From Stropharia rugosoannulata (taxonomy: Eukaryota; Basidiomycota; Agaricomycetes; Agaricales; Strophariaceae): a stretch of DNA of 64,000 nucleotides. The stretch is taken from the NCBI GenBank assembly GCA_028532985.1, contig JANCIK010000009.1, positions 1 to 64,000 of the forward strand. The letters run 5' to 3'. The notes beneath the pieces were generated by a model, which was not told the DNA's origin, ran no database searches, and saw only the letters and a program-made list of their open reading frames with translations. Positions 1 to 64,000 of this stretch are shown here, piece by piece (the first letter of the stretch is position 1; each line of letters opens with the position of its first letter). Position numbers and translations under genes: made by a program.

Positions 1-89
1 TAAACCCTAAACCCTAAACCCTAAACCCTAAACCCTAAACCCTAAACCCTAAACCCTAAACCCTAAACCCTAAACCCTAAACCCTAAAC
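1..89. repeat. Telomeric repeat array, CCCTAAA unit
   Basis: Perfect tandem copies of the 7-bp unit CCCTAAA (TTTAGGG on the other strand), about 12.7 units, starting at the first base and ending where the sequence turns to a T-rich stretch. The C-rich strand reads inward, as expected for a left chromosome end. The 7-bp unit is the plant-type telomere repeat; most studied fungi have TTAGGG. Confidence 0.97.
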
Positions 90-3000
90 CATCAAGTTAT
101 TTTATTTTATTTTTGTGGACTATGCAGTCCTCCCATTCTTAAGCATCCATGGATGTACATATACTTAGAGGGAGAGTTGGCGACATACATGCATGCATCG
201 CGCATTAGCGTCGCGTCCCCCGTGGTCAAGCCAAAATTGGCTCCTATGTCTACCTGACCATGTGGCTTTGCGTCTCGAGCTTCACCGCTTCGCTCATTGT
301 TTTAGGCCTACGATTTTTCCCGCCCTCAAATGTACTGTACCAGCTCTGGTTCACAAAGTTGTGCACGTTACGGCCTATATGTATGTCTTTTCGAACCCCG
401 AATTTGTCTTCTCCGTACTCTCTCTAAGTGATAAACTTGTGTACTCTGTTTATGTGAAATTCTTGCATATAATATGTGGGCTTTCCTCGTTTTGAACCTC
501 TCAGGCATCGCATTCGCGAGATACAAATTCTACGTTGAGAGCGTGCGCCTCGGGGACACAGCGTCACTATCTATTTTTGAAGCACTCGGCCCGCCTCCCG
601 CGCAACAAAAATATGCAGCCACGTTTCATCGTTGCTGCCTCCTACTTACAAGTTGCCTACAATACCTCCAGGACCTGTCGACGACTTGCACTTACTTATC
701 TTGGTTGTGCCTTTGGACCATGGAATCTCGCAACAATAAGACATAGGTACTGTGCCAAAGGGGATGAGCGGAACTAGACCTGCTCAATACTCACGACGTA
801 TCTTCCGAGGACGAAGATTACATTGCAAGACTGTAAACAAGAACGGGTGTAGCTGTGGTAGAAGTGGAGAAGGGGCACAGGAAGGATTGGTTGGGATGAG
901 GTTTTGCGACACATATGGAATGGACAGAATGCTACGTACGTGTTCGTGTTGTCTTCCTATGCGGTAGCACAAGTTTACGGTCTTCGTACAGCTTTCCTTT
1001 GCCAGTTTCACTGGCGTCTTCTGCGACGCGTCTCCACGTTTGCATCCCCAGGTGGGTACTCCGGTGCTCGTACCTCGCCCGCCTCGGAGCGTGTTTTTGC
1101 TTACATTGTTCCATTTTGCCCTCGCCGCCCTTTCTGTTTTCTGTTTGTGCAGGTCTGTGCTACTGGATCCTGGGCTAGTCTGAATATGACCTCCCCTCGA
1201 CGGCGCGACGCGTCCAACGTCTGGCCAGACTCTCCGCCACGTACGCGTCCCCTCCTCGAGATCGCAGAGTCAGCCCGTGGGCGGACAGTTACACAGTAGC
1301 TTGATTTCACCGGGCGTCGTTATCTATTTTTGGCGCGGGCGGGCAATGCCGGTCGGATCCTGCACAGCCACGTACGTCTTTTTCTGTCGCTGACTCCCTC
1401 ATCGTGCTCGTTCTTTCGAACTATGGACACCTGCGACACTAGAATGTACACACCGCGATGGGTACGCAGAACCCAGCCTACTCAAAACGCGTATTGCGGG
1501 GACGAGGATTACAAGACAGCCAATATGACCTGTTCGCGTGGAGCAGGAGGAGAGGGGAGACCAGAATGACTGGATGGGATGCTCGCGTGACGTGATGGCG
1601 TTCCCGAGCTAGCTGGTCTTTGGGTGATGGAGATGGACGGGACGAGGTGGTGGCACGTGTCAATTTTGGGCTGCTGCCGTTCTTTGCTATCTTTTGCCCG
1701 ACTGACTGCTGTGTACTCATTAGGGTCTACTACGCGTGAGCTGGTCTGCTTACCGCTCGCAAGGTACGCATCTCGCCCCCTTCGGCGCGTGTTTATGCAT
1801 GCTTTTTTCGACTAGCTCGCTGCCCCCGCTGCCCTTTGCTTGTCTAGCTTTGTTTTACTCATGGGCTAGTCTCGACGACCACTCTCTGCATGCATGGTCG
1901 CGTTAGTTGTGTTCAACGTCCCACGCCCCGCCCACCCGACACATGAAAGAGTCGTTCCGTGCACCTATAGTGGGTCAATACCCCTGGCCGCTGCATGACT
2001 CGGCCTCGCATTGGTTACATTTGCATCCCCCCCTTTTTTGGAGGTGCTCTACCTGATCAGGTCCCGGTCCCGGTCCTACTCGAGTACTCAGGTATGCGGA
2101 TGTATTATCTAGCGTATGCGCTCTTCCTTGCCTTCCCTTGGATGCACCTCGATGCGCCTTGCCTTCCCGCGATGTCCCTTGCCCAACTGCACGGTGGATC
2201 ACACGCTTTCCCGGAGCATCCGGCATATGTTACCCGTCCCGCTTCACCCCGCCTTCCATGTACATACATCCGTGTGTCTCGAGGTGGGGACGGACGGAGT
2301 GTACGTGAGGGGGATGGGGGATGGAGGGTGTGCGGTGGGCGCGGTTGGGCGCAAGAGCCGAACCCGTTCCCCCGGATCCGTTGTCACCCCAGCATCCTTG
2401 ACGCACCGGTCTCCACAAAGCTGACACGCCTCCCCGCGGCAATCTGCGTGCATTATACATCTCGCTTCATCCATTGTGTGTGCGTATGTACGCCTCCCCG
2501 TGCGCTTCGTTTACGCCTCTCCATCCTCCCGCCATTTCCATCTGTTGCATCGCGTCCCGTTTTATCACACCCCACGCGTCGCTTTCCATCACATCCCACA
2601 CGTCGAAGCATATGCCGTCCCGCGTTCCTGTGCATTGCATGGTCTTGCTACTCATGGGCTGGTCTTGCTAGTTGCATCCAATGTCTATCTCCGCAACATT
2701 CCCCGCCCTCCACCTCTCCTCAGCGGGAACCGATTTGGTCGTATAATAGCTTAATACCACTGGGGGCTGCGCCTCGTCTCCAGGTCTTAGTACTCCCCCA
2801 GCCGGTCGTGGTCTCATATATATCCCCGCCCGCGCCCATGTATCCCTGCCGTGTTCCTATGCCGGCCACGCTCCCGCGACACACATCCACCCTGCTCGCT
2901 CATGCGCCCGGTCCATCTCATCGGTCGTCCCTGTTTCGTTCTTAGTATCCCGACCCGCGCGTCTCATTGCAGTGGGCACCGCCCCATCCAACCTAACGGA

Positions 3001-3423
3001 GTGGGCCACGCACACAAGTTCTGCTAGCGTGCCATCCCGTCTGGTATGCGCATAGTGGTGCGACGAGGGGAGGGGAAAGGAAGGGGAGGGGACGGAGGCG
3101 CGGGATGGATGGGGGTGAGCGGTGCCGGTGAAAAAGGGAGGGCGCTGGAACTGTGGAGATGTGCGACCCTTGAGGTAGGGAGACGGGATATACTCGATGC
3201 CTATTTTAGCCCGCAAATCCGGCCTCGCTCGTACGTACCGTTTGCCGTCCCTTGCCAGGGCTCATGCTACGTGCGTACCCCATTTTGTCCCCATATGCGC
3301 ACCTGCGTCGCGTCGCGTCCAAAGTCCGGCTATCCTCGCGACGGGCACCACCCACCCGTGCCCGTGACCAGCCCACCTCATCCCTACCTTCTTGGAGTGT
3401 GCTATGCATATTCCTCATGCACA
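90..3423. other. Subtelomeric GC-rich sequence without convincing genes
   Basis: This stretch is GC-rich and gives many open frames, the longest 316 codons at 1995-2945, but their translations are rich in Pro, Arg, Ser and Cys, have no recognisable domain, and overlap on both strands, so I do not call genes. Parts from about 490 on are a diverged copy of 28970-30580, for example the words around TTTTTGAAGCACTCGG and CCTCCTACTTACAA. It ends at the inverted repeat of the KDZ element. Confidence 0.6.
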
Positions 3424-3518
3424 TAGTGTAGCTACATAGGACCGTACCATACGGTCCAGGGAACCACCCCAGTGTAGTTGTATGATACGGGTCAAGGGAA
3501 CTCCCTCGTTCCCTCAAG
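3424..3518 (+). repeat. Left terminal inverted repeat of the KDZ element
   Basis: Aligns without gaps to the reverse complement of 28531-28625, 86 of 95 positions identical by my count; five of the nine mismatches cluster near the outer end. Inside and just beyond it a shorter word recurs in direct orientation: CATACGGTCCAGGGAACC, GATACGGGTCAAGGGAAC and, past the repeat, GATACGAGTCCAGGGAGG. These are candidate transposase binding sites. Confidence 0.92.
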
Positions 3519-3823
3519 AACATGTCCTAAACGAGAAATCTACACTGTGCACGAGTGATACGAGTCCAGGGAGGCCCTTCCCAGTTAAAACATGGGGCCG
3601 ATAATATACCCCCTCACCACCTACGGCGGTCGGTTATACATTGGGGGCCGAGAATATCTTGCATACAACGGTTGGTTATCGGCGGACACCCATCCAACCA
3701 AATGAGTGCCTACGAAGTAGTCACATAACTAGCCGATGTACATGATATATAAAGTTAATAGTGAAACGAGCAGTAGTAACAGATATGATTGAGTTGCTAT
3801 GTAGCAAGGTCCAAGGTAACTTA
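3519..3823. other. Left subterminal region of the KDZ element
   Basis: Non-coding. It contains the third copy of the subterminal word (about 3560-3577) and several GCCGA words. A downstream terminator for the minus-strand gene that ends at 3824 would lie here, but I see no specific signal. Confidence 0.6.
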
Positions 3824-5755
3824 TTAATCATCTACATCCTCATCCATGTATACCTCTCTGCCCTCCGCCGAGCTCGTGTAATACAACTCCTCCGTCCCAT
3901 CGTAAACATCTTCTTGGTCTGAGTCGCGATTCTCCATGATAGACCCATACAAATCATCATCCTCTGGTGATACTAGATCTGCAAGAGGTACATAATCATA
4001 GAAATTTCGACCCCGTGGAGGGGCAGAGGTGGACGAAGTATGCAGCCGAATATCAACGCCGACACTAGTTTCGCCGAGTGGGGCATCCCAAGCAATGTCT
4101 ACGTCCATGGCTTCTTGAAGAGGCAGTCGAGATGCATGGGTTGATGCTTCGCCGACAGACTTTCGCCGTGGACTGTCGGCTTTCACCTGATCTGCATGGT
4201 CGTCCCCAATTTCTTCCTGCCCTTCCTGCTCGTCTTCATGGGTGACATATTCATTGTATGCACCAGGAGAGGGACGATCCCCATCATCGCTGTCATCATC
4301 ATCGTGAGGGAGGTACTTATCATATGCACTGGGTGATGGACGCTCGCTGTCTTCAATGATTTCATCGGCCTTATCATCTTGGCCTATGTACTCAGCATAC
4401 ATGCCAGGAGAAGGACGATTATCATCGTCACTCTCGCGAGTGTGGTGCTCATCATAAGCGTCCGGCGAAGGGCGCCTGTCATCAGCAGTGGCTTCGCCTT
4501 CGTCCCCACCATGATGAAGGTTTTCATCATATGCGCCGGGAGTGATGTACTGAAGATAGGCGCTCGGCGATGGGCGCTCGTTGTCGTCTTCACGAGTCAG
4601 ATATTGATCATAGGCGCTCGGCGATGGGCGCTCGCTATCATCTTTGTGTGTGACGTATGCGTCATAGGCACTGGGTGATGGGCAGTCATCGTCGTCTTCG
4701 TGAGTCAGATATTGGTCATAGGCGCTCGGCGATGGGCGCTGGCTATCATCTTTGCGCGTGACATATGCGTCATAGGCACTGGGCGATGGGCGGTCGTCGT
4801 CCTCTTCGCGAGTCAGATATTCGTCGTATGCACTCGGTGATGGTCGGTCTTCATCGTCTTGGCGAGCGATATATTCTTCGTATGCGCTCGGCGAAGGGCG
4901 GTCATCATCGTCATTGAACTCGGATTCTGGTGGGGGTAATATTGGATCACCATGAAGAGATGTAGGGGATGTAGGAATTTCAATGTCATCTTCTTCCGAA
5001 TCTGTATTCAATTCACGAAAGTTGGGATCTCAGCGAAGGGTGGGGTCTACATCAGGAATCAAAGTTTGACTGTTGGCGTTGGAAAATGTCGCAAGGCCGG
5101 AAGTAGATATTGATGCGTAGGCGGACCATTCTTTGTCAAAGCCTGAAGGGAGGGGATGGTGGTAATCTGAATGACTTCCCTCAGGATTGAGCGCCGATGG
5201 CCGAAGTGACATAATATCGGCGATCGTGAGTGAGTCAGTCCCAGGTCGGCTTAGAATTGCTTCTCGTACTTTGCCGGCTGCTGCAACGTACCGGGTGGCA
5301 AGATTTGCATCTGCGTTCGATGCTGCGACCATCCCATCGGCGAATTCAATTAGCTTTTCCACCCTGTCATATGCTTGATAGCAGATGGCTTTCAGTTTGA
5401 GGCAATTTTTGCAAGAGTCATCTGAGAGTCCCACTTTCACCTGTTCCTTGTAGCTCTCCGGCCCTGCTGGAAGGCTGTTTTTCTTGGTCCAGAGCCTTTG
5501 TGCTTCTAGAGTATCTCTGGCAATGTTCGGGGGCATTCTCGCTTTCCTGTGGACCTCCAAGCAATTTCTAATAATGCTGTCGTCCAGAAACATATATATC
5601 ATGTTGGCATCCCTCCACCAGTTGTGTGCATATTCCGAAACTACTCTATACTCCTCCTTGGGGTCGAGCGCCGAAGGGTATAACACAATCATTCGAAGAA
5701 GATCTTCGCCGAAGGAAAAATCACTTCTTTCATCGAAGGAAAACTGATGGGCCAA
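3824..5755 (-). pseudogene. KDZ accessory protein with PSPSAY tandem repeats, one in-frame TGA
   Basis: One frame is open from 5758 to 3824 except for a single TGA at 5030-5032, about 644 codons. The TGA follows a CGC codon and lies where CGA (Arg) would fit, so a C-to-T change is likely. The N-terminal part (about 240 aa) is a compact domain with the cysteine motif CKNCLKLKAIC (CX2CX6C). The C-terminal part holds 11 tandem acidic repeats of about 18 aa with the core RPSPSAYDEY followed by D/E-rich stretches, then an acidic tail. No ATG stands at the very start of the frame; the first in-frame ATG is at 5692, or an upstream exon supplies the start. Acidic, Ser/Pro/Tyr repeats suggest a disordered scaffold or activation region. 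No known family is recognised. The frame is dense in CGCCGA words. Confidence 0.7.
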
Positions 5756-5873
5756 TGATCACGTGATAATTGGCACCGGAATCCCCATACACAAGCTAGA
5801 TGCAAGGCCGATTTTCGACATGGAATATTTCTGCGTAACGTGATCTATATAATTTTTTGAACGCCGAAATATA

Positions 5874-8800
5874 TTAACGCACCACTTCATTACGCAAATA
5901 GCGCAACATTTGCTGTTTCTTCTCCTGCTGACCTTTGAAATTGGCTATGACAGGAATAATGGCACGAAAACGGGATTCAGCATAAGCAATAATTTCCTGC
6001 AAGTGTCAGCGTTGAGGGTGCGCAGTCAGAGACTGCTCGGTCGCTGGGTTGTAAATATGAACCACTTCGGTCATTTCTGCTGAGAGGGGGAAGTGATGGT
6101 AACAGGATAAGAAAGATAGCGATCACTAGTATGCAATTGTTCTACAAATACATTATTCACATGACATTATATCATTTATCGGCGAATCATAATCAGTGGA
6201 TGCATTCGAGAAGCTTTGATCGGCTTTGTCAGCCATTGAAAACCAGTCTCGGTGCTTTCTTTCGGCGTACCCTCGAGCGCCGAAACTCATATTGGCAAAC
6301 GCAGATATGGCATTTGCCCAGAACATTTGCCTGTGTAAGAAATACTTCACTGTCCATTGCATTTCATATCGAATGAATATGCATTCCTCTCTCCATCTAT
6401 CATGATTTGCTCTGGCTCGAAGCCAGTGAATCCTCTTGACTGTGAAGTAAATGAAATTGTCAATACTGAATCCAATAATAAAAAACACGGCATACATTCC
6501 AGGGCCGTGTTTTCATTTTCTACTTCTTCTTCATGGACACTTATACCCGCCATGATACGCCGACTGACGGAATGCCAAATCCAAGATAGTGTGAGTTTTG
6601 TTGACCCCCTTTGATTTGGTTGCAATATTGCTGTGCTGCACCGTACATCGGCCTTGGTGAGTTCTTTGTAAATGGCAAGCGCGTCATTCTCAGTAGCGCC
6701 GAGAACAATGAGACGGTCTCTTGTCCACGCATACATCTGACATAGGTGTGATATGCGGTGATTCAAGTCCACTATGATAGCTCTGGCTCGGGTCCTTACA
6801 CCTTTGCGAGGTGCAGTTCTGATTTGATCAGTGTACCTGAACGATTTCTCGGCGATCAGTTCACGAACTTGACAAAGATAGTGGTGCGCTCGTTTGCACC
6901 GCATGGCTAATTCAGCCTCCCTGTGCGTATCAGAGACATTATGATACGATGGTAGGAGCAATAGCATATGTTCTGGTGGAATATCGTCTTCATCGTCATT
7001 TAGCGTTACATTGGCGCTTGCCAATGCAGCTTGGCCTTCCTTCGTAGTTCGGTCAATCCTCACCGACCGTCGGAGGCGATCGAAAGGCAAGGTATTATTA
7101 CCACTTTCGTTGGGTGGAGCTGCGCTAGATGTGCTGCTTTCTGTGTCCAACGTATCCCAGCAGGAGAGATCCACCTGTGTGCTGCATGGAGTCGGTAAAT
7201 CTCGGCACTCGGCCGAAGTGAGCACAACAATGCCGAGTTGCTGTTGTACCTGTGCTAGTGCATTTAACTAAGTCAACAGTGATTCCCTAGCTTTTTGAAT
7301 GGATTCTAGTGAAGCATCATGTTTATCCTTAAGATATCGGCGAATGCTGAACCGAATGGAAAATCTGTGAATCCACTGCCGAGAAAATACACAATTAGGC
7401 GCACAAAGCAGATATATGTAAATGATTACTGACTGTTGCTCTTCCACTTTAAACGTTTGATCTAACCATAGCTCGACAGGTGTAGGGACATAGCTCGGTT
7501 CCCATTGAAAATCTTGTTCGTTACCCTTGTCGATTTGTGCTGCGTAGATGTCCATGGCCGGAAGATGAACTCGTCAGCGGAGCTCGGCGGTCTCAATCAT
7601 TTCGGTCCACTCGGCGATTGTGCTTGCAGGAACGCTGTGTGATAAATTTTGGAAATACTCCAATGCCTTTGAAAACTCTGATTTTGCGAAATGGTGTCGG
7701 CGAACAAGGGAGTCAACAATACCCAAGCATTTTTTATGGTTGCTATCATTGCAGTGGTCATCCAGTACTTCTACACGATGAGCTAATGTTGCGGTCCGAA
7801 CAGTCGGCGAAATTGAATTCAGTGTTGACCACATTGATTCCAGAATTTCCCCTGCTGTAATGCCTGCTCCAGGAATGAAGGATGTGGCATAACGGAAGAA
7901 GCATTCGTCTTTGTGCGCATGCACGTGGAATAAGCCGATGGCAGCATCAATGGTTAGAGAGGTTGGAAGTTTGTACCCTATATGGTCCCTGAGGTGTACG
8001 ATATATTGACAGGCAATGTCATAGATAAGAAGTAATCCTTGGTCAGGATCAACCTTTGTGGTCTCGAGAGCCTTGAGAAGCGCAAAATCAACGTTCTTTT
8101 GTTGTTCGCCCTTGAACATGTCTACCAGACTGTTTGGTGCATAGCATCCATGACGAGAGCAAGCAAAGGCTATTTTACCAGTTCGATCACAGGCTGATGA
8201 CGCCAATAATGCTGTCATTATGGCACGAAAAGAGTTCTCGCAAGGCGCTTTCTATGAAGCATCGAGAAAGATATCATAGTTTCGGCATTCGGCGTTCGAA
8301 GTAATTGTCGGTGGATGGCATTGCATTCCTTAGCGCCATCAAAGTCATCAACACAAAGCACTCACCGTATTCATTTCAATAGCCTTGTCCAAAAAGGCTT
8401 CATACTCAGAGTCTTTGGGATCCATGAGTCCACCTTCTGACAGCCAAATATCTGTTGCAGAACGATCATTGCAGACATGGTCGGCTTTGAAATTTCCGTC
8501 AACAACAAAGATTCGCCGATACACAAAACTGTAAGATGTACATACATATGTGTTATATATAATATTGTGCGAGCAAGTATGACAGGCGTCACTCACCTGT
8601 CTTGCGGTAGTTTAGCCTTCCAATCTCGGGGTAAGTTGACCCCAGGTGTTGGACAGGCTGGACAAAATATACACAACTCGCCCGCCGAGACTTGCATGGG
8701 GTTTGTGTCGTTGTGAGCAAAACCATTCCATTTGAGCTTTTTCAGCCAGCGCCAGATCCGAGTCATTCGGCGAAAGAGATTATAAACATTGGCCACCGCC

Positions 8801-10103
8801 GAAGGTGACATCGGCATAGTTATGCGGCGCAGTAGCATGAAGAATTAATATGCCGATGCCTTGAGCTCAAGGTTGCATAGCCTGTAGTGATCAAGTACTT
8901 GCGTTGTGAAGATGGTGCGCACTTTGACGAAGCTACCAGGCAACATCCTATGTGCAATAATGTCATATACCCTCTCATCAGTAGCACTACTGCGACATCC
9001 ACAAGAAACCAGAGCAAGACGATGAAGGCCATTGGTGTGAATGATGCGAACATAGGAATTCAACAAGACATCAGTTGTAGGAACAATACCATCGAGCTCC
9101 TCTTGACTGAGGTACCTTGGTAGCTCAGAAAGTTCGCTGTCCAGCTCGTCCTCATCAACAGCTGCATTTTCATCATTAAACCAGGAGGAAACTGCTTCAG
9201 TTTGTGATTCAGGGTTATCGCCAGGAATACCAGCGCCGACCGCCGATGCAAACGCGGGACCATACACTTCGTCGTCAATGTCAACATCAGCATTCATAGT
9301 GGATGTCGGTGCAGTGTATCTTTTGGACCTGAAGGTGTTGCTTGAACCAGACTCTTGGCAGGCTTCTTGTTCTGCTTCATCCTTCCTAAGTTGAAACACT
9401 TCCAACCTGGCAACCTGACTTTGCAGTTCGGCGCACATTCAAGGGTACTGTCTGTGTTTGACAAGCAAATAGCAACCCGCTTGCCATAAATCGGCCCTCT
9501 CGAAATAGGAGTTGTTCCATCGCTCAACGCGGTGAAAAGGATTTGACATATGAGTGTGACGAAGACAGCCACGGCAGACAAGGTCTGCATCAGTGCAATC
9601 TCGGCATTGCCACAACGCAATCCTGGAGGCCGGACAGGTAGGACAAGTGCGTGGCCCATTGCCCAATCCCTCACGTTCAAGAAGTGCCTCCAGGATGGGT
9701 TTAGCGTGCTTAACATACTCCTCCATGTAATCAGTGTTTTTCTTTTACAATGTTGGTTGATCAGTATACAGCGATCACGTTACACAGAGGAATATACCTT
9801 TTTCTGGGCCGAGGGCCGATATGAGTCGTCACCGCCGATGTCGTCTATAGTCATCTCGAAATCCGGAACACATTCAACAGTCACAGACTTTGGTTTTTCT
9901 TGTGATTGTGGTTGCGCAGGACGATCTGCTAGGCGCTCATGAACAGGATTTATCCTCGTTTCCACATCCTTTTCAACGCCGTTCAGATATACTGTTTTGT
10001 TTCAAATCAGTACCGTCGGCTGTAGGCTGGGATGGTCGATATTTTTTGCACTGCCTTTTCTCTGAGGCTTCTTCCTCTTTGCTTTCTCACCGGTTGAGTC
10101 CAT
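5874..10103 (-). CDS. KDZ (Kyakuja-Dileera-Zisupton) transposase with CxC2 cysteine cluster, multi-exon
   Basis: The gene starts at the ATG at 10103 (exon 10103-10014, intron 10013-9969, exon 9968-9798, then from about 9720) and ends at the TAA at 5874, in more than ten exons. The CxC2 cluster is encoded near 9650-9520: CPTC, CRDC, CRGC then LRHTH. Next come the typical block VHTNGLHRLALV, then the RNase H-fold core: FVVDGNFKADH (first Asp, near 8500), LLIYDIACQY (second Asp, near 8020), and the block with KDECFFRYATSF and AGEILESMWS (Glu, near 7850). The C-terminal helical region with VHWLRARANHDRW is near 6440. One in-frame TAG at 7268-7270 interrupts an otherwise continuous frame (SLLT before it, LNALAQVQQQ after); CAG to TAG would explain it. 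The enzyme should cut and paste the element at its inverted repeats. Family assignment is firm; individual introns and whether it is active are not. Confidence 0.9.
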
Positions 10104-10299
10104 AGTAGAATGTGATCTATAAGTGTACGCAAATACGTAGCTTTTTATATAAGTTGTACTTACACGTGTATGCAGCATGGCAGCCTGCATGCAAAAAATA
10201 AGTTCGGCGAACAATCAGAAACGAAGCTGTCAAGCCTCATGTCACAAGTCCTGCTCATTAAAAAAGCATGTAACATAATCCTGGTTATCGACCGCCATC

Positions 10300-12990
10300 A
10301 TGCCTGCTTTCATCGTAGCAGATATCAACACTCCGCCCTGCAGACATGGAGGAAAGCTCAACCGGCGAAAATATTCAGAAGAGGAGAAGACCATTATGAA
10401 CAAATTCAAAGCCGCGTATTTCACTGCGCCGACCATAAATGACCGCCAAGACATCCTTTGCGGAAAGGGTGGCATGCTGGAAAATCTCTTTGCATTTTGG
10501 GATTCCAATGGACCCGACCGTGATTTTGATCAAGATAGGCATATATCCAAGGTATGATCCATTTATCTCTCTAGCCCCGATCGGCCTACATTGTCGGCCT
10601 AGACTGTGGTTGACTACATACGAAATAATTGGCGCCCGCAATCAATAAAAAGAATGTTGAAACTAAACGTGAAGATTTCAGAGGTCTTGTGGTTAAAGCA
10701 CAGTGATTTGGTCTACAAAGAAATATACAGGCTTCAGGGAAAAGAAGCTATAACTGACACCTGTCCAAGCAATTACTTTCCCTTCAAATCGAAGGCGATT
10801 GGGAATATACTAAAGGAAATGTCCGCCGATGATACGCTGAAGCTCTCTATGAGCGCGTACAGGTGCGAGGTGGTTTCACACGGCTTCTAACCAACCCAAA
10901 ACAACACAAACAAGACGAAATATCGTGAGAACGAGGGAGTGTAAGCTGCGACGTCAGCTTCGAACCACTCCTGGACGAGGTATACGACGAGAACGAGAAC
11001 TGAGACGAAAACTAGGGCGCTAAGACGAGGGGAAACGAAATCTTCTTTTTTCTACATAAAGTACATGCTTTATATATGTAAAATCAAAGCATAGCCTACG
11101 GAATAAGTGTAATCCTAGAATGTAGGTGCTGAGTAAGTAAAGGAGCAAGGAAAGACCTAGAATTAATGAGTAATGTAATGAAAAATGCTCGAAATGCAGG
11201 CGGGATATAGTTGTTCCGAGTGCGATGCAAGTCGGATTGTGGCACGGTGGCTGTGCGACGTGGGAACACGGACTTGTGCGTGACGGATTCCGTGGCCGTA
11301 GATGGGCGCGGCTCATCACCGAACAGTTGAAAATGTTGAGAGCCGAACAGACACAAATTGCGGATGCGGGATTGCCTTCAGACTTGCGTCCAGAGTAAGA
11401 TTACTTATTATCAAACATATTTATCGTGTTATTGTGTTAATTTGTCTGACTGGTTAGGCGCTGCAAAAAATTGCATGTATCCAGGATCGCTGATAACGAT
11501 CGCCGAAACTGGTTGGAAATGGGAATGCTATCCCTTACATTTACTGCTGGTTGTCATGACGGTGAACAGTTTTCTTTCAAGGTGTAAGCATTAACTAAAT
11601 TGGTTCTTTAACATAGAATACTTATTCCTGACGATAGTCATGACAATATGAGCAAAACCCTCGGTGCTCAGTGCAAAAAATTTGTGGAAGAACATGAAGC
11701 CGAATGTGATTTAATTCAACGTCTACTGCTTGCCTACATCAAAAAGCTATATGCTCTTGTCGGTTTAAAGCTGACTGTCAATGACGACGACGCACCATTA
11801 ATTGTCATGAAAGCCCCAAACGAGTACCCGGAGATCAAGTGTAATGTTTCTGATCTTGATCAAATGCAGCGTGATGTTCTGGAGAAAGTGTACGCCGATT
11901 ATATCAATTATCATTATGGTATGTTTCCATTCTCGGCGCTGCGGTCATCGGCTCTGAATCGATGTTGCAGAACTTGCGTCTAACCACCAATTCAAATCGG
12001 CGCCCTGGAAAGATCTCTGTTCTACTCCAAAGTATACCTATGTCAGCAAGGAATACCTGCCTCCAAACTTCGTCTTCAGCAATTATAAAGAGATGGGGAA
12101 AAGGCAGTTTATTACCTTCATATCGTGGATTATTGATCGACAGACTGTCCACGGCATTCGCAATGCATTTCGATTTAAAACAATAAACAAATCGAGGAAA
12201 GCAAATCAGGAGGCTTGTGAAACTGCATTTTACTTCGATGATGAAGGTTTTGATGCTAGTAAGAACGAAACTAACAAAAAGAAAGCCGACCGCCGAAGCG
12301 GAAAGAAAAAAGCAAGTGTTGCAGTGCAAGGTCCCATTCTCATGAATTTGGTTGTAAGTTTCAATGGCATTACATTTCTTGATTACACTTATATCATTAA
12401 CACAGGGAAACTCTCTTCCTGGCCTCACTGGGCCGGTTGACATTGGAACGGCTGCGAGGACAGCGCCGACCGCCGGGACAACAGACACAATTGCGATACA
12501 TACACCACCACCGCCGAGCGCCGGGAATGTCCCCATATCTGAAACGCTCTCCCGTAACACTCCAACTGATACACGACCCGATATCCGTGAATTCACTTTC
12601 ACATTCCCTGTGCAGCCAAATGCCAATGAGCCAATGCCGAATGCCGAAAATGACGTGGTCACCTATGCTTTGCATCAACCAACGCCGGATGCTGACATTG
12701 ACTTCACCAATATCGATCCACGTTTACTGGGCATTACCCATTCTTCCCCATCTGATCGACAGGTTACTCCTGTCTCAGCGCCAACACAACATGGTGTAAT
12801 AGCAGCACACCAGTACTTGGGCCCAGTCATTGCTCCCCCTCCTTCTGGTGCCCCACCCGGCCCTCCACTTGTATGGGAAACACAAACAATCATGACTATA
12901 CCACAGCCCGCCCCAATTAATCCACTTCCAGCCTCAGGACTTGGACTGACCAACATAGACATAATGGACGCTATGTTCGGCGATCGGTGA
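10300..12990 (+). pseudogene. KDZ accessory gene of 648 codons, interrupted by a solo LTR
   Basis: I can join six exons with GT-AG introns and an unbroken frame once the LTR is removed: 10300-10551, 10603-10829 plus 11323-11394, 11458-11583, 11617-11918, 11971-12353 and 12406-12990 (total 1947 nt). The solo LTR lies inside exon 2. The N-terminal half is globular with no family I recognise. A basic segment rich in Lys and Arg (around 12270-12330) precedes a Pro-rich, probably disordered tail of about 190 aa. It is transcribed divergently from the transposase (197 bp apart), so a shared promoter between 10104 and 10299 is likely. I looked for a TET/JBP dioxygenase signature, because such genes often travel with KDZ elements, and found none. 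The clean frame shows the gene was intact until the LTR arrived. Confidence 0.75.
10830..11318 (-). repeat. Solo LTR of a gypsy-2-like element
   Basis: 489 bp that begins TGATACGC and ends CTCATCA, like the 619-bp LTR of gypsy-2, and shares blocks with it such as GGCTTCTAACCAAC and CAGCTTCGAACCACT. The flanking 4 bp are CCGA on both sides (10826-10829 and 11319-11322), a target duplication. No internal retroelement sequence remains, so it arose by recombination between LTRs. Orientation is inferred from gypsy-2. It is shorter and clearly diverged from gypsy-2, so it belongs to a related family or an older copy. Confidence 0.88.
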
Positions 12991-13287
12991 TCGGCAGAGG
13001 AAGCGACGACAAGCTTTCCTGGCCAAGGAACAGGGCCATCTTTGAGCACCTTGCATTCAATTTCACGAGAATTTCCCTCATCACGCCAGCCGCGTATTGC
13101 AGCACCAACCAAAAAGAAAAGAATTAGAAAAACAGATGCAGAGCTGTTACAGCAGGCTACTGAAGAATACCAATCAAAACCTGCAAACATGCGCAGACAT
13201 TAATATTAATGTACATTCAGCGATCGAATGCTACGGCGCAGTTGGAGTCTATATTTACGATCGGCGATCGATTACATTGGCGCAGCT

Positions 13288-13837
13288 CTAGTCTACATCT
13301 CTTCGGAGTATTTGTAATATATTGTTCTTGAATTGATTTCCTGCCTTTGACAGTTCCTGCCACTCTTCACTTCGCTTCTTAGCCAATTTTAGTTTTTCTA
13401 GCTCTTCAAAGTACACCAAGGTGCATGCATTCAGGTATGTTCTGCCGTCCAATTTCTGGTATGACAAAATTCTTGCATGCAATGACAACAATTCTTGATC
13501 AGTGAGTGGCTGATTGAGATTCAGATCATGAATGCAAGGCTCATAGACAAAGACATGACGTTGAACTCACCGGATCGTTTGGCGATTGGACACGCATCGG
13601 CGAAATTTGGATGCATTGACGGCCCTGAAGAGGTTGAGGCTGGGGAGGGGAGGAGATGAGACATAATCAAGATAAGAAGAAAAAGAAGGGGGCATATACC
13701 ATTGTACTTGCGTTGGAAATGTTACATTCCAATCTGCTGCATTCTAACAGCTGTTCAAATTTTTGAGCCAATACATAAATGGCATCTGCGCCGATAGCGG
13801 AATCAGACATTTTTTGAGTAAAGAGAGAACGTTCCAT
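13288..13837 (-). CDS. KDZ accessory small protein, 142 aa, three exons
   Basis: Exons 13837-13700, 13639-13571 and 13509-13288 join with GT-AG introns of 60 and 61 bp, all in phase 0. The start ATG at 13837 gives an N-terminus MERSLFTQKM. The C-terminal exon is helical and charged, with a run rich in Lys, Glu and Leu (EELEKLKLAKKRSEEW) that could form a coiled coil. No family recognised. It lies between two plus-strand accessory genes and shares the CGCCGA word. Likely an element-encoded partner or regulatory protein, by context only. Confidence 0.65.
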
Positions 13838-15676
13838 CCTGTTAGCCGAAGTTTTTTTTTATTTGACACGTGCAGCATTTGTCATATCTCGGCTCCCGGC
13901 ATTGAGGCAATTGAGCAAGGCAGCATCATGTAATTCCGGCGGACTGCGCCACAAGCCGATGTTTAATATCACATGCGTGTTGTGGATACTTATTTGCACC
14001 TCGCCACGTGATAATGTTGACATCTGCACTTTCGGCCCACGGCGCTGCAACATCTTCACTCCTCTCTTTTCCCTCGCGTATTCCCACTCTCCGCTCCCAT
14101 TCAACCACAGCCGATCACCCATCATGTCCGCCCACCAGAGTGAATTAACTCTTGAAGAGTTTGTCACCGTCATGGACCATCTGGATGCGATCTTTCGGCA
14201 GAGCATGCGCGACCGGAACTTGGACGAGGTGCTTCAGGCAAACGGGGCCAAAATTGTGAGCTGTCAACGTAAGCATGCTGCTATTCCTGTACATTTAACA
14301 CATTTTGCAGGCAAGACTTCTTCAAGAACCGGTTGGGAAAACCGTCAAATGGGGCCGATGGTCATTTCCCTCCCTCCATAAGCGCTATCGGGAGGTCATT
14401 CGCCAGACCACGCAGAAGCAGCGTGCGAGTGCCCTTAGCACATTCTACGCCGAGCCCTGTGCGCAACGCAGAGGCTAGCAGTTCCACAGCTATCGAGCGA
14501 AGGGTACCCACCCCCACCCCTGCCCTGCCCCTCAGATGCGCATTATCCACACTGCGCAAACCATTTATGTTACACCGCCCAGAACACATGGGAGAAGCAT
14601 TGCTGTTGCAGAACGTGTTCCAGAGCCAAGCACCGACATCTCGCCTGAAGCTGGAACGGTCCCAAGTCCAAGGCCGATTGCCGAATCCCGCCAGCAGGCC
14701 CAACTTGCATCAGGACAGCATAGGCTGGAGAGCCCTGCAGAACAGCCCACTGCACCTCTCCCTGGCAGTGGACATCGCACTCCGGAACATCCGCAAGTGC
14801 AAGAGCACACGGTCGCAAGAATGAGCGATTTTGTAAGACAGCCTGCGCAACCAGCGCCGAGCGCCGAGCCCAGCACCAGGCCCTTCACAGCTGCTGAGAA
14901 AGGCAAGGCCCGTGATCTTGGGTCAAGAGCACTGAGCGCCATGCCCAGCACCGGGCCCTTCACAGCTGCTGTGAAAGGCAAGGCCCGTGATCTTGGGTCG
15001 GTTGAAGCTGAGGGTTGGGGTTCGGCCGACTCACCGCAGAATTCGATTCCGGCCCCCCAGTCATCATCCATTGGTGAGTAAAATACCTTAGTTGTAATAA
15101 CATCCGCTTAATCAATCCTTTTTCTACATAAGAAAAAGGATTGCAAACTTTCCTTATCACGCTGGACAACCGCATGCGCGAAGTGGAGAAACAAGTTGCA
15201 TATGTGTACGGACAGCAGATGTATACACACGGTGTAGCAACGCAACAGATCGAAAAAGTGTTCAAGCAGTTCCGCGCAAGGGCATCGGGGCTGGACGAGG
15301 TCATTGCGCAGCATGAAGACCTGCGACGTAATCAGGAAGCCTCGACCGCCGAACGGCTTGCTGTCATCGAGGCGGCGCTCGGCATTCGCCAGAAGTCAAC
15401 GACTGTAAGCGCCGGCAACAGCAGCGCATCATCAGACCCGCTCAGTCCGGACGAGCATGTTCAGCAAGCCCGGCGCACCGCGGATAAAATCATACAGTCC
15501 GCCGAACGCCGAGCCCAAGCGATTTCTGATGCTGCGTACGCCCAGGCGTGCAGTATTTTGTCCGCTGCGAACTCATATGCGCAAATCGTGCACGGTGAAC
15601 ACCCTGACCCCGAGAATGTAGACAGGATGATGGCTGAGGTAGCCCAGACGCAGGAGCTTCGGCGAAGGATGGTCGA

Positions 15677-16641
15677 TGTGAGGGGCTGGGGCTGGCCCCT
15701 CGTGAAAACATGAAAAACCATAAGGTTCAGAACATAGATACACAAGAAGCGACATATCCACCATAACGATCGAAAACTACTATCGGAAACTGAAGGAACA
15801 AGAAGAAGCACGAAATATGAACTCTAAGATATGAAGATGCAAGTTTATTCGAAGATATGAAATATGTACATGATGAAACAAGAAGACAAGCACAAGGAAG
15901 ACTCAAGATGTTATTACAACTCAATGGCAGATCAAGAAAGATAACAGCATCAGAGCAATATTGGACTTCTGATGCCGACAACATCAGATCAATATTAACA
16001 ATCTGATGTAACTATGGACCCACAAGGGAGTCAATCACATGGAAATACTCGTACATACGACATGGGACAAATATGGCAACGGATTCCGACGATATGCAGG
16101 GGTTTCCGACGACATGCAAGCGTGTGGTAGCAGAAAGCAGAAGTATCTCGATACAAACACAAGGGACATAGGTGTGGAAAGAGGGTCGGAGGAGATGTGT
16201 GTTTAGGGGGGAACATGGAGTTGATCCGGTCGCAGGAAGATCTCTTGTGCTTGGGCTTGGTTTCCGAAGATAAGGATATTTGTGGCCAAGATATGAAGCA
16301 TGCTGTAGTGCAGCATGGTTTCCGACGAGATAAAGTCAGCATGGGCGGTCGGATCTTCGTGGATGGATATGGTACGATCTGGGCATGGCAACCAGACGGG
16401 TATTTAAGGAGTAGAATATCTCTGTACTTCTGCAGCTTCCTTCAGGGTTAAATTCTACCTACACACACCATACCAGTTCGCATCGGAAACCGTTGTTTAA
16501 ACCTCGTACACTGGAAGCTCCTTGTTTTGAAACAAGTAAAACCTTTTCAACGTGCTATCGTTGTACACACGTTGCCTTCGCACATTGTGAACTTTAGAGA
16601 CAGGCTTTTCAGACCAGTCCAACCCAACTTCGCACCTCACA
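15677..16641 (+). repeat. 5' LTR of gypsy-1
   Basis: 965 bp, begins TGTGAGGGGC and ends CTCACA, with short inverted ends TGTGAGG/CCTCACA. It matches 26244-27208 except for about two substitutions near 15761 and 15770. A TATA-like TATTTAAGG at about 16400 is a candidate promoter core. It carries six TTCCGA/TCGGAA words. Confidence 0.95.
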
Positions 16642-16644
16642 ACG

Positions 16645-16662
16645 TGGAGCCCACCGCGAGGG
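16645..16662 (+). promoter_or_regulatory. Primer-binding site of gypsy-1
   Basis: TGGAGCCCACCGCGAGGG, three bases after the 5' LTR, starts with TGG, the complement of a tRNA CCA end. The same 18 nt follow the 5' LTR of gypsy-2, so both prime from the same tRNA. I did not identify the tRNA. Confidence 0.85.
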
Positions 16663-16831
16663 TCTACAGTTCACAATAGATCCGTCTGTTCCAGACCGTC
16701 GGATAACTCGTCAACTTGCTGCAGAATTTGCTATACCCCTACAACCTCCTGAAGCACCCATCAAGAGAAGAAGGAAAAGACCGACACCGTCAGGAAGCCA
16801 AATATCTTCAGTACTCAGCCATATATCGGAA

Positions 16832-18784
16832 ATGGATCACGGAATCGAAGCAAACCCTTTTGAAGTTCAAACCGTGGCGCCCAAAGTCAAGCCTTACCCA
16901 AATCGCAACTCAAAAGATGCTCCATCGTTTACAGGACCCACTACTCCTTTACATCGATACCTAGAGGACATCGAGGAATTATGCAAAGACAGGGGAGACA
17001 CATCGGATATCACACGGATTACAAAAACCCTGTGGTATGTGGATTACCGATACCACGAAACATGGAAGAATATTCTAGATGAAAACAAATCCTGGAAGGA
17101 GAATAAACAAATATTACTGGAATATTTCCCTGGGTTGGATTCGCTCTACAAATACTCAGTCTACGATCTGCATAAATTAATACAGAAGTTTTCGAGCAAA
17201 CCCATGGATAATCAAGAACTTCTAGCAGAATATCATTGTGAATTCATGATTATAGCTACTTATCTGGAGAAGGAGCAATTATCATCAAGAGACGACATCA
17301 ACAGAAACTATGTTCTAGGTCTTCCAAAAGAATTCAGGGCGAAGGTTCTTACTCAATTAACGGCTGAAGACCCGAAGCGGAAACCGGGCCTGGTTCATGA
17401 TTATCTTCAAGTTAATCGAGCGGCTCGATATGTTCTTCAAGATAACGCTTATTCTGACAGGTATGGCCTTGAAGACACACCTCGTGAACGGACGAAAACC
17501 GAAGAAACTGCTCTTGAGCTCATGCTAAGGAAAATGACATCGGAATTAGGATCAATAAAGATGTTTATGCAAGGCCAACCTAATACATCTTTTCCGACGC
17601 AAGAAAGACCTATGTATCGTTCCACTCCGCGCTACGCCCCTGGTTGCTTGTTTTGCGGAGACATTAATCATATTATGAGGTCTTGCAACTTGCCGGATGA
17701 ATTTATAAACAAGGGAATCATCAAACAAGGGCCGAATGGTAGATTCACAATGGCTAACGGCGACTGGATCAATGGAACTGGAACAATAAAAGAAAGGATT
17801 GAAAACATCCTCAAACTGCAACGTGCTCGAGATGTACCCCCTCACCTGTCGCCAGCTACCACGATGATGTTTTCCTGTACTACGGCTGAAACCTTGTTTA
17901 ATTCTTCCAGTAAACTCGAAGAAGTCGACGAAGAAATCGGTGAGGTTTATCTGAAGACAAGGTCTTCGCCCCAAGACAAACCTGGACCAGGCAAAAACTC
18001 ATCTGCTTATGAAAAAGTCCCTGAAGTCGTGATTGCCGAAAGGAAATCGGAAAAGACAATACCAGAAGCACATGTAAGATTTGAACCGGCTAAAGGACCC
18101 CAGTACCGATTCACCTCAGGAGCGGAAAATCTGGATCTTCTTAAGAAAGTCATATCAAAATCTTTGGATGCAGAAATTACTATTTCTCAAAGAGAGTTGT
18201 TGGCTATTTCTGGAGAACTTCGGAAATATTTCAAGGAAACAACTACACCAAAGAGAATTCCGACGGTTAGCTATGTTCATGGCGAAGAAAATGAAGGGTC
18301 TTATGTGCTACAATTTGCTTCGGAAAATGGGCCATCGGATAGAGTCCTTTTGACGGCTTCTCCCCTTATGAAACTCAGGGTGATAAACTCGTTGCTAAAC
18401 GGTGAATTCACGGCGGAATGTGTCTTGGACCAAGGATCGGAAATCATGGCAATGGACAAGCGCATATGGAGAAAACTGTCTCACAATATAAACCCAGAAA
18501 GGAAAATATATATGGAGTCTGCCAACACGGAATTATCGCAAACGGATGGAATGTGCGAAAACCTTAAAATCACTATTGGAAGCCTTGAACTCTATTTTCA
18601 AGTACATGTCGTGGATAAAGCCCCTTTTCAAGTTCTGATAGGACGACCGTTCTTTGTGTATACTGGATGCACTACTAGGGATTATACAAATGGCGACCAG
18701 GAAATTACTTTGACTTGCCCCAACACGCAAAAAGTGGTTACTATTCCAACTCAGCCCAGGAACAAGGTTTCGAAAAAGAGTTAG
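16832..18784 (+). CDS. gag: Gypsy-1 Gag with zinc knuckle and aspartic protease
   Basis: 650 codons from the first ATG. The N-terminal half is the capsid-like helical region. A CCHC zinc knuckle CLFCGDINHIMRSC (CX2CX4HX4C) starts near residue 272. The C-terminal part is a retroviral-type aspartic protease: CVLDQGSEIMAM with the catalytic Asp near residue 533 (DQGS in place of the usual DSG/DTG), followed downstream by the flap and the VLIGRPF motif. Protease thus lies at the end of the Gag frame. The same frame is open upstream of the ATG through the primer-binding site (see findings), so the true N-terminus may be longer by at least 60 residues. The gag frame ends at TAG 18782, before pol. 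Confidence 0.92.
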   Translation: MDHGIEANPFEVQTVAPKVKPYPNRNSKDAPSFTGPTTPLHRYLEDIEELCKDRGDTSDITRITKTLWYVDYRYHETWKNILDENKSWKENKQILLEYFPGLDSLYKYSVYDLHKLIQKFSSKPMDNQELLAEYHCEFMIIATYLEKEQLSSRDDINRNYVLGLPKEFRAKVLTQLTAEDPKRKPGLVHDYLQVNRAARYVLQDNAYSDRYGLEDTPRERTKTEETALELMLRKMTSELGSIKMFMQGQPNTSFPTQERPMYRSTPRYAPGCLFCGDINHIMRSCNLPDEFINKGIIKQGPNGRFTMANGDWINGTGTIKERIENILKLQRARDVPPHLSPATTMMFSCTTAETLFNSSSKLEEVDEEIGEVYLKTRSSPQDKPGPGKNSSAYEKVPEVVIAERKSEKTIPEAHVRFEPAKGPQYRFTSGAENLDLLKKVISKSLDAEITISQRELLAISGELRKYFKETTTPKRIPTVSYVHGEENEGSYVLQFASENGPSDRVLLTASPLMKLRVINSLLNGEFTAECVLDQGSEIMAMDKRIWRKLSHNINPERKIYMESANTELSQTDGMCENLKITIGSLELYFQVHVVDKAPFQVLIGRPFFVYTGCTTRDYTNGDQEITLTCPNTQKVVTIPTQPRNKVSKKS

Positions 18785-19093
18785 CGGATTTTCCAGAATC
18801 CCGACTGAATTAAAACGGTCGGGAAAGATGTTCATGTTAAATATAGTGCACAAGAAACGACATGAACAGCAAGAGAAGGATATTCCTTCAGCACTATCAT
18901 TTGGACGATTTATAACTCCCTTATTTGCGGCAAGAATAGATGATGAAAGAGGATCATCATACCATGAAATATACCCTACTAATTTTAATTTTGAAGTTTC
19001 GCTAGATTTATCGGCCAATGTTTACAGAAGACTTATGCTTACTCTTTTCAACAAAGAGCATTAATAATAAAAGCCAGGAAGAAATATAAACCT
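18785..19093 (+). other. Gag-pol junction of gypsy-1
   Basis: A plus-strand frame at 18828-19064 (MFMLNIVHKK to LFNKEH) corresponds in position to the pol N-terminus of gypsy-2, which starts MFAIKIGAHN. The pol frame itself is open here too (AYSFQQRALIIKARKKYKP runs into pol at 19094). A frameshift near 19000-19060, or a short deletion, would join them. Whether this is programmed or damage cannot be told from one copy. Confidence 0.5.
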
Positions 19094-22000
19094 GTGGCAA
19101 GACGGACGTTTCCTGTGTCAACTACACTTCCCGAAGAATATCGTGTTATTAGAAGAATTCCATCGGATCCTCTGGCTAATATGAAACCGTTACCTTTTAA
19201 AGTGGACCATATTGAACCAGGAATACGCTATACTAAAGAACGAATGGACGCCTGGAACATAAATGAAGATGGCTTCTTGACACCGGATGAAGCTCGTCTA
19301 GTTCAATGGATCATTAAAGAACATGAGATGGGATTCGCCTGGAATGAGATGGAGAAAGGTGCCTTCAGAGAAGACTATTTTGAACCTCTAAAGATACCCG
19401 TTGTACCACATGAACCATGGGCGGAAAAACCGATACCGATACCTCCAGGCATCGCTAAAGAAGTCACGAGAATTTTTCAAGATAAAGTCGCAAGCAAAGT
19501 ATATGAACCTTCTAGTTCACCTTATCGGTCCAGGATCTTATATGTGCCAAAGAAAAGCGGAGCAATACGGGTGGTGCATGACCTGAGAAGGTTGAATGCA
19601 GTAACCATAAAAGACTCAGCTCTACCGCCAGTTGTAGAACTTTATGCGGAATCTTTCGGTGGAAGAACTATCTATGCCATGTTTGATTTGTTCGTAGGAT
19701 TTGACCATCGGGTTCTTCATCAAGATTCAAGAGATTATACTACGTTCTCTTCGCCTATCGGAAACCTGAGATTGACCCGTCTACCACAAGGATTTACAAA
19801 TTCGGTTCAAGTACAACAGGGAGATGTGTCATTTATCTTGGAGCCTGAGATTCCTGAATTTACGGCACCTTTTGTGGACGATGTACCGGTCAAAGGACCA
19901 CGATCTTATTATCAAGATGAGAATGGGGTCTATGAAACGATTTCCGAAAACCCTGGTATCAGAAGATTTGTCTGGGAACACTTGAACAATGTACATCGCA
20001 TTATTCAAAGAATACAGCATGCTGGAGGAACCTTCAATGCCTCGAAATCCTTTTTGGCTGTGCCAAGAATTAATGTTGTTGGCCATATGTGCAGCATCCA
20101 AGGAAGGACGGTTGATGAGTCAAAAGTCAGAGTTATCAGGGATTGGAAACCTTGTGAAAACTTGACAGAAGTTCGTTCATTCTTGGGAACATTGGGTGTA
20201 ATGTGTATCTTTATTAAAGATTATGCAATGCATTCAAGACCGTTAACTGAACTAACAAAGAAGGACGTTGAATTCACATGGGGACAAAGAGAACAAGAAG
20301 CAATGGACAGTTTAAAGCGTCTCTTAATTCAGTCTCCAGCATTAACGGCATTGGACTATGAATCCGAAGGACAGATAATAATGGAGGTGGACTCAAGCAA
20401 CATAGCCGTGGGTTTTATTTTATCTCAGGTTAAAGAAGACGGAAAGGAACATCCTGCGCGGTTTGGTTCTATAACTTGGAACGAAAGAGAATCAAGATAC
20501 TCACAAGCCAAGATCGAGTTATATGGCCTATTTCGCAGCCTTAGAGCGTATCGGATATACCTGGTTGGAGTGGAAAACTTGATAGTCAGGACTGATGCGA
20601 GTTACCTCAAGGGAATGTTAAACAACCCCGATATACAACCTAATGCTACGATAAATCGCTGGATAGCCGCCATACTTTTGTTTGACTTCAAGCTAGAACA
20701 CGTCCCTGGAAAATCACATTCACCAGACGGTCTGTCAAGAAGGAGACGATCAGAATTAGATCCTCAAGAAGATTCCGAAGAAGAAGTAGAAGACTGGATC
20801 GACAGGGCATGCGGCTTCGGAATCTGGGTCTTAAACAAAAATGACGATCGGAAAGTCACTCACATGTCCATGGTACAGAAGAAAATACCAGGATCGTCAT
20901 TGTCTTACAAGGCTATGGTACTTATTGCAGCTAAATCGGTACCTCACCGTTCGGAAATTACTACAACGCTTAAATTACCGGTTTCCGACAGAGGGGCTGA
21001 CATGGATGAGGAATTAAAGAAGGTCAAAGAATTTCTAGGCGACCCCGAAAGACCCGCATGGATTCGCACAAGAAAGGAGTATGACCGCTTCCTCAAGAAA
21101 GTAAGGCAATTCTTCATACTGGACGGAAAGCTATGGAAAAGGTCCGATGATGGTGAACATAAACAAGTGGTACAACAAGAAGATAGGCTTCGGATACTTC
21201 AAGAAGTACATGATAACTTAGGACATAAGTCTTATTTCACTGTGTGGAATAGGCTCACGAAGCGTTTTTGGTGGCCTAACATCAGTAATGATCTTACGTG
21301 GTACTTGAAGACCTGCGATATATGTCAGCGACAGTCTAGGGTAAAGAACCTCATTCCGCCAACGGTAGCTCGTCCATTGTCGCTTTTTGTCAAGGTTCAC
21401 GCGGATACTTTCTTTATGCCCAAAGGAAAAGGGGGAAAACATCTCTGTCTTCATCTACGATGTTCACTTTCGGGAATGCCTGAAGCTCTGGCTGTAGCGT
21501 CGGAAAACCATACGGTTATAGGAGAATTTCTGTTGGATGTTATGTCGCGATGGGGAGCTATGGCTATTATCGTGACAGACAATGGTACACCTTGGGTTAA
21601 AGCCGTGAACTACTTGGCGGAAAAATATGGAATCTACCACATCAGAATTTCGGGATATAATTCGCAGGCAAACGGCTTGATTGAAAAACGACATCTCGAT
21701 GTTAGGGAAGCAATAGTCAAGACTTGTGAAGGCGACTTATCAATATGGCCATTAATTCTCCGATTTGTTTTATGGGCTGAACGTGTTACGGTACAAAAAT
21801 CAACAGGTTATACTCCCTACTATATCGCACACGGAGTGGAACCATTATTTCCATTTGACATTACAGAAGCGACTTTCATGTTTCCCGATCAAGTTGATAT
21901 GATTTCCGAAGAAGAGCTAATAGCACGAAGAGCTATAATGCTGCAGAAGCGACCGGAAGATCTTGAAAGGGTCAAGGACAAAGTGGAGAGAGCACGGCTG

Positions 22001-22363
22001 AGGCAAGCTCGTTATTTTGAGCAATACAATAAGCATCGCATCGTGTTACAGGATTTCGCACCAGGTACTTTGGTCCTAGTCAGAAATTCACCAGTTGAAA
22101 AATCACTTGATCGGAAAACAAAACCGCGATACTTTGGGCCTCTAATGGTGTTACGACGAACGAAAGGGGGGTCTTACATCTGCGCTGAACTCAGTGGAGC
22201 CGTATCCTACAAGAGATTCGCCGCATATCGCCTAATACCTTATATATCAAGAGAACCGCTTGAAATACCATGGGAACTATTGTCTCAACCCAAGGATCTA
22301 ATTGAAGGCATGGTACGCGAAGAGGTACCTGAGGACTCGCAAGTGGCGCCTGATGATGAATAA
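19094..22363 (+). CDS. pol: Gypsy-1 Pol: reverse transcriptase, RNase H, integrase
   Basis: 1089 codons from a GTG at 19094; no ATG is at that point and the frame is open further upstream, so the start is set by the Gag-Pol junction. The RT has DLRRLNAVT, FDLFVGFD and the catalytic FVDD (residues 260-263). RNase H begins at VDSSNIAVGF. Integrase has the HHCC zinc finger (first His near 706, ending CDIC) and the catalytic triad D771, D829 (VTDNG), E864 (IEKRH), the classic D-57-D-34-E spacing. A GPY/F-like C-terminal module (RYFGPLMVLRRTKGG) follows; no chromodomain is seen. The frame is intact, so this copy may be able to transpose. Confidence 0.93.
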   Translation: MARRTFPVSTTLPEEYRVIRRIPSDPLANMKPLPFKVDHIEPGIRYTKERMDAWNINEDGFLTPDEARLVQWIIKEHEMGFAWNEMEKGAFREDYFEPLKIPVVPHEPWAEKPIPIPPGIAKEVTRIFQDKVASKVYEPSSSPYRSRILYVPKKSGAIRVVHDLRRLNAVTIKDSALPPVVELYAESFGGRTIYAMFDLFVGFDHRVLHQDSRDYTTFSSPIGNLRLTRLPQGFTNSVQVQQGDVSFILEPEIPEFTAPFVDDVPVKGPRSYYQDENGVYETISENPGIRRFVWEHLNNVHRIIQRIQHAGGTFNASKSFLAVPRINVVGHMCSIQGRTVDESKVRVIRDWKPCENLTEVRSFLGTLGVMCIFIKDYAMHSRPLTELTKKDVEFTWGQREQEAMDSLKRLLIQSPALTALDYESEGQIIMEVDSSNIAVGFILSQVKEDGKEHPARFGSITWNERESRYSQAKIELYGLFRSLRAYRIYLVGVENLIVRTDASYLKGMLNNPDIQPNATINRWIAAILLFDFKLEHVPGKSHSPDGLSRRRRSELDPQEDSEEEVEDWIDRACGFGIWVLNKNDDRKVTHMSMVQKKIPGSSLSYKAMVLIAAKSVPHRSEITTTLKLPVSDRGADMDEELKKVKEFLGDPERPAWIRTRKEYDRFLKKVRQFFILDGKLWKRSDDGEHKQVVQQEDRLRILQEVHDNLGHKSYFTVWNRLTKRFWWPNISNDLTWYLKTCDICQRQSRVKNLIPPTVARPLSLFVKVHADTFFMPKGKGGKHLCLHLRCSLSGMPEALAVASENHTVIGEFLLDVMSRWGAMAIIVTDNGTPWVKAVNYLAEKYGIYHIRISGYNSQANGLIEKRHLDVREAIVKTCEGDLSIWPLILRFVLWAERVTVQKSTGYTPYYIAHGVEPLFPFDITEATFMFPDQVDMISEEELIARRAIMLQKRPEDLERVKDKVERARLRQARYFEQYNKHRIVLQDFAPGTLVLVRNSPVEKSLDRKTKPRYFGPLMVLRRTKGGSYICAELSGAVSYKRFAAYRLIPYISREPLEIPWELLSQPKDLIEGMVREEVPEDSQVAPDDE

Positions 22364-22552
22364 CAAGTTTCCGACAACGCTTACACAACCTATATTTCTT
22401 AATGGAGCTTCAACAGTTTCAAGTTCATTTCTTCTCATTTGTTAAATAAACTCTTTTTCTTTTAGGTTATGTTTCTGTTTTTACAAGATTATGAAATTAT
22501 TGCTTTCAAACTAAAATGTGCATGACCAAGACAATTTATTGACTACAAGATA

Positions 22553-23616
22553 CTATGACAATATGGTTTCCGACGAAGGGCGAAAGGAAATACGACAAGA
22601 AGAAATACATATAAATCCTTTTTTACCTCCTGCGGAATCTTTTACTTCCCCGGACATTCTACGGATCTCCTCGATACGCTCCATTGATAATTCCACCAGA
22701 TCGCGAAGCCGATTTTCCATGTCAGAATAATGTCGCAGGTTTCTTTCGCAAAGGTCGTCCAGCTCTTCAAGCCCATCTGTTGGGTTGGCAGTCGTTTGCC
22801 ATTCGCGGAAATCTCGCACCAACTGTGTATATGGTGCATACGAGGGTAAACCCTCAACAGGACCGCTAGAACTTGCGTTGGGACTAGAACGCGTAATACC
22901 TGTGCAACGAGGTTACCAAACCTGTTAAAGATAGGGAATTGTAATTACTCACCTGAAGTTCCCTCGCCAACATCTTTATGCTTTGCGACGATGGACTCCG
23001 TGTACTCGAAAACAGGCGTTGCCTCATAGTATGGAAGAGGGCCATCATCCTCAATTCGCATAGGGCTCGAAGGCGCGTTGTAGGGGGCTACTGCGTTGGC
23101 CGTGTCGTCTGCTTCAAGTTCGTCCACTTCTTCGACCTCGTTGTCCTGGCTGCTGTCGCTGTCGCCGTCGCTATCTTCTTCGGGCTCTGGGTGGACGGTA
23201 CGGGACCGTCGGTCGTATGAGAAGTCGCTGCCAGCTAAGGCACGAGTCAGGAAGTCGCCCGGGTGTTGTTTCTAAATTACGGATGAAGTTATCAGCATGA
23301 AAGCGACAGAATACAATTAACAGACACTTACACATTCGGCAGTATTATTGCTGCAATTCTTTTTGTCAACCTTGCAATTGGTACATGCCCTGCTCCAGCG
23401 AGGTGTGTAGCGCAAAGTACACATATAGCCGGGGTGACTTTGGCACCAAGAACACCGCTAGGTCAATGCTTTAGTATGGCTGTAACTCAGTATGGCATAT
23501 TTACTCACCTGGTCGTACTCATACCACCCTTCTGCAAGTCCAAGAATTTGTGGAGCGGACCAGCGCATATCGACTTCATACGTAGAGGCGGGACGAGCGG
23601 TGCGACGAGGAGGCAT
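22553..23616 (-). CDS. Antisense Zn2Cys6-like DNA-binding protein carried by gypsy-1, 299 aa
   Basis: Four exons with GT-AG introns join in one frame: 23616-23509, 23457-23332, 23271-22953, 22899-22553. Residues 38-71 hold six cysteines spaced CX2CX7CX11CX2CX6C (CSWC, GYMC, ACTNCKVDKKNC). This is close to the fungal binuclear zinc cluster CX2CX6CX5-12CX2CX6-8C, with one extra residue in the first loop and a basic second half. A strongly acidic linker (EPEEDSDGDSDSSQDNEVEE) follows, then a C-terminal region with a long amphipathic helix (ENRLRDLVELSMERIEEIRR) that could dimerise. That order, zinc cluster, linker, coiled coil, acidic part, is typical of fungal transcription factors. It runs opposite to gag-pol and its last exon ends 190 bp from the end of pol. 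Function as an element-specific DNA binder is inference. Confidence 0.7.
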
Positions 23617-24236
23617 GTCTTAAGCAGGTGATGAATGTGGGGGGGGAAGAATGGTGAAAGTATGAGTGGAATGGGCAGGCTTTTTATATTCTTCTGGGAC
23701 AGTGGTTCAGCACGCTTTCGGAAATCGGCTAGCTTTGAATGGGTCCGGCATCAGGCGTGGATGGCACTATGAAGAAACCGATAGAATGCTGTGGATTCTT
23801 CTCTATGACTCGGTCCTATATGTTGGACAATTGGCCTGCCTTTACAGGAACCGCGATAACTTCGACGCGAATCTTGTTCGGATTTTCTATTTTTAGGTCG
23901 GAAATCACCGTGGCTCATGTTCTGGAAAGCGGCGTTGCCTAATCAAGTATGACGGCGTGATGGCGTCGGGTTTATGGTGACGTGCCGTGCTGCTTTAGGG
24001 AATGGCGATACCTCTTTTGTCTGCCGTCCAGTTGTTGCTGCGGCATTGCTCTGGGCCGCCGCGGAATTTTCAACTGGCGTTTTCGGCTGTAATGGCGCAT
24101 GTGTAAGCTGGGCGGCTTGTTCAGTTTTACTTCGGCATCTTCCATTTTCATTCGGCATTTTTCGGCATCGTATGGCAGTGTCAAATTTGTGTGCGGAAAT
24201 CTATCATAAGGAGTTTACATCTATGGGCAGTTGTAT
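23617..24236. other. Spacer in the gypsy-1 accessory block
   Basis: No convincing gene. Two overlapping minus-strand frames at 23943-24184 are rich in Gln, Arg, Ala and lack recognisable features. The stretch probably holds the promoter of the zinc-cluster gene (start 23616) and the 3' end of the gene that stops at 24237. It has two TCGGAA words (near 23721 and 23899). Confidence 0.4.
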
Positions 24237-24747
24237 CTACGGCTGATTGGCTTGTTTCTCAATCCAGTCCCTCCATCTCTCTACTCCATCTATGGTGAAG
24301 TCAGTTTCGCACAAGTAGCAGTGGCGGAAACCTTGCGACTGCTTCTCAGCTGCTTTGAGTAGGCTCAATGCCTTATCCTGCTCGCTGTCTACAAGAACGG
24401 CCCCGTATTCGCTCATGACCCGGCGAAGCAAGAGTAGTGTCCACGATGACTGGGGTCGGAATTGTTTCGCGGATATATAATCTTCGAAATGGTCATTCTG
24501 TGCAGAATAGGGATTGTCAATTGGGTTTGATTTCAACGGGACAAGTGGGTCAACTTACAATGTAATGGCACAGGGCGGCAAGTGTCCGATGTGTTTCCAT
24601 CGCGTCTGTTGCGGAACGAGATAGCATTTGATCGGATATCAATTGGTCTATGGTAGGCCGAATGGCATGCTCTAGGACCTGCATGATGTCCGCTGGATTC
24701 TTCACAGCTGTGGTCAATAATGTGGTGAATCGCGTGGTGGTGCTCAT
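24237..24747 (-). CDS. Antisense accessory protein of gypsy-1, 149 aa
   Basis: Two exons, 24747-24559 and 24497-24237, join in frame across a 61-bp GT-AG intron. The start is the ATG at 24747 (MSTTTRF). The protein is mostly helical, with a C-terminal CYLC motif (FRHCYLCETDF) that may bind a metal with nearby His/Cys. No family recognised. It is the second gene in a run of minus-strand genes between pol and the 3' LTR. Confidence 0.6.
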
Positions 24748-24890
24748 TTCTGGTGTTTGGGCAGACTAGTTGCCTTCCCTTTTATACAGATTTCAGGCGC
24801 TGGGCTACTTGGCATTGGACGATCTGGACGCATGGATACATGTCACTTGTCTGGAGATTATCTAGCTAATTTCCGACAGCCGGTTGTTGG

Positions 24891-25379
24891 TTATGGGTCG
24901 CCTACTCCGCACACACATGCCTGTTGATACTGGAAGAAAACGTCGTCCATGCGCTCCTTGATTTCGGGAATCTCGTGCCCGGTGTATCCAAATGTCATCG
25001 TCATGTATCGCATACGCATTAACACCCTCAATTCGGCCATGGTGATTTGCTCGTTGGGCGATTGATGTATGCCTACATGTTGACGACCATGCCATGCTAT
25101 ATACTATGATAGTGTTAGGGCGGCACGTCCCCTGAAGACGTTACTTACTGCTATGGTTTGTCCTAGGAACAAGAAGGACCGGAGATCGGTTATGACAGGC
25201 TGCAAGTTGATGGTGTCAAGCTGGAGTATTCGTGTGTATTCATATTCTAGGGCTTCGACGAATGGATCAAGGCAATGTTTGAAGACATATGGGATCGGAA
25301 ATCGCGATCGGAAATCGTTTAGATCGGTGGGCAACTCAAGCACTAAAGATTGAAGATATAGACGTAAAGGCGCTTGCAT
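24891..25379 (-). CDS. Antisense accessory protein of gypsy-1, 147 aa
   Basis: Exons 25379-25149 and 25103-24891 join in frame across a 45-bp GT-AG intron. Starts MQAPLRLYLQ, ends QACVCGVGDP. Helical, with a LPTDLNDFRSRFPIPY segment; one CVC near the end. No family recognised. The gap to the next gene (24748-24890) is 143 bp and carries one TTCCGA word. Confidence 0.6.
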
Positions 25380-25417
25380 TGCGGGTGCTACGGAATAATC
25401 TACTAGAGCTCTACACT

Positions 25418-26157
25418 TTATATATCCATCTCTCGCACCGATGTTCGGAATCTAGCATGTGGACGCTGGGAGGGAACGGCCGTTTGAAGATGAAAGATCG
25501 CCGCTGGAATTTCTTCGATGTCTGATGTGTCTTCAGGTGTTGCGGCTGGCCTGAATGCTGGCAGGTGTTCTTCAAGGGTCTTCGGCTTTGACGCGGTTTG
25601 AAAACTGTAACCACCACCGACTGTTGCTGTCCAGGTCATTAAATTCTTTGAAGTCGACTTGGATTTCTTTGGTGGCATCGGCAGTGTCCTCAGCATATAG
25701 CGCCATGAACCGCAGTATGGTCGACCAATACTCAAACCCTTCATGTTCCTCCATCGGAAACATCTCCAGTAAATGCCTGGCACTGGCGCTTAGGTAGCGG
25801 CATTCAGGTGGAATCATACGCCGATTTCACGCTCATTTGACGGCCGCATGTTGACGCGCGAGCATAGCAATAAACGCTGCGCTATCATTAGCAGGGCTAG
25901 TTGTGAAGCGGTTCGAGGGCTTACCATGTGATCAAAATGATCATGAACGTGCGCTTCCACTTGCGCATGGTCGATTATGTTCAGTTCTCGTCGCTGCGAG
26001 TGCGGATGTCCTTGTAGATGGCGAGGCATAGGATTTCATGTTGGTGACGGATGGTCAACGCAAATTCACGCATGGTTGTTGGTACAACGAATGCATGGCT
26101 TCGGTTTCCTGGAGCAAAACAGAGCGAGCGAAATATTCTTTCTGCTGCGGGGTCCAT
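25418..26157 (-). pseudogene. Antisense accessory gene(s) of gypsy-1, frame-broken
   Basis: Coding-like segments lie in changing frames. First MDPAAERIFRSLCF to YKDIRTRS (26157-25985), then in another frame NIIDHAQVEAHVHDHFDHM (about 25985-25925) up to a good donor GTAAGC, then MIPPECRYLSASARHLL to DLDSNSRW (25817-25600), then in a third frame KTLEEHLPAFRP to VREMDI (about 25580-25418). Some changes may be introns but at least one frame change lacks a plausible intron, so I call the gene broken or unresolved. It may be one gene or two. It sits next to the 3' LTR, reading away from it, so the 3' LTR could supply antisense promoter activity. Confidence 0.5.
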
Positions 26158-26230
26158 GGTGCTTGATGGCGACGACGCTTTTGGCTGAAATTTATAGGTT
26201 TCCGACCACCCAGGAGGGTGGTGTTTTAAA

Positions 26231-26243
26231 AGTTGGGGGGAGA
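26231..26243 (+). promoter_or_regulatory. Polypurine tract of gypsy-1
   Basis: AGTTGGGGGGAGA immediately before the 3' LTR. The counterpart in gypsy-2 (minus strand, 48348-48336) reads AGTAGGGAGGAGA. It should prime plus-strand DNA synthesis. Confidence 0.75.
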
Positions 26244-27208
26244 TGTGAGGGGCTGGGGCTGGCCCCTCGTGAAAACATGAAAAACCATAAGGTTCAGAAC
26301 ATAGATACACAAGAAGCGACATATCCGCCATAACGATCGGAAACTACTATCGGAAACTGAAGGAACAAGAAGAAGCACGAAATATGAACTCTAAGATATG
26401 AAGATGCAAGTTTATTCGAAGATATGAAATATGTACATGATGAAACAAGAAGACAAGCACAAGGAAGACTCAAGATGTTATTACAACTCAATGGCAGATC
26501 AAGAAAGATAACAGCATCAGAGCAATATTGGACTTCTGATGCCGACAACATCAGATCAATATTAACAATCTGATGTAACTATGGACCCACAAGGGAGTCA
26601 ATCACATGGAAATACTCGTACATACGACATGGGACAAATATGGCAACGGATTCCGACGATATGCAGGGGTTTCCGACGACATGCAAGCGTGTGGTAGCAG
26701 AAAGCAGAAGTATCTCGATACAAACACAAGGGACATAGGTGTGGAAAGAGGGTCGGAGGAGATGTGTGTTTAGGGGGGAACATGGAGTTGATCCGGTCGC
26801 AGGAAGATCTCTTGTGCTTGGGCTTGGTTTCCGAAGATAAGGATATTTGTGGCCAAGATATGAAGCATGCTGTAGTGCAGCATGGTTTCCGACGAGATAA
26901 AGTCAGCATGGGCGGTCGGATCTTCGTGGATGGATATGGTACGATCTGGGCATGGCAACCAGACGGGTATTTAAGGAGTAGAATATCTCTGTACTTCTGC
27001 AGCTTCCTTCAGGGTTAAATTCTACCTACACACACCATACCAGTTCGCATCGGAAACCGTTGTTTAAACCTCGTACACTGGAAGCTCCTTGTTTTGAAAC
27101 AAGTAAAACCTTTTCAACGTGCTATCGTTGTACACACGTTGCCTTCGCACATTGTGAACTTTAGAGACAGGCTTTTCAGACCAGTCCAACCCAACTTCGC
27201 ACCTCACA
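26244..27208 (+). repeat. 3' LTR of gypsy-1
   Basis: 965 bp, same ends and length as 15677-16641. The target duplication TCGA follows at 27209-27212, after which the interrupted exon of the KDZ accessory gene resumes. Confidence 0.95.
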
Positions 27209-28194
27209 TCGAAAACCGTAAGTCTCATTTTATTTCGGCGGTGTTCCATCCTAACTATCGTTTTGCAGAAAATCTAACTTCTTCTGAACTGCTTCATTTG
27301 AAGCAGATCTACCAAGCAAACCCAGACTTTGACAGTCTGTTTGTCAACAGCGCAAAGACTTTGCGCCGCGATATGTACACCGCCGCCGCCCGCGACAGCA
27401 AGCTGCCCATATGGAAAGACATCAAGGAGATCAGGGCCCTCGAGGCAGAGCATGGGATAGCCAACAGTGTGGACGCTTCCATCGAAGACCTGCCGCCTGC
27501 GTCAACTGCTGACCAGATGGATGTGAGTGGCGATTCTGAAGTTGCTCAACAACCATCAGAAGCAGTGCAATCGCTGTCGGCTCTCGGCATTGGTGCATCG
27601 TCATCGGCGATCGAAACAACCAACCCGCCGGCCCAGCAAACACCCCTCCCCACAGCTGGGGCAAGCTCAGCAGCAGCGCTGCACCCTCAGACTCCTGAAA
27701 CGAGCCTGAGCCCGAGACAGACAGCCAACCTGTCATTCCCCCCATGGCGAGACTCGCAGGTAGTGGAAGATGGTGATGTTGACTTGGCCCTTGGCGGTCA
27801 GCGCTCAAGGTCCATCTTTGCACTCAGACGGCCTCTCAGTCCACTGACAGAAATGACATTGTCACCAGGTCCAGATGAGGACAAACAACAAGGTAACAAC
27901 GAAGAGGGCACACGAGAAGAAGTTCAAGGTGACCTAAATATGCTGGAGGACGATGAATCACGATCGCCGAAGGCCGACGTTTTGGAATGTGGCTCTGATG
28001 AAGATTGCGAGGAGGGAGAGGTAGTTGAAGACAAAAACCTGGGTACAGTTTGGAGAGAGTACAACCCAGAGGCAGAGGCATTGAGCAGCCGCTCGAGATC
28101 GAGGCAGAGGACAGCGCCGACAGCTTGTCCACCTCGACAACGCAATGTTTCCAATGCTTCCTCGGTTCGGCGTTCGGTGCGGCATCTGCCGTGA

Positions 28195-28530
28195 AATTTC
28201 TTCTTGTCGCGCAGTTTTGGGCCTAGTATATACATTTTTTGTACTTGTCTTCAGAATTATAATACCTTGTCTTGCTGACTTCGGCATTGGCTGATAAGTT
28301 GGAGTATACAGCATTGCACTGACCACCGAGATTCAAAGTATGTCAGTGTAGAACCATTTTGTCAAGTGTTCACCGCCGAGATTGCAGGTCAAGTCCATAT
28401 ACTACTACTGAATAACTTATTTATTACATTACAGTCATTGTAACTTATTAATGTACCGCCGAAATCCTTATGTCAATCCCCCGTACGCATGGTACGCCTA
28501 CGCCAGGGAACTCCCAAAATAGGGTAAAGC
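28195..28530. other. Right subterminal region of the KDZ element
   Basis: Non-coding 3' flank of the 789-codon gene. It has CGCCGA words near 28373 and 28457 and, just inside the inverted repeat, a further GCCAGGGAACTCCC word related to the subterminal repeat on the left. Confidence 0.6.
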
Positions 28531-28625
28531 CTTGAGGGAACGAGGGAGTTCCCCTGACCCGTATCATACGACTACACTGGGGTGGTTCCCTGGAGCGTAT
28601 GGTACAGCACAGTGTAGCGACACTA
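28531..28625 (-). repeat. Right terminal inverted repeat of the KDZ element
   Basis: Reverse complement of 3424-3518 with nine mismatches. The outer end reads ...GTAGCGACACTA. The 8-10 bp outside (CCTGATTTCC) do not match the bases outside the left repeat (CTCATGCACA). Confidence 0.92.
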
Positions 28626-29043
28626 CCTGATTTCCCACCGACTTATTTTTATCATGTATATTATTGAACAAACGGATGAAAGTCTGTCTACATAAGCCCA
28701 TATCTTCCATTATTCTCTCTGCCTTAGTACCCAATAGCGTCCGGTACTCTCCACTGGTGAGTAGATGAATGGTTAGTGTTTGGTACTCTGGGATGGCCCT
28801 CACAGCTCGTATGCCAGCCATGAGGCAGTTTATTTTTATTTGCTAACTGACATGTCCGAGATTACACCGCTCTATTGATACCTGCATGAATCTCCATCCT
28901 CCTTCGTCCCTTTGCCTGCAATCCAGTCCACGGAGCACTGGGTTGAGGGGATCGCATAACAGCTTTTTGAATCTCTCGTGCATCGCACTCACGACATACT
29001 CTACATTCAGAGCGGGCACGTCGGGGCCAGACAGCATCGCCAT
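28626..29043 (-). pseudogene. Gene fragment cut by the right end of the KDZ element
   Basis: A minus-strand frame from the ATG at 29043 (MAMLSGPDVPALNV, LNPVLRGLDCRQRDEGGW) is followed, probably after an intron near 28850-28820, by GIRAVRAIPEYQTLTIHLL and ETFIRLFNNIHD-like sequence running to the inverted repeat. The coding-like part ends GGGAAATCAG and the repeat supplies GTAGTG, so a donor-like GT sits exactly at the junction. The rest of the gene is absent from the other side of the element. No family recognised. The left subtelomeric copy (490-600) is too diverged to encode it. Confidence 0.4.
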
Positions 29044-31103
29044 CTAGTACATTCTGTTTTTGAAGCACTCGGTCATGCTGCCGGCCCGCTGCCCACGCAA
29101 TGAAAAGTGTGACGGACCGCCTGTCGTTGTCACAATCTCCAGTATATCTTGTCTTATCCTTGTCTTATCCCTAGATATTTCTTATCCTTTTATCTACTCA
29201 TCCTATCTCATTTATTTACAGTATAAACATTCCTGTAGAGTATATAAAGGGGCTCTACCTACAATGTAGACCCCAGTCTTGAATACCACAGCATTAATCC
29301 GTCTGTTGGGTTTTGAGGCTCACTCGTGTGCCGGGACTCGTGTGAATCACGCCCCGTCACAAAAAGGAGGCTACACAGCCACGTAAGTTCGTCTCGTCGT
29401 CACTGCCTTGTCACTGCCTCCTACTTACAATTTGTCTACAATACCTCAGGGACCCCTCGACAACTTACAATTAACTTGCTTATGATTTTGGACCATAGAA
29501 CCTTACGATATTAATGGCTAGGTATCGTGGCGTAGGGAAAGCACGGAATTGGACCTGCTCAGTGCTCACGAGAAGGCTGTAAACAAGAACAGGTACGGCT
29601 ATGGTGATAGTGAAGAAGGGGATGAGAAGTGAGTGCTAGGTACGTGTCTATGTTACCGGTCTATGCGTCAGCACACGTTTACGGTCTTTGTAGAGCCTGC
29701 TGGCACTTTCTTAGCCGATTCACTGGTGTCTGTATGCTGCATGTCTTGCTACTCTCCGTTTGCATAGCGAAGAATGTGCCTGTCTTTCGCCCGCCTCGGC
29801 ATGTGTTTATGCTTGCTTTGTTCGACTTACCTGCTGCCCCCGATGCCTGCTCTCTGCTTGTCCAGGCCTGTGCTACTCGCGGGCTAGTCTGCATGTGGCC
29901 TCCCGTCGACGGCCCTCTTTGCACGGTCGCGCTGTCGCGTCCAACGTCCGGCCATCTCTGTGATGTATCCCGCCCACCCGCGTCCCCTCGACATCACAAA
30001 GTCAGCCCATTGTTGTATAGCTGCACCTCGGCTTCATGTCCTAGTAATCATACGAGCCTGCCTTGGTTCTATTTTCATTCCCACCCTTCTTGGTGACCAC
30101 ATACTCAAGTACTCGCGTACCAGCCGCCGCATGGGCTTTTCCCGCCTTTTCTTGGATGCACCTCCATGTACCTCGCCGTCCCCGCGATGGGCCCCAGCGT
30201 ACACTACGCATCCCGCTTCACCACGCCTTTTACGCACATAAACATCCCTCCGAGTACGCCCAGCCTTGCGTCACCCGTATATCCCTCCCCGCTTCTGCAT
30301 ACCGCATCTTGTGCCCGCCTCACATCTCCCTCAATGCACTGCTCTGCCCTCAAGCACCTCATGGACGTCGCTTCATATACAAAGTCCGGCTATCTCCACG
30401 ACGGAGCTCGCCCGCCCGCCCCCCTCCTCCACGACGCAGATGCAGCCCGTGCGCGCCTAACGTACACCAAGTATCACAGGCATGATGTTGACCGACACCT
30501 GATCTTGCATCGCCGTCACGCCAAGCCCGTCCGCCTGCCAAAATGGGTCGTTTATAGGACTTGGTGTAACAAGCGTTAAACCTCTTGTTCGGTACACTTC
30601 AGTCTTACCACTGGCTCGGCATGCTGTCAACGTTTGTGATCAGCAAACGCAGGACATAATTGAGTATTGTAGAGCTTTCTTCTACGACGCCCGCCTCTCT
30701 GACTCATGTTACGCAGATACATACGCAAGTCTTTCTAACTCACATAATAATTATCACAAATGCAATATATATCAGCCCAGCGCAACCGCAGGCTGCGTAA
30801 GTTATTGCCGCTGGATTAAACTTGGTCTTACATTGTGCTTCAATTTATAGGATGTGGATCACGTCTATGCGCGCATGAGATAAGAAAGTACAAAGTTTGT
30901 AACAGACAATATGCGCAGCACGCATTAACGCTCAACAGTTCTCCATGACGTACTGCCCTCGTTATCGAGCCTAAATTCTTGGGCACAACATTTTGTACTG
31001 GATCACTGGGAAAGTTACACCAACACAAGTGAGTGACTATCGGACCCTGTACTAATAGCAGTTAACTCTATACATAATGCAATAACATCCATCTAGTCCT
31101 CTC
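29044..31103. other. Second copy of the subtelomeric sequence
   Basis: Diverged copy, same orientation, of parts of 490-3400. Shared words include CCTCCTACTTACAA and the Cys/Pro-rich frames around 29640-30580. No convincing gene. A TATA-like TATATAAAGG lies near 29239. From 30600 to 31100 the sequence is AT-richer and I see nothing in it. Confidence 0.5.
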
Positions 31104-31716
31104 CTATCCCTGGCGCGCCTGGTGGGCAGAGGCATGCGCAGCGGCTGCCGAGTTTGTGGCGTGCTCATAAGCGCTATGGGCCGTAGCGAGGCTTCCATGT
31201 GCCGCCTGCATACTATGCTCGTGGTGTGGCGGAAGACCGTACGTGCGCGCATAAGCTGCGTTGTCGCGGTGGCTCTGCGCGAGGTCTTTCAGAGTGTCAG
31301 CCTGCGATTGGTGCGCCTCCGCGTGAGCTGCGTGCATCTCCATCTCATTGACGTGCTGGCCGCTCATGAGGTGCTGCGTAGGGTGCCGGGAGAACGCCGC
31401 CAGGTGTGCGTCGTGCGCGTTGGTGTGCGCGGCGGCGGCGGTGATGTGGGCTTGGCGTGCGGTGTCGAGGTGGGCCGCCGCGGTTTCGTGGGTAGTAGCG
31501 AACGCATTGACGTCGTTGCGCCGCACAAGTACTGGCTGTCGATTTTCGCGCTAGGGACAAAATAAGTTTTGGAATGGGGTGTGTATAGTATGTATGTATA
31601 ATCAATACCGTTGCGAGCAATGCAGCACCGTTGGTGTGGACAAAAGGTGATGGGCGGGCATAGACTGATGTGGAAAGAAGAGCAGCGGCGGCAAATAAAA
31701 CACTGAGGACACACAT
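31104..31716 (-). CDS. Small secreted Ala/His-rich protein, paralog A, 184 aa
   Basis: Exons 31716-31609 and 31550-31104 join in phase 0 across a 58-bp GT-AG intron. The N-terminus MCVLSVLFAAAALLSTSVYA is a clear signal peptide. The mature part starts RPSPF, then RENRQPVLVRRND, then a long Ala- and His-rich helical region with repeats of the form HETAAAHLDTARQAH, AEAHQSQADTLKDLA and HGSLATAHSAYEHA. The pattern resembles an amphipathic helical bundle; His at regular spacing could bind metal. Two paralogs follow at 33691 and 35099 with the same gene structure. No known family. Extracellular location is well supported; function is unknown. Confidence 0.85.
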
Positions 31717-31731
31717 TGTTCTTATGTGGAT

Positions 31732-31791
31732 TTTCGACCAGCGAAAAGGTTGAACAGGTTAAGTAAAATTGGATGGGTGAGCGCAGCTGCC
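31732..31791 (-). promoter_or_regulatory. Shared upstream block of paralog A
   Basis: On the minus strand GGCAGCTGCGCTCACCCA (31791-31774) and TTTTCGCTGGTCGAAA (31747-31732) precede the ATG at 31716, and a TATAAAA lies upstream near 31816-31822. The same three parts, in the same order, precede paralogs B and C. Confidence 0.75.
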
Positions 31792-33588
31792 TCTCTCTCC
31801 TCATTATGGACTGGCTTTTATACACATTCTTGTGCATGCAAATACACGAGCGCGTGTGTATCATAAGCCCCTGAGACCGTCAACCCCGAGTGTTTAAGTA
31901 ATTCATGTAGGTGCGCCACTCAATATATTGGTATCCTTCCTCCCCACCAGCCTAATATCGATTACACAACTACGTGTGTGAGATGGAGGTAGAACTCGGC
32001 TACACTTAAAGTCTGTCTCAACATGAGCGGCATCTAATAAATCTCTTATACATTAAACGCCAACATTTCAGAGCGGACCGTGGAATCGACATGGACGCAT
32101 AAAATTCAAGGGGACACCTAAAATTTACTCTTAATTGGCGCGTATACGAAAGTGAAGAAGACGGAGACGTGAACCGACTTGTGAGACTGAGCTTATGACA
32201 CCTGTGGTGCGGGAAATGGAGAAAGGACGGTGGCATAAACACCAGAAGCAACTGCTTCGTGCTACAGCCGCTGGGAAACCAAGAAGCAGCCGAAGGTACA
32301 GTAAGCCAATGCTCGGAGTAGTGTCTGATTGTGCTAGTCTGCGGGTTGGGAAAGGAAGTTGAGGCTTGAGTCTTGAAGCTGAGATCATTGGGATGAAGCA
32401 TAGTGGAAAAAGACACGCACGATCACCTCGTCCTCGCTGTCGAGCTAGGTGGCACAGTGCTCGATACGACTCCGAAATACCATGTACGTCGCGAATTAAT
32501 TCCCTTCTTCCCCCATGTCTTCCCTTGGTCTTCCCCGTCCCAAGCGCGCTTTAACATTCTTACATTTCTCTTCCTTCTACGAAACCCTGTGAGAAATAGG
32601 GGCACTCTTTCAGTAGACTTCTAGAGGCATCGACGAAACCATGACAAAACGAGGCGCAAGTTGAAACTGTACCTTACTTTCCGTTAGGCCGCCCGCCACC
32701 CGCGCCGGGACGCCATCGCCCTGGTGTTCCAAAAATAAGTGGCAATCTGCTCGAAGGCGTTTACACTATACTTATGATATCGGGGCTATAGACGAGGCCC
32801 TACGAAATGAGTAGTCCCGGCATGTGATTGTGTCTCTACATGATATTGTACTTATGCAGCGCTGCCCATGGGTGTCCCTGTAGGCGCGCGCTATTGATTC
32901 TTCGGAAGTAAGGAACCGTGTGGGCATATCATGTTTTGAGGCGACACGGCTCATGATCCAGCAAATGTACATACAAAGGTGAGTCAGCGGCTGGGTTCCG
33001 GTAAGCGGGGGGCTCTTGAACATCTGCATTTGAATGGAAACGGAAGGCTTGGCGAGGCACCGAGTACTAGGTCCAGATGCGCAGGTGCCAGCCAGCGACG
33101 CATATTTCAACGGAAAATGGGGAGAAAGACTATATAATCTACAGAGACTATGCATTAACCTATTCAGAGGGTACATATTACACGTACCAGATAAAAGCCA
33201 TTTCACGCGGCCATAGTAACCATTCTTTTCCAAGTCTCCTCCACCTTCTTCACTTTTGTAGACGCGTCCATTCAGATTATACAGTCATTGTTTCCTTCAC
33301 TTTTTCTGCCCCCATGTTGTTATATATTTCGCCGTGAGCTACAATATGTTCGTTGGTAGTTAATTCATGGACTCATTTCATTGCAGCCAAGCTCAACACA
33401 TGATCGTAAACGTCTCTGAGGAATCCGTATTAGCCTAGTGGAGCGGAACGGCATAAATAGAACGAGTAGTTGGGGCTACATATATTGCAATCAATTAAGT
33501 TCAAAGCTCGGGGATGACGGTCTGAGGGGGTTGATGCCAAATAAGCGCTCGTGTATGGCGGTCCGTCTCGTCTACATATACAAAAATG
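31792..33588. other. Intergenic region, no supported gene
   Basis: Short frames only. One stretch at 32403-32480 (EKDTHDHLVLAVELGGTVLD) looks coding-like but I cannot extend it into a gene. Nothing else stands out. Confidence 0.4.
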
Positions 33589-33676
33589 TATATAAAAACT
33601 AGATTGTATTGAGAAAAGAAAGGCAGCTGCGCTCACCCACGCAGTCCCACTTCTCAACCTTTTCGCTGGTCGAAAA
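33589..33676 (+). promoter_or_regulatory. Promoter/5' UTR block of paralog B
   Basis: TATATAAAA at 33589-33597, GGCAGCTGCGCTCACCCA at 33622-33639 and TTTTCGCTGGTCGAAA at 33660-33675, then ATG at 33691. The distance from the TATA box suggests the transcript starts at or near the second element, so the last two may act in the 5' UTR. Confidence 0.75.
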
Positions 33677-33690
33677 TTCACATAAGAACA

Positions 33691-34299
33691 ATGCGTGTCC
33701 TCAGTGTTTTCTTTGCTATTTCCGCTCTACTTTTTACGTCTGTCTGCGCCCGTCCAGCCTTTTCTGGCCGTAACGACGGCTCCGTGCTAGTTGTATGATC
33801 TACGCATTCTGTCAATGTTGCTGTTCAACTTACAACAGTCCCACAGCGTCGGGCCGATAGCCGAGACCCTGTGCTTGCCAGACGCACAGATGCACACACC
33901 TTCGCGACTGCGCACGAAACAGCAGCTGAGCACCTCGACGTCGCACACCACGCGCATCTCGATGCTGCCGCGGCGCACAATGAAGCCGCAAACGCGCACC
34001 TACATGCTGCCTCCAGGTATCCAATAGAGCATCCAGCGGCGGCCTATCACTTCAGCCAAACAGCTGCGCATAATGTGGAAGCGGGGTCGCATCACGAGCA
34101 GGCGCAGACCATCAAATACCTTGCTAACGACCACCGTGACACGGCGGCCAATGCGCATGCCTATGGCCTCCCCGCACACCACGAACAGCTGCTTCAAAAC
34201 GCAAAATCGAGCAGCAAGCTTGCACACGAAAACTATCAGCACGCCACGGACTCAGGAGCAATTGCGAGGGCCCACGCACAGCGGACGCGTCAGGGTTAG
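33691..34299 (+). CDS. Small secreted Ala/His-rich protein, paralog B, 183 aa
   Basis: Exons 33691-33789 and 33847-34299 join in phase 0 across a 57-bp GT-AG intron. Signal peptide MRVLSVFFAISALLFTSVCA, then RPAFSGRND. After the intron RRADSRDPVLARRTD leads into the Ala/His-rich repeats (HETAAEHLDVAHHAH, HEQAQTIKYLANDH, HGLPAHHEQ-like AYGLPAHHEQ). Aligns over its whole length with paralogs A and C, including the Y/HGLP motif in the middle. On the opposite strand to its two neighbours. Confidence 0.85.
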
Positions 34300-35098
34300 T
34301 TTGCGGGTATTAACTGAGATTAGTTGCATAAAGGGCGTGAAATAAAATTACATTGTCATGTTGAAATGTTTAACTGTTGAGCAATTGCGCTGCGAAATCA
34401 GTGTACGTCTCTGTTGCTTTCTCACTGCATAAGCCATGGATTAGTGACTTACTCGGCAGTCGTCCTTTTTATGCGAGGACGAAATGGGATCAAACACTCA
34501 TGCACATGGGTCAATGGACGCGAATCAGTCACAGCTTTGATAGGTTTGACCTGATGTGCTCAAAGTATAATATATTTGTAATATCTTACTTACAGAACAC
34601 AGAGAAATTGCCTTGACGCTACAGTGAAATTAGGATTATACCGATAAGTTACTCTCATATGTAGAAAATTATGACAAACACGCGTGACAACAAAACTCGC
34701 CCTCACATGCAGGCAACCATTTTATTAGCACTATCGAATTACACAAGGGGAAAAATGGACGATGCAGAAGTGGGGTGCGCAGAGGCGAGAGTAGTCCGTC
34801 CATAAAGGCGATGTCGGACTGATGAACAAAGAATGAATGTCACAAGGACACGACATGGGTGCATGTAGCAATGCCAGGTAAACCAGTTGGGGGAGGAGGA
34901 ACGGGTACAGAAGTGTACCCAGTTGGGGTACATAATAAAACAGCTGATTGACAAACGCCTTAGGCTGTGGCCGCATCGGCTATTGAATTCAAACTTCAAC
35001 TACTAAGATAACAGTTCAACAAAGTTCGGATTTCAGTATAATTAATTGAAATACATGTCACAGCAATAAATCAGCAAAGATCACACTTTGCGAGCGCC
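34300..35098. other. Intergenic region between paralogs B and C
   Basis: AT-rich 3' flanks of two convergent genes. Minus-strand frames at 34731-34999 have no features that support a gene. Confidence 0.45.
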
Positions 35099-35741
35099 TC
35101 ACCGCGACGCCTGGTGCGCCAGCTGTGCCGAGGCATGCGCACTTGCACCCGAGGTTATAGCGTGCTGATGGGACTGCTGTGCCAGCGTGCTGCTCGCAAG
35201 TGCAACCTGGTGTTGAGCCGCGTGGTCTGCAGGCAGCCCATGCGTCCGTGCATGCTCCGCCGACCCTTTGTGGCTGTCCGCAAGATCCTTGAGGGTTTTC
35301 GCCTGGGCATCATGGGACTCTGCCTCCCGTAAATGCTGAGACATCGAATCTTTGTGGTGACCTGCTGCCACCAGACTGTGCGGGTTTTGCTCCGAGTTCT
35401 CCATGTACTTCTCAGCGTGCTTCGCGTATGCACCGATGTGTGCCTTGGCTGCGTCCCTATGGGCTGTAGCCGCGGTGACGTGAGCCTGGTGGGCAGTTTC
35501 GAGGTGCCCCGCGGCGGTCTCGTGTGCAGCCGTGTATGCGGGTAAATCGTTGCGTCTGACTAGCATAGAGCCTCGGCTGCCGGCTGAACGCTGTGGAACA
35601 AGTGAGTTAGGCTGGATTACATATGGGATGCCTAGATCGTACCGCAAATATCGCGCTGCCGCCACTTTGGATAGATGGTCGGGCGCAGACCGATGCGGAA
35701 AGCACAGCTGCGGCGGTAAGAAATATACTAAGAACACACAT
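35099..35741 (-). CDS. Small secreted Ala/His-rich protein, paralog C, 196 aa
   Basis: Exons 35741-35643 and 35590-35099 join in phase 0 across a 52-bp GT-AG intron. Signal peptide MCVLSIFLTAAAVLSASVCA, then RPSIQSGGS. After the intron RSAGSRGSMLVRRND leads into the same Ala/His-rich repeat region, a little longer than in A and B (extra AKHAEKYMENSEQNPHS). It shares exon 1 length (33 codons) with B. Expected to be secreted. Confidence 0.85.
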
Positions 35742-35753
35742 TGTTGTAGATTG

Positions 35754-35813
35754 TTTCGACCAGCGAAAAGACTGAGGAGGGTATGTAAAGTTGGGTGGGT
35801 GAGCGCAGCTGCC
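35754..35813 (-). promoter_or_regulatory. Shared upstream block of paralog C
   Basis: GGCAGCTGCGCTCACCCA (35813-35796) and TTTTCGCTGGTCGAAA (35769-35754) on the minus strand, TATAAAA near 35840-35847, ATG at 35741. Same arrangement as A and B. Confidence 0.75.
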
Positions 35814-37200
35814 TTTCCACCATTGAGATGGACTTGGTTTTATACATTTTTTCTTCATGTGTGGGTACACAGCAGTAATTTATGCAGCATCATGCAAATC
35901 AGACCATCAAACACGAATGCAAGATGTTTATCTGATTAATAAGATCATCGTATCCATAGTTTTCGTCTTGCTCCCACCCTGTCAGTTCTGATTTTCGCAG
36001 TTTTTATAAACTATTAGTCGTACATGTGTTAATGATAATGTTATGTCAGCTATTTGGAGACGCAAAGTGGATGCTGGCAGCGTCTGGAGACTCTAGAGAT
36101 ATGCAGTTTGGTGTCAACCCAGCTTAAATCACGCGTCGACCAACGGGAAGCGTACTGAAGAACCAGGAAGAAGTACTCCAACTCGTACGGCTACGGACCC
36201 TAGAGCAATCTCCATCATACCCATCCTGCGCATCCCCGCTCAGTAATCGGGCCTTATAATTTCCTTCCGCGCCCCTTGGTGCTCCAATAGCCTCCATCTT
36301 TTCCCATTCGTACCGACATGTAACGGCCGACACCCCCGACACCGTTCCACTCAATACACTCCATCAGACTCCAACTCATCCAAGAATTCGCGCCTTCTCC
36401 TGTAGATCTGTATCAATAGCCTGTAAATAGAGGGGTATTGCTGCATGGCCGTTGGCCACAGGCCCACAACCTCCTGTGACCTGTCGCGTCTATTCATCTC
36501 GCAAGTCGCATAAATCGTGACATATTCCAGAATATTCCCTCATAATCCCGTCGATTTCTAGAAAATGTCCCACTGGGGGACTGCGAGTGATGAGTATATG
36601 GAGCTATGCAGTAACTTACAATGTGGATGGACACATAAATGTTCTGTCAAGACACAGTCAGGTCACCTGAGATTGTGGGGGAAACTATGATTTGTCGTTT
36701 TCAGGGACTAAAATTCATAAATCATGTTTTCTTTCACAGTCTCAGCAGGTCGCCTGAAGACCCTAGGTGCAAGTTATGTTTGAAGTATGTAATGTACAGT
36801 ACAATGTTCTATTTTAAGCTGCCACCGCATAGCCGCGTCTCCGATTCGTCGCTCGACGCTCCCTCCATGCATGTCTCGCTACAGAGCAATGCCAAGCGCA
36901 TCCATTGATATTGTTGCTACACAGTACTGGTGTACCATCACTAGTAAAAGAAGACACGAAGAGAGGGGTTGCGGCGTAATGAAAGCCGGTACAGCTAAGA
37001 GAAGACGCGATTGCGAGGTGCGTACTGAACAGGAGGAGGGAGAAATGGAATGTCGTCCATAGAGTACTTGCACCTGGGATGTAGCGGAACCAACCCCAAA
37101 CCTGATACGCTTTTATCGAGGACTGGCTTGCTCGGAGCTCCCCATTACGTTGTTACCTCAATACATGACAAACATGGACATGAGTTAATTGAAGTATCAA
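35814..37200. other. Intergenic region, nothing recognised
   Basis: Apart from the promoter of paralog C at its left edge, no gene, repeat pair or RNA gene is evident to me. Confidence 0.4.
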
Positions 37201-37204
37201 TGGT

Positions 37205-38470
37205 ATGCTACTTATGACATGCGGTGATCTTACAGATCACCTGGAGGCTGACTACAGATTGGCCTTTGCTCTGTACCCTCCTGAACATACGTACAAGTTT
37301 GTCAGTTTAGACATTTGTATTAGGCAGCGAGGTGAGAGTTGGATTATTTCAGATGCATTAGCAGGGAGACAGCGGACATACATTCAAAAGGTTGGGAAAA
37401 AGAGGAAGTTGGCCATCAGATCCAGTTCCAGGAGAGTTTCCAGTGTAAAGCAAAACAAGGCCGAAGCTTAATTGTCAAAGGGAGTGGCGTGCAATTAATT
37501 TTCTCTTTGTTGTGCAGGAGAAAGCTTTTGAAGCGGCCATGGGCACATGCCATAGCCACTCAAGAAACTGCTAATAGATATATAATACAAAATGCGCTCA
37601 GGAAAGCCACGCCCCTCCCCAATTTCAATTCGACCATCCTGAGATATCACATAAACGCAATGGCCATGCCATATTGGACTGTGACTTTACTCTACATCTG
37701 CAGTACCTGCAACTGCTATATGCAATGGCCTCGAAAACTGTGTCACTGTCGCATTCAGTACGACAATGCCCTGTGTAGTAGTACACATATAGAGTGGGTC
37801 TACTTGGTGCATGAATTAGGTTTGCTTTTATGGGATGTTAGATAATGTAGAGTAGTATTCACCAGAGTCAAGTCAACTTGAGGCTAACCATTCCACAGTG
37901 TATGGTTATGACAATCTGGTGAAGGCCCTAGCAAAGGGCGCTTATGGAAGAACAACGGTACCACCGACTACACAATCAGTCCAGGATAGCTATGTACGAC
38001 AGAATATGCAAGTAAACAGCGAGTTAATTGCGGTAGTTCCGGTAATTTGTTCACTCATTAGACTCTGTAAATCCCTTCAATGGACGATCTCGTCTACGAA
38101 GACGAGAACCAATGCAGAATGAGATCTGCACTGCCCGCTAATGTGGTTCCTAGCAACCAATTCAGCGGTCATGCTTTTGGAGGGGCGAAAGTCCCGCTGA
38201 AGCGCAAAGAACAGGGGTAATATGTTCTACGCTCCCGTCGTTGAAGACTAGAAGGCTAACATGGAGTAGTTACATCTGGCTCAGACAACGCACTTGGCTT
38301 GAGCATACAGGAGCTGGGGCCCACGTTCCTGATGTGTCAGGTACCTGAGCCTGATTTTCATCGCTTTGCGCTTGGCGGGCACCTCACGAAGCGCGTCTAG
38401 TCGGAAAGAAACAAGTATCCAGATATAATTACAAGGTTTGAATGAAACCTGTGCTCACCGTGATATGAAA
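37205..38470 (+). pseudogene. Damaged copy of the gene at 62.1-64 kb
   Basis: Several blocks align with 62100-63980: the words around CATGCCATAGCCACTCAA and TGCAACTGCTATATGCAATG, the exon with KGAYGRTTVPPTTQS (37936-37980, against EGAYGGTTVPPTTQS), the exon DDLVYEDE to KVPLKRKEQ (38083-38214, against DDLVYDDE to KVPLKRKAQ), and a tail FALGGHLTKRV (against FAPGGHLRNLD). The long Gln/Pro-rich exon and the middle exon of the other copy are missing here, and the exon after 38260 stops at once. I take it as a truncated paralog. Confidence 0.5.
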
Positions 38471-38479
38471 AAGTGCTGA

Positions 38480-40355
38480 GATGAAGGCGAGGTAAGGATC
38501 TTCCTCAATTGATGGACCGCGTGTTTATAAGACTTCGGAGTTTCAACTAGCACTGCTCCCGTGTAACATATCTTCGGCCGAAGGTCAACAAACACTGTGT
38601 CGCATTGGGAGTCGCAGACAAGTGATTTATCTAGTAATATATTGTCTGATCTTCTATAGGCGGTGAAAGTTTACCTCCTCTTCAGAGTGCCGTGATCTAT
38701 TTTCGGAGGGACGGACGATCCCGCCCGGCGAAGAGACGGCCAACAAAAGACTGAGCAGCACAGCCACGTCTGTCGTGTTTTCATTAAGTACCTCCTCTAC
38801 ATAGGAACCAATGAACGAACTGACGCTTATCGTGTTTGCAATTTGAACAACGATCAGTGACTAACACGTCCGCGTCGATACCTAGGGATCAAAAGCAACG
38901 GAATGAGCGGAAGCCGAGGCTCCCGACGTGTCTCGCGAGGACAATAAATAGCGAACAGCAACCAAAAACGAGCGCGACTGCGGTTGGGAAGAGGGAAGAA
39001 AAATCGACGGGAACGTGTCACTTCGAAGCGTATGGAGTTCCCGCACAGTTGATCAAGCTTACTGGTCCTTTGGCGCTGGCGAAGGGGTTTATGGATTTGG
39101 TACGTGTTTTTGTGTCCTATGCTTCAGGCTGGGCTTACCCTTCTCTTTCCCCATATCTCAGGTGCAGGTTCCACTATGTGCTGCTGCGGCAGCCTGCGAG
39201 AGGGAGAGATTATCCGGATTCGTGTGTCTCACCCCCATCCTGCACCTGCACATGTCCCGTTCCAGTTCCCTAGCTCGACCTTGAATTAGTAGGCTCCTTG
39301 CAGCGGGTCGATCCCCTACCTTTTCGGCGCACACAGAATGACCACATTCTCCGATCATACCCCTCTCCACCCTCCCCACAACCAGCCCTTGACCATACCA
39401 ACCTCCAATGCTGTCTCCGGCTTGTACCCTTTCCCCGGTACTTCCCCTGCAAATACCTCCAAACTACCATTATTCCTACTCCATCTCTTGATTCCACCCT
39501 GCTTGCCCATCCGAGGCTCGTGTTCCTTGCCGTCCCTTCTCCGCGTCTCCCTTTCCGCTCCCCATTTGAAGGACTCTACATGTGGAATTCGTCGGGGGAC
39601 GCGTGTTTCTGCATCCCCGAACACGTACATTGCCGGCCGGGGCTCCCGTTCTCTACTCTGTTTGTTGATACTGTCAATACTCCTTCTCACTGCATATCCC
39701 AGCCGCTCTTTTCCGTTAGTCATTTGAAGGACTCCGAGCATATATTGTTCACCGCGGCTTGCACTCTCTACTCTACTCTGTTTGCTGATACTGTCAACGC
39801 TCCCTAGGCTCGCTGCATCTCCCACCCGCTCTACTTTTTCTCCCCCTCGGAGTCGCTTCCCGCAGTGTACAGCTCTACAACGCGCGTCATGTACATCCAA
39901 AAATACTGTGATTATTTGTACCACAAATATTCTCGCCTTCGTGGGATTGATGGAACGACCTTAACTAACCTGGCTGGTAGCTGGCCTTCCCGTTTTTCCT
40001 GTTGACGAAGATATGTAGTCCATGAGGCTGGACGTTGCATTGTTGTCGGCAAGACGTAGATCCCATGGAACGCTCAGACCGTACTCAAATTCGAATCACA
40101 GCCAATGTACAATTGTAACATAGATGAATGGTATGTTTACAGATTCCATTTCCAAAGGCCTCCCACTCATCTATAGTGAAACATCTCCTATGTTGACCTA
40201 TTTCGGTTCACGTCAATTCATCCCATATCGCATGCTCGGCCGGTTGCAGTCTCTTTGGGACGAGTAGTAGGTACGTACATGCAGGTGTGACTACGGCGGG
40301 CCCATACAAGATGCCGAAGTAGATGCGGACGAGCCACATCACCTAATGCGACCAC
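38480..40355. other. Intergenic region with an imperfect tandem repeat
   Basis: No supported gene; GC-rich frames at 38836-39924 lack domains. At 39570-39835 a roughly 150-bp unit is repeated in tandem, diverged: both copies start CATTTGAAGGACTC and carry CTCTACTCTGTTTG then GATACTGTCAA. Confidence 0.45.
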
Positions 40356-41749
40356 TTATGTGCACATATCTAGCTAATTAGCACAAAACATGTGTGCAAG
40401 AAGTGTTCTTACCAGCACATGCTAACGTGCACAAGCCCTTCTATCGGAGTGAACCACGTCCTGGTGCCACAATGCTTCTCGGAACAACCGGCTTGCTTCT
40501 AGTTGCTGTTATACCCCACGGCAGCTCACGGCATGGGACTCTGGGATACGGCAGTCACAGCATTTCGGTGACCACCTAAATTCTTATTGCAGGCCGTCAC
40601 CTGGATTTGTGACCGCGCCTGGGGCATGCAACGAAGCAACAAATTCAAAGTGCGGTGGCACACGCGCGCGCACAGGTATGCGGCGCATACCACTGCAAAT
40701 CACTTTGTGTGCAACGGCAACCACTCCATTGTAATTAGAACTTTCACATGAACAATTTTCCATTAGAACTCTGGTTGGGTAAATGTATCCACCTTCACTC
40801 TGTTGAATTGTAAAATCTGGCTGCCTAGGACATCTCTACCTATTTAAATACCAGCTATATATGTATTTAATGTATACAACAATCAGCAATCATCGATGAT
40901 CGTGGCCTATTAGATGAGAGTGTGGGGCAAGTGTCGGGATATTTAGTCTATATTCTCACGCCTCGGACCGAGCTGACACCACGGAGTCGTCCTTCCACCT
41001 GCTCTAGCGCGCGGACCCTTCATCTGCACAAGGGAGAGCACTGGCGACTAAGCATTTAAAATATTCCGAGAATCCCAACTGGCTCCCAACTTTAGGAACA
41101 CTTGTTGCAGTAAGTCATGACACCTCACTTCGGGTTCAAGCTGTCTGATCTTATGAAGTACTGGAGTGTGCGACGTCAGTTTATGATGACTTACAGTGAA
41201 TATGAATTCAATGTACAATCTGTTTGTGTCAGTTCTGTCTTCCAGAGAAGTCTCATAATGGTATGATAGCAATATGCCAAGAAGTGTACGAAGTGAATGG
41301 GTGTGTACATATTTGAGCAGGATAGTCTATAGATGTCATATTATATGTACATGGGAGATAATGAAATACAATAAACGTGTAGCTTGCATATGAGTCGAAA
41401 ACAAGTCGCCATTTTTTAGGCCAGCTACTATATACTACTCAGTATGAGGTTGCAGACTCGCACTGTTGCACACAAGTCGCACACGGGGTCGCATACAGGT
41501 CGCACACGGGTCGCACACATTTATATTTATACGAGTGTTTGTACTGAATATACCTGATCATAGCCAATAAGCAGCAATCTGTGCCGGACCGCAGCTGTAG
41601 CCGGCATACAGCCGTACTGTGCCGTGTGACGCCGAACAGGCGCTATCCATGATCACTGGTACGCGCACACTGTGCACATTACCACGTGCTTATGAGCACA
41701 TACCGTGCACAGGCTAACTGTGCTAGTTAGCACTACTGTGTGCACATAA
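40356..41749. mobile_element. Possible non-autonomous DNA element with GTGCAC words
   Basis: TTATGTGCACA at the left end is repeated inverted at the right end (TGTGCACATAA), and both ends continue with an inverted block related to TAGCTAATTAGCAC. The outer 350 bp on each side are rich in GTGCAC, GCACA and TGTGC words. Near 41455-41520 a short array of GTCGCACACGGG units occurs. I see no target duplication, so the boundaries are weak. Confidence 0.35.
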
Positions 41750-42478
41750 ATAGTAGTACTGGCTCGCCACATGCTCTCCGGCACGTAGGGCCTTGGGAAA
41801 ATATATCTTCAACGCTATGCTATGTTTGGTGCGGAGAGTTGCCGATGTATTGACAAAGACATAGTATGGATTTGGACCTGCGACAAAGAATAGATCATGA
41901 ATGCGCCGTTCCCATGTCCTAAGTACTGTCAGTTGTGGCACGAGTGAGTGAGCTGATATACGAGCTTTCCTTCTTAAAACGCACCAGATATATCGCATTA
42001 TTCATTTTGTCCCCCCTTCTAGCCTGTGTTTGCCTAGACTAGTCTGACTAGAGCCGTTCTGGTTGTTCTTCCCATGCGATACGATCAGTTTTATATCAAA
42101 GAGCAGAAGCAGCCAGCAGCCAGGCCTATGCATACCGGATAGCATGAACCTCACTTATTTGGACATTGTCCTCGTATGTACAATGGGCTCACTCGGCACG
42201 ACGTGCAGCACTACTGCAGTGTTGATTTGCACCAATTCCGCGGTGCCTCTAATTATAAACGTCGAAGCACTGCAACTCATCCCAGTGGTGTAATCAAAGC
42301 TTCAAAGGTTTTAAAATTGGAATGATGCAGAGACTATGATTCAGATGGACCCAGGTAAGTCATACATAAACCGTGAAGCCGACCTGAACCTGTCAATAAA
42401 ACCAAGCACTGTTCATCTAGAGGTACTTTCACCGCACAACCCCTTCCATACTACATCAGCTCTCTAGACAAGCTAGGC
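41750..42478. other. Intergenic region upstream of the F-box gene
   Basis: A minus-strand frame (41998-41723) has a fairly normal composition but overlaps the possible element end and shows no domain. Nothing else supported. Confidence 0.35.
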
Positions 42479-44000
42479 ATGCCCAACCTCCCAAATGAGC
42501 TTATCGAGGCCATTATCGAAGCGCTGCTCGATGGAACCCGGGCCCCAGATGAATTTCCCAAGGAGAAGCTACCTTATCTGTCTACGACTGCCCTCATTTC
42601 TCACCGCTGGCGCCAGGCTACAAACGCGCGCCGCTTTGCATTTGTGAAGCTAACATGCATGATACCCCGCGTCTTTGATGGAGTAGCGAGAATCTCGAGG
42701 TTTGCGGAACTGATCAGATCAAGCCGGGACATTGCCCACATCATTCGGAAACTTAGCCTTGACTTTGATGCTGCGACATTTGAAGAGGCCCGCTTTCCCT
42801 GCCTGCGGACTCGCGAAGAGAGAGACTCCCGAGCCAGGATTAAAAGCGACCTTATCACGATCCTCAACTCCATATTTCTTGACGACAATTACGAGGGCCC
42901 ATGCTACTCTCTGACCCTTGGGATGTCACATTTATCGGATAAATCAATCTCATGGAAGCTCATGGACAAGGAAATTGTTGACGCAGTGATGTACTTCTGC
43001 ATGCGTCCACGTCTGAGCTCTTTGGAGCTTTTAGATATGCGGAAAGTTCCACGAGCTTTCTACTCCTCCTCAAATCTTACAAAATTGGACGTGACAAATG
43101 TGTCTTTCGATGCTCAGATATTGCCACATCTTGATAGACCATTCCAGCGTCTATCATTCCTCGCTTTTGATACAGGATCCAACTTCGTTGAAGCACTTCG
43201 TTCACTTTCGGAGCCACCACCTTCACTTGCAGAGATCGAACTCCTGTTTACAGTCAACGGAGATAGCGCATCAGCATACCGCTGCATTCAGTTTCTCCGT
43301 ACTACATTAAACACTCTTTCCCTCCAATTTTATTGTGCAGGTGAGTTATTCTGACCGAATATGTAAAAGCCAATGCTAACATAACCTGTTATGTAATTCA
43401 CGGCTTTCTTTATAAGACCCAAACCAATTACCGTCAAGCTCACTTCAAGACTCCTTTAGCCATCTTACAGAGCTCTCTCTAGTCTTCAAATTTTATATGG
43501 CCGCGTTACCGGATATCGACCTTCCAAATGACTTCCCCAATCCCCTAAAATGTGTATTATTGTTCCTACCATCCAACCGCATCCAGCAACTAGATATAGG
43601 GATAGATGTTACAGTTGCGTCTTTCGAAGACGACTACAATTGCAACTCAGAATTCATGCCTGACTGTCTAGATGAGCTATATGACCAACTTTCCGACACA
43701 CCTCTGGCAGACTATCTATTGAGTGCAGCCCCTCTACTGCCCCACTCTATCAATCAGGAACCGCACGTCAACATTGTTTTGAACCTCAATCTAAGAAAGG
43801 TCATATCTGAGGAAGATCTCTCAGACGACAAAGACTTTGACATACGGAGGAACTCTGACGCGATTGTGCTCCCCGACCACGTCTGTCAGAAATATTGCGA
43901 GTATCTACATCAGAAGTACTCGCGCCTTTGTAGGATAAAAGGGGTTACTTTCTCAATCCGACTGCTTCCTGAGGTACGTGCCTGGGGCACAGACGTATAA
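42479..44000 (+). CDS. F-box-like protein, 481 aa, two exons
   Basis: Exons 42479-43340 and 43417-44000 join in frame across a 76-bp GT-AG intron. The N-terminus MPNLPNELIEAIIEALLDG with LISHRWRQATNARRFAFVKL about 40 residues later matches the F-box pattern of basidiomycete F-box/LRR-like proteins. The rest is a Leu-rich region (LSSLELLDMRKV, LTKLDVTNVSF, RLSFLAFDTG, SLAEIELLF) typical of degenerate leucine-rich repeats. It would bind SKP1 and select targets for ubiquitination. Such genes form large variable families in agaricomycetes and often lie near chromosome ends. Confidence 0.75.
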
Positions 44001-44371
44001 CCGAGACTCTGATAGTAGTTTACGGGATGAGCTCAGTTTGTAAGTTAATTATTCGTTTCGTTTATCCATTAATTATTTAATTATGAGAGCCGGGAAACGA
44101 CTGCATGTTGAACGTTTGAATTTGAAATTTGATGGCCTTGGCTCGGAGGCCGGCAGGCACTTACGTCACCCGATGCTCTGCGAGTCTGCGGTAACTTCCG
44201 GTGCCCTACGTTTACGGAGGATAGCTGAGTAGCACGCAACACGACCGGCCATACATATATCAAATACACATACACATACTGCTGCCTGCCCGCGTGTACT
44301 TTACATACGCGTCCGACTGTCGCATAACTGGAGAGGGATGGCTGTGCCTGGAATTTAGGGACCCGAACTAA
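44001..44371. other. Short intergenic stretch
   Basis: No gene or repeat recognised between the F-box gene and the element that starts at 44381. Confidence 0.4.
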
Positions 44372-44380
44372 GTTTGGTGG

Positions 44381-45554
44381 GGTGGTTGCATAAGTAACTT
44401 GTAGTGTTAACTTGCGCCATACATAAGTTAGCTGGTACTAACTTATGGCAGAGCAAGTTAAAATATCCCACGTTAGCAAGTGAACTGCATAAGTTACCTG
44501 TTAACTTGTTTCTCGCTTACTACCAAGCAAGTCAGCTTTGCACAGCTAACTTGTAGGCGTGCAAGTTAACTTCCAACGTTGTTCCAACGTCTAACTTACT
44601 GGTCTTAATACACCCATCGACGCTTGCAATCACCAAAAAGTGACCCACACATCTTACAACCATGACTATGCATTTTACTAGCACATTTAAGCACAGCCTG
44701 TGTACTATTGGTTCAATACAACTGCTATTAGTATCCCAAGAGACAGCATACTCGTTCATATTTCGAGAGAACGAGTCACCAAAATTAAGTCATGTCTCAG
44801 GTGTATGTCCTGCGTGCGTCTATCTGCACGGCGGGAAATGAGATGACACTATTTACTGTTGATCCAGTTCAGACACGGTAGAAGATGAAGCGGCGCACAC
44901 CGGAGTAATGAACAGAAGGAGTAAGAGGCTGCAGCTATAAGTTAAATGTACATGTAAACTTGCTCACTTACCCTTACACATTACAAGTTAACTTGATAAC
45001 TTGTCACAGACCGGCTTCGCATCTCGAACCTGCCGTCACAACCACTAACTTACCCATACTACATTAATATTTACATTGAAATATAGATACAGGTTATGCA
45101 AATAGGTTGTACAGGACAAATAATAATTGAAACATTTGCTCAGACTAATCACTGACACCGCTCTACTGTACAGAATTGTGCAGCATTGTGTATTGTGTCG
45201 TTATTCACGAACTGCATATGCACGGTCAGAAATTTCACACCGCGAGGCAAGTATCTTTACAGGTACGAGCACCCAAGTCCGCGCCCCGGCACAACGGTTA
45301 AGGCTGTTTACCTACTATCTGCGGCAAGCTGCGTAGGCTCTGTCTCTAATAAATGCCTGGGATGTTCAAGATACACCATACGGCTAGTCAAATGTCAACT
45401 ATGTGTAGCCTGTGTGTCTTCCGCTGCACAAGTTACAAGTTAACTTGTGCTTCCGTGGGAATAAGTTCGTACAAGTGAGTCCTGCACCGGCATCTCGGCT
45501 CACACAGACAAATAAGTTAGCAAGCTCGCTTTACAAGTTACTTTTTTCACCACC
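44381..45554. mobile_element. Non-autonomous DNA element (1174 bp) with 9-bp target duplication
   Basis: GTTTGGTGG flanks it directly on both sides (44372-44380 and 45555-45563). The ends are inverted: GGTGGTTGCATAAGTAACTTG against the complement of the right end, GGTGGTGAAAAAAGTAACTTG. The word TAACTTG/CAAGTTA and its core AAGTTA recur about 20-25 times, mostly in the outer 200 bp of the left side and near the right end. A 9-bp duplication is typical of Mutator-like elements. No transposase frame, so it needs help in trans. Confidence 0.75.
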
Positions 45555-45563
45555 GTTTGGTGG

Positions 45564-46071
45564 TATGAAACACTCGAAATCTGCATACTTAATATCTGCA
45601 GAGAAACAAACATAAATGAGAAAGGCTAGCTAGAGAAGATTAAACATACAGCGGCGTCATGCACTCTGCGATCGTGAATGCATCACCGTTTCGTCTACAT
45701 TATCTGAGTCTCCCGCACAGTAATCTTCGTAGTACGTAGTATGATACAGGTCGACTGTAACAACTTTGCCATACGGGGAAATTGGTATTCCCCTGACAGT
45801 TTGTAATTATGTTGCAACCGCTTGTGGAAGTGTGTGACCAAATCATTGCACTACATATTAAGCATATCCCAAAGTATAGTTTACTTTGTTCAGCTGCCGA
45901 AACAGGTCCCAGCTAGAGCAGGCTGAAGCAACAAATTTGCAGGAAGGTGGGTGCAGCTGTATCATATGTACAGTTAAACTGTAGCAGTGCTGGTAAGTCA
46001 AGGAAGGCCTACGACATGCATATAAAAGGGCGCGGTAGAAGTGATATTGGAGAAACACCCACCCACTACAC
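45564..46071. other. Intergenic region upstream of second F-box gene
   Basis: No gene or repeat recognised. The promoter of the F-box-like gene at 46072 must lie here; a TATAAAAGG at about 46020 is a candidate TATA box, 52 bp before the ATG. Confidence 0.5.
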
Positions 46072-47341
46072 ATGTCTTTCTCCAATCTCCCCCAGGAACT
46101 CAAAGACGCCATCGTCGATCTCAGCGATACCAATACCTGCTCTGGCATCTCACAGGTTTGCACATCCCTCCGGAAACCAGCACAGAAGAAGGTCTTTGAA
46201 GAAATAGTCGTGGACAGCCAGGAGCGGCTTGCTGAACTATGTCAGCTAGTCAGAAGTTCCAATGGGCGCTTATTGGAGGTCATTTCCGGTGGCGTAAAGA
46301 TCAGCAATATCACAATACCACTACTGCTACTGGCGAACTTTCCCCGGGCCCGGTGCATCAGTCTGGTCGACTGCATATGTCTCCCAACCTCACCTTACAT
46401 CCCTGTATTATCCTGTGTAACAAGTCTAACACTGACCAATTCAATCTTTCCTCGTTTTGCGTTACGTGCATTTAGCCGGGCGTTGCAAAATCTACAGCTG
46501 TATAATGCTCATCTGTCTGGTCCACATGTTCCTCGGATGGTCCCATTCCGAGATCCGCCCCGGCTACACAGGTTGGAAGTTGATCAGTGCCCTGATCCAA
46601 GGACGCACTTGCTCCTGCTTGACGTAATTGATTGCAGCTACTTGAAAGTGCTGGAGTCGAGTACAAACAAGACTGTCAAGATCACTTCGGGATCCCGCCA
46701 TGTTCACTTGCACGCTTACACTATTGCCATTGGTGTGGCAAGGTTGTCTTTGGAGAGTATCACCCTTACAGGTATGTTTACTGATATCTCGCTACACCAT
46801 ACTAGTATTGCTCTAATACTTCTACATCTAGTAATTGAGAGTGCTATGAGAAGCGACTTTCTCTATAACTGGAAACTTGTTCCAAATCTCAAGAACCTCA
46901 GCATCATCTTTACAGAGGTACCAGCTCATGTACCCTCACTCCTCAAAGTAACGGATACCTCAACCAAGATGGTCCTGAACACCCTTCGATCACTCTCTGG
47001 TATCAACCCAAGCAAGATCGAAAATATTAGTCTGACATTTAACGATTACTACGAAGACCCTACCATCCGAGTTGGTCTGCGCTCGGAACGTGGAAGTCAA
47101 TCGGCGATTCTCTTGTCGCACTGTCTCAGGCCCGGAAGGAACAATTAAAGCTGGAGATAAACATGCATGCTTATGTCGACGAATCCATCTTGATGGACTC
47201 ATCCCGGTTCGGACAGACAGCTATTGAAGACTGGTTTGCTAACCATGTTGTTACTTCAAAGCCGGACATGCAGGGGCTTGAAGTTGGAGTATCTATGACA
47301 TGCAGTGATCTTAGGGATCACTGGGGTGATGCCTGGTTATA
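46072..47341 (+). pseudogene. F-box-like gene with a frameshift near its 3' end
   Basis: The first frame (46072-47148, 358 codons) starts MSFSNLPQELKDAIVDLSD with TCSGISQVCTSLRKPAQKKVFEEIVV, an F-box-like beginning, then a Leu-rich region. Near 47080-47110 the coding character moves to another frame, in which SIGDSLVALSQARKEQLKLEI to HWGDAWL runs on to 47341. A one-base indel there explains it; an intron is less likely because no donor fits. It belongs to the same broad class as the gene at 42479 but is not a close copy. Confidence 0.6.
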
Positions 47342-47409
47342 GACTCTCCCCCTCCTCGAATACAGGTAGAAGTTTGTCAACATAGACATGTAAAGTAATT
47401 AGCTATATG

Positions 47410-47716
47410 AGGGGCCTAGGGAAAAATGCGGGTTATGTGCGGGTTGTGCTTGTTTGTGCTGGTTAAGCGAGCCTCGCACATGCCAATGTGCTTGTTAAGC
47501 GAGAAATGTGCTTGTTAAGCGAGACGCGCACGCGCCTTTGTGCGGGTTGCGTGCTGGCTGATCAAGTACTTGTGCGGGTATGTGCTGGTCGCATGCGGGT
47601 TGTAAGCTGACTTGTGCGGGTCATGCACGGATTGTAGGTGTATTTCATGCGCCGGGAGTGTCATTGCATCTGCGGGCCGTGTATTCTCATGTGAGCCAAT
47701 TGCGATTGATGAGCGA
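47410..47716 (+). repeat. Left subterminal word array of the 2-kb element
   Basis: TGCGGGTT, TGTGCTTG and TGTGCTGG words recur from 47428 to 47640, with GTTAAGCGAG appearing three times (47460-47525). Likely transposase binding region. Confidence 0.65.
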
Positions 47717-48335
47717 TGATACGCCTACGAGTGCTCCACGTGCGGAATGGCGACGAGCAACAAACAAAAACGAAGGGGACACGTAGGGAACTCGTAGAAG
47801 GTGCGTAGGGGTGCGAGTGTGTTTCCAAAGGCTTCTAACCAACAGTTCTCGAGGGTAGACAAAGTTTCTCCACAGTGTAAGCTGCCAATCAGCTTCGAAC
47901 CACTTGGAGGCCGAAATACGACGAGGAACGAGTGCGAGACGAGGTAGAATAGTAGACGAGAAGTCCACGCTAGGACTGGGCGATAAAACGAATATTACTT
48001 GTTATTTTGTAGCTGAAAGTACATGTCTTTTATACTACAGATGTGAGTCATAATTGTAAGCAAAGAATTATCTAGAAAATTTGTAAAATGGAACGGATGA
48101 GTAAGGAAATGAGTAATCTACATATTTACAAAGTTTTAGAATGAAGGGGAACATTTTACGCAGTGAGGAACATAGATGATACAACCATATTCCGTGAGCT
48201 GTGCGCAAGCTGTGCGTGAAGCCGCGCCGGCCGCAAGTTTCCGGGTGATGCCGAGATATGCCGGGCGTGGGAAATGGACTTGTGCGCATCGCATTTTGTG
48301 CCGTTTTCGTGCGTGGAGCCGGCTACGGCTCATCA
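47717..48335 (-). repeat. 3' LTR of gypsy-2
   Basis: 619 bp, begins TGATGAGCCG and ends CGTATCA on the minus strand; reads the same as 55815-56433. The solo LTR at 10830-11318 is a diverged relative. Confidence 0.95.
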
Positions 48336-48551
48336 TCTCCTCCCTACTGAAATTCTGACTGTCCTCAGTCAGCCGTGGTCAATCAGCACGTCGTGTATGG
48401 TACCTGGACCGAGATATAAGAGAAACTAAATAATGAAATAAACTGAGTGGGGATGATATATAAAACAAAAATCATAGAATACTATGTGCAGTCAAATAAA
48501 ATGTCACCGTGAATGCAGAGGCGCTCCTCCCTACTGTAATATCGACTCCAA

Positions 48552-51500
48552 CTAGTCCTGGTCTTGATCTGGGTCTTCTTCTGCAAGTGTGTCGTCGTTT
48601 TCAGGGTCTGCAGCTGCTGTGGCTTCGAGCTCTCGCAGCCGTTGTTGTGAGACATCCAACAATTCATCCAAGGGTGGTAACTCGATCTTCTGGCGTGCAA
48701 AATATGGAATAACACGAAATGCGGCTATGGGGCGGTCGAACAATGTTCCATCAAGTTCAGAGAGTATGTATGCTCCTCCCTTGTTGCGAGAAATAACTAT
48801 GAGGGGTCCGAGATATCTTGGGCGCATTTTTCGATTCAAAGACTTCTCAATGCGTGTATTGCGGATTAGAACAAGGTCTCCAAGCTTAAAATCGAATTCT
48901 TTGATGGTGTGCGCATGTTCTAGTTCAAATCGTGCAGCTGCTTTGAGTCTTGCTTCGTAGACCTTTGAATGAAGTTGCTCGAGGTGTTCACGGCGTTTGG
49001 AAAGCGCAACAGCACGTCTAGAAATAAGGTCTGTGGTGGACAACACACTGTCAGGTGGTGGCATAAGGTAATTTGCCTCAGAGATGTCGAAAGGAAGAAG
49101 TGGTTGTGTGCCAGTGAGTGCGAAGTATGGTGAGCAACCCATGCGTCGTCTAATTGTGACTCTTTCCGACCAGAAAACATAGTGAGCATACTGGGGCCAC
49201 TTTGACTCGTCTCCATCCGCTGCCTTGAAGATTGCTTGACGTACATCGAAGTGTGAGCGTTCTACAATGCCATTTGCACGTGAATTATATCCAGAGACCC
49301 GAATATGGTTAATGTGGTATTTCTTTGCGAGATATTCGACTGCTTTGATGATTGGGGGGCCATTATCTGTTACAATTTCGACTAGAGCACCGTAGCGGAA
49401 GATAAGATCGCGCATGATCCATTCTCCAACTGTTTTAGCAGTTTCACGACGAAGCATGCTGAACTCGGGGAAATGTGAGAGAGAACAACGAGCCTGGATG
49501 ATATATTTGAAGCCTCCTGCAGGCGGCAGATGCATGGTGTCAATATAGACCTTGGCAAAGAGTGGGGCAGGAATTGCGACGGTTGGCGGGATTAAAATGT
49601 TCTGTGTGCGTCGTAGTTGACAAAGGTGACAGGTGCGAACAAACCAAGCAATATCAAAGGCCATAAACGGCCACCAGAAGCGTTCTGATATCAGGGAGTT
49701 TGTGGCATAGAATCCATGATGTCCCACGTCATTATGTGCGGAAGAAATAATAAACAAGTGCCGGTGAGCAGGTATAACAAGTTTGTGACATCCATTGGGG
49801 TCCTTTCGCCATAATCTGTCCGAGTCCATGAAGAATTCCGTGCAGTATCGAATAAATGTTGCATAATCATTGTCAGACATGTCAGGTGGGCGCTTAAGCG
49901 TTGTAAGCCATTCTTTCACCTTAAGAAGACGTTCATCGGCTTTGTGTGCAGTATCTGAGCGGGGATAATGGAGTAAGGTATGGGGGACGATGTAGAAGAT
50001 GTGTCCGCAATGAGATTGGGGTCAGACGAGTTGGGTAGTGGTTCTGGTACTGAAGAAGTCGCGTACACAAGTGTGGGCGGTTGTACTACAGCCTGGGGTC
50101 GTGTTGGATTAATTATATGCATAAACCCGTTCATATGGTCGATCCAATCTTCAAAATCGTCTTCTGGCTCCTTGGAGTCATTTGGTTGAGGTTTGCGTCG
50201 TGATAATCCATCTGGTCCGTGTTGAGCACCTGGGATATGTACAAGATCGAAATGAAACATTAAGATAGCTGCAATCCAACGATTTATGCTTGCTGAGGGT
50301 GCGATATCCGGATTTGCGAGCATACCCTTGATGTACTTGGCATCTACTTCGACCACAAGGTTGCGCACACCTAAAATATAAAGTTTAAGTGCACGAAGCG
50401 CACGAAACAAGCCATATAATTCGAGTTTGGGCTGAGAATAACGGGATTCACGGTCGTTTAGTGTGGTGGATCCAAAGCGTGCATGGTAACGAAAGCGAGT
50501 GTTGTCTGGTGCACATTGTGACAGAAGATAGCCAACAGCAATGTATGAGGTGTCTACTGCAACGATAACGGGCGCTTGTGAGGTGTAATCAATTGGACGA
50601 AGTGCAGGTGACTTGAGAAGTGCTTGTTTGAGGTCTTGTTGGGCGCTTATTTGATCTTGGGTCCATTCAAACACGGCTCCCTTCCTGGTAAGTTTGACGA
50701 GGTGATGTGCACGGTGTGCAAAGTTGCGAATAAACATGCGGCATACTCCGATGGTTCCAAGGAAAGATCTGACGTCTGTGAGGTCCTTGCATGGTCCCCA
50801 GTTCGATATAGCTGAAACTCGCGATTCATCTGGTAGACGACCTTCATGTGTGCACCTGTGTCCGAGAATAGTAATTTCGGGTGCGCACAGTACTGATTTA
50901 ATTCCAGAGAAAGTTCCACCAGCATATTTCATACGTTGCACGACACGATTAAGACCTTGGAAGTGTTCCCACACAAATCTACGTATTCCTGGATTTTCTG
51001 GGTGTGTTTCAAACTTTCCATCTGGTAATATGTAGCGGGATCGAGGTCCTTTCACAGGTACATCGTCGATGTATGGTACAGTTGTATGAGGAATTTCTGG
51101 CTGTAAGATATGTGTAACATCGTCGTGGAATATTGGGACAGAGTTAGTCCAACCCATTGGTAGTGTTGTGAGTCTGAGGGCGCCAAAAGGTGTCTGAAAT
51201 GTTGTATAGTCTCGTGAGGACTCTGCTAGTGCGCGTTCGTCGTACCCTACGAATAAATCGAGGAGGCCGGCGCAAGCAAGAGCCGCAAACTGTTCAGCAA
51301 CTTGTTCTGTGAATGGAGGAACACCAGAGTGTGCAATTGTGACTGCATTCAAAGGCTCGAGTGATTGAACTATCCGAAGTGATTTTCCATCCTTCTTGAC
51401 AACTGCGAACCAACCACCACGATTATGGCTGTCCATGTGAGGAAATATTCCGCGAGAATGTTTTGAGACTTTTTGTGCCCGCGGATAAACTCATCATGTG

Positions 51501-53207
51501 CGCGAAAGTTTACACACACTGCGCGGAATAGTTAAAGCATGCGCGAAAGTTTTCGAGCTTGCGCGGAAAAACTTAGCATGCGCGAAAAATAGTTCAAGGT
51601 CAAATATGACCTGCGCAGATTTTCTGAAGTCATTTCTGTGTGCGCGGAAATACTTGTACGGTGCGCGGAAAAGTTTGCAAAGATGCGCGAAAGTTTTGAG
51701 AATTAAGGTTTACTAGTGTGCCGTGCTGCCGTGCTTAGATAATTGATGTGAACGGCAGAACGCCGGCATGCTGAACGAGAGAATTCACACGGTTTTCCTT
51801 CCATGAACTTCCGCCTGCACTTCCTTCACTATGCATGAAAACCAGCTGTATTGTGTCATTTATACAATTTAACACACCAATAATGACTTTCAACAGGTAT
51901 TTTTGTTCTGAGATGTCGTGTTCTTGCCCAATAATACTTAGATATGGGGTGGTTACGTCGGAATTTAGGCATTCAAACAATACCCAGGTCTTATCAGTTC
52001 TACCCAAGCATTAGAATGTATTCCCAACTATATCATTGACTTCCTTAACTATTTTGTGCATTTTGAGAGTGTTCTACTTCAGTAGTAGGCCAGACAGCAG
52101 GCGATATTTCATGGAAGGAAAACCGTGTGAATTCTCTCATTCAGCATGCCGGCGTTCTGCCGTTCACATCAATTATCTAAGCACGGCAGCACGGCACACT
52201 AGTAAACCTTAATTCTCAAAACTTTCGCGCATCTTTGCAAACTTTTCCGCGCACCGTACAAGTATTTCCGCGCACACAGAAATGACTTCAGAAAATCTGC
52301 GCAGGTCATATTTGACCTTGAACTATTTTTCGCGCATGCTAAGTTTTTCCGCGCAAGCTCGAAAACTTTCGCGCATGCTTTAACTATTCCGCGCAGTGTG
52401 TGTAAACTTTCGCGCACATGACGAGTTTGTCCGCGGGCACAAAAAGTCTCAAAACATTCTCGCGGAATATTTCCTCACATGGACAGCCATACCACGATAA
52501 GAGGCGCAGGATTTTTCGAGTACACCTGCATCAAGTTTCTTCTGAAGGAGTTTGCAGAGTTCATCATATATTCCGGGTGGTATTGGGCGGTTACGGACAA
52601 TCCAAGGTTTGTGAGGGATAACAGGCACTTCTACAGGCGGAAAGAAGTCCTCTCTAAAGTGACCGCGTTCTGTGTCGTTCCACGCAAATGCGTCCTGGTG
52701 CAGCATCATAAAATGGTGCATTAAGTTGCGTTCTGCTGGCCATAAGAATCCTGGTACGTGTGCGGCGTCAAAAACCTTCATTCTTTCCTCAGTATAACGT
52801 CCAGTAGCTGTAAACGTGGGTGGGTGTGGGTTAAGCGCTGGTAAGTTAGCAAGGGGGTTGCCAGTAATGTTGCGAATGATCTGGTACTTCTCAGGAAGTT
52901 CTCCGTAAACTGGGCGAGTTTTCTTCGACACAGGCTTGTATTTCTTCTTTGTAGCTGCAAATATAGAATGGGATGGATGTGGCATGGTGTAGAGTGGAAA
53001 AACATTGTCAGAAGGATTAGTTAGAGGTGTAAAATAATTTGTATGGTGTGACTGAGCTGTGGAGTCATGTAGGGCGTTAGAAATCGAAGGGATACTGTGG
53101 TCACAGGCAGAGAAATAAGATAAGGAGACTGGAGTCGAGGAGTCTAGTGCTTGTATGGCTTCCACACGTAAGTGACCGTTATGGGCGCCTATTTTAATTG
53201 CAAACAT
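48552..53207 (-). pseudogene. pol: Gypsy-2 Pol, interrupted by a foldback element and a frameshift
   Basis: The frame starts at 53207 (MFAIKIGAHNGHLRVEAIQ), aligns with gypsy-1 pol (PVYGELPEKYQIIRNITGNP) and is cut at 52490 within the segment CASYRG. It resumes after the insertion at 51423 with GGWFAVVKKDGKSLRIV. RT motifs are DLFVGYDER and YIDDVPVKGP. RNase H starts at VDTSYIAVGYLLSQ. Near 49960-49945 the frame shifts by one base (a run of C is nearby), then integrase follows: zinc finger ending CHLC, and catalytic motifs YIDTMH, VTDNGPP and VERSHFD, and a GPY/F-like module (RYLGPLIVISRNKGG). The C-terminus is acidic. With these two lesions this copy cannot make full-length Pol by itself, although reverse transcriptase from elsewhere could mobilise it. 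Confidence 0.9.
51424..52490. mobile_element. Foldback element (1067 bp) with 383-bp inverted arms and 8-bp target duplication
   Basis: ACCACGAT flanks it on both sides (51416-51423 and 52491-52498). The arms 51424-51807 and 52108-52490 are near-perfect inverted copies around a 300-bp centre. Each arm has about nine GCGCGAAA/GCGCGGAA words at regular spacing. No coding capacity. An 8-bp duplication fits hAT-type or other 8-bp transposases; I cannot choose. It lies precisely in the pol gene of gypsy-2. Confidence 0.88.
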
Positions 53208-53236
53208 GTCTCCTAACGTTTCTAGATCCTCGACAT

Positions 53237-55495
53237 CTAAAAACCCTGGTTTCTGCGTTGTGCTATGCGAGGTGGACCTCTAGGTACAGTGGGGACGGTC
53301 ACAACTTGTCCTGTGTTTGGATCCTCTAAGGTTATGGTCTGATCTTCGCTCCTATAGTTGTGTATGACACTGGCAGTGAGAATATCAAATGGACGACCTA
53401 ATAGAATGTCGTATGCTGGGGCACGGATGATGTGGACTTGCATATACAAGGTAATGTTGCCTATGCGAAAGGGGACGTTGCGAGCGAGGCCAAGTGACTG
53501 ATCTATGCTTCCATTAGCTGACTGCATGTTGAGCGTGATAGTGGGATCGTAAGTGAGTGAAAGTTCATGACAAACATCCTCGGACATTGCAATAATTTGA
53601 CTTCCTGGGTCTAGGATGCATTCAATCCTTTGCGAGTTGTCGACTATAGGAAATATTGATCGAAGCGCAGCCGATTCTTTGGCTACTACAAGGCGATCTG
53701 GGTCGGGTTTTTCACCATGGCGCAGTGAGCGGTAATACTGCTCAAAAGGATCATCAATAATAGTAGCACCCTCCGGTACTTGTCGTTGTTGGCTTGCTGT
53801 GAGCGCTACCATGTGTGGCATGTGGTGATATGTGTTTGCAAGACGTTCCTGGGATCGTTCCTCCTGTAGTAAATTATTCTGTGCTGTATTATCGATGTTG
53901 GTGCTTCGCTTGGCCGTGGTTGCGTTCTTGTACTGATTACGAATGTCTGGAGATATTGACAAGAGTTCCCTTTGAGTAATTGTGACTGGAGCTTCAAGTG
54001 ATCGATTGTACACAGCAGTAGAGATGTCTGCCTCGTGTATGGGTGTTATATTGCGATAGGCCGGTTCACCTTTCTTAACAGTGGCATTGGGAATTGCTGG
54101 GGCATTCCTGTGCTGCGGGGGAATGTATGTTGCGTCCACAACACTTCTGAATGGATGTTCAGGCTCTTCATCGATTGAAGTCGGTGGTAATACCCTTGTA
54201 GATGTGTCTCGAGTGTCCGAAGGTCTGTGTACCGGTTGCGAATCATTCTGCGACCTCTGAGGTGTTTTATCACGAGTTTGCGACGCAGCTGGAGCAGGAG
54301 TTTCGTCAAAATCTGTGTTAGGCGCTCGCTCCTTCTGTGCTCGTGTACGGATGATTGGGGTAAAGCCTGGGCGCTTAGATCGAAGGGTAAATATTTCTGC
54401 CTCAAGTAACGCGATCCTGTCGTCTGTGGTAAGCTGATAATTTGCTTGAGTACTCTGAGATGCTGTATTTGAAGTATGAGGGACAGAAACCGTGTCCAGA
54501 AGCATGGTAGATGATAGTGTAGCTGTGGCGAGCTGTCCAGGGTTACGGCGATGCCATTCGTCAATTTTATCCTTTAATAATGCCCCAGTAATTTCACGAG
54601 GGACAAAGGCTCCAGTTGGTAAGACTACCTTGCCGTCTATATTGCGTTTAACTTTTCCAGCACGCTGGTATTCATCCACAAGACTGCAGGCACGGATAAA
54701 GTGGTCTTTTCCGCAGAAGTTGCACTTTACTTCACGGTTACCGGATTCAGAGTAAGGTGTAGACGAACGTGGACGATTCTGGCTGTTATTCATGACCTCT
54801 TTAATCGATTTGGTGAACTCTGACAATATTGAGTTGAGTTGCTCCGTTTTGACGAAGTCATTGGTGCTGGGAGGTACAGGAGACGTGGTGGATGCGCCTA
54901 GTGTGCGAGAAGCGCCGTGAGTGCCGTGTAAAATAAATTGTGCTGCTGCGTAAACATCTGCAACACTGTAAGGATCTCCTGGAAGATGGTCCAAAAATTT
55001 TAGCTGTAGCCGTTGGGAAATTTGCGTCCAAAGTGCCTCGGGAAATCCACGAACATAGAAGCGCTTCTGCTCTAGTTCGGATAGCCTGCCTTTCGAGATT
55101 AAGAATTTTGTAATGGCCAAAAATTGCGCATGATAGTCGGCGAGATCTGCGAGAGAATGAATGCCTAAACGCTGCCGTGTTCCAATTAAAAAATCCATAT
55201 CGGCCAATGTGTACTTGTAATCTTCGTTTGCACCTGGATAAAGGTCTCGTACTGCCTGTTTGAAGTCTCCAAACGATTTCATGGGGTCTGTAAATTCTGA
55301 CAAGGCTTCCCATAGATCTGCGACACTGTAATCCACGTAACGAGTTGCGTGGCGCTTCATTTCCGTCATGTCCGTAATTTTTGCGCCTTCCAGATGGTAT
55401 TCAAGCTCTGAGAAGTATCTCTTGAGGTCTCGAGGTTTTGCGGGGTCAAATGTTGGTGCACTGCGGTCACCACGGGCTGGCATGCGTGTGGCCAT
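53237..55495 (-). CDS. gag: Gypsy-2 Gag with zinc knuckle and aspartic protease
   Basis: 752 codons from the first ATG at 55495 (MATRMPARGDRSAP). Capsid-like helical part, then a knuckle CNFCGKDHFIRAC (CX2CX3HX4C, one residue shorter than in gypsy-1), a low-complexity Ser/Thr/Pro region, and a protease with CILDPGSQIIAM and ILLGRPF. The same frame is open upstream to the LTR without a stop (FNIEPSINNRLRTRTF, LPSYSPSSSTSSLDAEL), so translation may begin before the ATG. The frame is intact. Confidence 0.92.
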   Translation of the reverse strand: MATRMPARGDRSAPTFDPAKPRDLKRYFSELEYHLEGAKITDMTEMKRHATRYVDYSVADLWEALSEFTDPMKSFGDFKQAVRDLYPGANEDYKYTLADMDFLIGTRQRLGIHSLADLADYHAQFLAITKFLISKGRLSELEQKRFYVRGFPEALWTQISQRLQLKFLDHLPGDPYSVADVYAAAQFILHGTHGASRTLGASTTSPVPPSTNDFVKTEQLNSILSEFTKSIKEVMNNSQNRPRSSTPYSESGNREVKCNFCGKDHFIRACSLVDEYQRAGKVKRNIDGKVVLPTGAFVPREITGALLKDKIDEWHRRNPGQLATATLSSTMLLDTVSVPHTSNTASQSTQANYQLTTDDRIALLEAEIFTLRSKRPGFTPIIRTRAQKERAPNTDFDETPAPAASQTRDKTPQRSQNDSQPVHRPSDTRDTSTRVLPPTSIDEEPEHPFRSVVDATYIPPQHRNAPAIPNATVKKGEPAYRNITPIHEADISTAVYNRSLEAPVTITQRELLSISPDIRNQYKNATTAKRSTNIDNTAQNNLLQEERSQERLANTYHHMPHMVALTASQQRQVPEGATIIDDPFEQYYRSLRHGEKPDPDRLVVAKESAALRSIFPIVDNSQRIECILDPGSQIIAMSEDVCHELSLTYDPTITLNMQSANGSIDQSLGLARNVPFRIGNITLYMQVHIIRAPAYDILLGRPFDILTASVIHNYRSEDQTITLEDPNTGQVVTVPTVPRGPPRIAQRRNQGF

Positions 55496-55793
55496 TGTAG
55501 GTGTCGAAAGTAATGATTCTTCGGATGAACTTGGGAATAGAGATAAAGCTGCTAGCTCTGCGTCGAGTGAAGAGGTTGATGAGGATGGGGAGTAGGATGG
55601 TAGATCAGATAGATTAAATTGAGGAGAGGTTGGTGTTGGTAAATTATTGTGTGTAGCTTCGATTTCAGGTGCTTCAATGAAGAATGAGTCGTCGCTGAGG
55701 TTTTCTGGGTTTTGAAAGGCTGCAATTAACTCGTCACGGAATGTGCGAGTGCGAAGGCGATTGTTGATTGAAGGCTCAATGTTGAATGAAACC

Positions 55794-55811
55794 CCCTCGC
55801 GGTGGGCTCCA
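55794..55811 (-). promoter_or_regulatory. Primer-binding site of gypsy-2
   Basis: On the minus strand TGGAGCCCACCGCGAGGG, three bases after the 5' LTR, identical to that of gypsy-1. Confidence 0.85.
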
Positions 55812-55814
55812 AAA

Positions 55815-56433
55815 TGATACGCCTACGAGTGCTCCACGTGCGGAATGGCGACGAGCAACAAACAAAAACGAAGGGGACACGTAGGGAACTCGTAGAAGGT
55901 GCGTAGGGGTGCGAGTGTGTTTCCAAAGGCTTCTAACCAACAGTTCTCGAGGGTAGACAAAGTTTCTCCACAGTGTAAGCTGCCAATCAGCTTCGAACCA
56001 CTTGGAGGCCGAAATACGACGAGGAACGAGTGCGAGACGAGGTAGAATAGTAGACGAGAAGTCCACGCTAGGACTGGGCGATAAAACGAATATTACTTGT
56101 TATTTTGTAGCTGAAAGTACATGTCTTTTATACTACAGATGTGAGTCATAATTGTAAGCAAAGAATTATCTAGAAAATTTGTAAAATGGAACGGATGAGT
56201 AAGGAAATGAGTAATCTACATATTTACAAAGTTTTAGAATGAAGGGGAACATTTTACGCAGTGAGGAACATAGATGATACAACCATATTCCGTGAGCTGT
56301 GCGCAAGCTGTGCGTGAAGCCGCGCCGGCCGCAAGTTTCCGGGTGATGCCGAGATATGCCGGGCGTGGGAAATGGACTTGTGCGCATCGCATTTTGTGCC
56401 GTTTTCGTGCGTGGAGCCGGCTACGGCTCATCA
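55815..56433 (-). repeat. 5' LTR of gypsy-2
   Basis: 619 bp; I see no difference from 47717-48335, which dates the insertion as very recent. GCGA, the second copy of the target duplication, follows at 56434-56437. Confidence 0.95.
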
Positions 56434-56437
56434 GCGA

Positions 56438-56730
56438 ACACTAGACATACGCAAAGCGTGCGGGTCATGTACTTGTAGGTGTGCTTATGTGTGCGGGTTA
56501 TGTACTTGCATGTGCGGGTTCTTGTGCTTGCATGTGCGGGTTTGTGTGCTTGCATGCGCAGGTTCTTGTGTTTGTGGATGCGGGTTCTTGTGCTTGCGTG
56601 TGCGGGTTATGCGCTTGCGCGTGCGGGCTATGTGCTTGCATGTGCGGGTTCTTTTGCTTGCGCGTACGTGTGCTTGTACTTGCGTGTGCGGGCTATGTGC
56701 TTGCCCGTGCGGGTTCTTGGGCTCTATACA
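56438..56730 (+). repeat. Internal TGTGCGGGT/TGTGCTTG word array
   Basis: At least 15 copies of GTGCGGG, GTGCTTG or close variants alternate over about 290 bp, in the same orientation as the left array from which gypsy-2 separates them. The long frame through it, with repeated CACMCG-like residues, is only the translation of the array. Confidence 0.75.
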
Positions 56731-57189
56731 CTCATACTTCATATGTTATTGGCCGTGTATAGTGTACTTGTTCTGTGCATACATGTGCATGTAGCTTCGT
56801 TGTACACCCATAATGCATTTATATTTTCCTATCTACAGTGTACAAGAAATGTACGGGTAACGCATATGCGTAGAGTACATGATGGAATATATAGCCATAG
56901 CCAAGAACAGAAACTAACTACTGTACAGCTCTTTCTTTTGTCTTATTCTAACTTACTTCGAGTTCATCGTCATCATCTGCAGTACGGTCACCAGTGTTCC
57001 AGCATTAAGCGTACGGATACCAATACTGATGGTCACCTGCATCGAGACCCCATCGGTGATTACCAGCTACACCCGCCCGCTCGGATACCTCAAACATTTC
57101 TTGTTCAAGGCAATCGATACACTCCATGTCGACGTCGCCAGTTGACAGTGCTCTATTGGCGCTTGATTTGCACAGAAACTACGAAGAAT
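56731..57189 (+). other. Interior of the 2-kb element, possible gene remnant
   Basis: Non-repetitive. One frame around 56945-57145 (TCIETPSVITSYTRPLGYLKHFLFKAIDTLHVDVAS) looks like an eroded coding sequence, but no family is recognised. Confidence 0.35.
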
Positions 57190-57510
57190 GTGCTTGTATA
57201 AACACTTCAAGTACGTGCGTGGTGCGGTCAATGTGCTTGCTACATGCTGGCAGCTGTATGTACGCGCGCTGTGTGCGGGTTATGTACAAGCGTGTACGGG
57301 TTGCGTGCGGGTGCGTGCTTGCGATGTGCTGGTGTGTGCTTGTCTTGTGCTGGTGTGTGCTTGTCATGTGCTGGTATGTGCTTGCGATGTGCGGGTGTGT
57401 GCTTGTCATGTGCGGGTGCGTGCTTGCCTTTGCTTGTTTTGTGCGGGTATATGCTGGGCGCCAAGTCAATATGTGCTTGCCATGTACGGGTCGTGCGGGT
57501 AAGCGTGACA
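57190..57510 (+). repeat. Second internal word array of the 2-kb element
   Basis: TGTGCTTG, TGTGCTGG and TGTGCGGG words recur at 9-18 bp spacing, plus orientation. Sequence 57511-58010 to its right has no gene or repeat I can name. Confidence 0.65.
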
Positions 57511-58010
57511 TGATCAAGTACATCATACTACAAACACACACATGGAAATTCAAAGACTGTTTATCTCTGGCTCATAGATACTGCCTAGTCTATAAATTGA
57601 CGCCAGACGTGCATGTTGTCTCTATTGGCAACGTGTTTTTATTTGATGCCTGGATTATTGAGGCATTGTTTAAGCCTCATTCACGTCACTTTTGCTCATC
57701 TTTGTTTATTATATACCTTTTAGAGTTATTTATAAGACTTACAAGTATATATCTGGTCATGACAGATATGTTGTCTGTACAGTTTACAAAGTTGGGTGCT
57801 CGTACAACTAGTGTTTACAATAATAAGCAAAAGTCACACGGTCCTACAAACTTGATTATAGGGCAGAATTTGAGTTAATGATAACAGGGGTTCTCTAATA
57901 AATCAGATATTATACATGCTGCTATATATAAGGTACTGTATATACATTTCAGAGTAATACTGATCCCATACAGAAGAGCTGTGAGGTGAATGAGCGAGTC
58001 CGTAACTTAC

Positions 58011-58169
58011 TTGTGACCAACCTGTGACACATATCTCCCACAACCCGCACGCGCGACCAGCACACTGCCAAGACAACCAGCACAACCAGCACAACGACCA
58101 GCACACTGCCAAGACAACCCGCACAACCCGCACAAACCAGCACAGACAAGCACATTTTCCCGTGCCCCT
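58011..58169 (-). repeat. Right subterminal word array of the 2-kb element
   Basis: The same words on the opposite strand (ACCCGCAC, ACCAGCAC, CAAGCACA), with the block CACTGCCAAGACAACC repeated twice. Ends at the inverted repeat that closes the element. Confidence 0.7.
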
Positions 58170-58174
58170 ATATG

Positions 58175-59568
58175 AGTACCAACTTGAATGAATTCATATG
58201 TATTATCCCTGTGACAGCAATTCATTGCGTTGCTTACATCAACCAGTTTGGGAAGACATTGCTGTCGCCAGGAAGAATTGATCTATGATGACGGGGCGTC
58301 TAATAGACGTGAACGACACTTACGAGCTCAATATACTGTACCATGGAAAGCTTACCCTGAGCTTATTCAACGCGATAATTAGACAAAGGTGCCCGAACTT
58401 GAATGGGAAGTATTCATCATTTCTACCAGAGTTCTAGCAAGATGCAAGCCGACTCCAGTATAATATGTATTACAGCTTGAATCAAGGGTTCGTTGTCATT
58501 TTTTGAAGACGCTCTGACTCTGCGGTGCATGCATTCGGAAGGTAAGTGTTTATCCCGATCATCTGAGTATGAGCCGTGCTTAGCTCAATGGAACTCCTTA
58601 TTTCCGTCTTCAACCTATCTCAACTCTCCTTGCTGCCCCGCGTCCACAGCTCGCACTGTTCTTCATCTGCCAAGCTCGTCCCCCGTTTATTTCTTCATTG
58701 CGCATATATTCCTCAGATAGACCTCCGAGCTTCACCGTCCCCCACCCCCTTTTACGCACTCCCTTTCCCGTCCCAGGGCACAGAGACGGGCCTGGGAATG
58801 CGCTCGTCGGGCGTAGACCGGTCGTCACATTCGTTCACATATGTTGTCCCCAGTCCCCAGTCCAGTTGTATACACGGTGGAATGTTTACGGAATTGGGCA
58901 AGACCTGGCGCTGCAGGGGGATGATGCAACACTTTCAGTGGGCTAGATTAATTGTATTAGTCACATACGGGCTAAGGCCAGTGCTCGGTCTCCTCGCCCC
59001 TCGCGTAGGCGTTCGACCTGCGCCTCCCTGTCTCCCGTCGTCTCCACAGTGTCCTCCCCTCGGAATGAATCTGAAAATATCTGGCTGACATGACGGGGTA
59101 ATGACGGGTCGAGTGTAGTAAAATGTTGTAGCAAGGACATCCTAAGTACTCCAGCAATTAGGAAACGCGAAAGAAGCTGATAACTTGGAGGTAGTACTAT
59201 AAATATACTTAATACTGTACCACAACGAAGAGAAGCTGTTAGACTGGCTTGGCTTCTACTGGAAAACTTCCTAAAGGCGCCCATACAATAGTTTATATAT
59301 TCTTGATATCGTGCATCACTGAATCGCATTACTATGTCCAGGATCTTCATCTATAAATAAACATGTAGGCCAGCGTAAGAGTAGTGCAGCAACAGCGTTA
59401 CTAAGTGTGAGGTTTTTTTTCGGAGGTATTAGAAGTTTCAACATCGTACAAACATCAACGCTTAAGCTTTGTATTCTTGCTTTTCTTTACTTTGGAACCC
59501 CCCTACCCACCTGTCTAGGCCTGCCAAGCATCGTCGCCCCATCTATCCACGCCTTTCTAAGCACGTCC
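58175..59568. other. Intergenic region, partly GC-rich
   Basis: 58570-59090 is GC-rich like the left subtelomeric part but I cannot align it with confidence. A minus-strand frame at 58961-59350 has normal composition yet no domain. Nothing else supported. Confidence 0.4.
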
Positions 59569-61078
59569 ATGTCCTATAATCAAAATTCGGCCTCAGGCTC
59601 CAGCAGTGAAAGTTTTCATCTTCGGTACCCGACTTCAAGCAAAACGGTAACGAAAAACTCAGGTTTGTACTTTTCCGCTTGTGCATGCAATCTGAATATT
59701 ATTTGAGCCTCATATAGAGAACACAATACCGTACGACAACATGCTTTGGCGTCCCATGAACGACAAGAATGGTGTTAGTGGTATTTTGTCTGCGGAAAGT
59801 CAAGGTGGGCAATATTTTCCTCTGAATCCAACATTTTCACTGACTCTCATGGTGAAGAAGAGTCTTATGTTAGACAGCTTATGAAGGAAAGGCTCCGCAT
59901 AATGGCCGAGAACGTCGCATACGAGCTCGACATACTACTGGACCAACTTTACCCTCAGCGTATTCCACATGATTTGCCTGTTATCTTCACGGCATGCGAA
60001 ACTTATCATACACGTGTAGTAGGTATGCAGTAAGAGAGAGCTCCTCACCGCCTCCGCCAATTGCGATGTATACACGTGGTCTTCATCGCAGCTCTGTCTA
60101 TCCTCGCACTGATTATACTCGTGAGTAATATCTCAATGTTAATATGCCTGACATACAGGGTACTGATGAACGTGTAATTCCAGGTAACTTGTTCATTGCG
60201 TCTCAAACGTCTCATGCGACGTTTGCGGACCAAGCACGGCCAAGTGGTAGGTATCCGCATTCAGGGTGAGTCCCCACTTAGCTTCCTGCCTTTAGATACA
60301 AGACTTCATAAGGATACACACTAAAAGAGGGGGAACGCTGCCCTCAGTTTCACGGGATGACCATCCCTTCAATGAAACTCGTGAACACGCGGTTTTGCAA
60401 GTTCGAACACATAAGCATAAAGAAAGTCCCGTATACCTTCCCTTATTCAGGCAAGATAACGTTGGAAGCCCTTCCGTCGGACACTCGCAGGACACAAGCT
60501 GCAATAGAGGCTCGTCAGGTGTTCATCAGAAGCCGCAAGAACATAACATACAAACAGGTCAGCAGGACTCCCCTTATTGCAACAATTGAGACGAGAATAT
60601 TCATGGTTAACAGACGCTCATCATCCCGCTGAAGAAGGGGCTGAGTGGACTTTAAACAAGAAATTCAACGATGGTGGCCCATCAACACGAAGGATGGGGG
60701 CCACGGCGGACAGTAGGGGGCATTCCCCATTGTCTGTACAGCGTCAAAGGTATGTTTAATTCTCAATCATCCTCATCTCTCGAGCTGATGTCGAAGTATG
60801 TCACCCAAAGCCACGAGGAGCATGTGCAGCGCATCGGGCCGACGCGACGGGCAGAGGATAGCGGCGACGAAGTAGATCTCGACTGCCACCAGTCGAAAAA
60901 ACAAAGGGAGTCAATTACATGCCTGTCACTTTATCTGTTCATGACTGACTGCGCTTGATGTGTGCTTGCAGAAGCGGATGCTGAGGGTGCTGGGAGCTCA
61001 AAGTTCAAGAGCATACTAACTCCTCAGCTACCATACACTGTACGGCGCTACACGCGTAGAAGCGCACCTCGTGAGTTA
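59569..61078 (+). CDS. Spliced gene or gene pair of unknown function
   Basis: Exons 59569-59662 (MSYNQNSASGSSSESF), 59718-59804 (NTIPYDNMLWRPMNDKNG) and from about 59859 (ESYVRQLMKERLRIMAENVAYELDILL) join in frame with GT-AG introns and reach a stop at 60032. This would be a complete protein of roughly 115 aa with a helical C-terminal half. Further coding-like segments follow in plus orientation: SSSPPPPIAMYTRGL (60037-60120), NLFIASQTSHATFADQ (60184-60245), EWTLNKKFNDGG (60595-60750) and SKYVTQSHEEHVQRIG (60785-60930). They may be later exons of the same gene or a second one. The composition is Ser/Pro-rich and charged, probably a nuclear or disordered protein. No family recognised. Confidence 0.4.
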
Positions 61079-62289
61079 AATTAGTTCAACTCTGATTGAG
61101 TGTTTACTCTGTGAATCACTTACTGAAGAGTTTTAGCAATTTTTAGGATAAAAAAGTTCTGACTGGAGGGAGAATCCAGGTGGGGGATGGAGCGAGAGGT
61201 ACGCAAGAACACGGTTGCATTGTTGCTTACTGATAATCTTATAGCCTGATTATCAAGATGAGGTTCACGTCGGAACACCGTGCCCTCGGCCCGAGGTCGT
61301 CGTAGTTTGTAGTTGTCCGCGTTTTTTAGCGGGCACCTTGTACAGTAGAAACATAACTTTTAGCATATATGTACCCTGTGTTCAGCTAATTCACTGGTTG
61401 AAGTACCATAGAAAGAAAGGGAACAAAAATGAACAAAGATGCTACTTAAATTAGTCACGCGGACGATACGAACAGAAAGGCACAGCCACTACATGGCTCT
61501 TGTACTCCTACGTCTGTCTCTGCACCAACACCTTGCACGTCCATTCATATGCTGTTGACCTACCTGCAATAGGATAGAATGTCTGTTTGCAGTTCCACAT
61601 CATGTCGCCCTCCCGCTCTTTCTTGTAGCGTAAGATCTTCAGAAAACACACACAAAAAACACACGTTCCGTTTCCGTCTTTGTGATCCGCCACGCGAGCA
61701 GTCTCCTCCCAATAATTCACAGCGGCTTTGCACTTAGTACTCACTGCTCAGATCTCTCCGGCCAGTCTGCCCCTTCACTATGATTATGTTAAGTTCCTCT
61801 GCATCACCTCAAGCGTTCCGAGATTACTATGATGCTGGTAGCTAAGCTTGTACGCATTCTTTCACGCGCCCTAGACCTATTCGTTGCATAGTATAAGCCC
61901 CGTATGTCTCTCCAATCCGTATATTTACTCCCACTGTAATTCAAGCCTCCAAGCTACAAATCTTATCCCATGCATGCGGTTATGACCTGTGCCTAGGTGT
62001 GTTGTCTCCATATATGCCCATCCACTCAAGTTATTCTATACTGTGGCCCGTCTTGTCCCTCTCATGGTATTGCGGTCCTTCCGTCGTTCCACTCCTACTG
62101 GCTTGTCACAAACTAAAATCTACTCTGTACCCTCTTGAATATAGATTCAAGTCTGTGAATATGGTGATGTAATGTAGGCAGCTACTATCGTTCAACTGGT
62201 GTGGGAAAGAATCGAACGTTTGGCCACCAGTATCAGTATCCAGAGTAAAGCAACGTAAATCCGAAGCTTAGCTGTCAAAGGGAGTAGTG
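61079..62289. other. Intergenic region, nothing recognised
   Basis: No supported gene. From about 62100 it aligns with the region upstream of the damaged copy at 37.2 kb (CTCTGTACCCTCTTGAATA against CTCTGTACCCTCCTGAACA). Confidence 0.4.
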
Positions 62290-63986
62290 GCGTGCGAATG
62301 CATCGGATCCTTCCTTGTGGTACGTACGCAGGGAGAAAGCGTTTGACGCGCCCACGGACACATGCCATAGCCACTCAACCAACTCGTAATATATATAAAA
62401 CAAGACGCTTAGGACATCCATGCCCCTCCCAGTTCCCATTCCAATTTGATCATCCTATCATATCATATCGAGTCTATAAAGGCAATGGCCGTACCATATC
62501 GGACAGTAACATTACCATACCTCTGCAGCACCTGCAACTGCTATATGCAATGGCCTCGAAAATCTTGTCCCCGTCGCGTGCAGTACGATAATGGCCTGTG
62601 TAGCAGTACACACCTAGAGTGTGTCTACCTCGTACAGGAATTAGGTGCGCTGTCATTCAAGGATGTTGGATAGTGCGGTGTTTGGGTTGACTCGAGGACG
62701 GTAGACGCGTTTTTTAAGGATGTTCTTTCTAGGTTGTCGCAAGGTCTGACGTGGAGCGGTCAGAGATGGTCAGGCAGCTCGACCTTCCCTGCCTTGGATG
62801 CATCACTGCAACATATGAATCATGGCGCGTTCACGACGCTGCGCAGTATGCCGCCACTTCAACATATGCCCACATATCAAGAGGAATTTGTCCAAGGATC
62901 ATCAACTACTCCGTACACCCTCAATACACAACACCAGGAGGCGAATCGTGTACAGAGTTCTGTAAACCAATTTCAACCTCCCTTTGCCGCTGAGGACACG
63001 CCCGTGTCATGGCCCCAAAACACTTATGCTGCGGCCTCAGTGGCACAATACCCGACCTCTGCACAGAGCCATTATCCCGCCGAGCCAAGTCAATTTGAAG
63101 TCAACCATGCTTCAATGTATCGTTTTGACGGTCTCCTGGACACTTTAGCAGAAGGCGCTTATGGCGGAACAACGGTGCCGCCGACTACACAATCAGGCCA
63201 GGATAAATATTCACTACAAAATGAGCAAGTAAACAGTAAGTTCCTCGCGCCAGTTTCCCGTAATTTGTTCACTCGTTTGACTCTGTAAATCCCCTTAATA
63301 GACGATCTCGTCTACGACGACGAGGAGAAAGAAATCACAATATCTGCACTGCCCGCTGCCTTGGTTCATGATAACCAATACAACAGTCACGCGGTAATCA
63401 GAGAGACGAAAGTCCCACTGAAGCGCAAAGCACAGGGGTGATATATCTCACGATCTCGTCGTTGAAGACTGAAAAGCTAACATGGGGGTTTAGGGAGGCG
63501 TATACGAGTCTACCGGACAGTTGCATGTCCGATACACGCGGTAAACGACGGGTGCGGCTGGAGTGCGATAAGAACATCCAACTTCAAAATGGGACGTATA
63601 TGAAGGGGGTGCCAGTGGATGGGGCGAACTTGCACAACCCCGAGGCTCAACCTCAGTCAAAACCACAGCGAAATCCCAAGTGGACAAGGAGGAAGATGTA
63701 TCCTGGGGAATCAATGATGAGCTTCTGTGAGTACTATGCCGCTAACTCTGAACCTAGTGTTCCGTGACTGACCTTTGCTTCCGTCCTTCTTCATCTTTAT
63801 CTGGTACCAGTGGATATGGAAGGTTCCGACAGCTCAGGCGCTCAGGCGTTTCACCAGAGTTGAGGACACAGGATTCTCTGAATTTCCACGTAGATGAGCC
63901 TGCGGTCCATTGCTTTGCCCCTGGCGGGCACCTCAGGAACCTAGACATAGACAGGAGATATCCAGCTGTAATTGATAACGAACCAT
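62290..63986 (+). CDS. Spliced gene of unknown function, Gln/Pro-rich, paralog of 37-38.5 kb
   Basis: The clearest exon runs from about 62734 to 63235: a Gln-, Pro- and Ser-rich segment (LQHMPTYQEEFVQG, PAEPSQFEVNHASMY) ending EGAYGGTTVPPTTQS. After an intron comes an acidic-basic exon DDLVYDDEEKE to KVPLKRKAQ (63300-63436), then LTWGFREAYTSL to NPKWTRRKMYPGESMMSF (63478-63727), then GYGRFRQLRRSG to DNEPYSP ending at 63995 or near it. Some junctions are unresolved, and the upstream part (62290-62690) may hold earlier exons. Basic stretches such as KRRVRLECDK and PLKRKAQ suggest a nuclear protein. No domain recognised. Confidence 0.45.
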
Positions 63987-64000
63987 ACTCACCGTGATAT

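Follow-up and report, generated by a model that had tools for sequence, protein, structure and literature searches.

A gypsy retrotransposon of Stropharia rugosoannulata with a dispersed, selectively kept word and an antisense gene exchanged as old allele classes

VANDAL DNA transposons of Arabidopsis encode the anti-silencing VANC proteins and, as described in the sections of the reports drawn on here, carry an element-specific short word at high density (PMC5735166, PMC10398659). The cases of transposon-encoded methylation loss named in the section used of the second report, i.e., VANC, TnpA, and MURA, all belong to plant DNA transposons, and escape from small-RNA-directed methylation is proposed there by the authors as the driver of VANDAL diversification (PMC10398659). 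Among plant gypsy elements, Retand, Grande, and RIRE2 have antisense ORFs between pol and the 3' LTR which, in the cited part of the description, contain a TRP28 domain and are proposed to be regulatory (PMC11963269). TET/JBP genes are found on fungal DNA transposons and Helitrons, and the excerpt cited proposes that they counter cytosine methylation (PMC12730594). Tcn1-like gypsy elements of fungi and plants possess an additional ORF, whose function is given as unknown in the section consulted (PMC2864245).

The element described in this study is a Ty3/gypsy LTR retrotransposon of 11.5 kb in the basidiomycete Stropharia rugosoannulata. It lies at 15677-27208 of the window, i.e., the 64,000-nucleotide stretch of DNA analysed here, which is the start of contig C9 in a genome of 48 Mb and 20 contigs; a telomere-like repeat (TTTAGGG) occupies positions 1-90 at the contig start. 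LTRs, a target site duplication, and the order of reverse transcriptase (RT), RNase H, and integrase in pol place the element in the Ty3/gypsy group. The LTR pair forms a 967-bp direct repeat, two flanking bases included, with 99.8% identity. In the Pfam search, DUF4100 in the gag-type frame and RT_RNaseH, RT_RNaseH_2, and Integrase_H2C2 in pol scored above the cut-off and RVT_1 scored below it, while the zinc knuckle and the protease-like region of gag were assigned by eye. The closest pol relative among the protein-collection matches listed is 74% identical, the named relatives among the 120 listed are from Agaricomycetes (Leucocoprinus, Rhodofomes, Pleurotus, and Candolleomyces) at approximately 48-51%, and a pol query against the IMG/VR viral contigs gave no match. 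The element is inserted within a KDZ DNA transposon (window 3424-28625; Pfam KDZ at 7574-8215, CxC2 at 8845-9438, 95-bp inverted ends), which is thereby split. Downstream of pol and inside the LTRs are three antisense genes, each preceded by a TATA box (Table 1). The splice sites of antisense genes are not read on the genomic RNA, so intron-bearing genes in this orientation could survive retrotransposition.

Table 1. Features of the gypsy element and their positions in the window
Feature	Position	Strand	Remarks
Target site duplication TCGA, 4 bp	15673-15676, partner 27209-27212		Both ends read
5' LTR	15677-16641	+	TGTGAGG...CCTCACA
TATTTAA of the 5' LTR	16401		LTR promoter
gag-type open frame	16642-18784	+	Zinc knuckle, protease-like region, DUF4100; start codon provisional
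pol open frame, 1122 aa	18995-22363	+	Reverse transcriptase, RNase H, integrase zinc domain
Gene 1, four exons	22556-23616	-	Exons 23616-23509, 23457-23332, 23271-22953, 22899-22556
Exon 2 of gene 1	23332-23457	-	Cys-rich
Putative promoter of gene 1	23683-23724	-	TATAAA at 23688; word at 23718 (30 bp upstream)
Gene 2, two exons, 149 aa	24240-24747	-	Exons 24747-24559, 24497-24240; TATAAA at 24786
Gene 3	24894-26157	-	Five coding blocks examined, splicing provisional; TATAAA at 26196
3' LTR	26244-27208	+	7.2 words per kb
Dispersed word TCGGAA(A)	15677-27208	both	42 TCGGAA sites; scarce in the coding part of gene 1

In so far as the cited sections describe the VANDAL system, the gypsy element resembles it in a dense element-specific word, an element-borne candidate reader gene (gene 1), and divergence within the system. 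By description it is set apart as a fungal LTR retrotransposon with an antisense gene and a Cys-rich protein. The VANC words are given there as noncoding repeats arranged in tandem, with changes that parallel those of the protein, whereas the words of the gypsy element are dispersed over coding and noncoding parts of both strands, and the word and the Cys-rich exon are constant while the rest of gene 1 is variable. For VANC, binding and demethylation are reported in those sections; the gene 1 protein is a candidate for such a role. With the antisense ORFs of the Retand type, as characterized in the cited part of that work, gene 1 shares its position, orientation, and putative DNA-binding product; however, the presence of three genes, the four exons of gene 1, the conserved word, and the exchanged allele classes are differences (PMC11963269), and the TRP28 domain (PF04195) had no Pfam match in gene 1, gene 2, or gene 3 (the last as joined blocks). 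The TET/JBP carriers are similar in that a fungal gene is transposon-borne, but their product, according to the excerpt, is an enzyme (PMC12730594). In literature searches on fungal LTR elements with antisense or zinc-cluster genes, and on hypervariable cassettes of retrotransposons, nothing like gene 1 appeared among the top-ranked titles and abstracts, in which few subscription journals were covered.

A sequence-only reading of the window had estimated that TCGGAA/TTCCGA occurs about 40 times in the element, and the count agrees: 42 sites are observed against 7.2 expected, and the corresponding numbers for TCGGAAA are 34 and 2.2. With only one LTR counted, 36 TCGGAA (6.8 expected) and 29 TCGGAAA (2.1 expected) remain, and TCGGAAA is the top-scoring 7-mer of the element. 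Inside the element lie 34 of the 38 TCGGAAA of the window, and a total of 38 was reached in none of 100 shuffles of the window. The TCGGAA sites are divided between the strands (24 and 18), and their density per kb is 6.2 and 7.2 in the LTRs, 3.7 in gag, 2.8 in pol, 3.5 in genes 2 and 3, and 0.9 in gene 1. The same reading had named a shuffle that preserves codons as a check, and codon usage is thereby ruled out as the cause of the word in gag and pol (2000 shuffles of each). In gag, 8 TCGGAA are present (shuffle mean 2.1, largest 8) and 6 TCGGAAA (mean 1.1, largest 5); in pol, 10 TCGGAA (mean 2.4, largest 8) and 8 TCGGAAA (mean 0.9, largest 4). Each TATA box of the antisense genes has a TCGGAA upstream, at a distance of 30 bp in gene 1, 85 bp in gene 2, and 4 bp in gene 3, and the LTR TATTTAA has TCGGAA 81, 139, 297, and 317 bp upstream; since, at the word density of the element, a word is expected within 100 bp of any point approximately 30% of the time, these TATA-proximal words are only weakly suggestive.

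The 10-mer GTCGGAAACC occurs 305 times in the genome, compared with 96 times for the reversed control, and many of the places listed coincide with the gypsy family as judged by eye only. The specificity of the word for the element was assessed in a few control elements in which no gene-1-like gene was found. The second gypsy element of the window (47716-56433, RT on the minus strand and 52% identical, identical 620-bp LTRs) is without enrichment, with 2 TCGGAA in 8.7 kb, and of the two loci with RT 60% identical (L034 and L035), one contains a single TCGGAA in 9.4 kb and the other has 2 in 6.9 kb. The words that are enriched in L035 belong to a tandem repeat lying outside the element. On contig C5, at approximately 694-722 kb, word and RT matches recur every 5.6 kb, a periodicity that points to truncated members of the gypsy family arranged in tandem. 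The KDZ transposon has a dense CGG-containing word of its own (TCGGCGA, 25 observed against 1.5 expected in 13.7 kb) and is thus the second element of the window to have a private word.

Gene 1 had been proposed as a four-exon gene opposite gag-pol and inside the LTRs, and this model is sound: GT-AG is found at all three introns in every one of the 24 copies that were aligned; L015, the remaining copy of the 25, is truncated and was left out. The gene is open to a shared C terminus in 18 of the 24 copies and truncated in 5; in the window copy the last codons are in another frame, which makes the tail of its 299-aa form atypical. The cysteine spacing CX2CX7CX11CX2CX6C given for the protein is present in exon 2, but two further invariant residues had been overlooked, i.e., a His and a seventh Cys that follows the sixth after six residues. 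The complete pattern is CX2CX2HX4CX11CX2CX6CX6C, and neither the seven Cys nor the His varies among 11 distinct sequences. The acidic segment is located in exon 3, where Asp and Glu account for 23-29 of 85 residues in seven representatives; this acidity is maintained although the dN of exon 3 is up to 0.6-0.7. The C-terminal helix holds as a prediction, with one 16-residue and one 49-residue helix in the model of exon 4 (mean pLDDT 87), and the long one may be suited to pairing.

Fungal Zn2Cys6 regulators have a Gal4-type spacing, with the consensus CX2CX6CX5-12CX2CX6-8C, and a preference for CGG. Gene 1 resembles them in the two CX2C halves, the lysines after one CX2C, the acidic region, and the long helix, and the word contains CGG. 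Membership in this family, which the sequence-only reading had implied by calling the protein Zn2Cys6-like, is not supported; the Zn_clus model (Pfam PF00172) scores 10.3 bits, whereas its cut-off is 21, and exon 2 departs from the consensus by X7 in place of X6, by the seventh Cys, and by the His, all of which are invariant. The Zn_clus alignment is partial and joins residues 23-42 of exon 2, its second half, to positions 1-20 of the model, and thus the half that aligns to the model start comes second. Judged by this arrangement, the two halves may be swapped relative to Gal4-type clusters, or the domain may instead be formed by two single-zinc sites, Cys-Cys-His-Cys and Cys4. Confidence in the AlphaFold2 model of exon 2 is low (mean pLDDT 52), exon 2 had no relative at E 10 among solved structures in a search by sequence, and the spliced protein matched no Pfam family at E 1. 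Two gene 1 queries against the protein collection returned nothing at E 1, in a search that finds only relatives with short exact words in common. Capture of several host genes as the source of gene 1 was rejected, because exons 1-2 and exon 4, used as protein queries against the same genome, match only loci of the gypsy family. The product of gene 1 is a Cys-rich, probably DNA-binding protein.

The main evolutionary feature of gene 1, which the sequence-only reading had not foreseen, is a set of old allele classes that are exchanged between copies. At least 25 copies with gene 1 were found (only the best candidates were scored), and the best-scored candidates include further loci with RT at least 90% identical but without a gene 1 match. 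Outside gene 1, segments of 200 bp are mostly 90-100% identical to the window copy where aligned, with a minimum of approximately 88%; in 22500-23700, the identity of copies from other classes drops to 53% at the lowest. By eye, the alleles fall into six well-separated classes: A; B, which includes the variant L022; C; D; one formed by L029, L031, and L032; and the mosaic L030. Between classes, dS is 0.31-2.8 in gene 1, where it is saturating, 0.02-0.10 in gag, and 0.06-0.13 in pol. The divergence profile peaks in gene 1 and falls on both sides; its rise in the 3' LTR comes from L027, which is without the 3' LTR end. L032 is without the 5' half of the element, and its gag and pol divergence values were ignored; L014 and L019 are also without part of the element. 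The gene 1 proteins of well-separated classes are 65-86% identical, and dN/dS between classes is 0.09-0.20, which shows that gene 1 is kept by purifying selection, with no sign of positive selection. The variation is greater at silent sites and in introns than in the protein, and selection for a different nucleotide sequence rather than for protein function would fit homology-dependent silencing.

Within classes, the p-distances of gene 1 (A, 0.002-0.008; B, 0.006-0.046; C, 0.020-0.032; D, 0.048) are close to those of pol (A, 0.001-0.007; B, 0.004-0.062; C, 0.012-0.021; D, 0.051). This similarity rules out a mutation hotspot in gene 1 and indicates that the gene is an old cassette that has been exchanged. 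L028 and L031 have a single difference in 17550-21949 and a single one in 25150-27149; across gene 1, they differ at 88/384, 151/354, and 74/395 positions, and 5-8% divergence is also observed in 23550-25149. These two copies lie next to each other in inverted orientation on contig C1 (gene 1 near 271 and 282 kb), and their flanks may alternatively have been converted later. The same pattern of gene 1 divergence, over a background of 0.3-2.5%, is found between L009 and L029, which are on different contigs. L029 itself is a mosaic allele, in which exon 1 and intron 1 are like class A (p 0.01 and 0.00, respectively) and the remainder is like L031. Taken as a whole, these comparisons show that the alleles of gene 1 form old, well-separated classes and have been exchanged between copies that resemble one another far more closely in the rest of the element.

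Conservation of the word and decay of CpG were analysed in 14 of the 25 copies; class A was omitted, as were five copies in which some parts were missing or did not align. The 33 word sites are intact in 0.908 of cases, compared with 0.718 for 666 CpG-matched hexamers that do not overlap a word, and the values with one copy per class are 0.933 and 0.765; the observed conservation was reached in none of 50,000 resamples. The first control set had contained word-overlapping hexamers, and the test was repeated with the 666-hexamer set; in the first test, some other hexamers were equally conserved, e.g., TCGGGA (7 sites, 0.949). Turnover of the word among the 14 copies consists of two sites lost in half of the copies and only two gains. 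CpG transitions amount to 8.2% in the element, approximately four times the 1.9-2.5% at other C contexts, which is consistent with methylation. The CpG within the word is kept in 0.936 of cases and CpGs elsewhere in 0.811, whereas those 1-10 bp from a word are not spared (0.789); the selected unit is thus the word itself and not its neighbourhood, and no trace of regional hypomethylation is seen around the words. Selection thus maintains TCGGAAA, a word dispersed over the element. Covariation of the zinc domain with the word, which had been suggested as a test, has no power in this family, since neither varies among the copies; with the word and the Cys-rich exon both nearly constant, the suggested tracking of the word by zinc-domain variants finds no support, and one DNA specificity common to all copies can be argued.

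Genes 2 and 3 are under purifying selection. For gene 2, pS is 0.087 and 0.163 and pN is 0.039 and 0.025 between class representatives, and the five blocks of gene 3, which a few copies have interrupted by a stop or a gap, have pS of 0.06-0.23 and pN of 0.01-0.04; neither gene has a Pfam match above the cut-off. Both are only moderately diverged between copies, though antisense like gene 1. Antisense ORFs with acidic stretches also follow pol in the loci with RT 60% identical (L034:4847-5552 and L035:2260-2955). They were rejected as relatives of genes 1-3, with a best BLAST match no better than E 0.13; accessory genes in antisense orientation may be frequent in this group.

We tentatively propose, with less than even confidence, that gene 1, the exchanged cassette, encodes a regulator that binds the word in every copy and that its sequence has diversified under homology-dependent silencing. 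The protein would be a nuclear regulator with a Cys-rich DNA-binding part, an acidic effector part, and a long helix for pairing; bound to the words of every copy, it may act against silencing by keeping promoters on or the chromatin in an open state. Being common to all copies, the word and the part that binds it would stay fixed, and the rest of gene 1, including silent sites and introns, would be favoured when different, most simply because the host silences by sequence identity. The gene 1 transcript runs opposite to the genomic RNA, with which it could form double-stranded RNA. Template switching between co-packaged RNAs is a property of LTR elements and would move the cassette onto successful backbones. 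In its strongest form, which is rather doubtful, the proposal describes a system resembling antigenic shift, in which an antisense regulator switches on the element via the element-wide word and ancient allele cassettes circulate as rare versions escape silencing, the reader part and the word remaining fixed. The evidence comes from one element family in one genome, with no second case that ties such a protein to this word.

The word may instead serve a host transcription factor, or the product of gene 2 or 3, as an activator site that has accumulated in the element, with the gene 1 protein acting otherwise, e.g., in export or packaging. Words upstream of every TATA box are what any activator site would give, and gene 1 has no direct link to the word, its Zn_clus score being below the cut-off; however, words at 2.8-3.7 per kb on both strands of gag, pol, and genes 2-3 exceed what promoters need, and the related gypsy element in the same window has hardly any, which leaves this explanation possible but somewhat doubtful. 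A self-repressor that binds the words for copy-number control, in the manner of phage immunity, should form immunity groups that differ in the DNA-reading part and the word, both of which are nearly constant, and the kept composition of the acidic segment suggests activation; we regard it as improbable, even though an antisense protein resembling a DNA-binding one, words close to the TATA boxes of gene 1 and of the LTR, and separate classes would agree with it. Coating of double-stranded cDNA or marking of resident copies by the gene 1 protein, which would aid nuclear import or steer integration, would suit words on both strands along the whole length but not a density that is highest in the LTRs, and is very improbable.

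For the allele classes, the main alternative to silencing escape is admixture of old lineages with recombination. Here rare types would have no advantage; long-separated lineages, from old subfamilies or other species, would have met in the host, and recombination and bursts would have homogenised all but a segment that was too diverged. The 14-35% difference between class proteins is comparable to that of pol between sources, for which the closest relative listed is the one given above, the dN/dS values show no positive selection, and the inverted arrangement of L028 and L031 permits conversion of their flanks. Admixture is nevertheless unlikely in our judgment, as the divergence peaks in a single gene and drops on either side, six well-separated classes share one backbone, and the breakpoints inside gene 1 of L029 mean that the segment does recombine. 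The moderate divergence of genes 2 and 3, which are likewise antisense, counts against silencing escape as a complete explanation.

The divergence pattern of gene 1 is itself a measured property of this family, and the explanation proposed for it can be tested in the host fungus. If the regulator proposal is true, the element would provide a tractable system for how elements escape silencing and a test case for balancing selection inside a transposon family.
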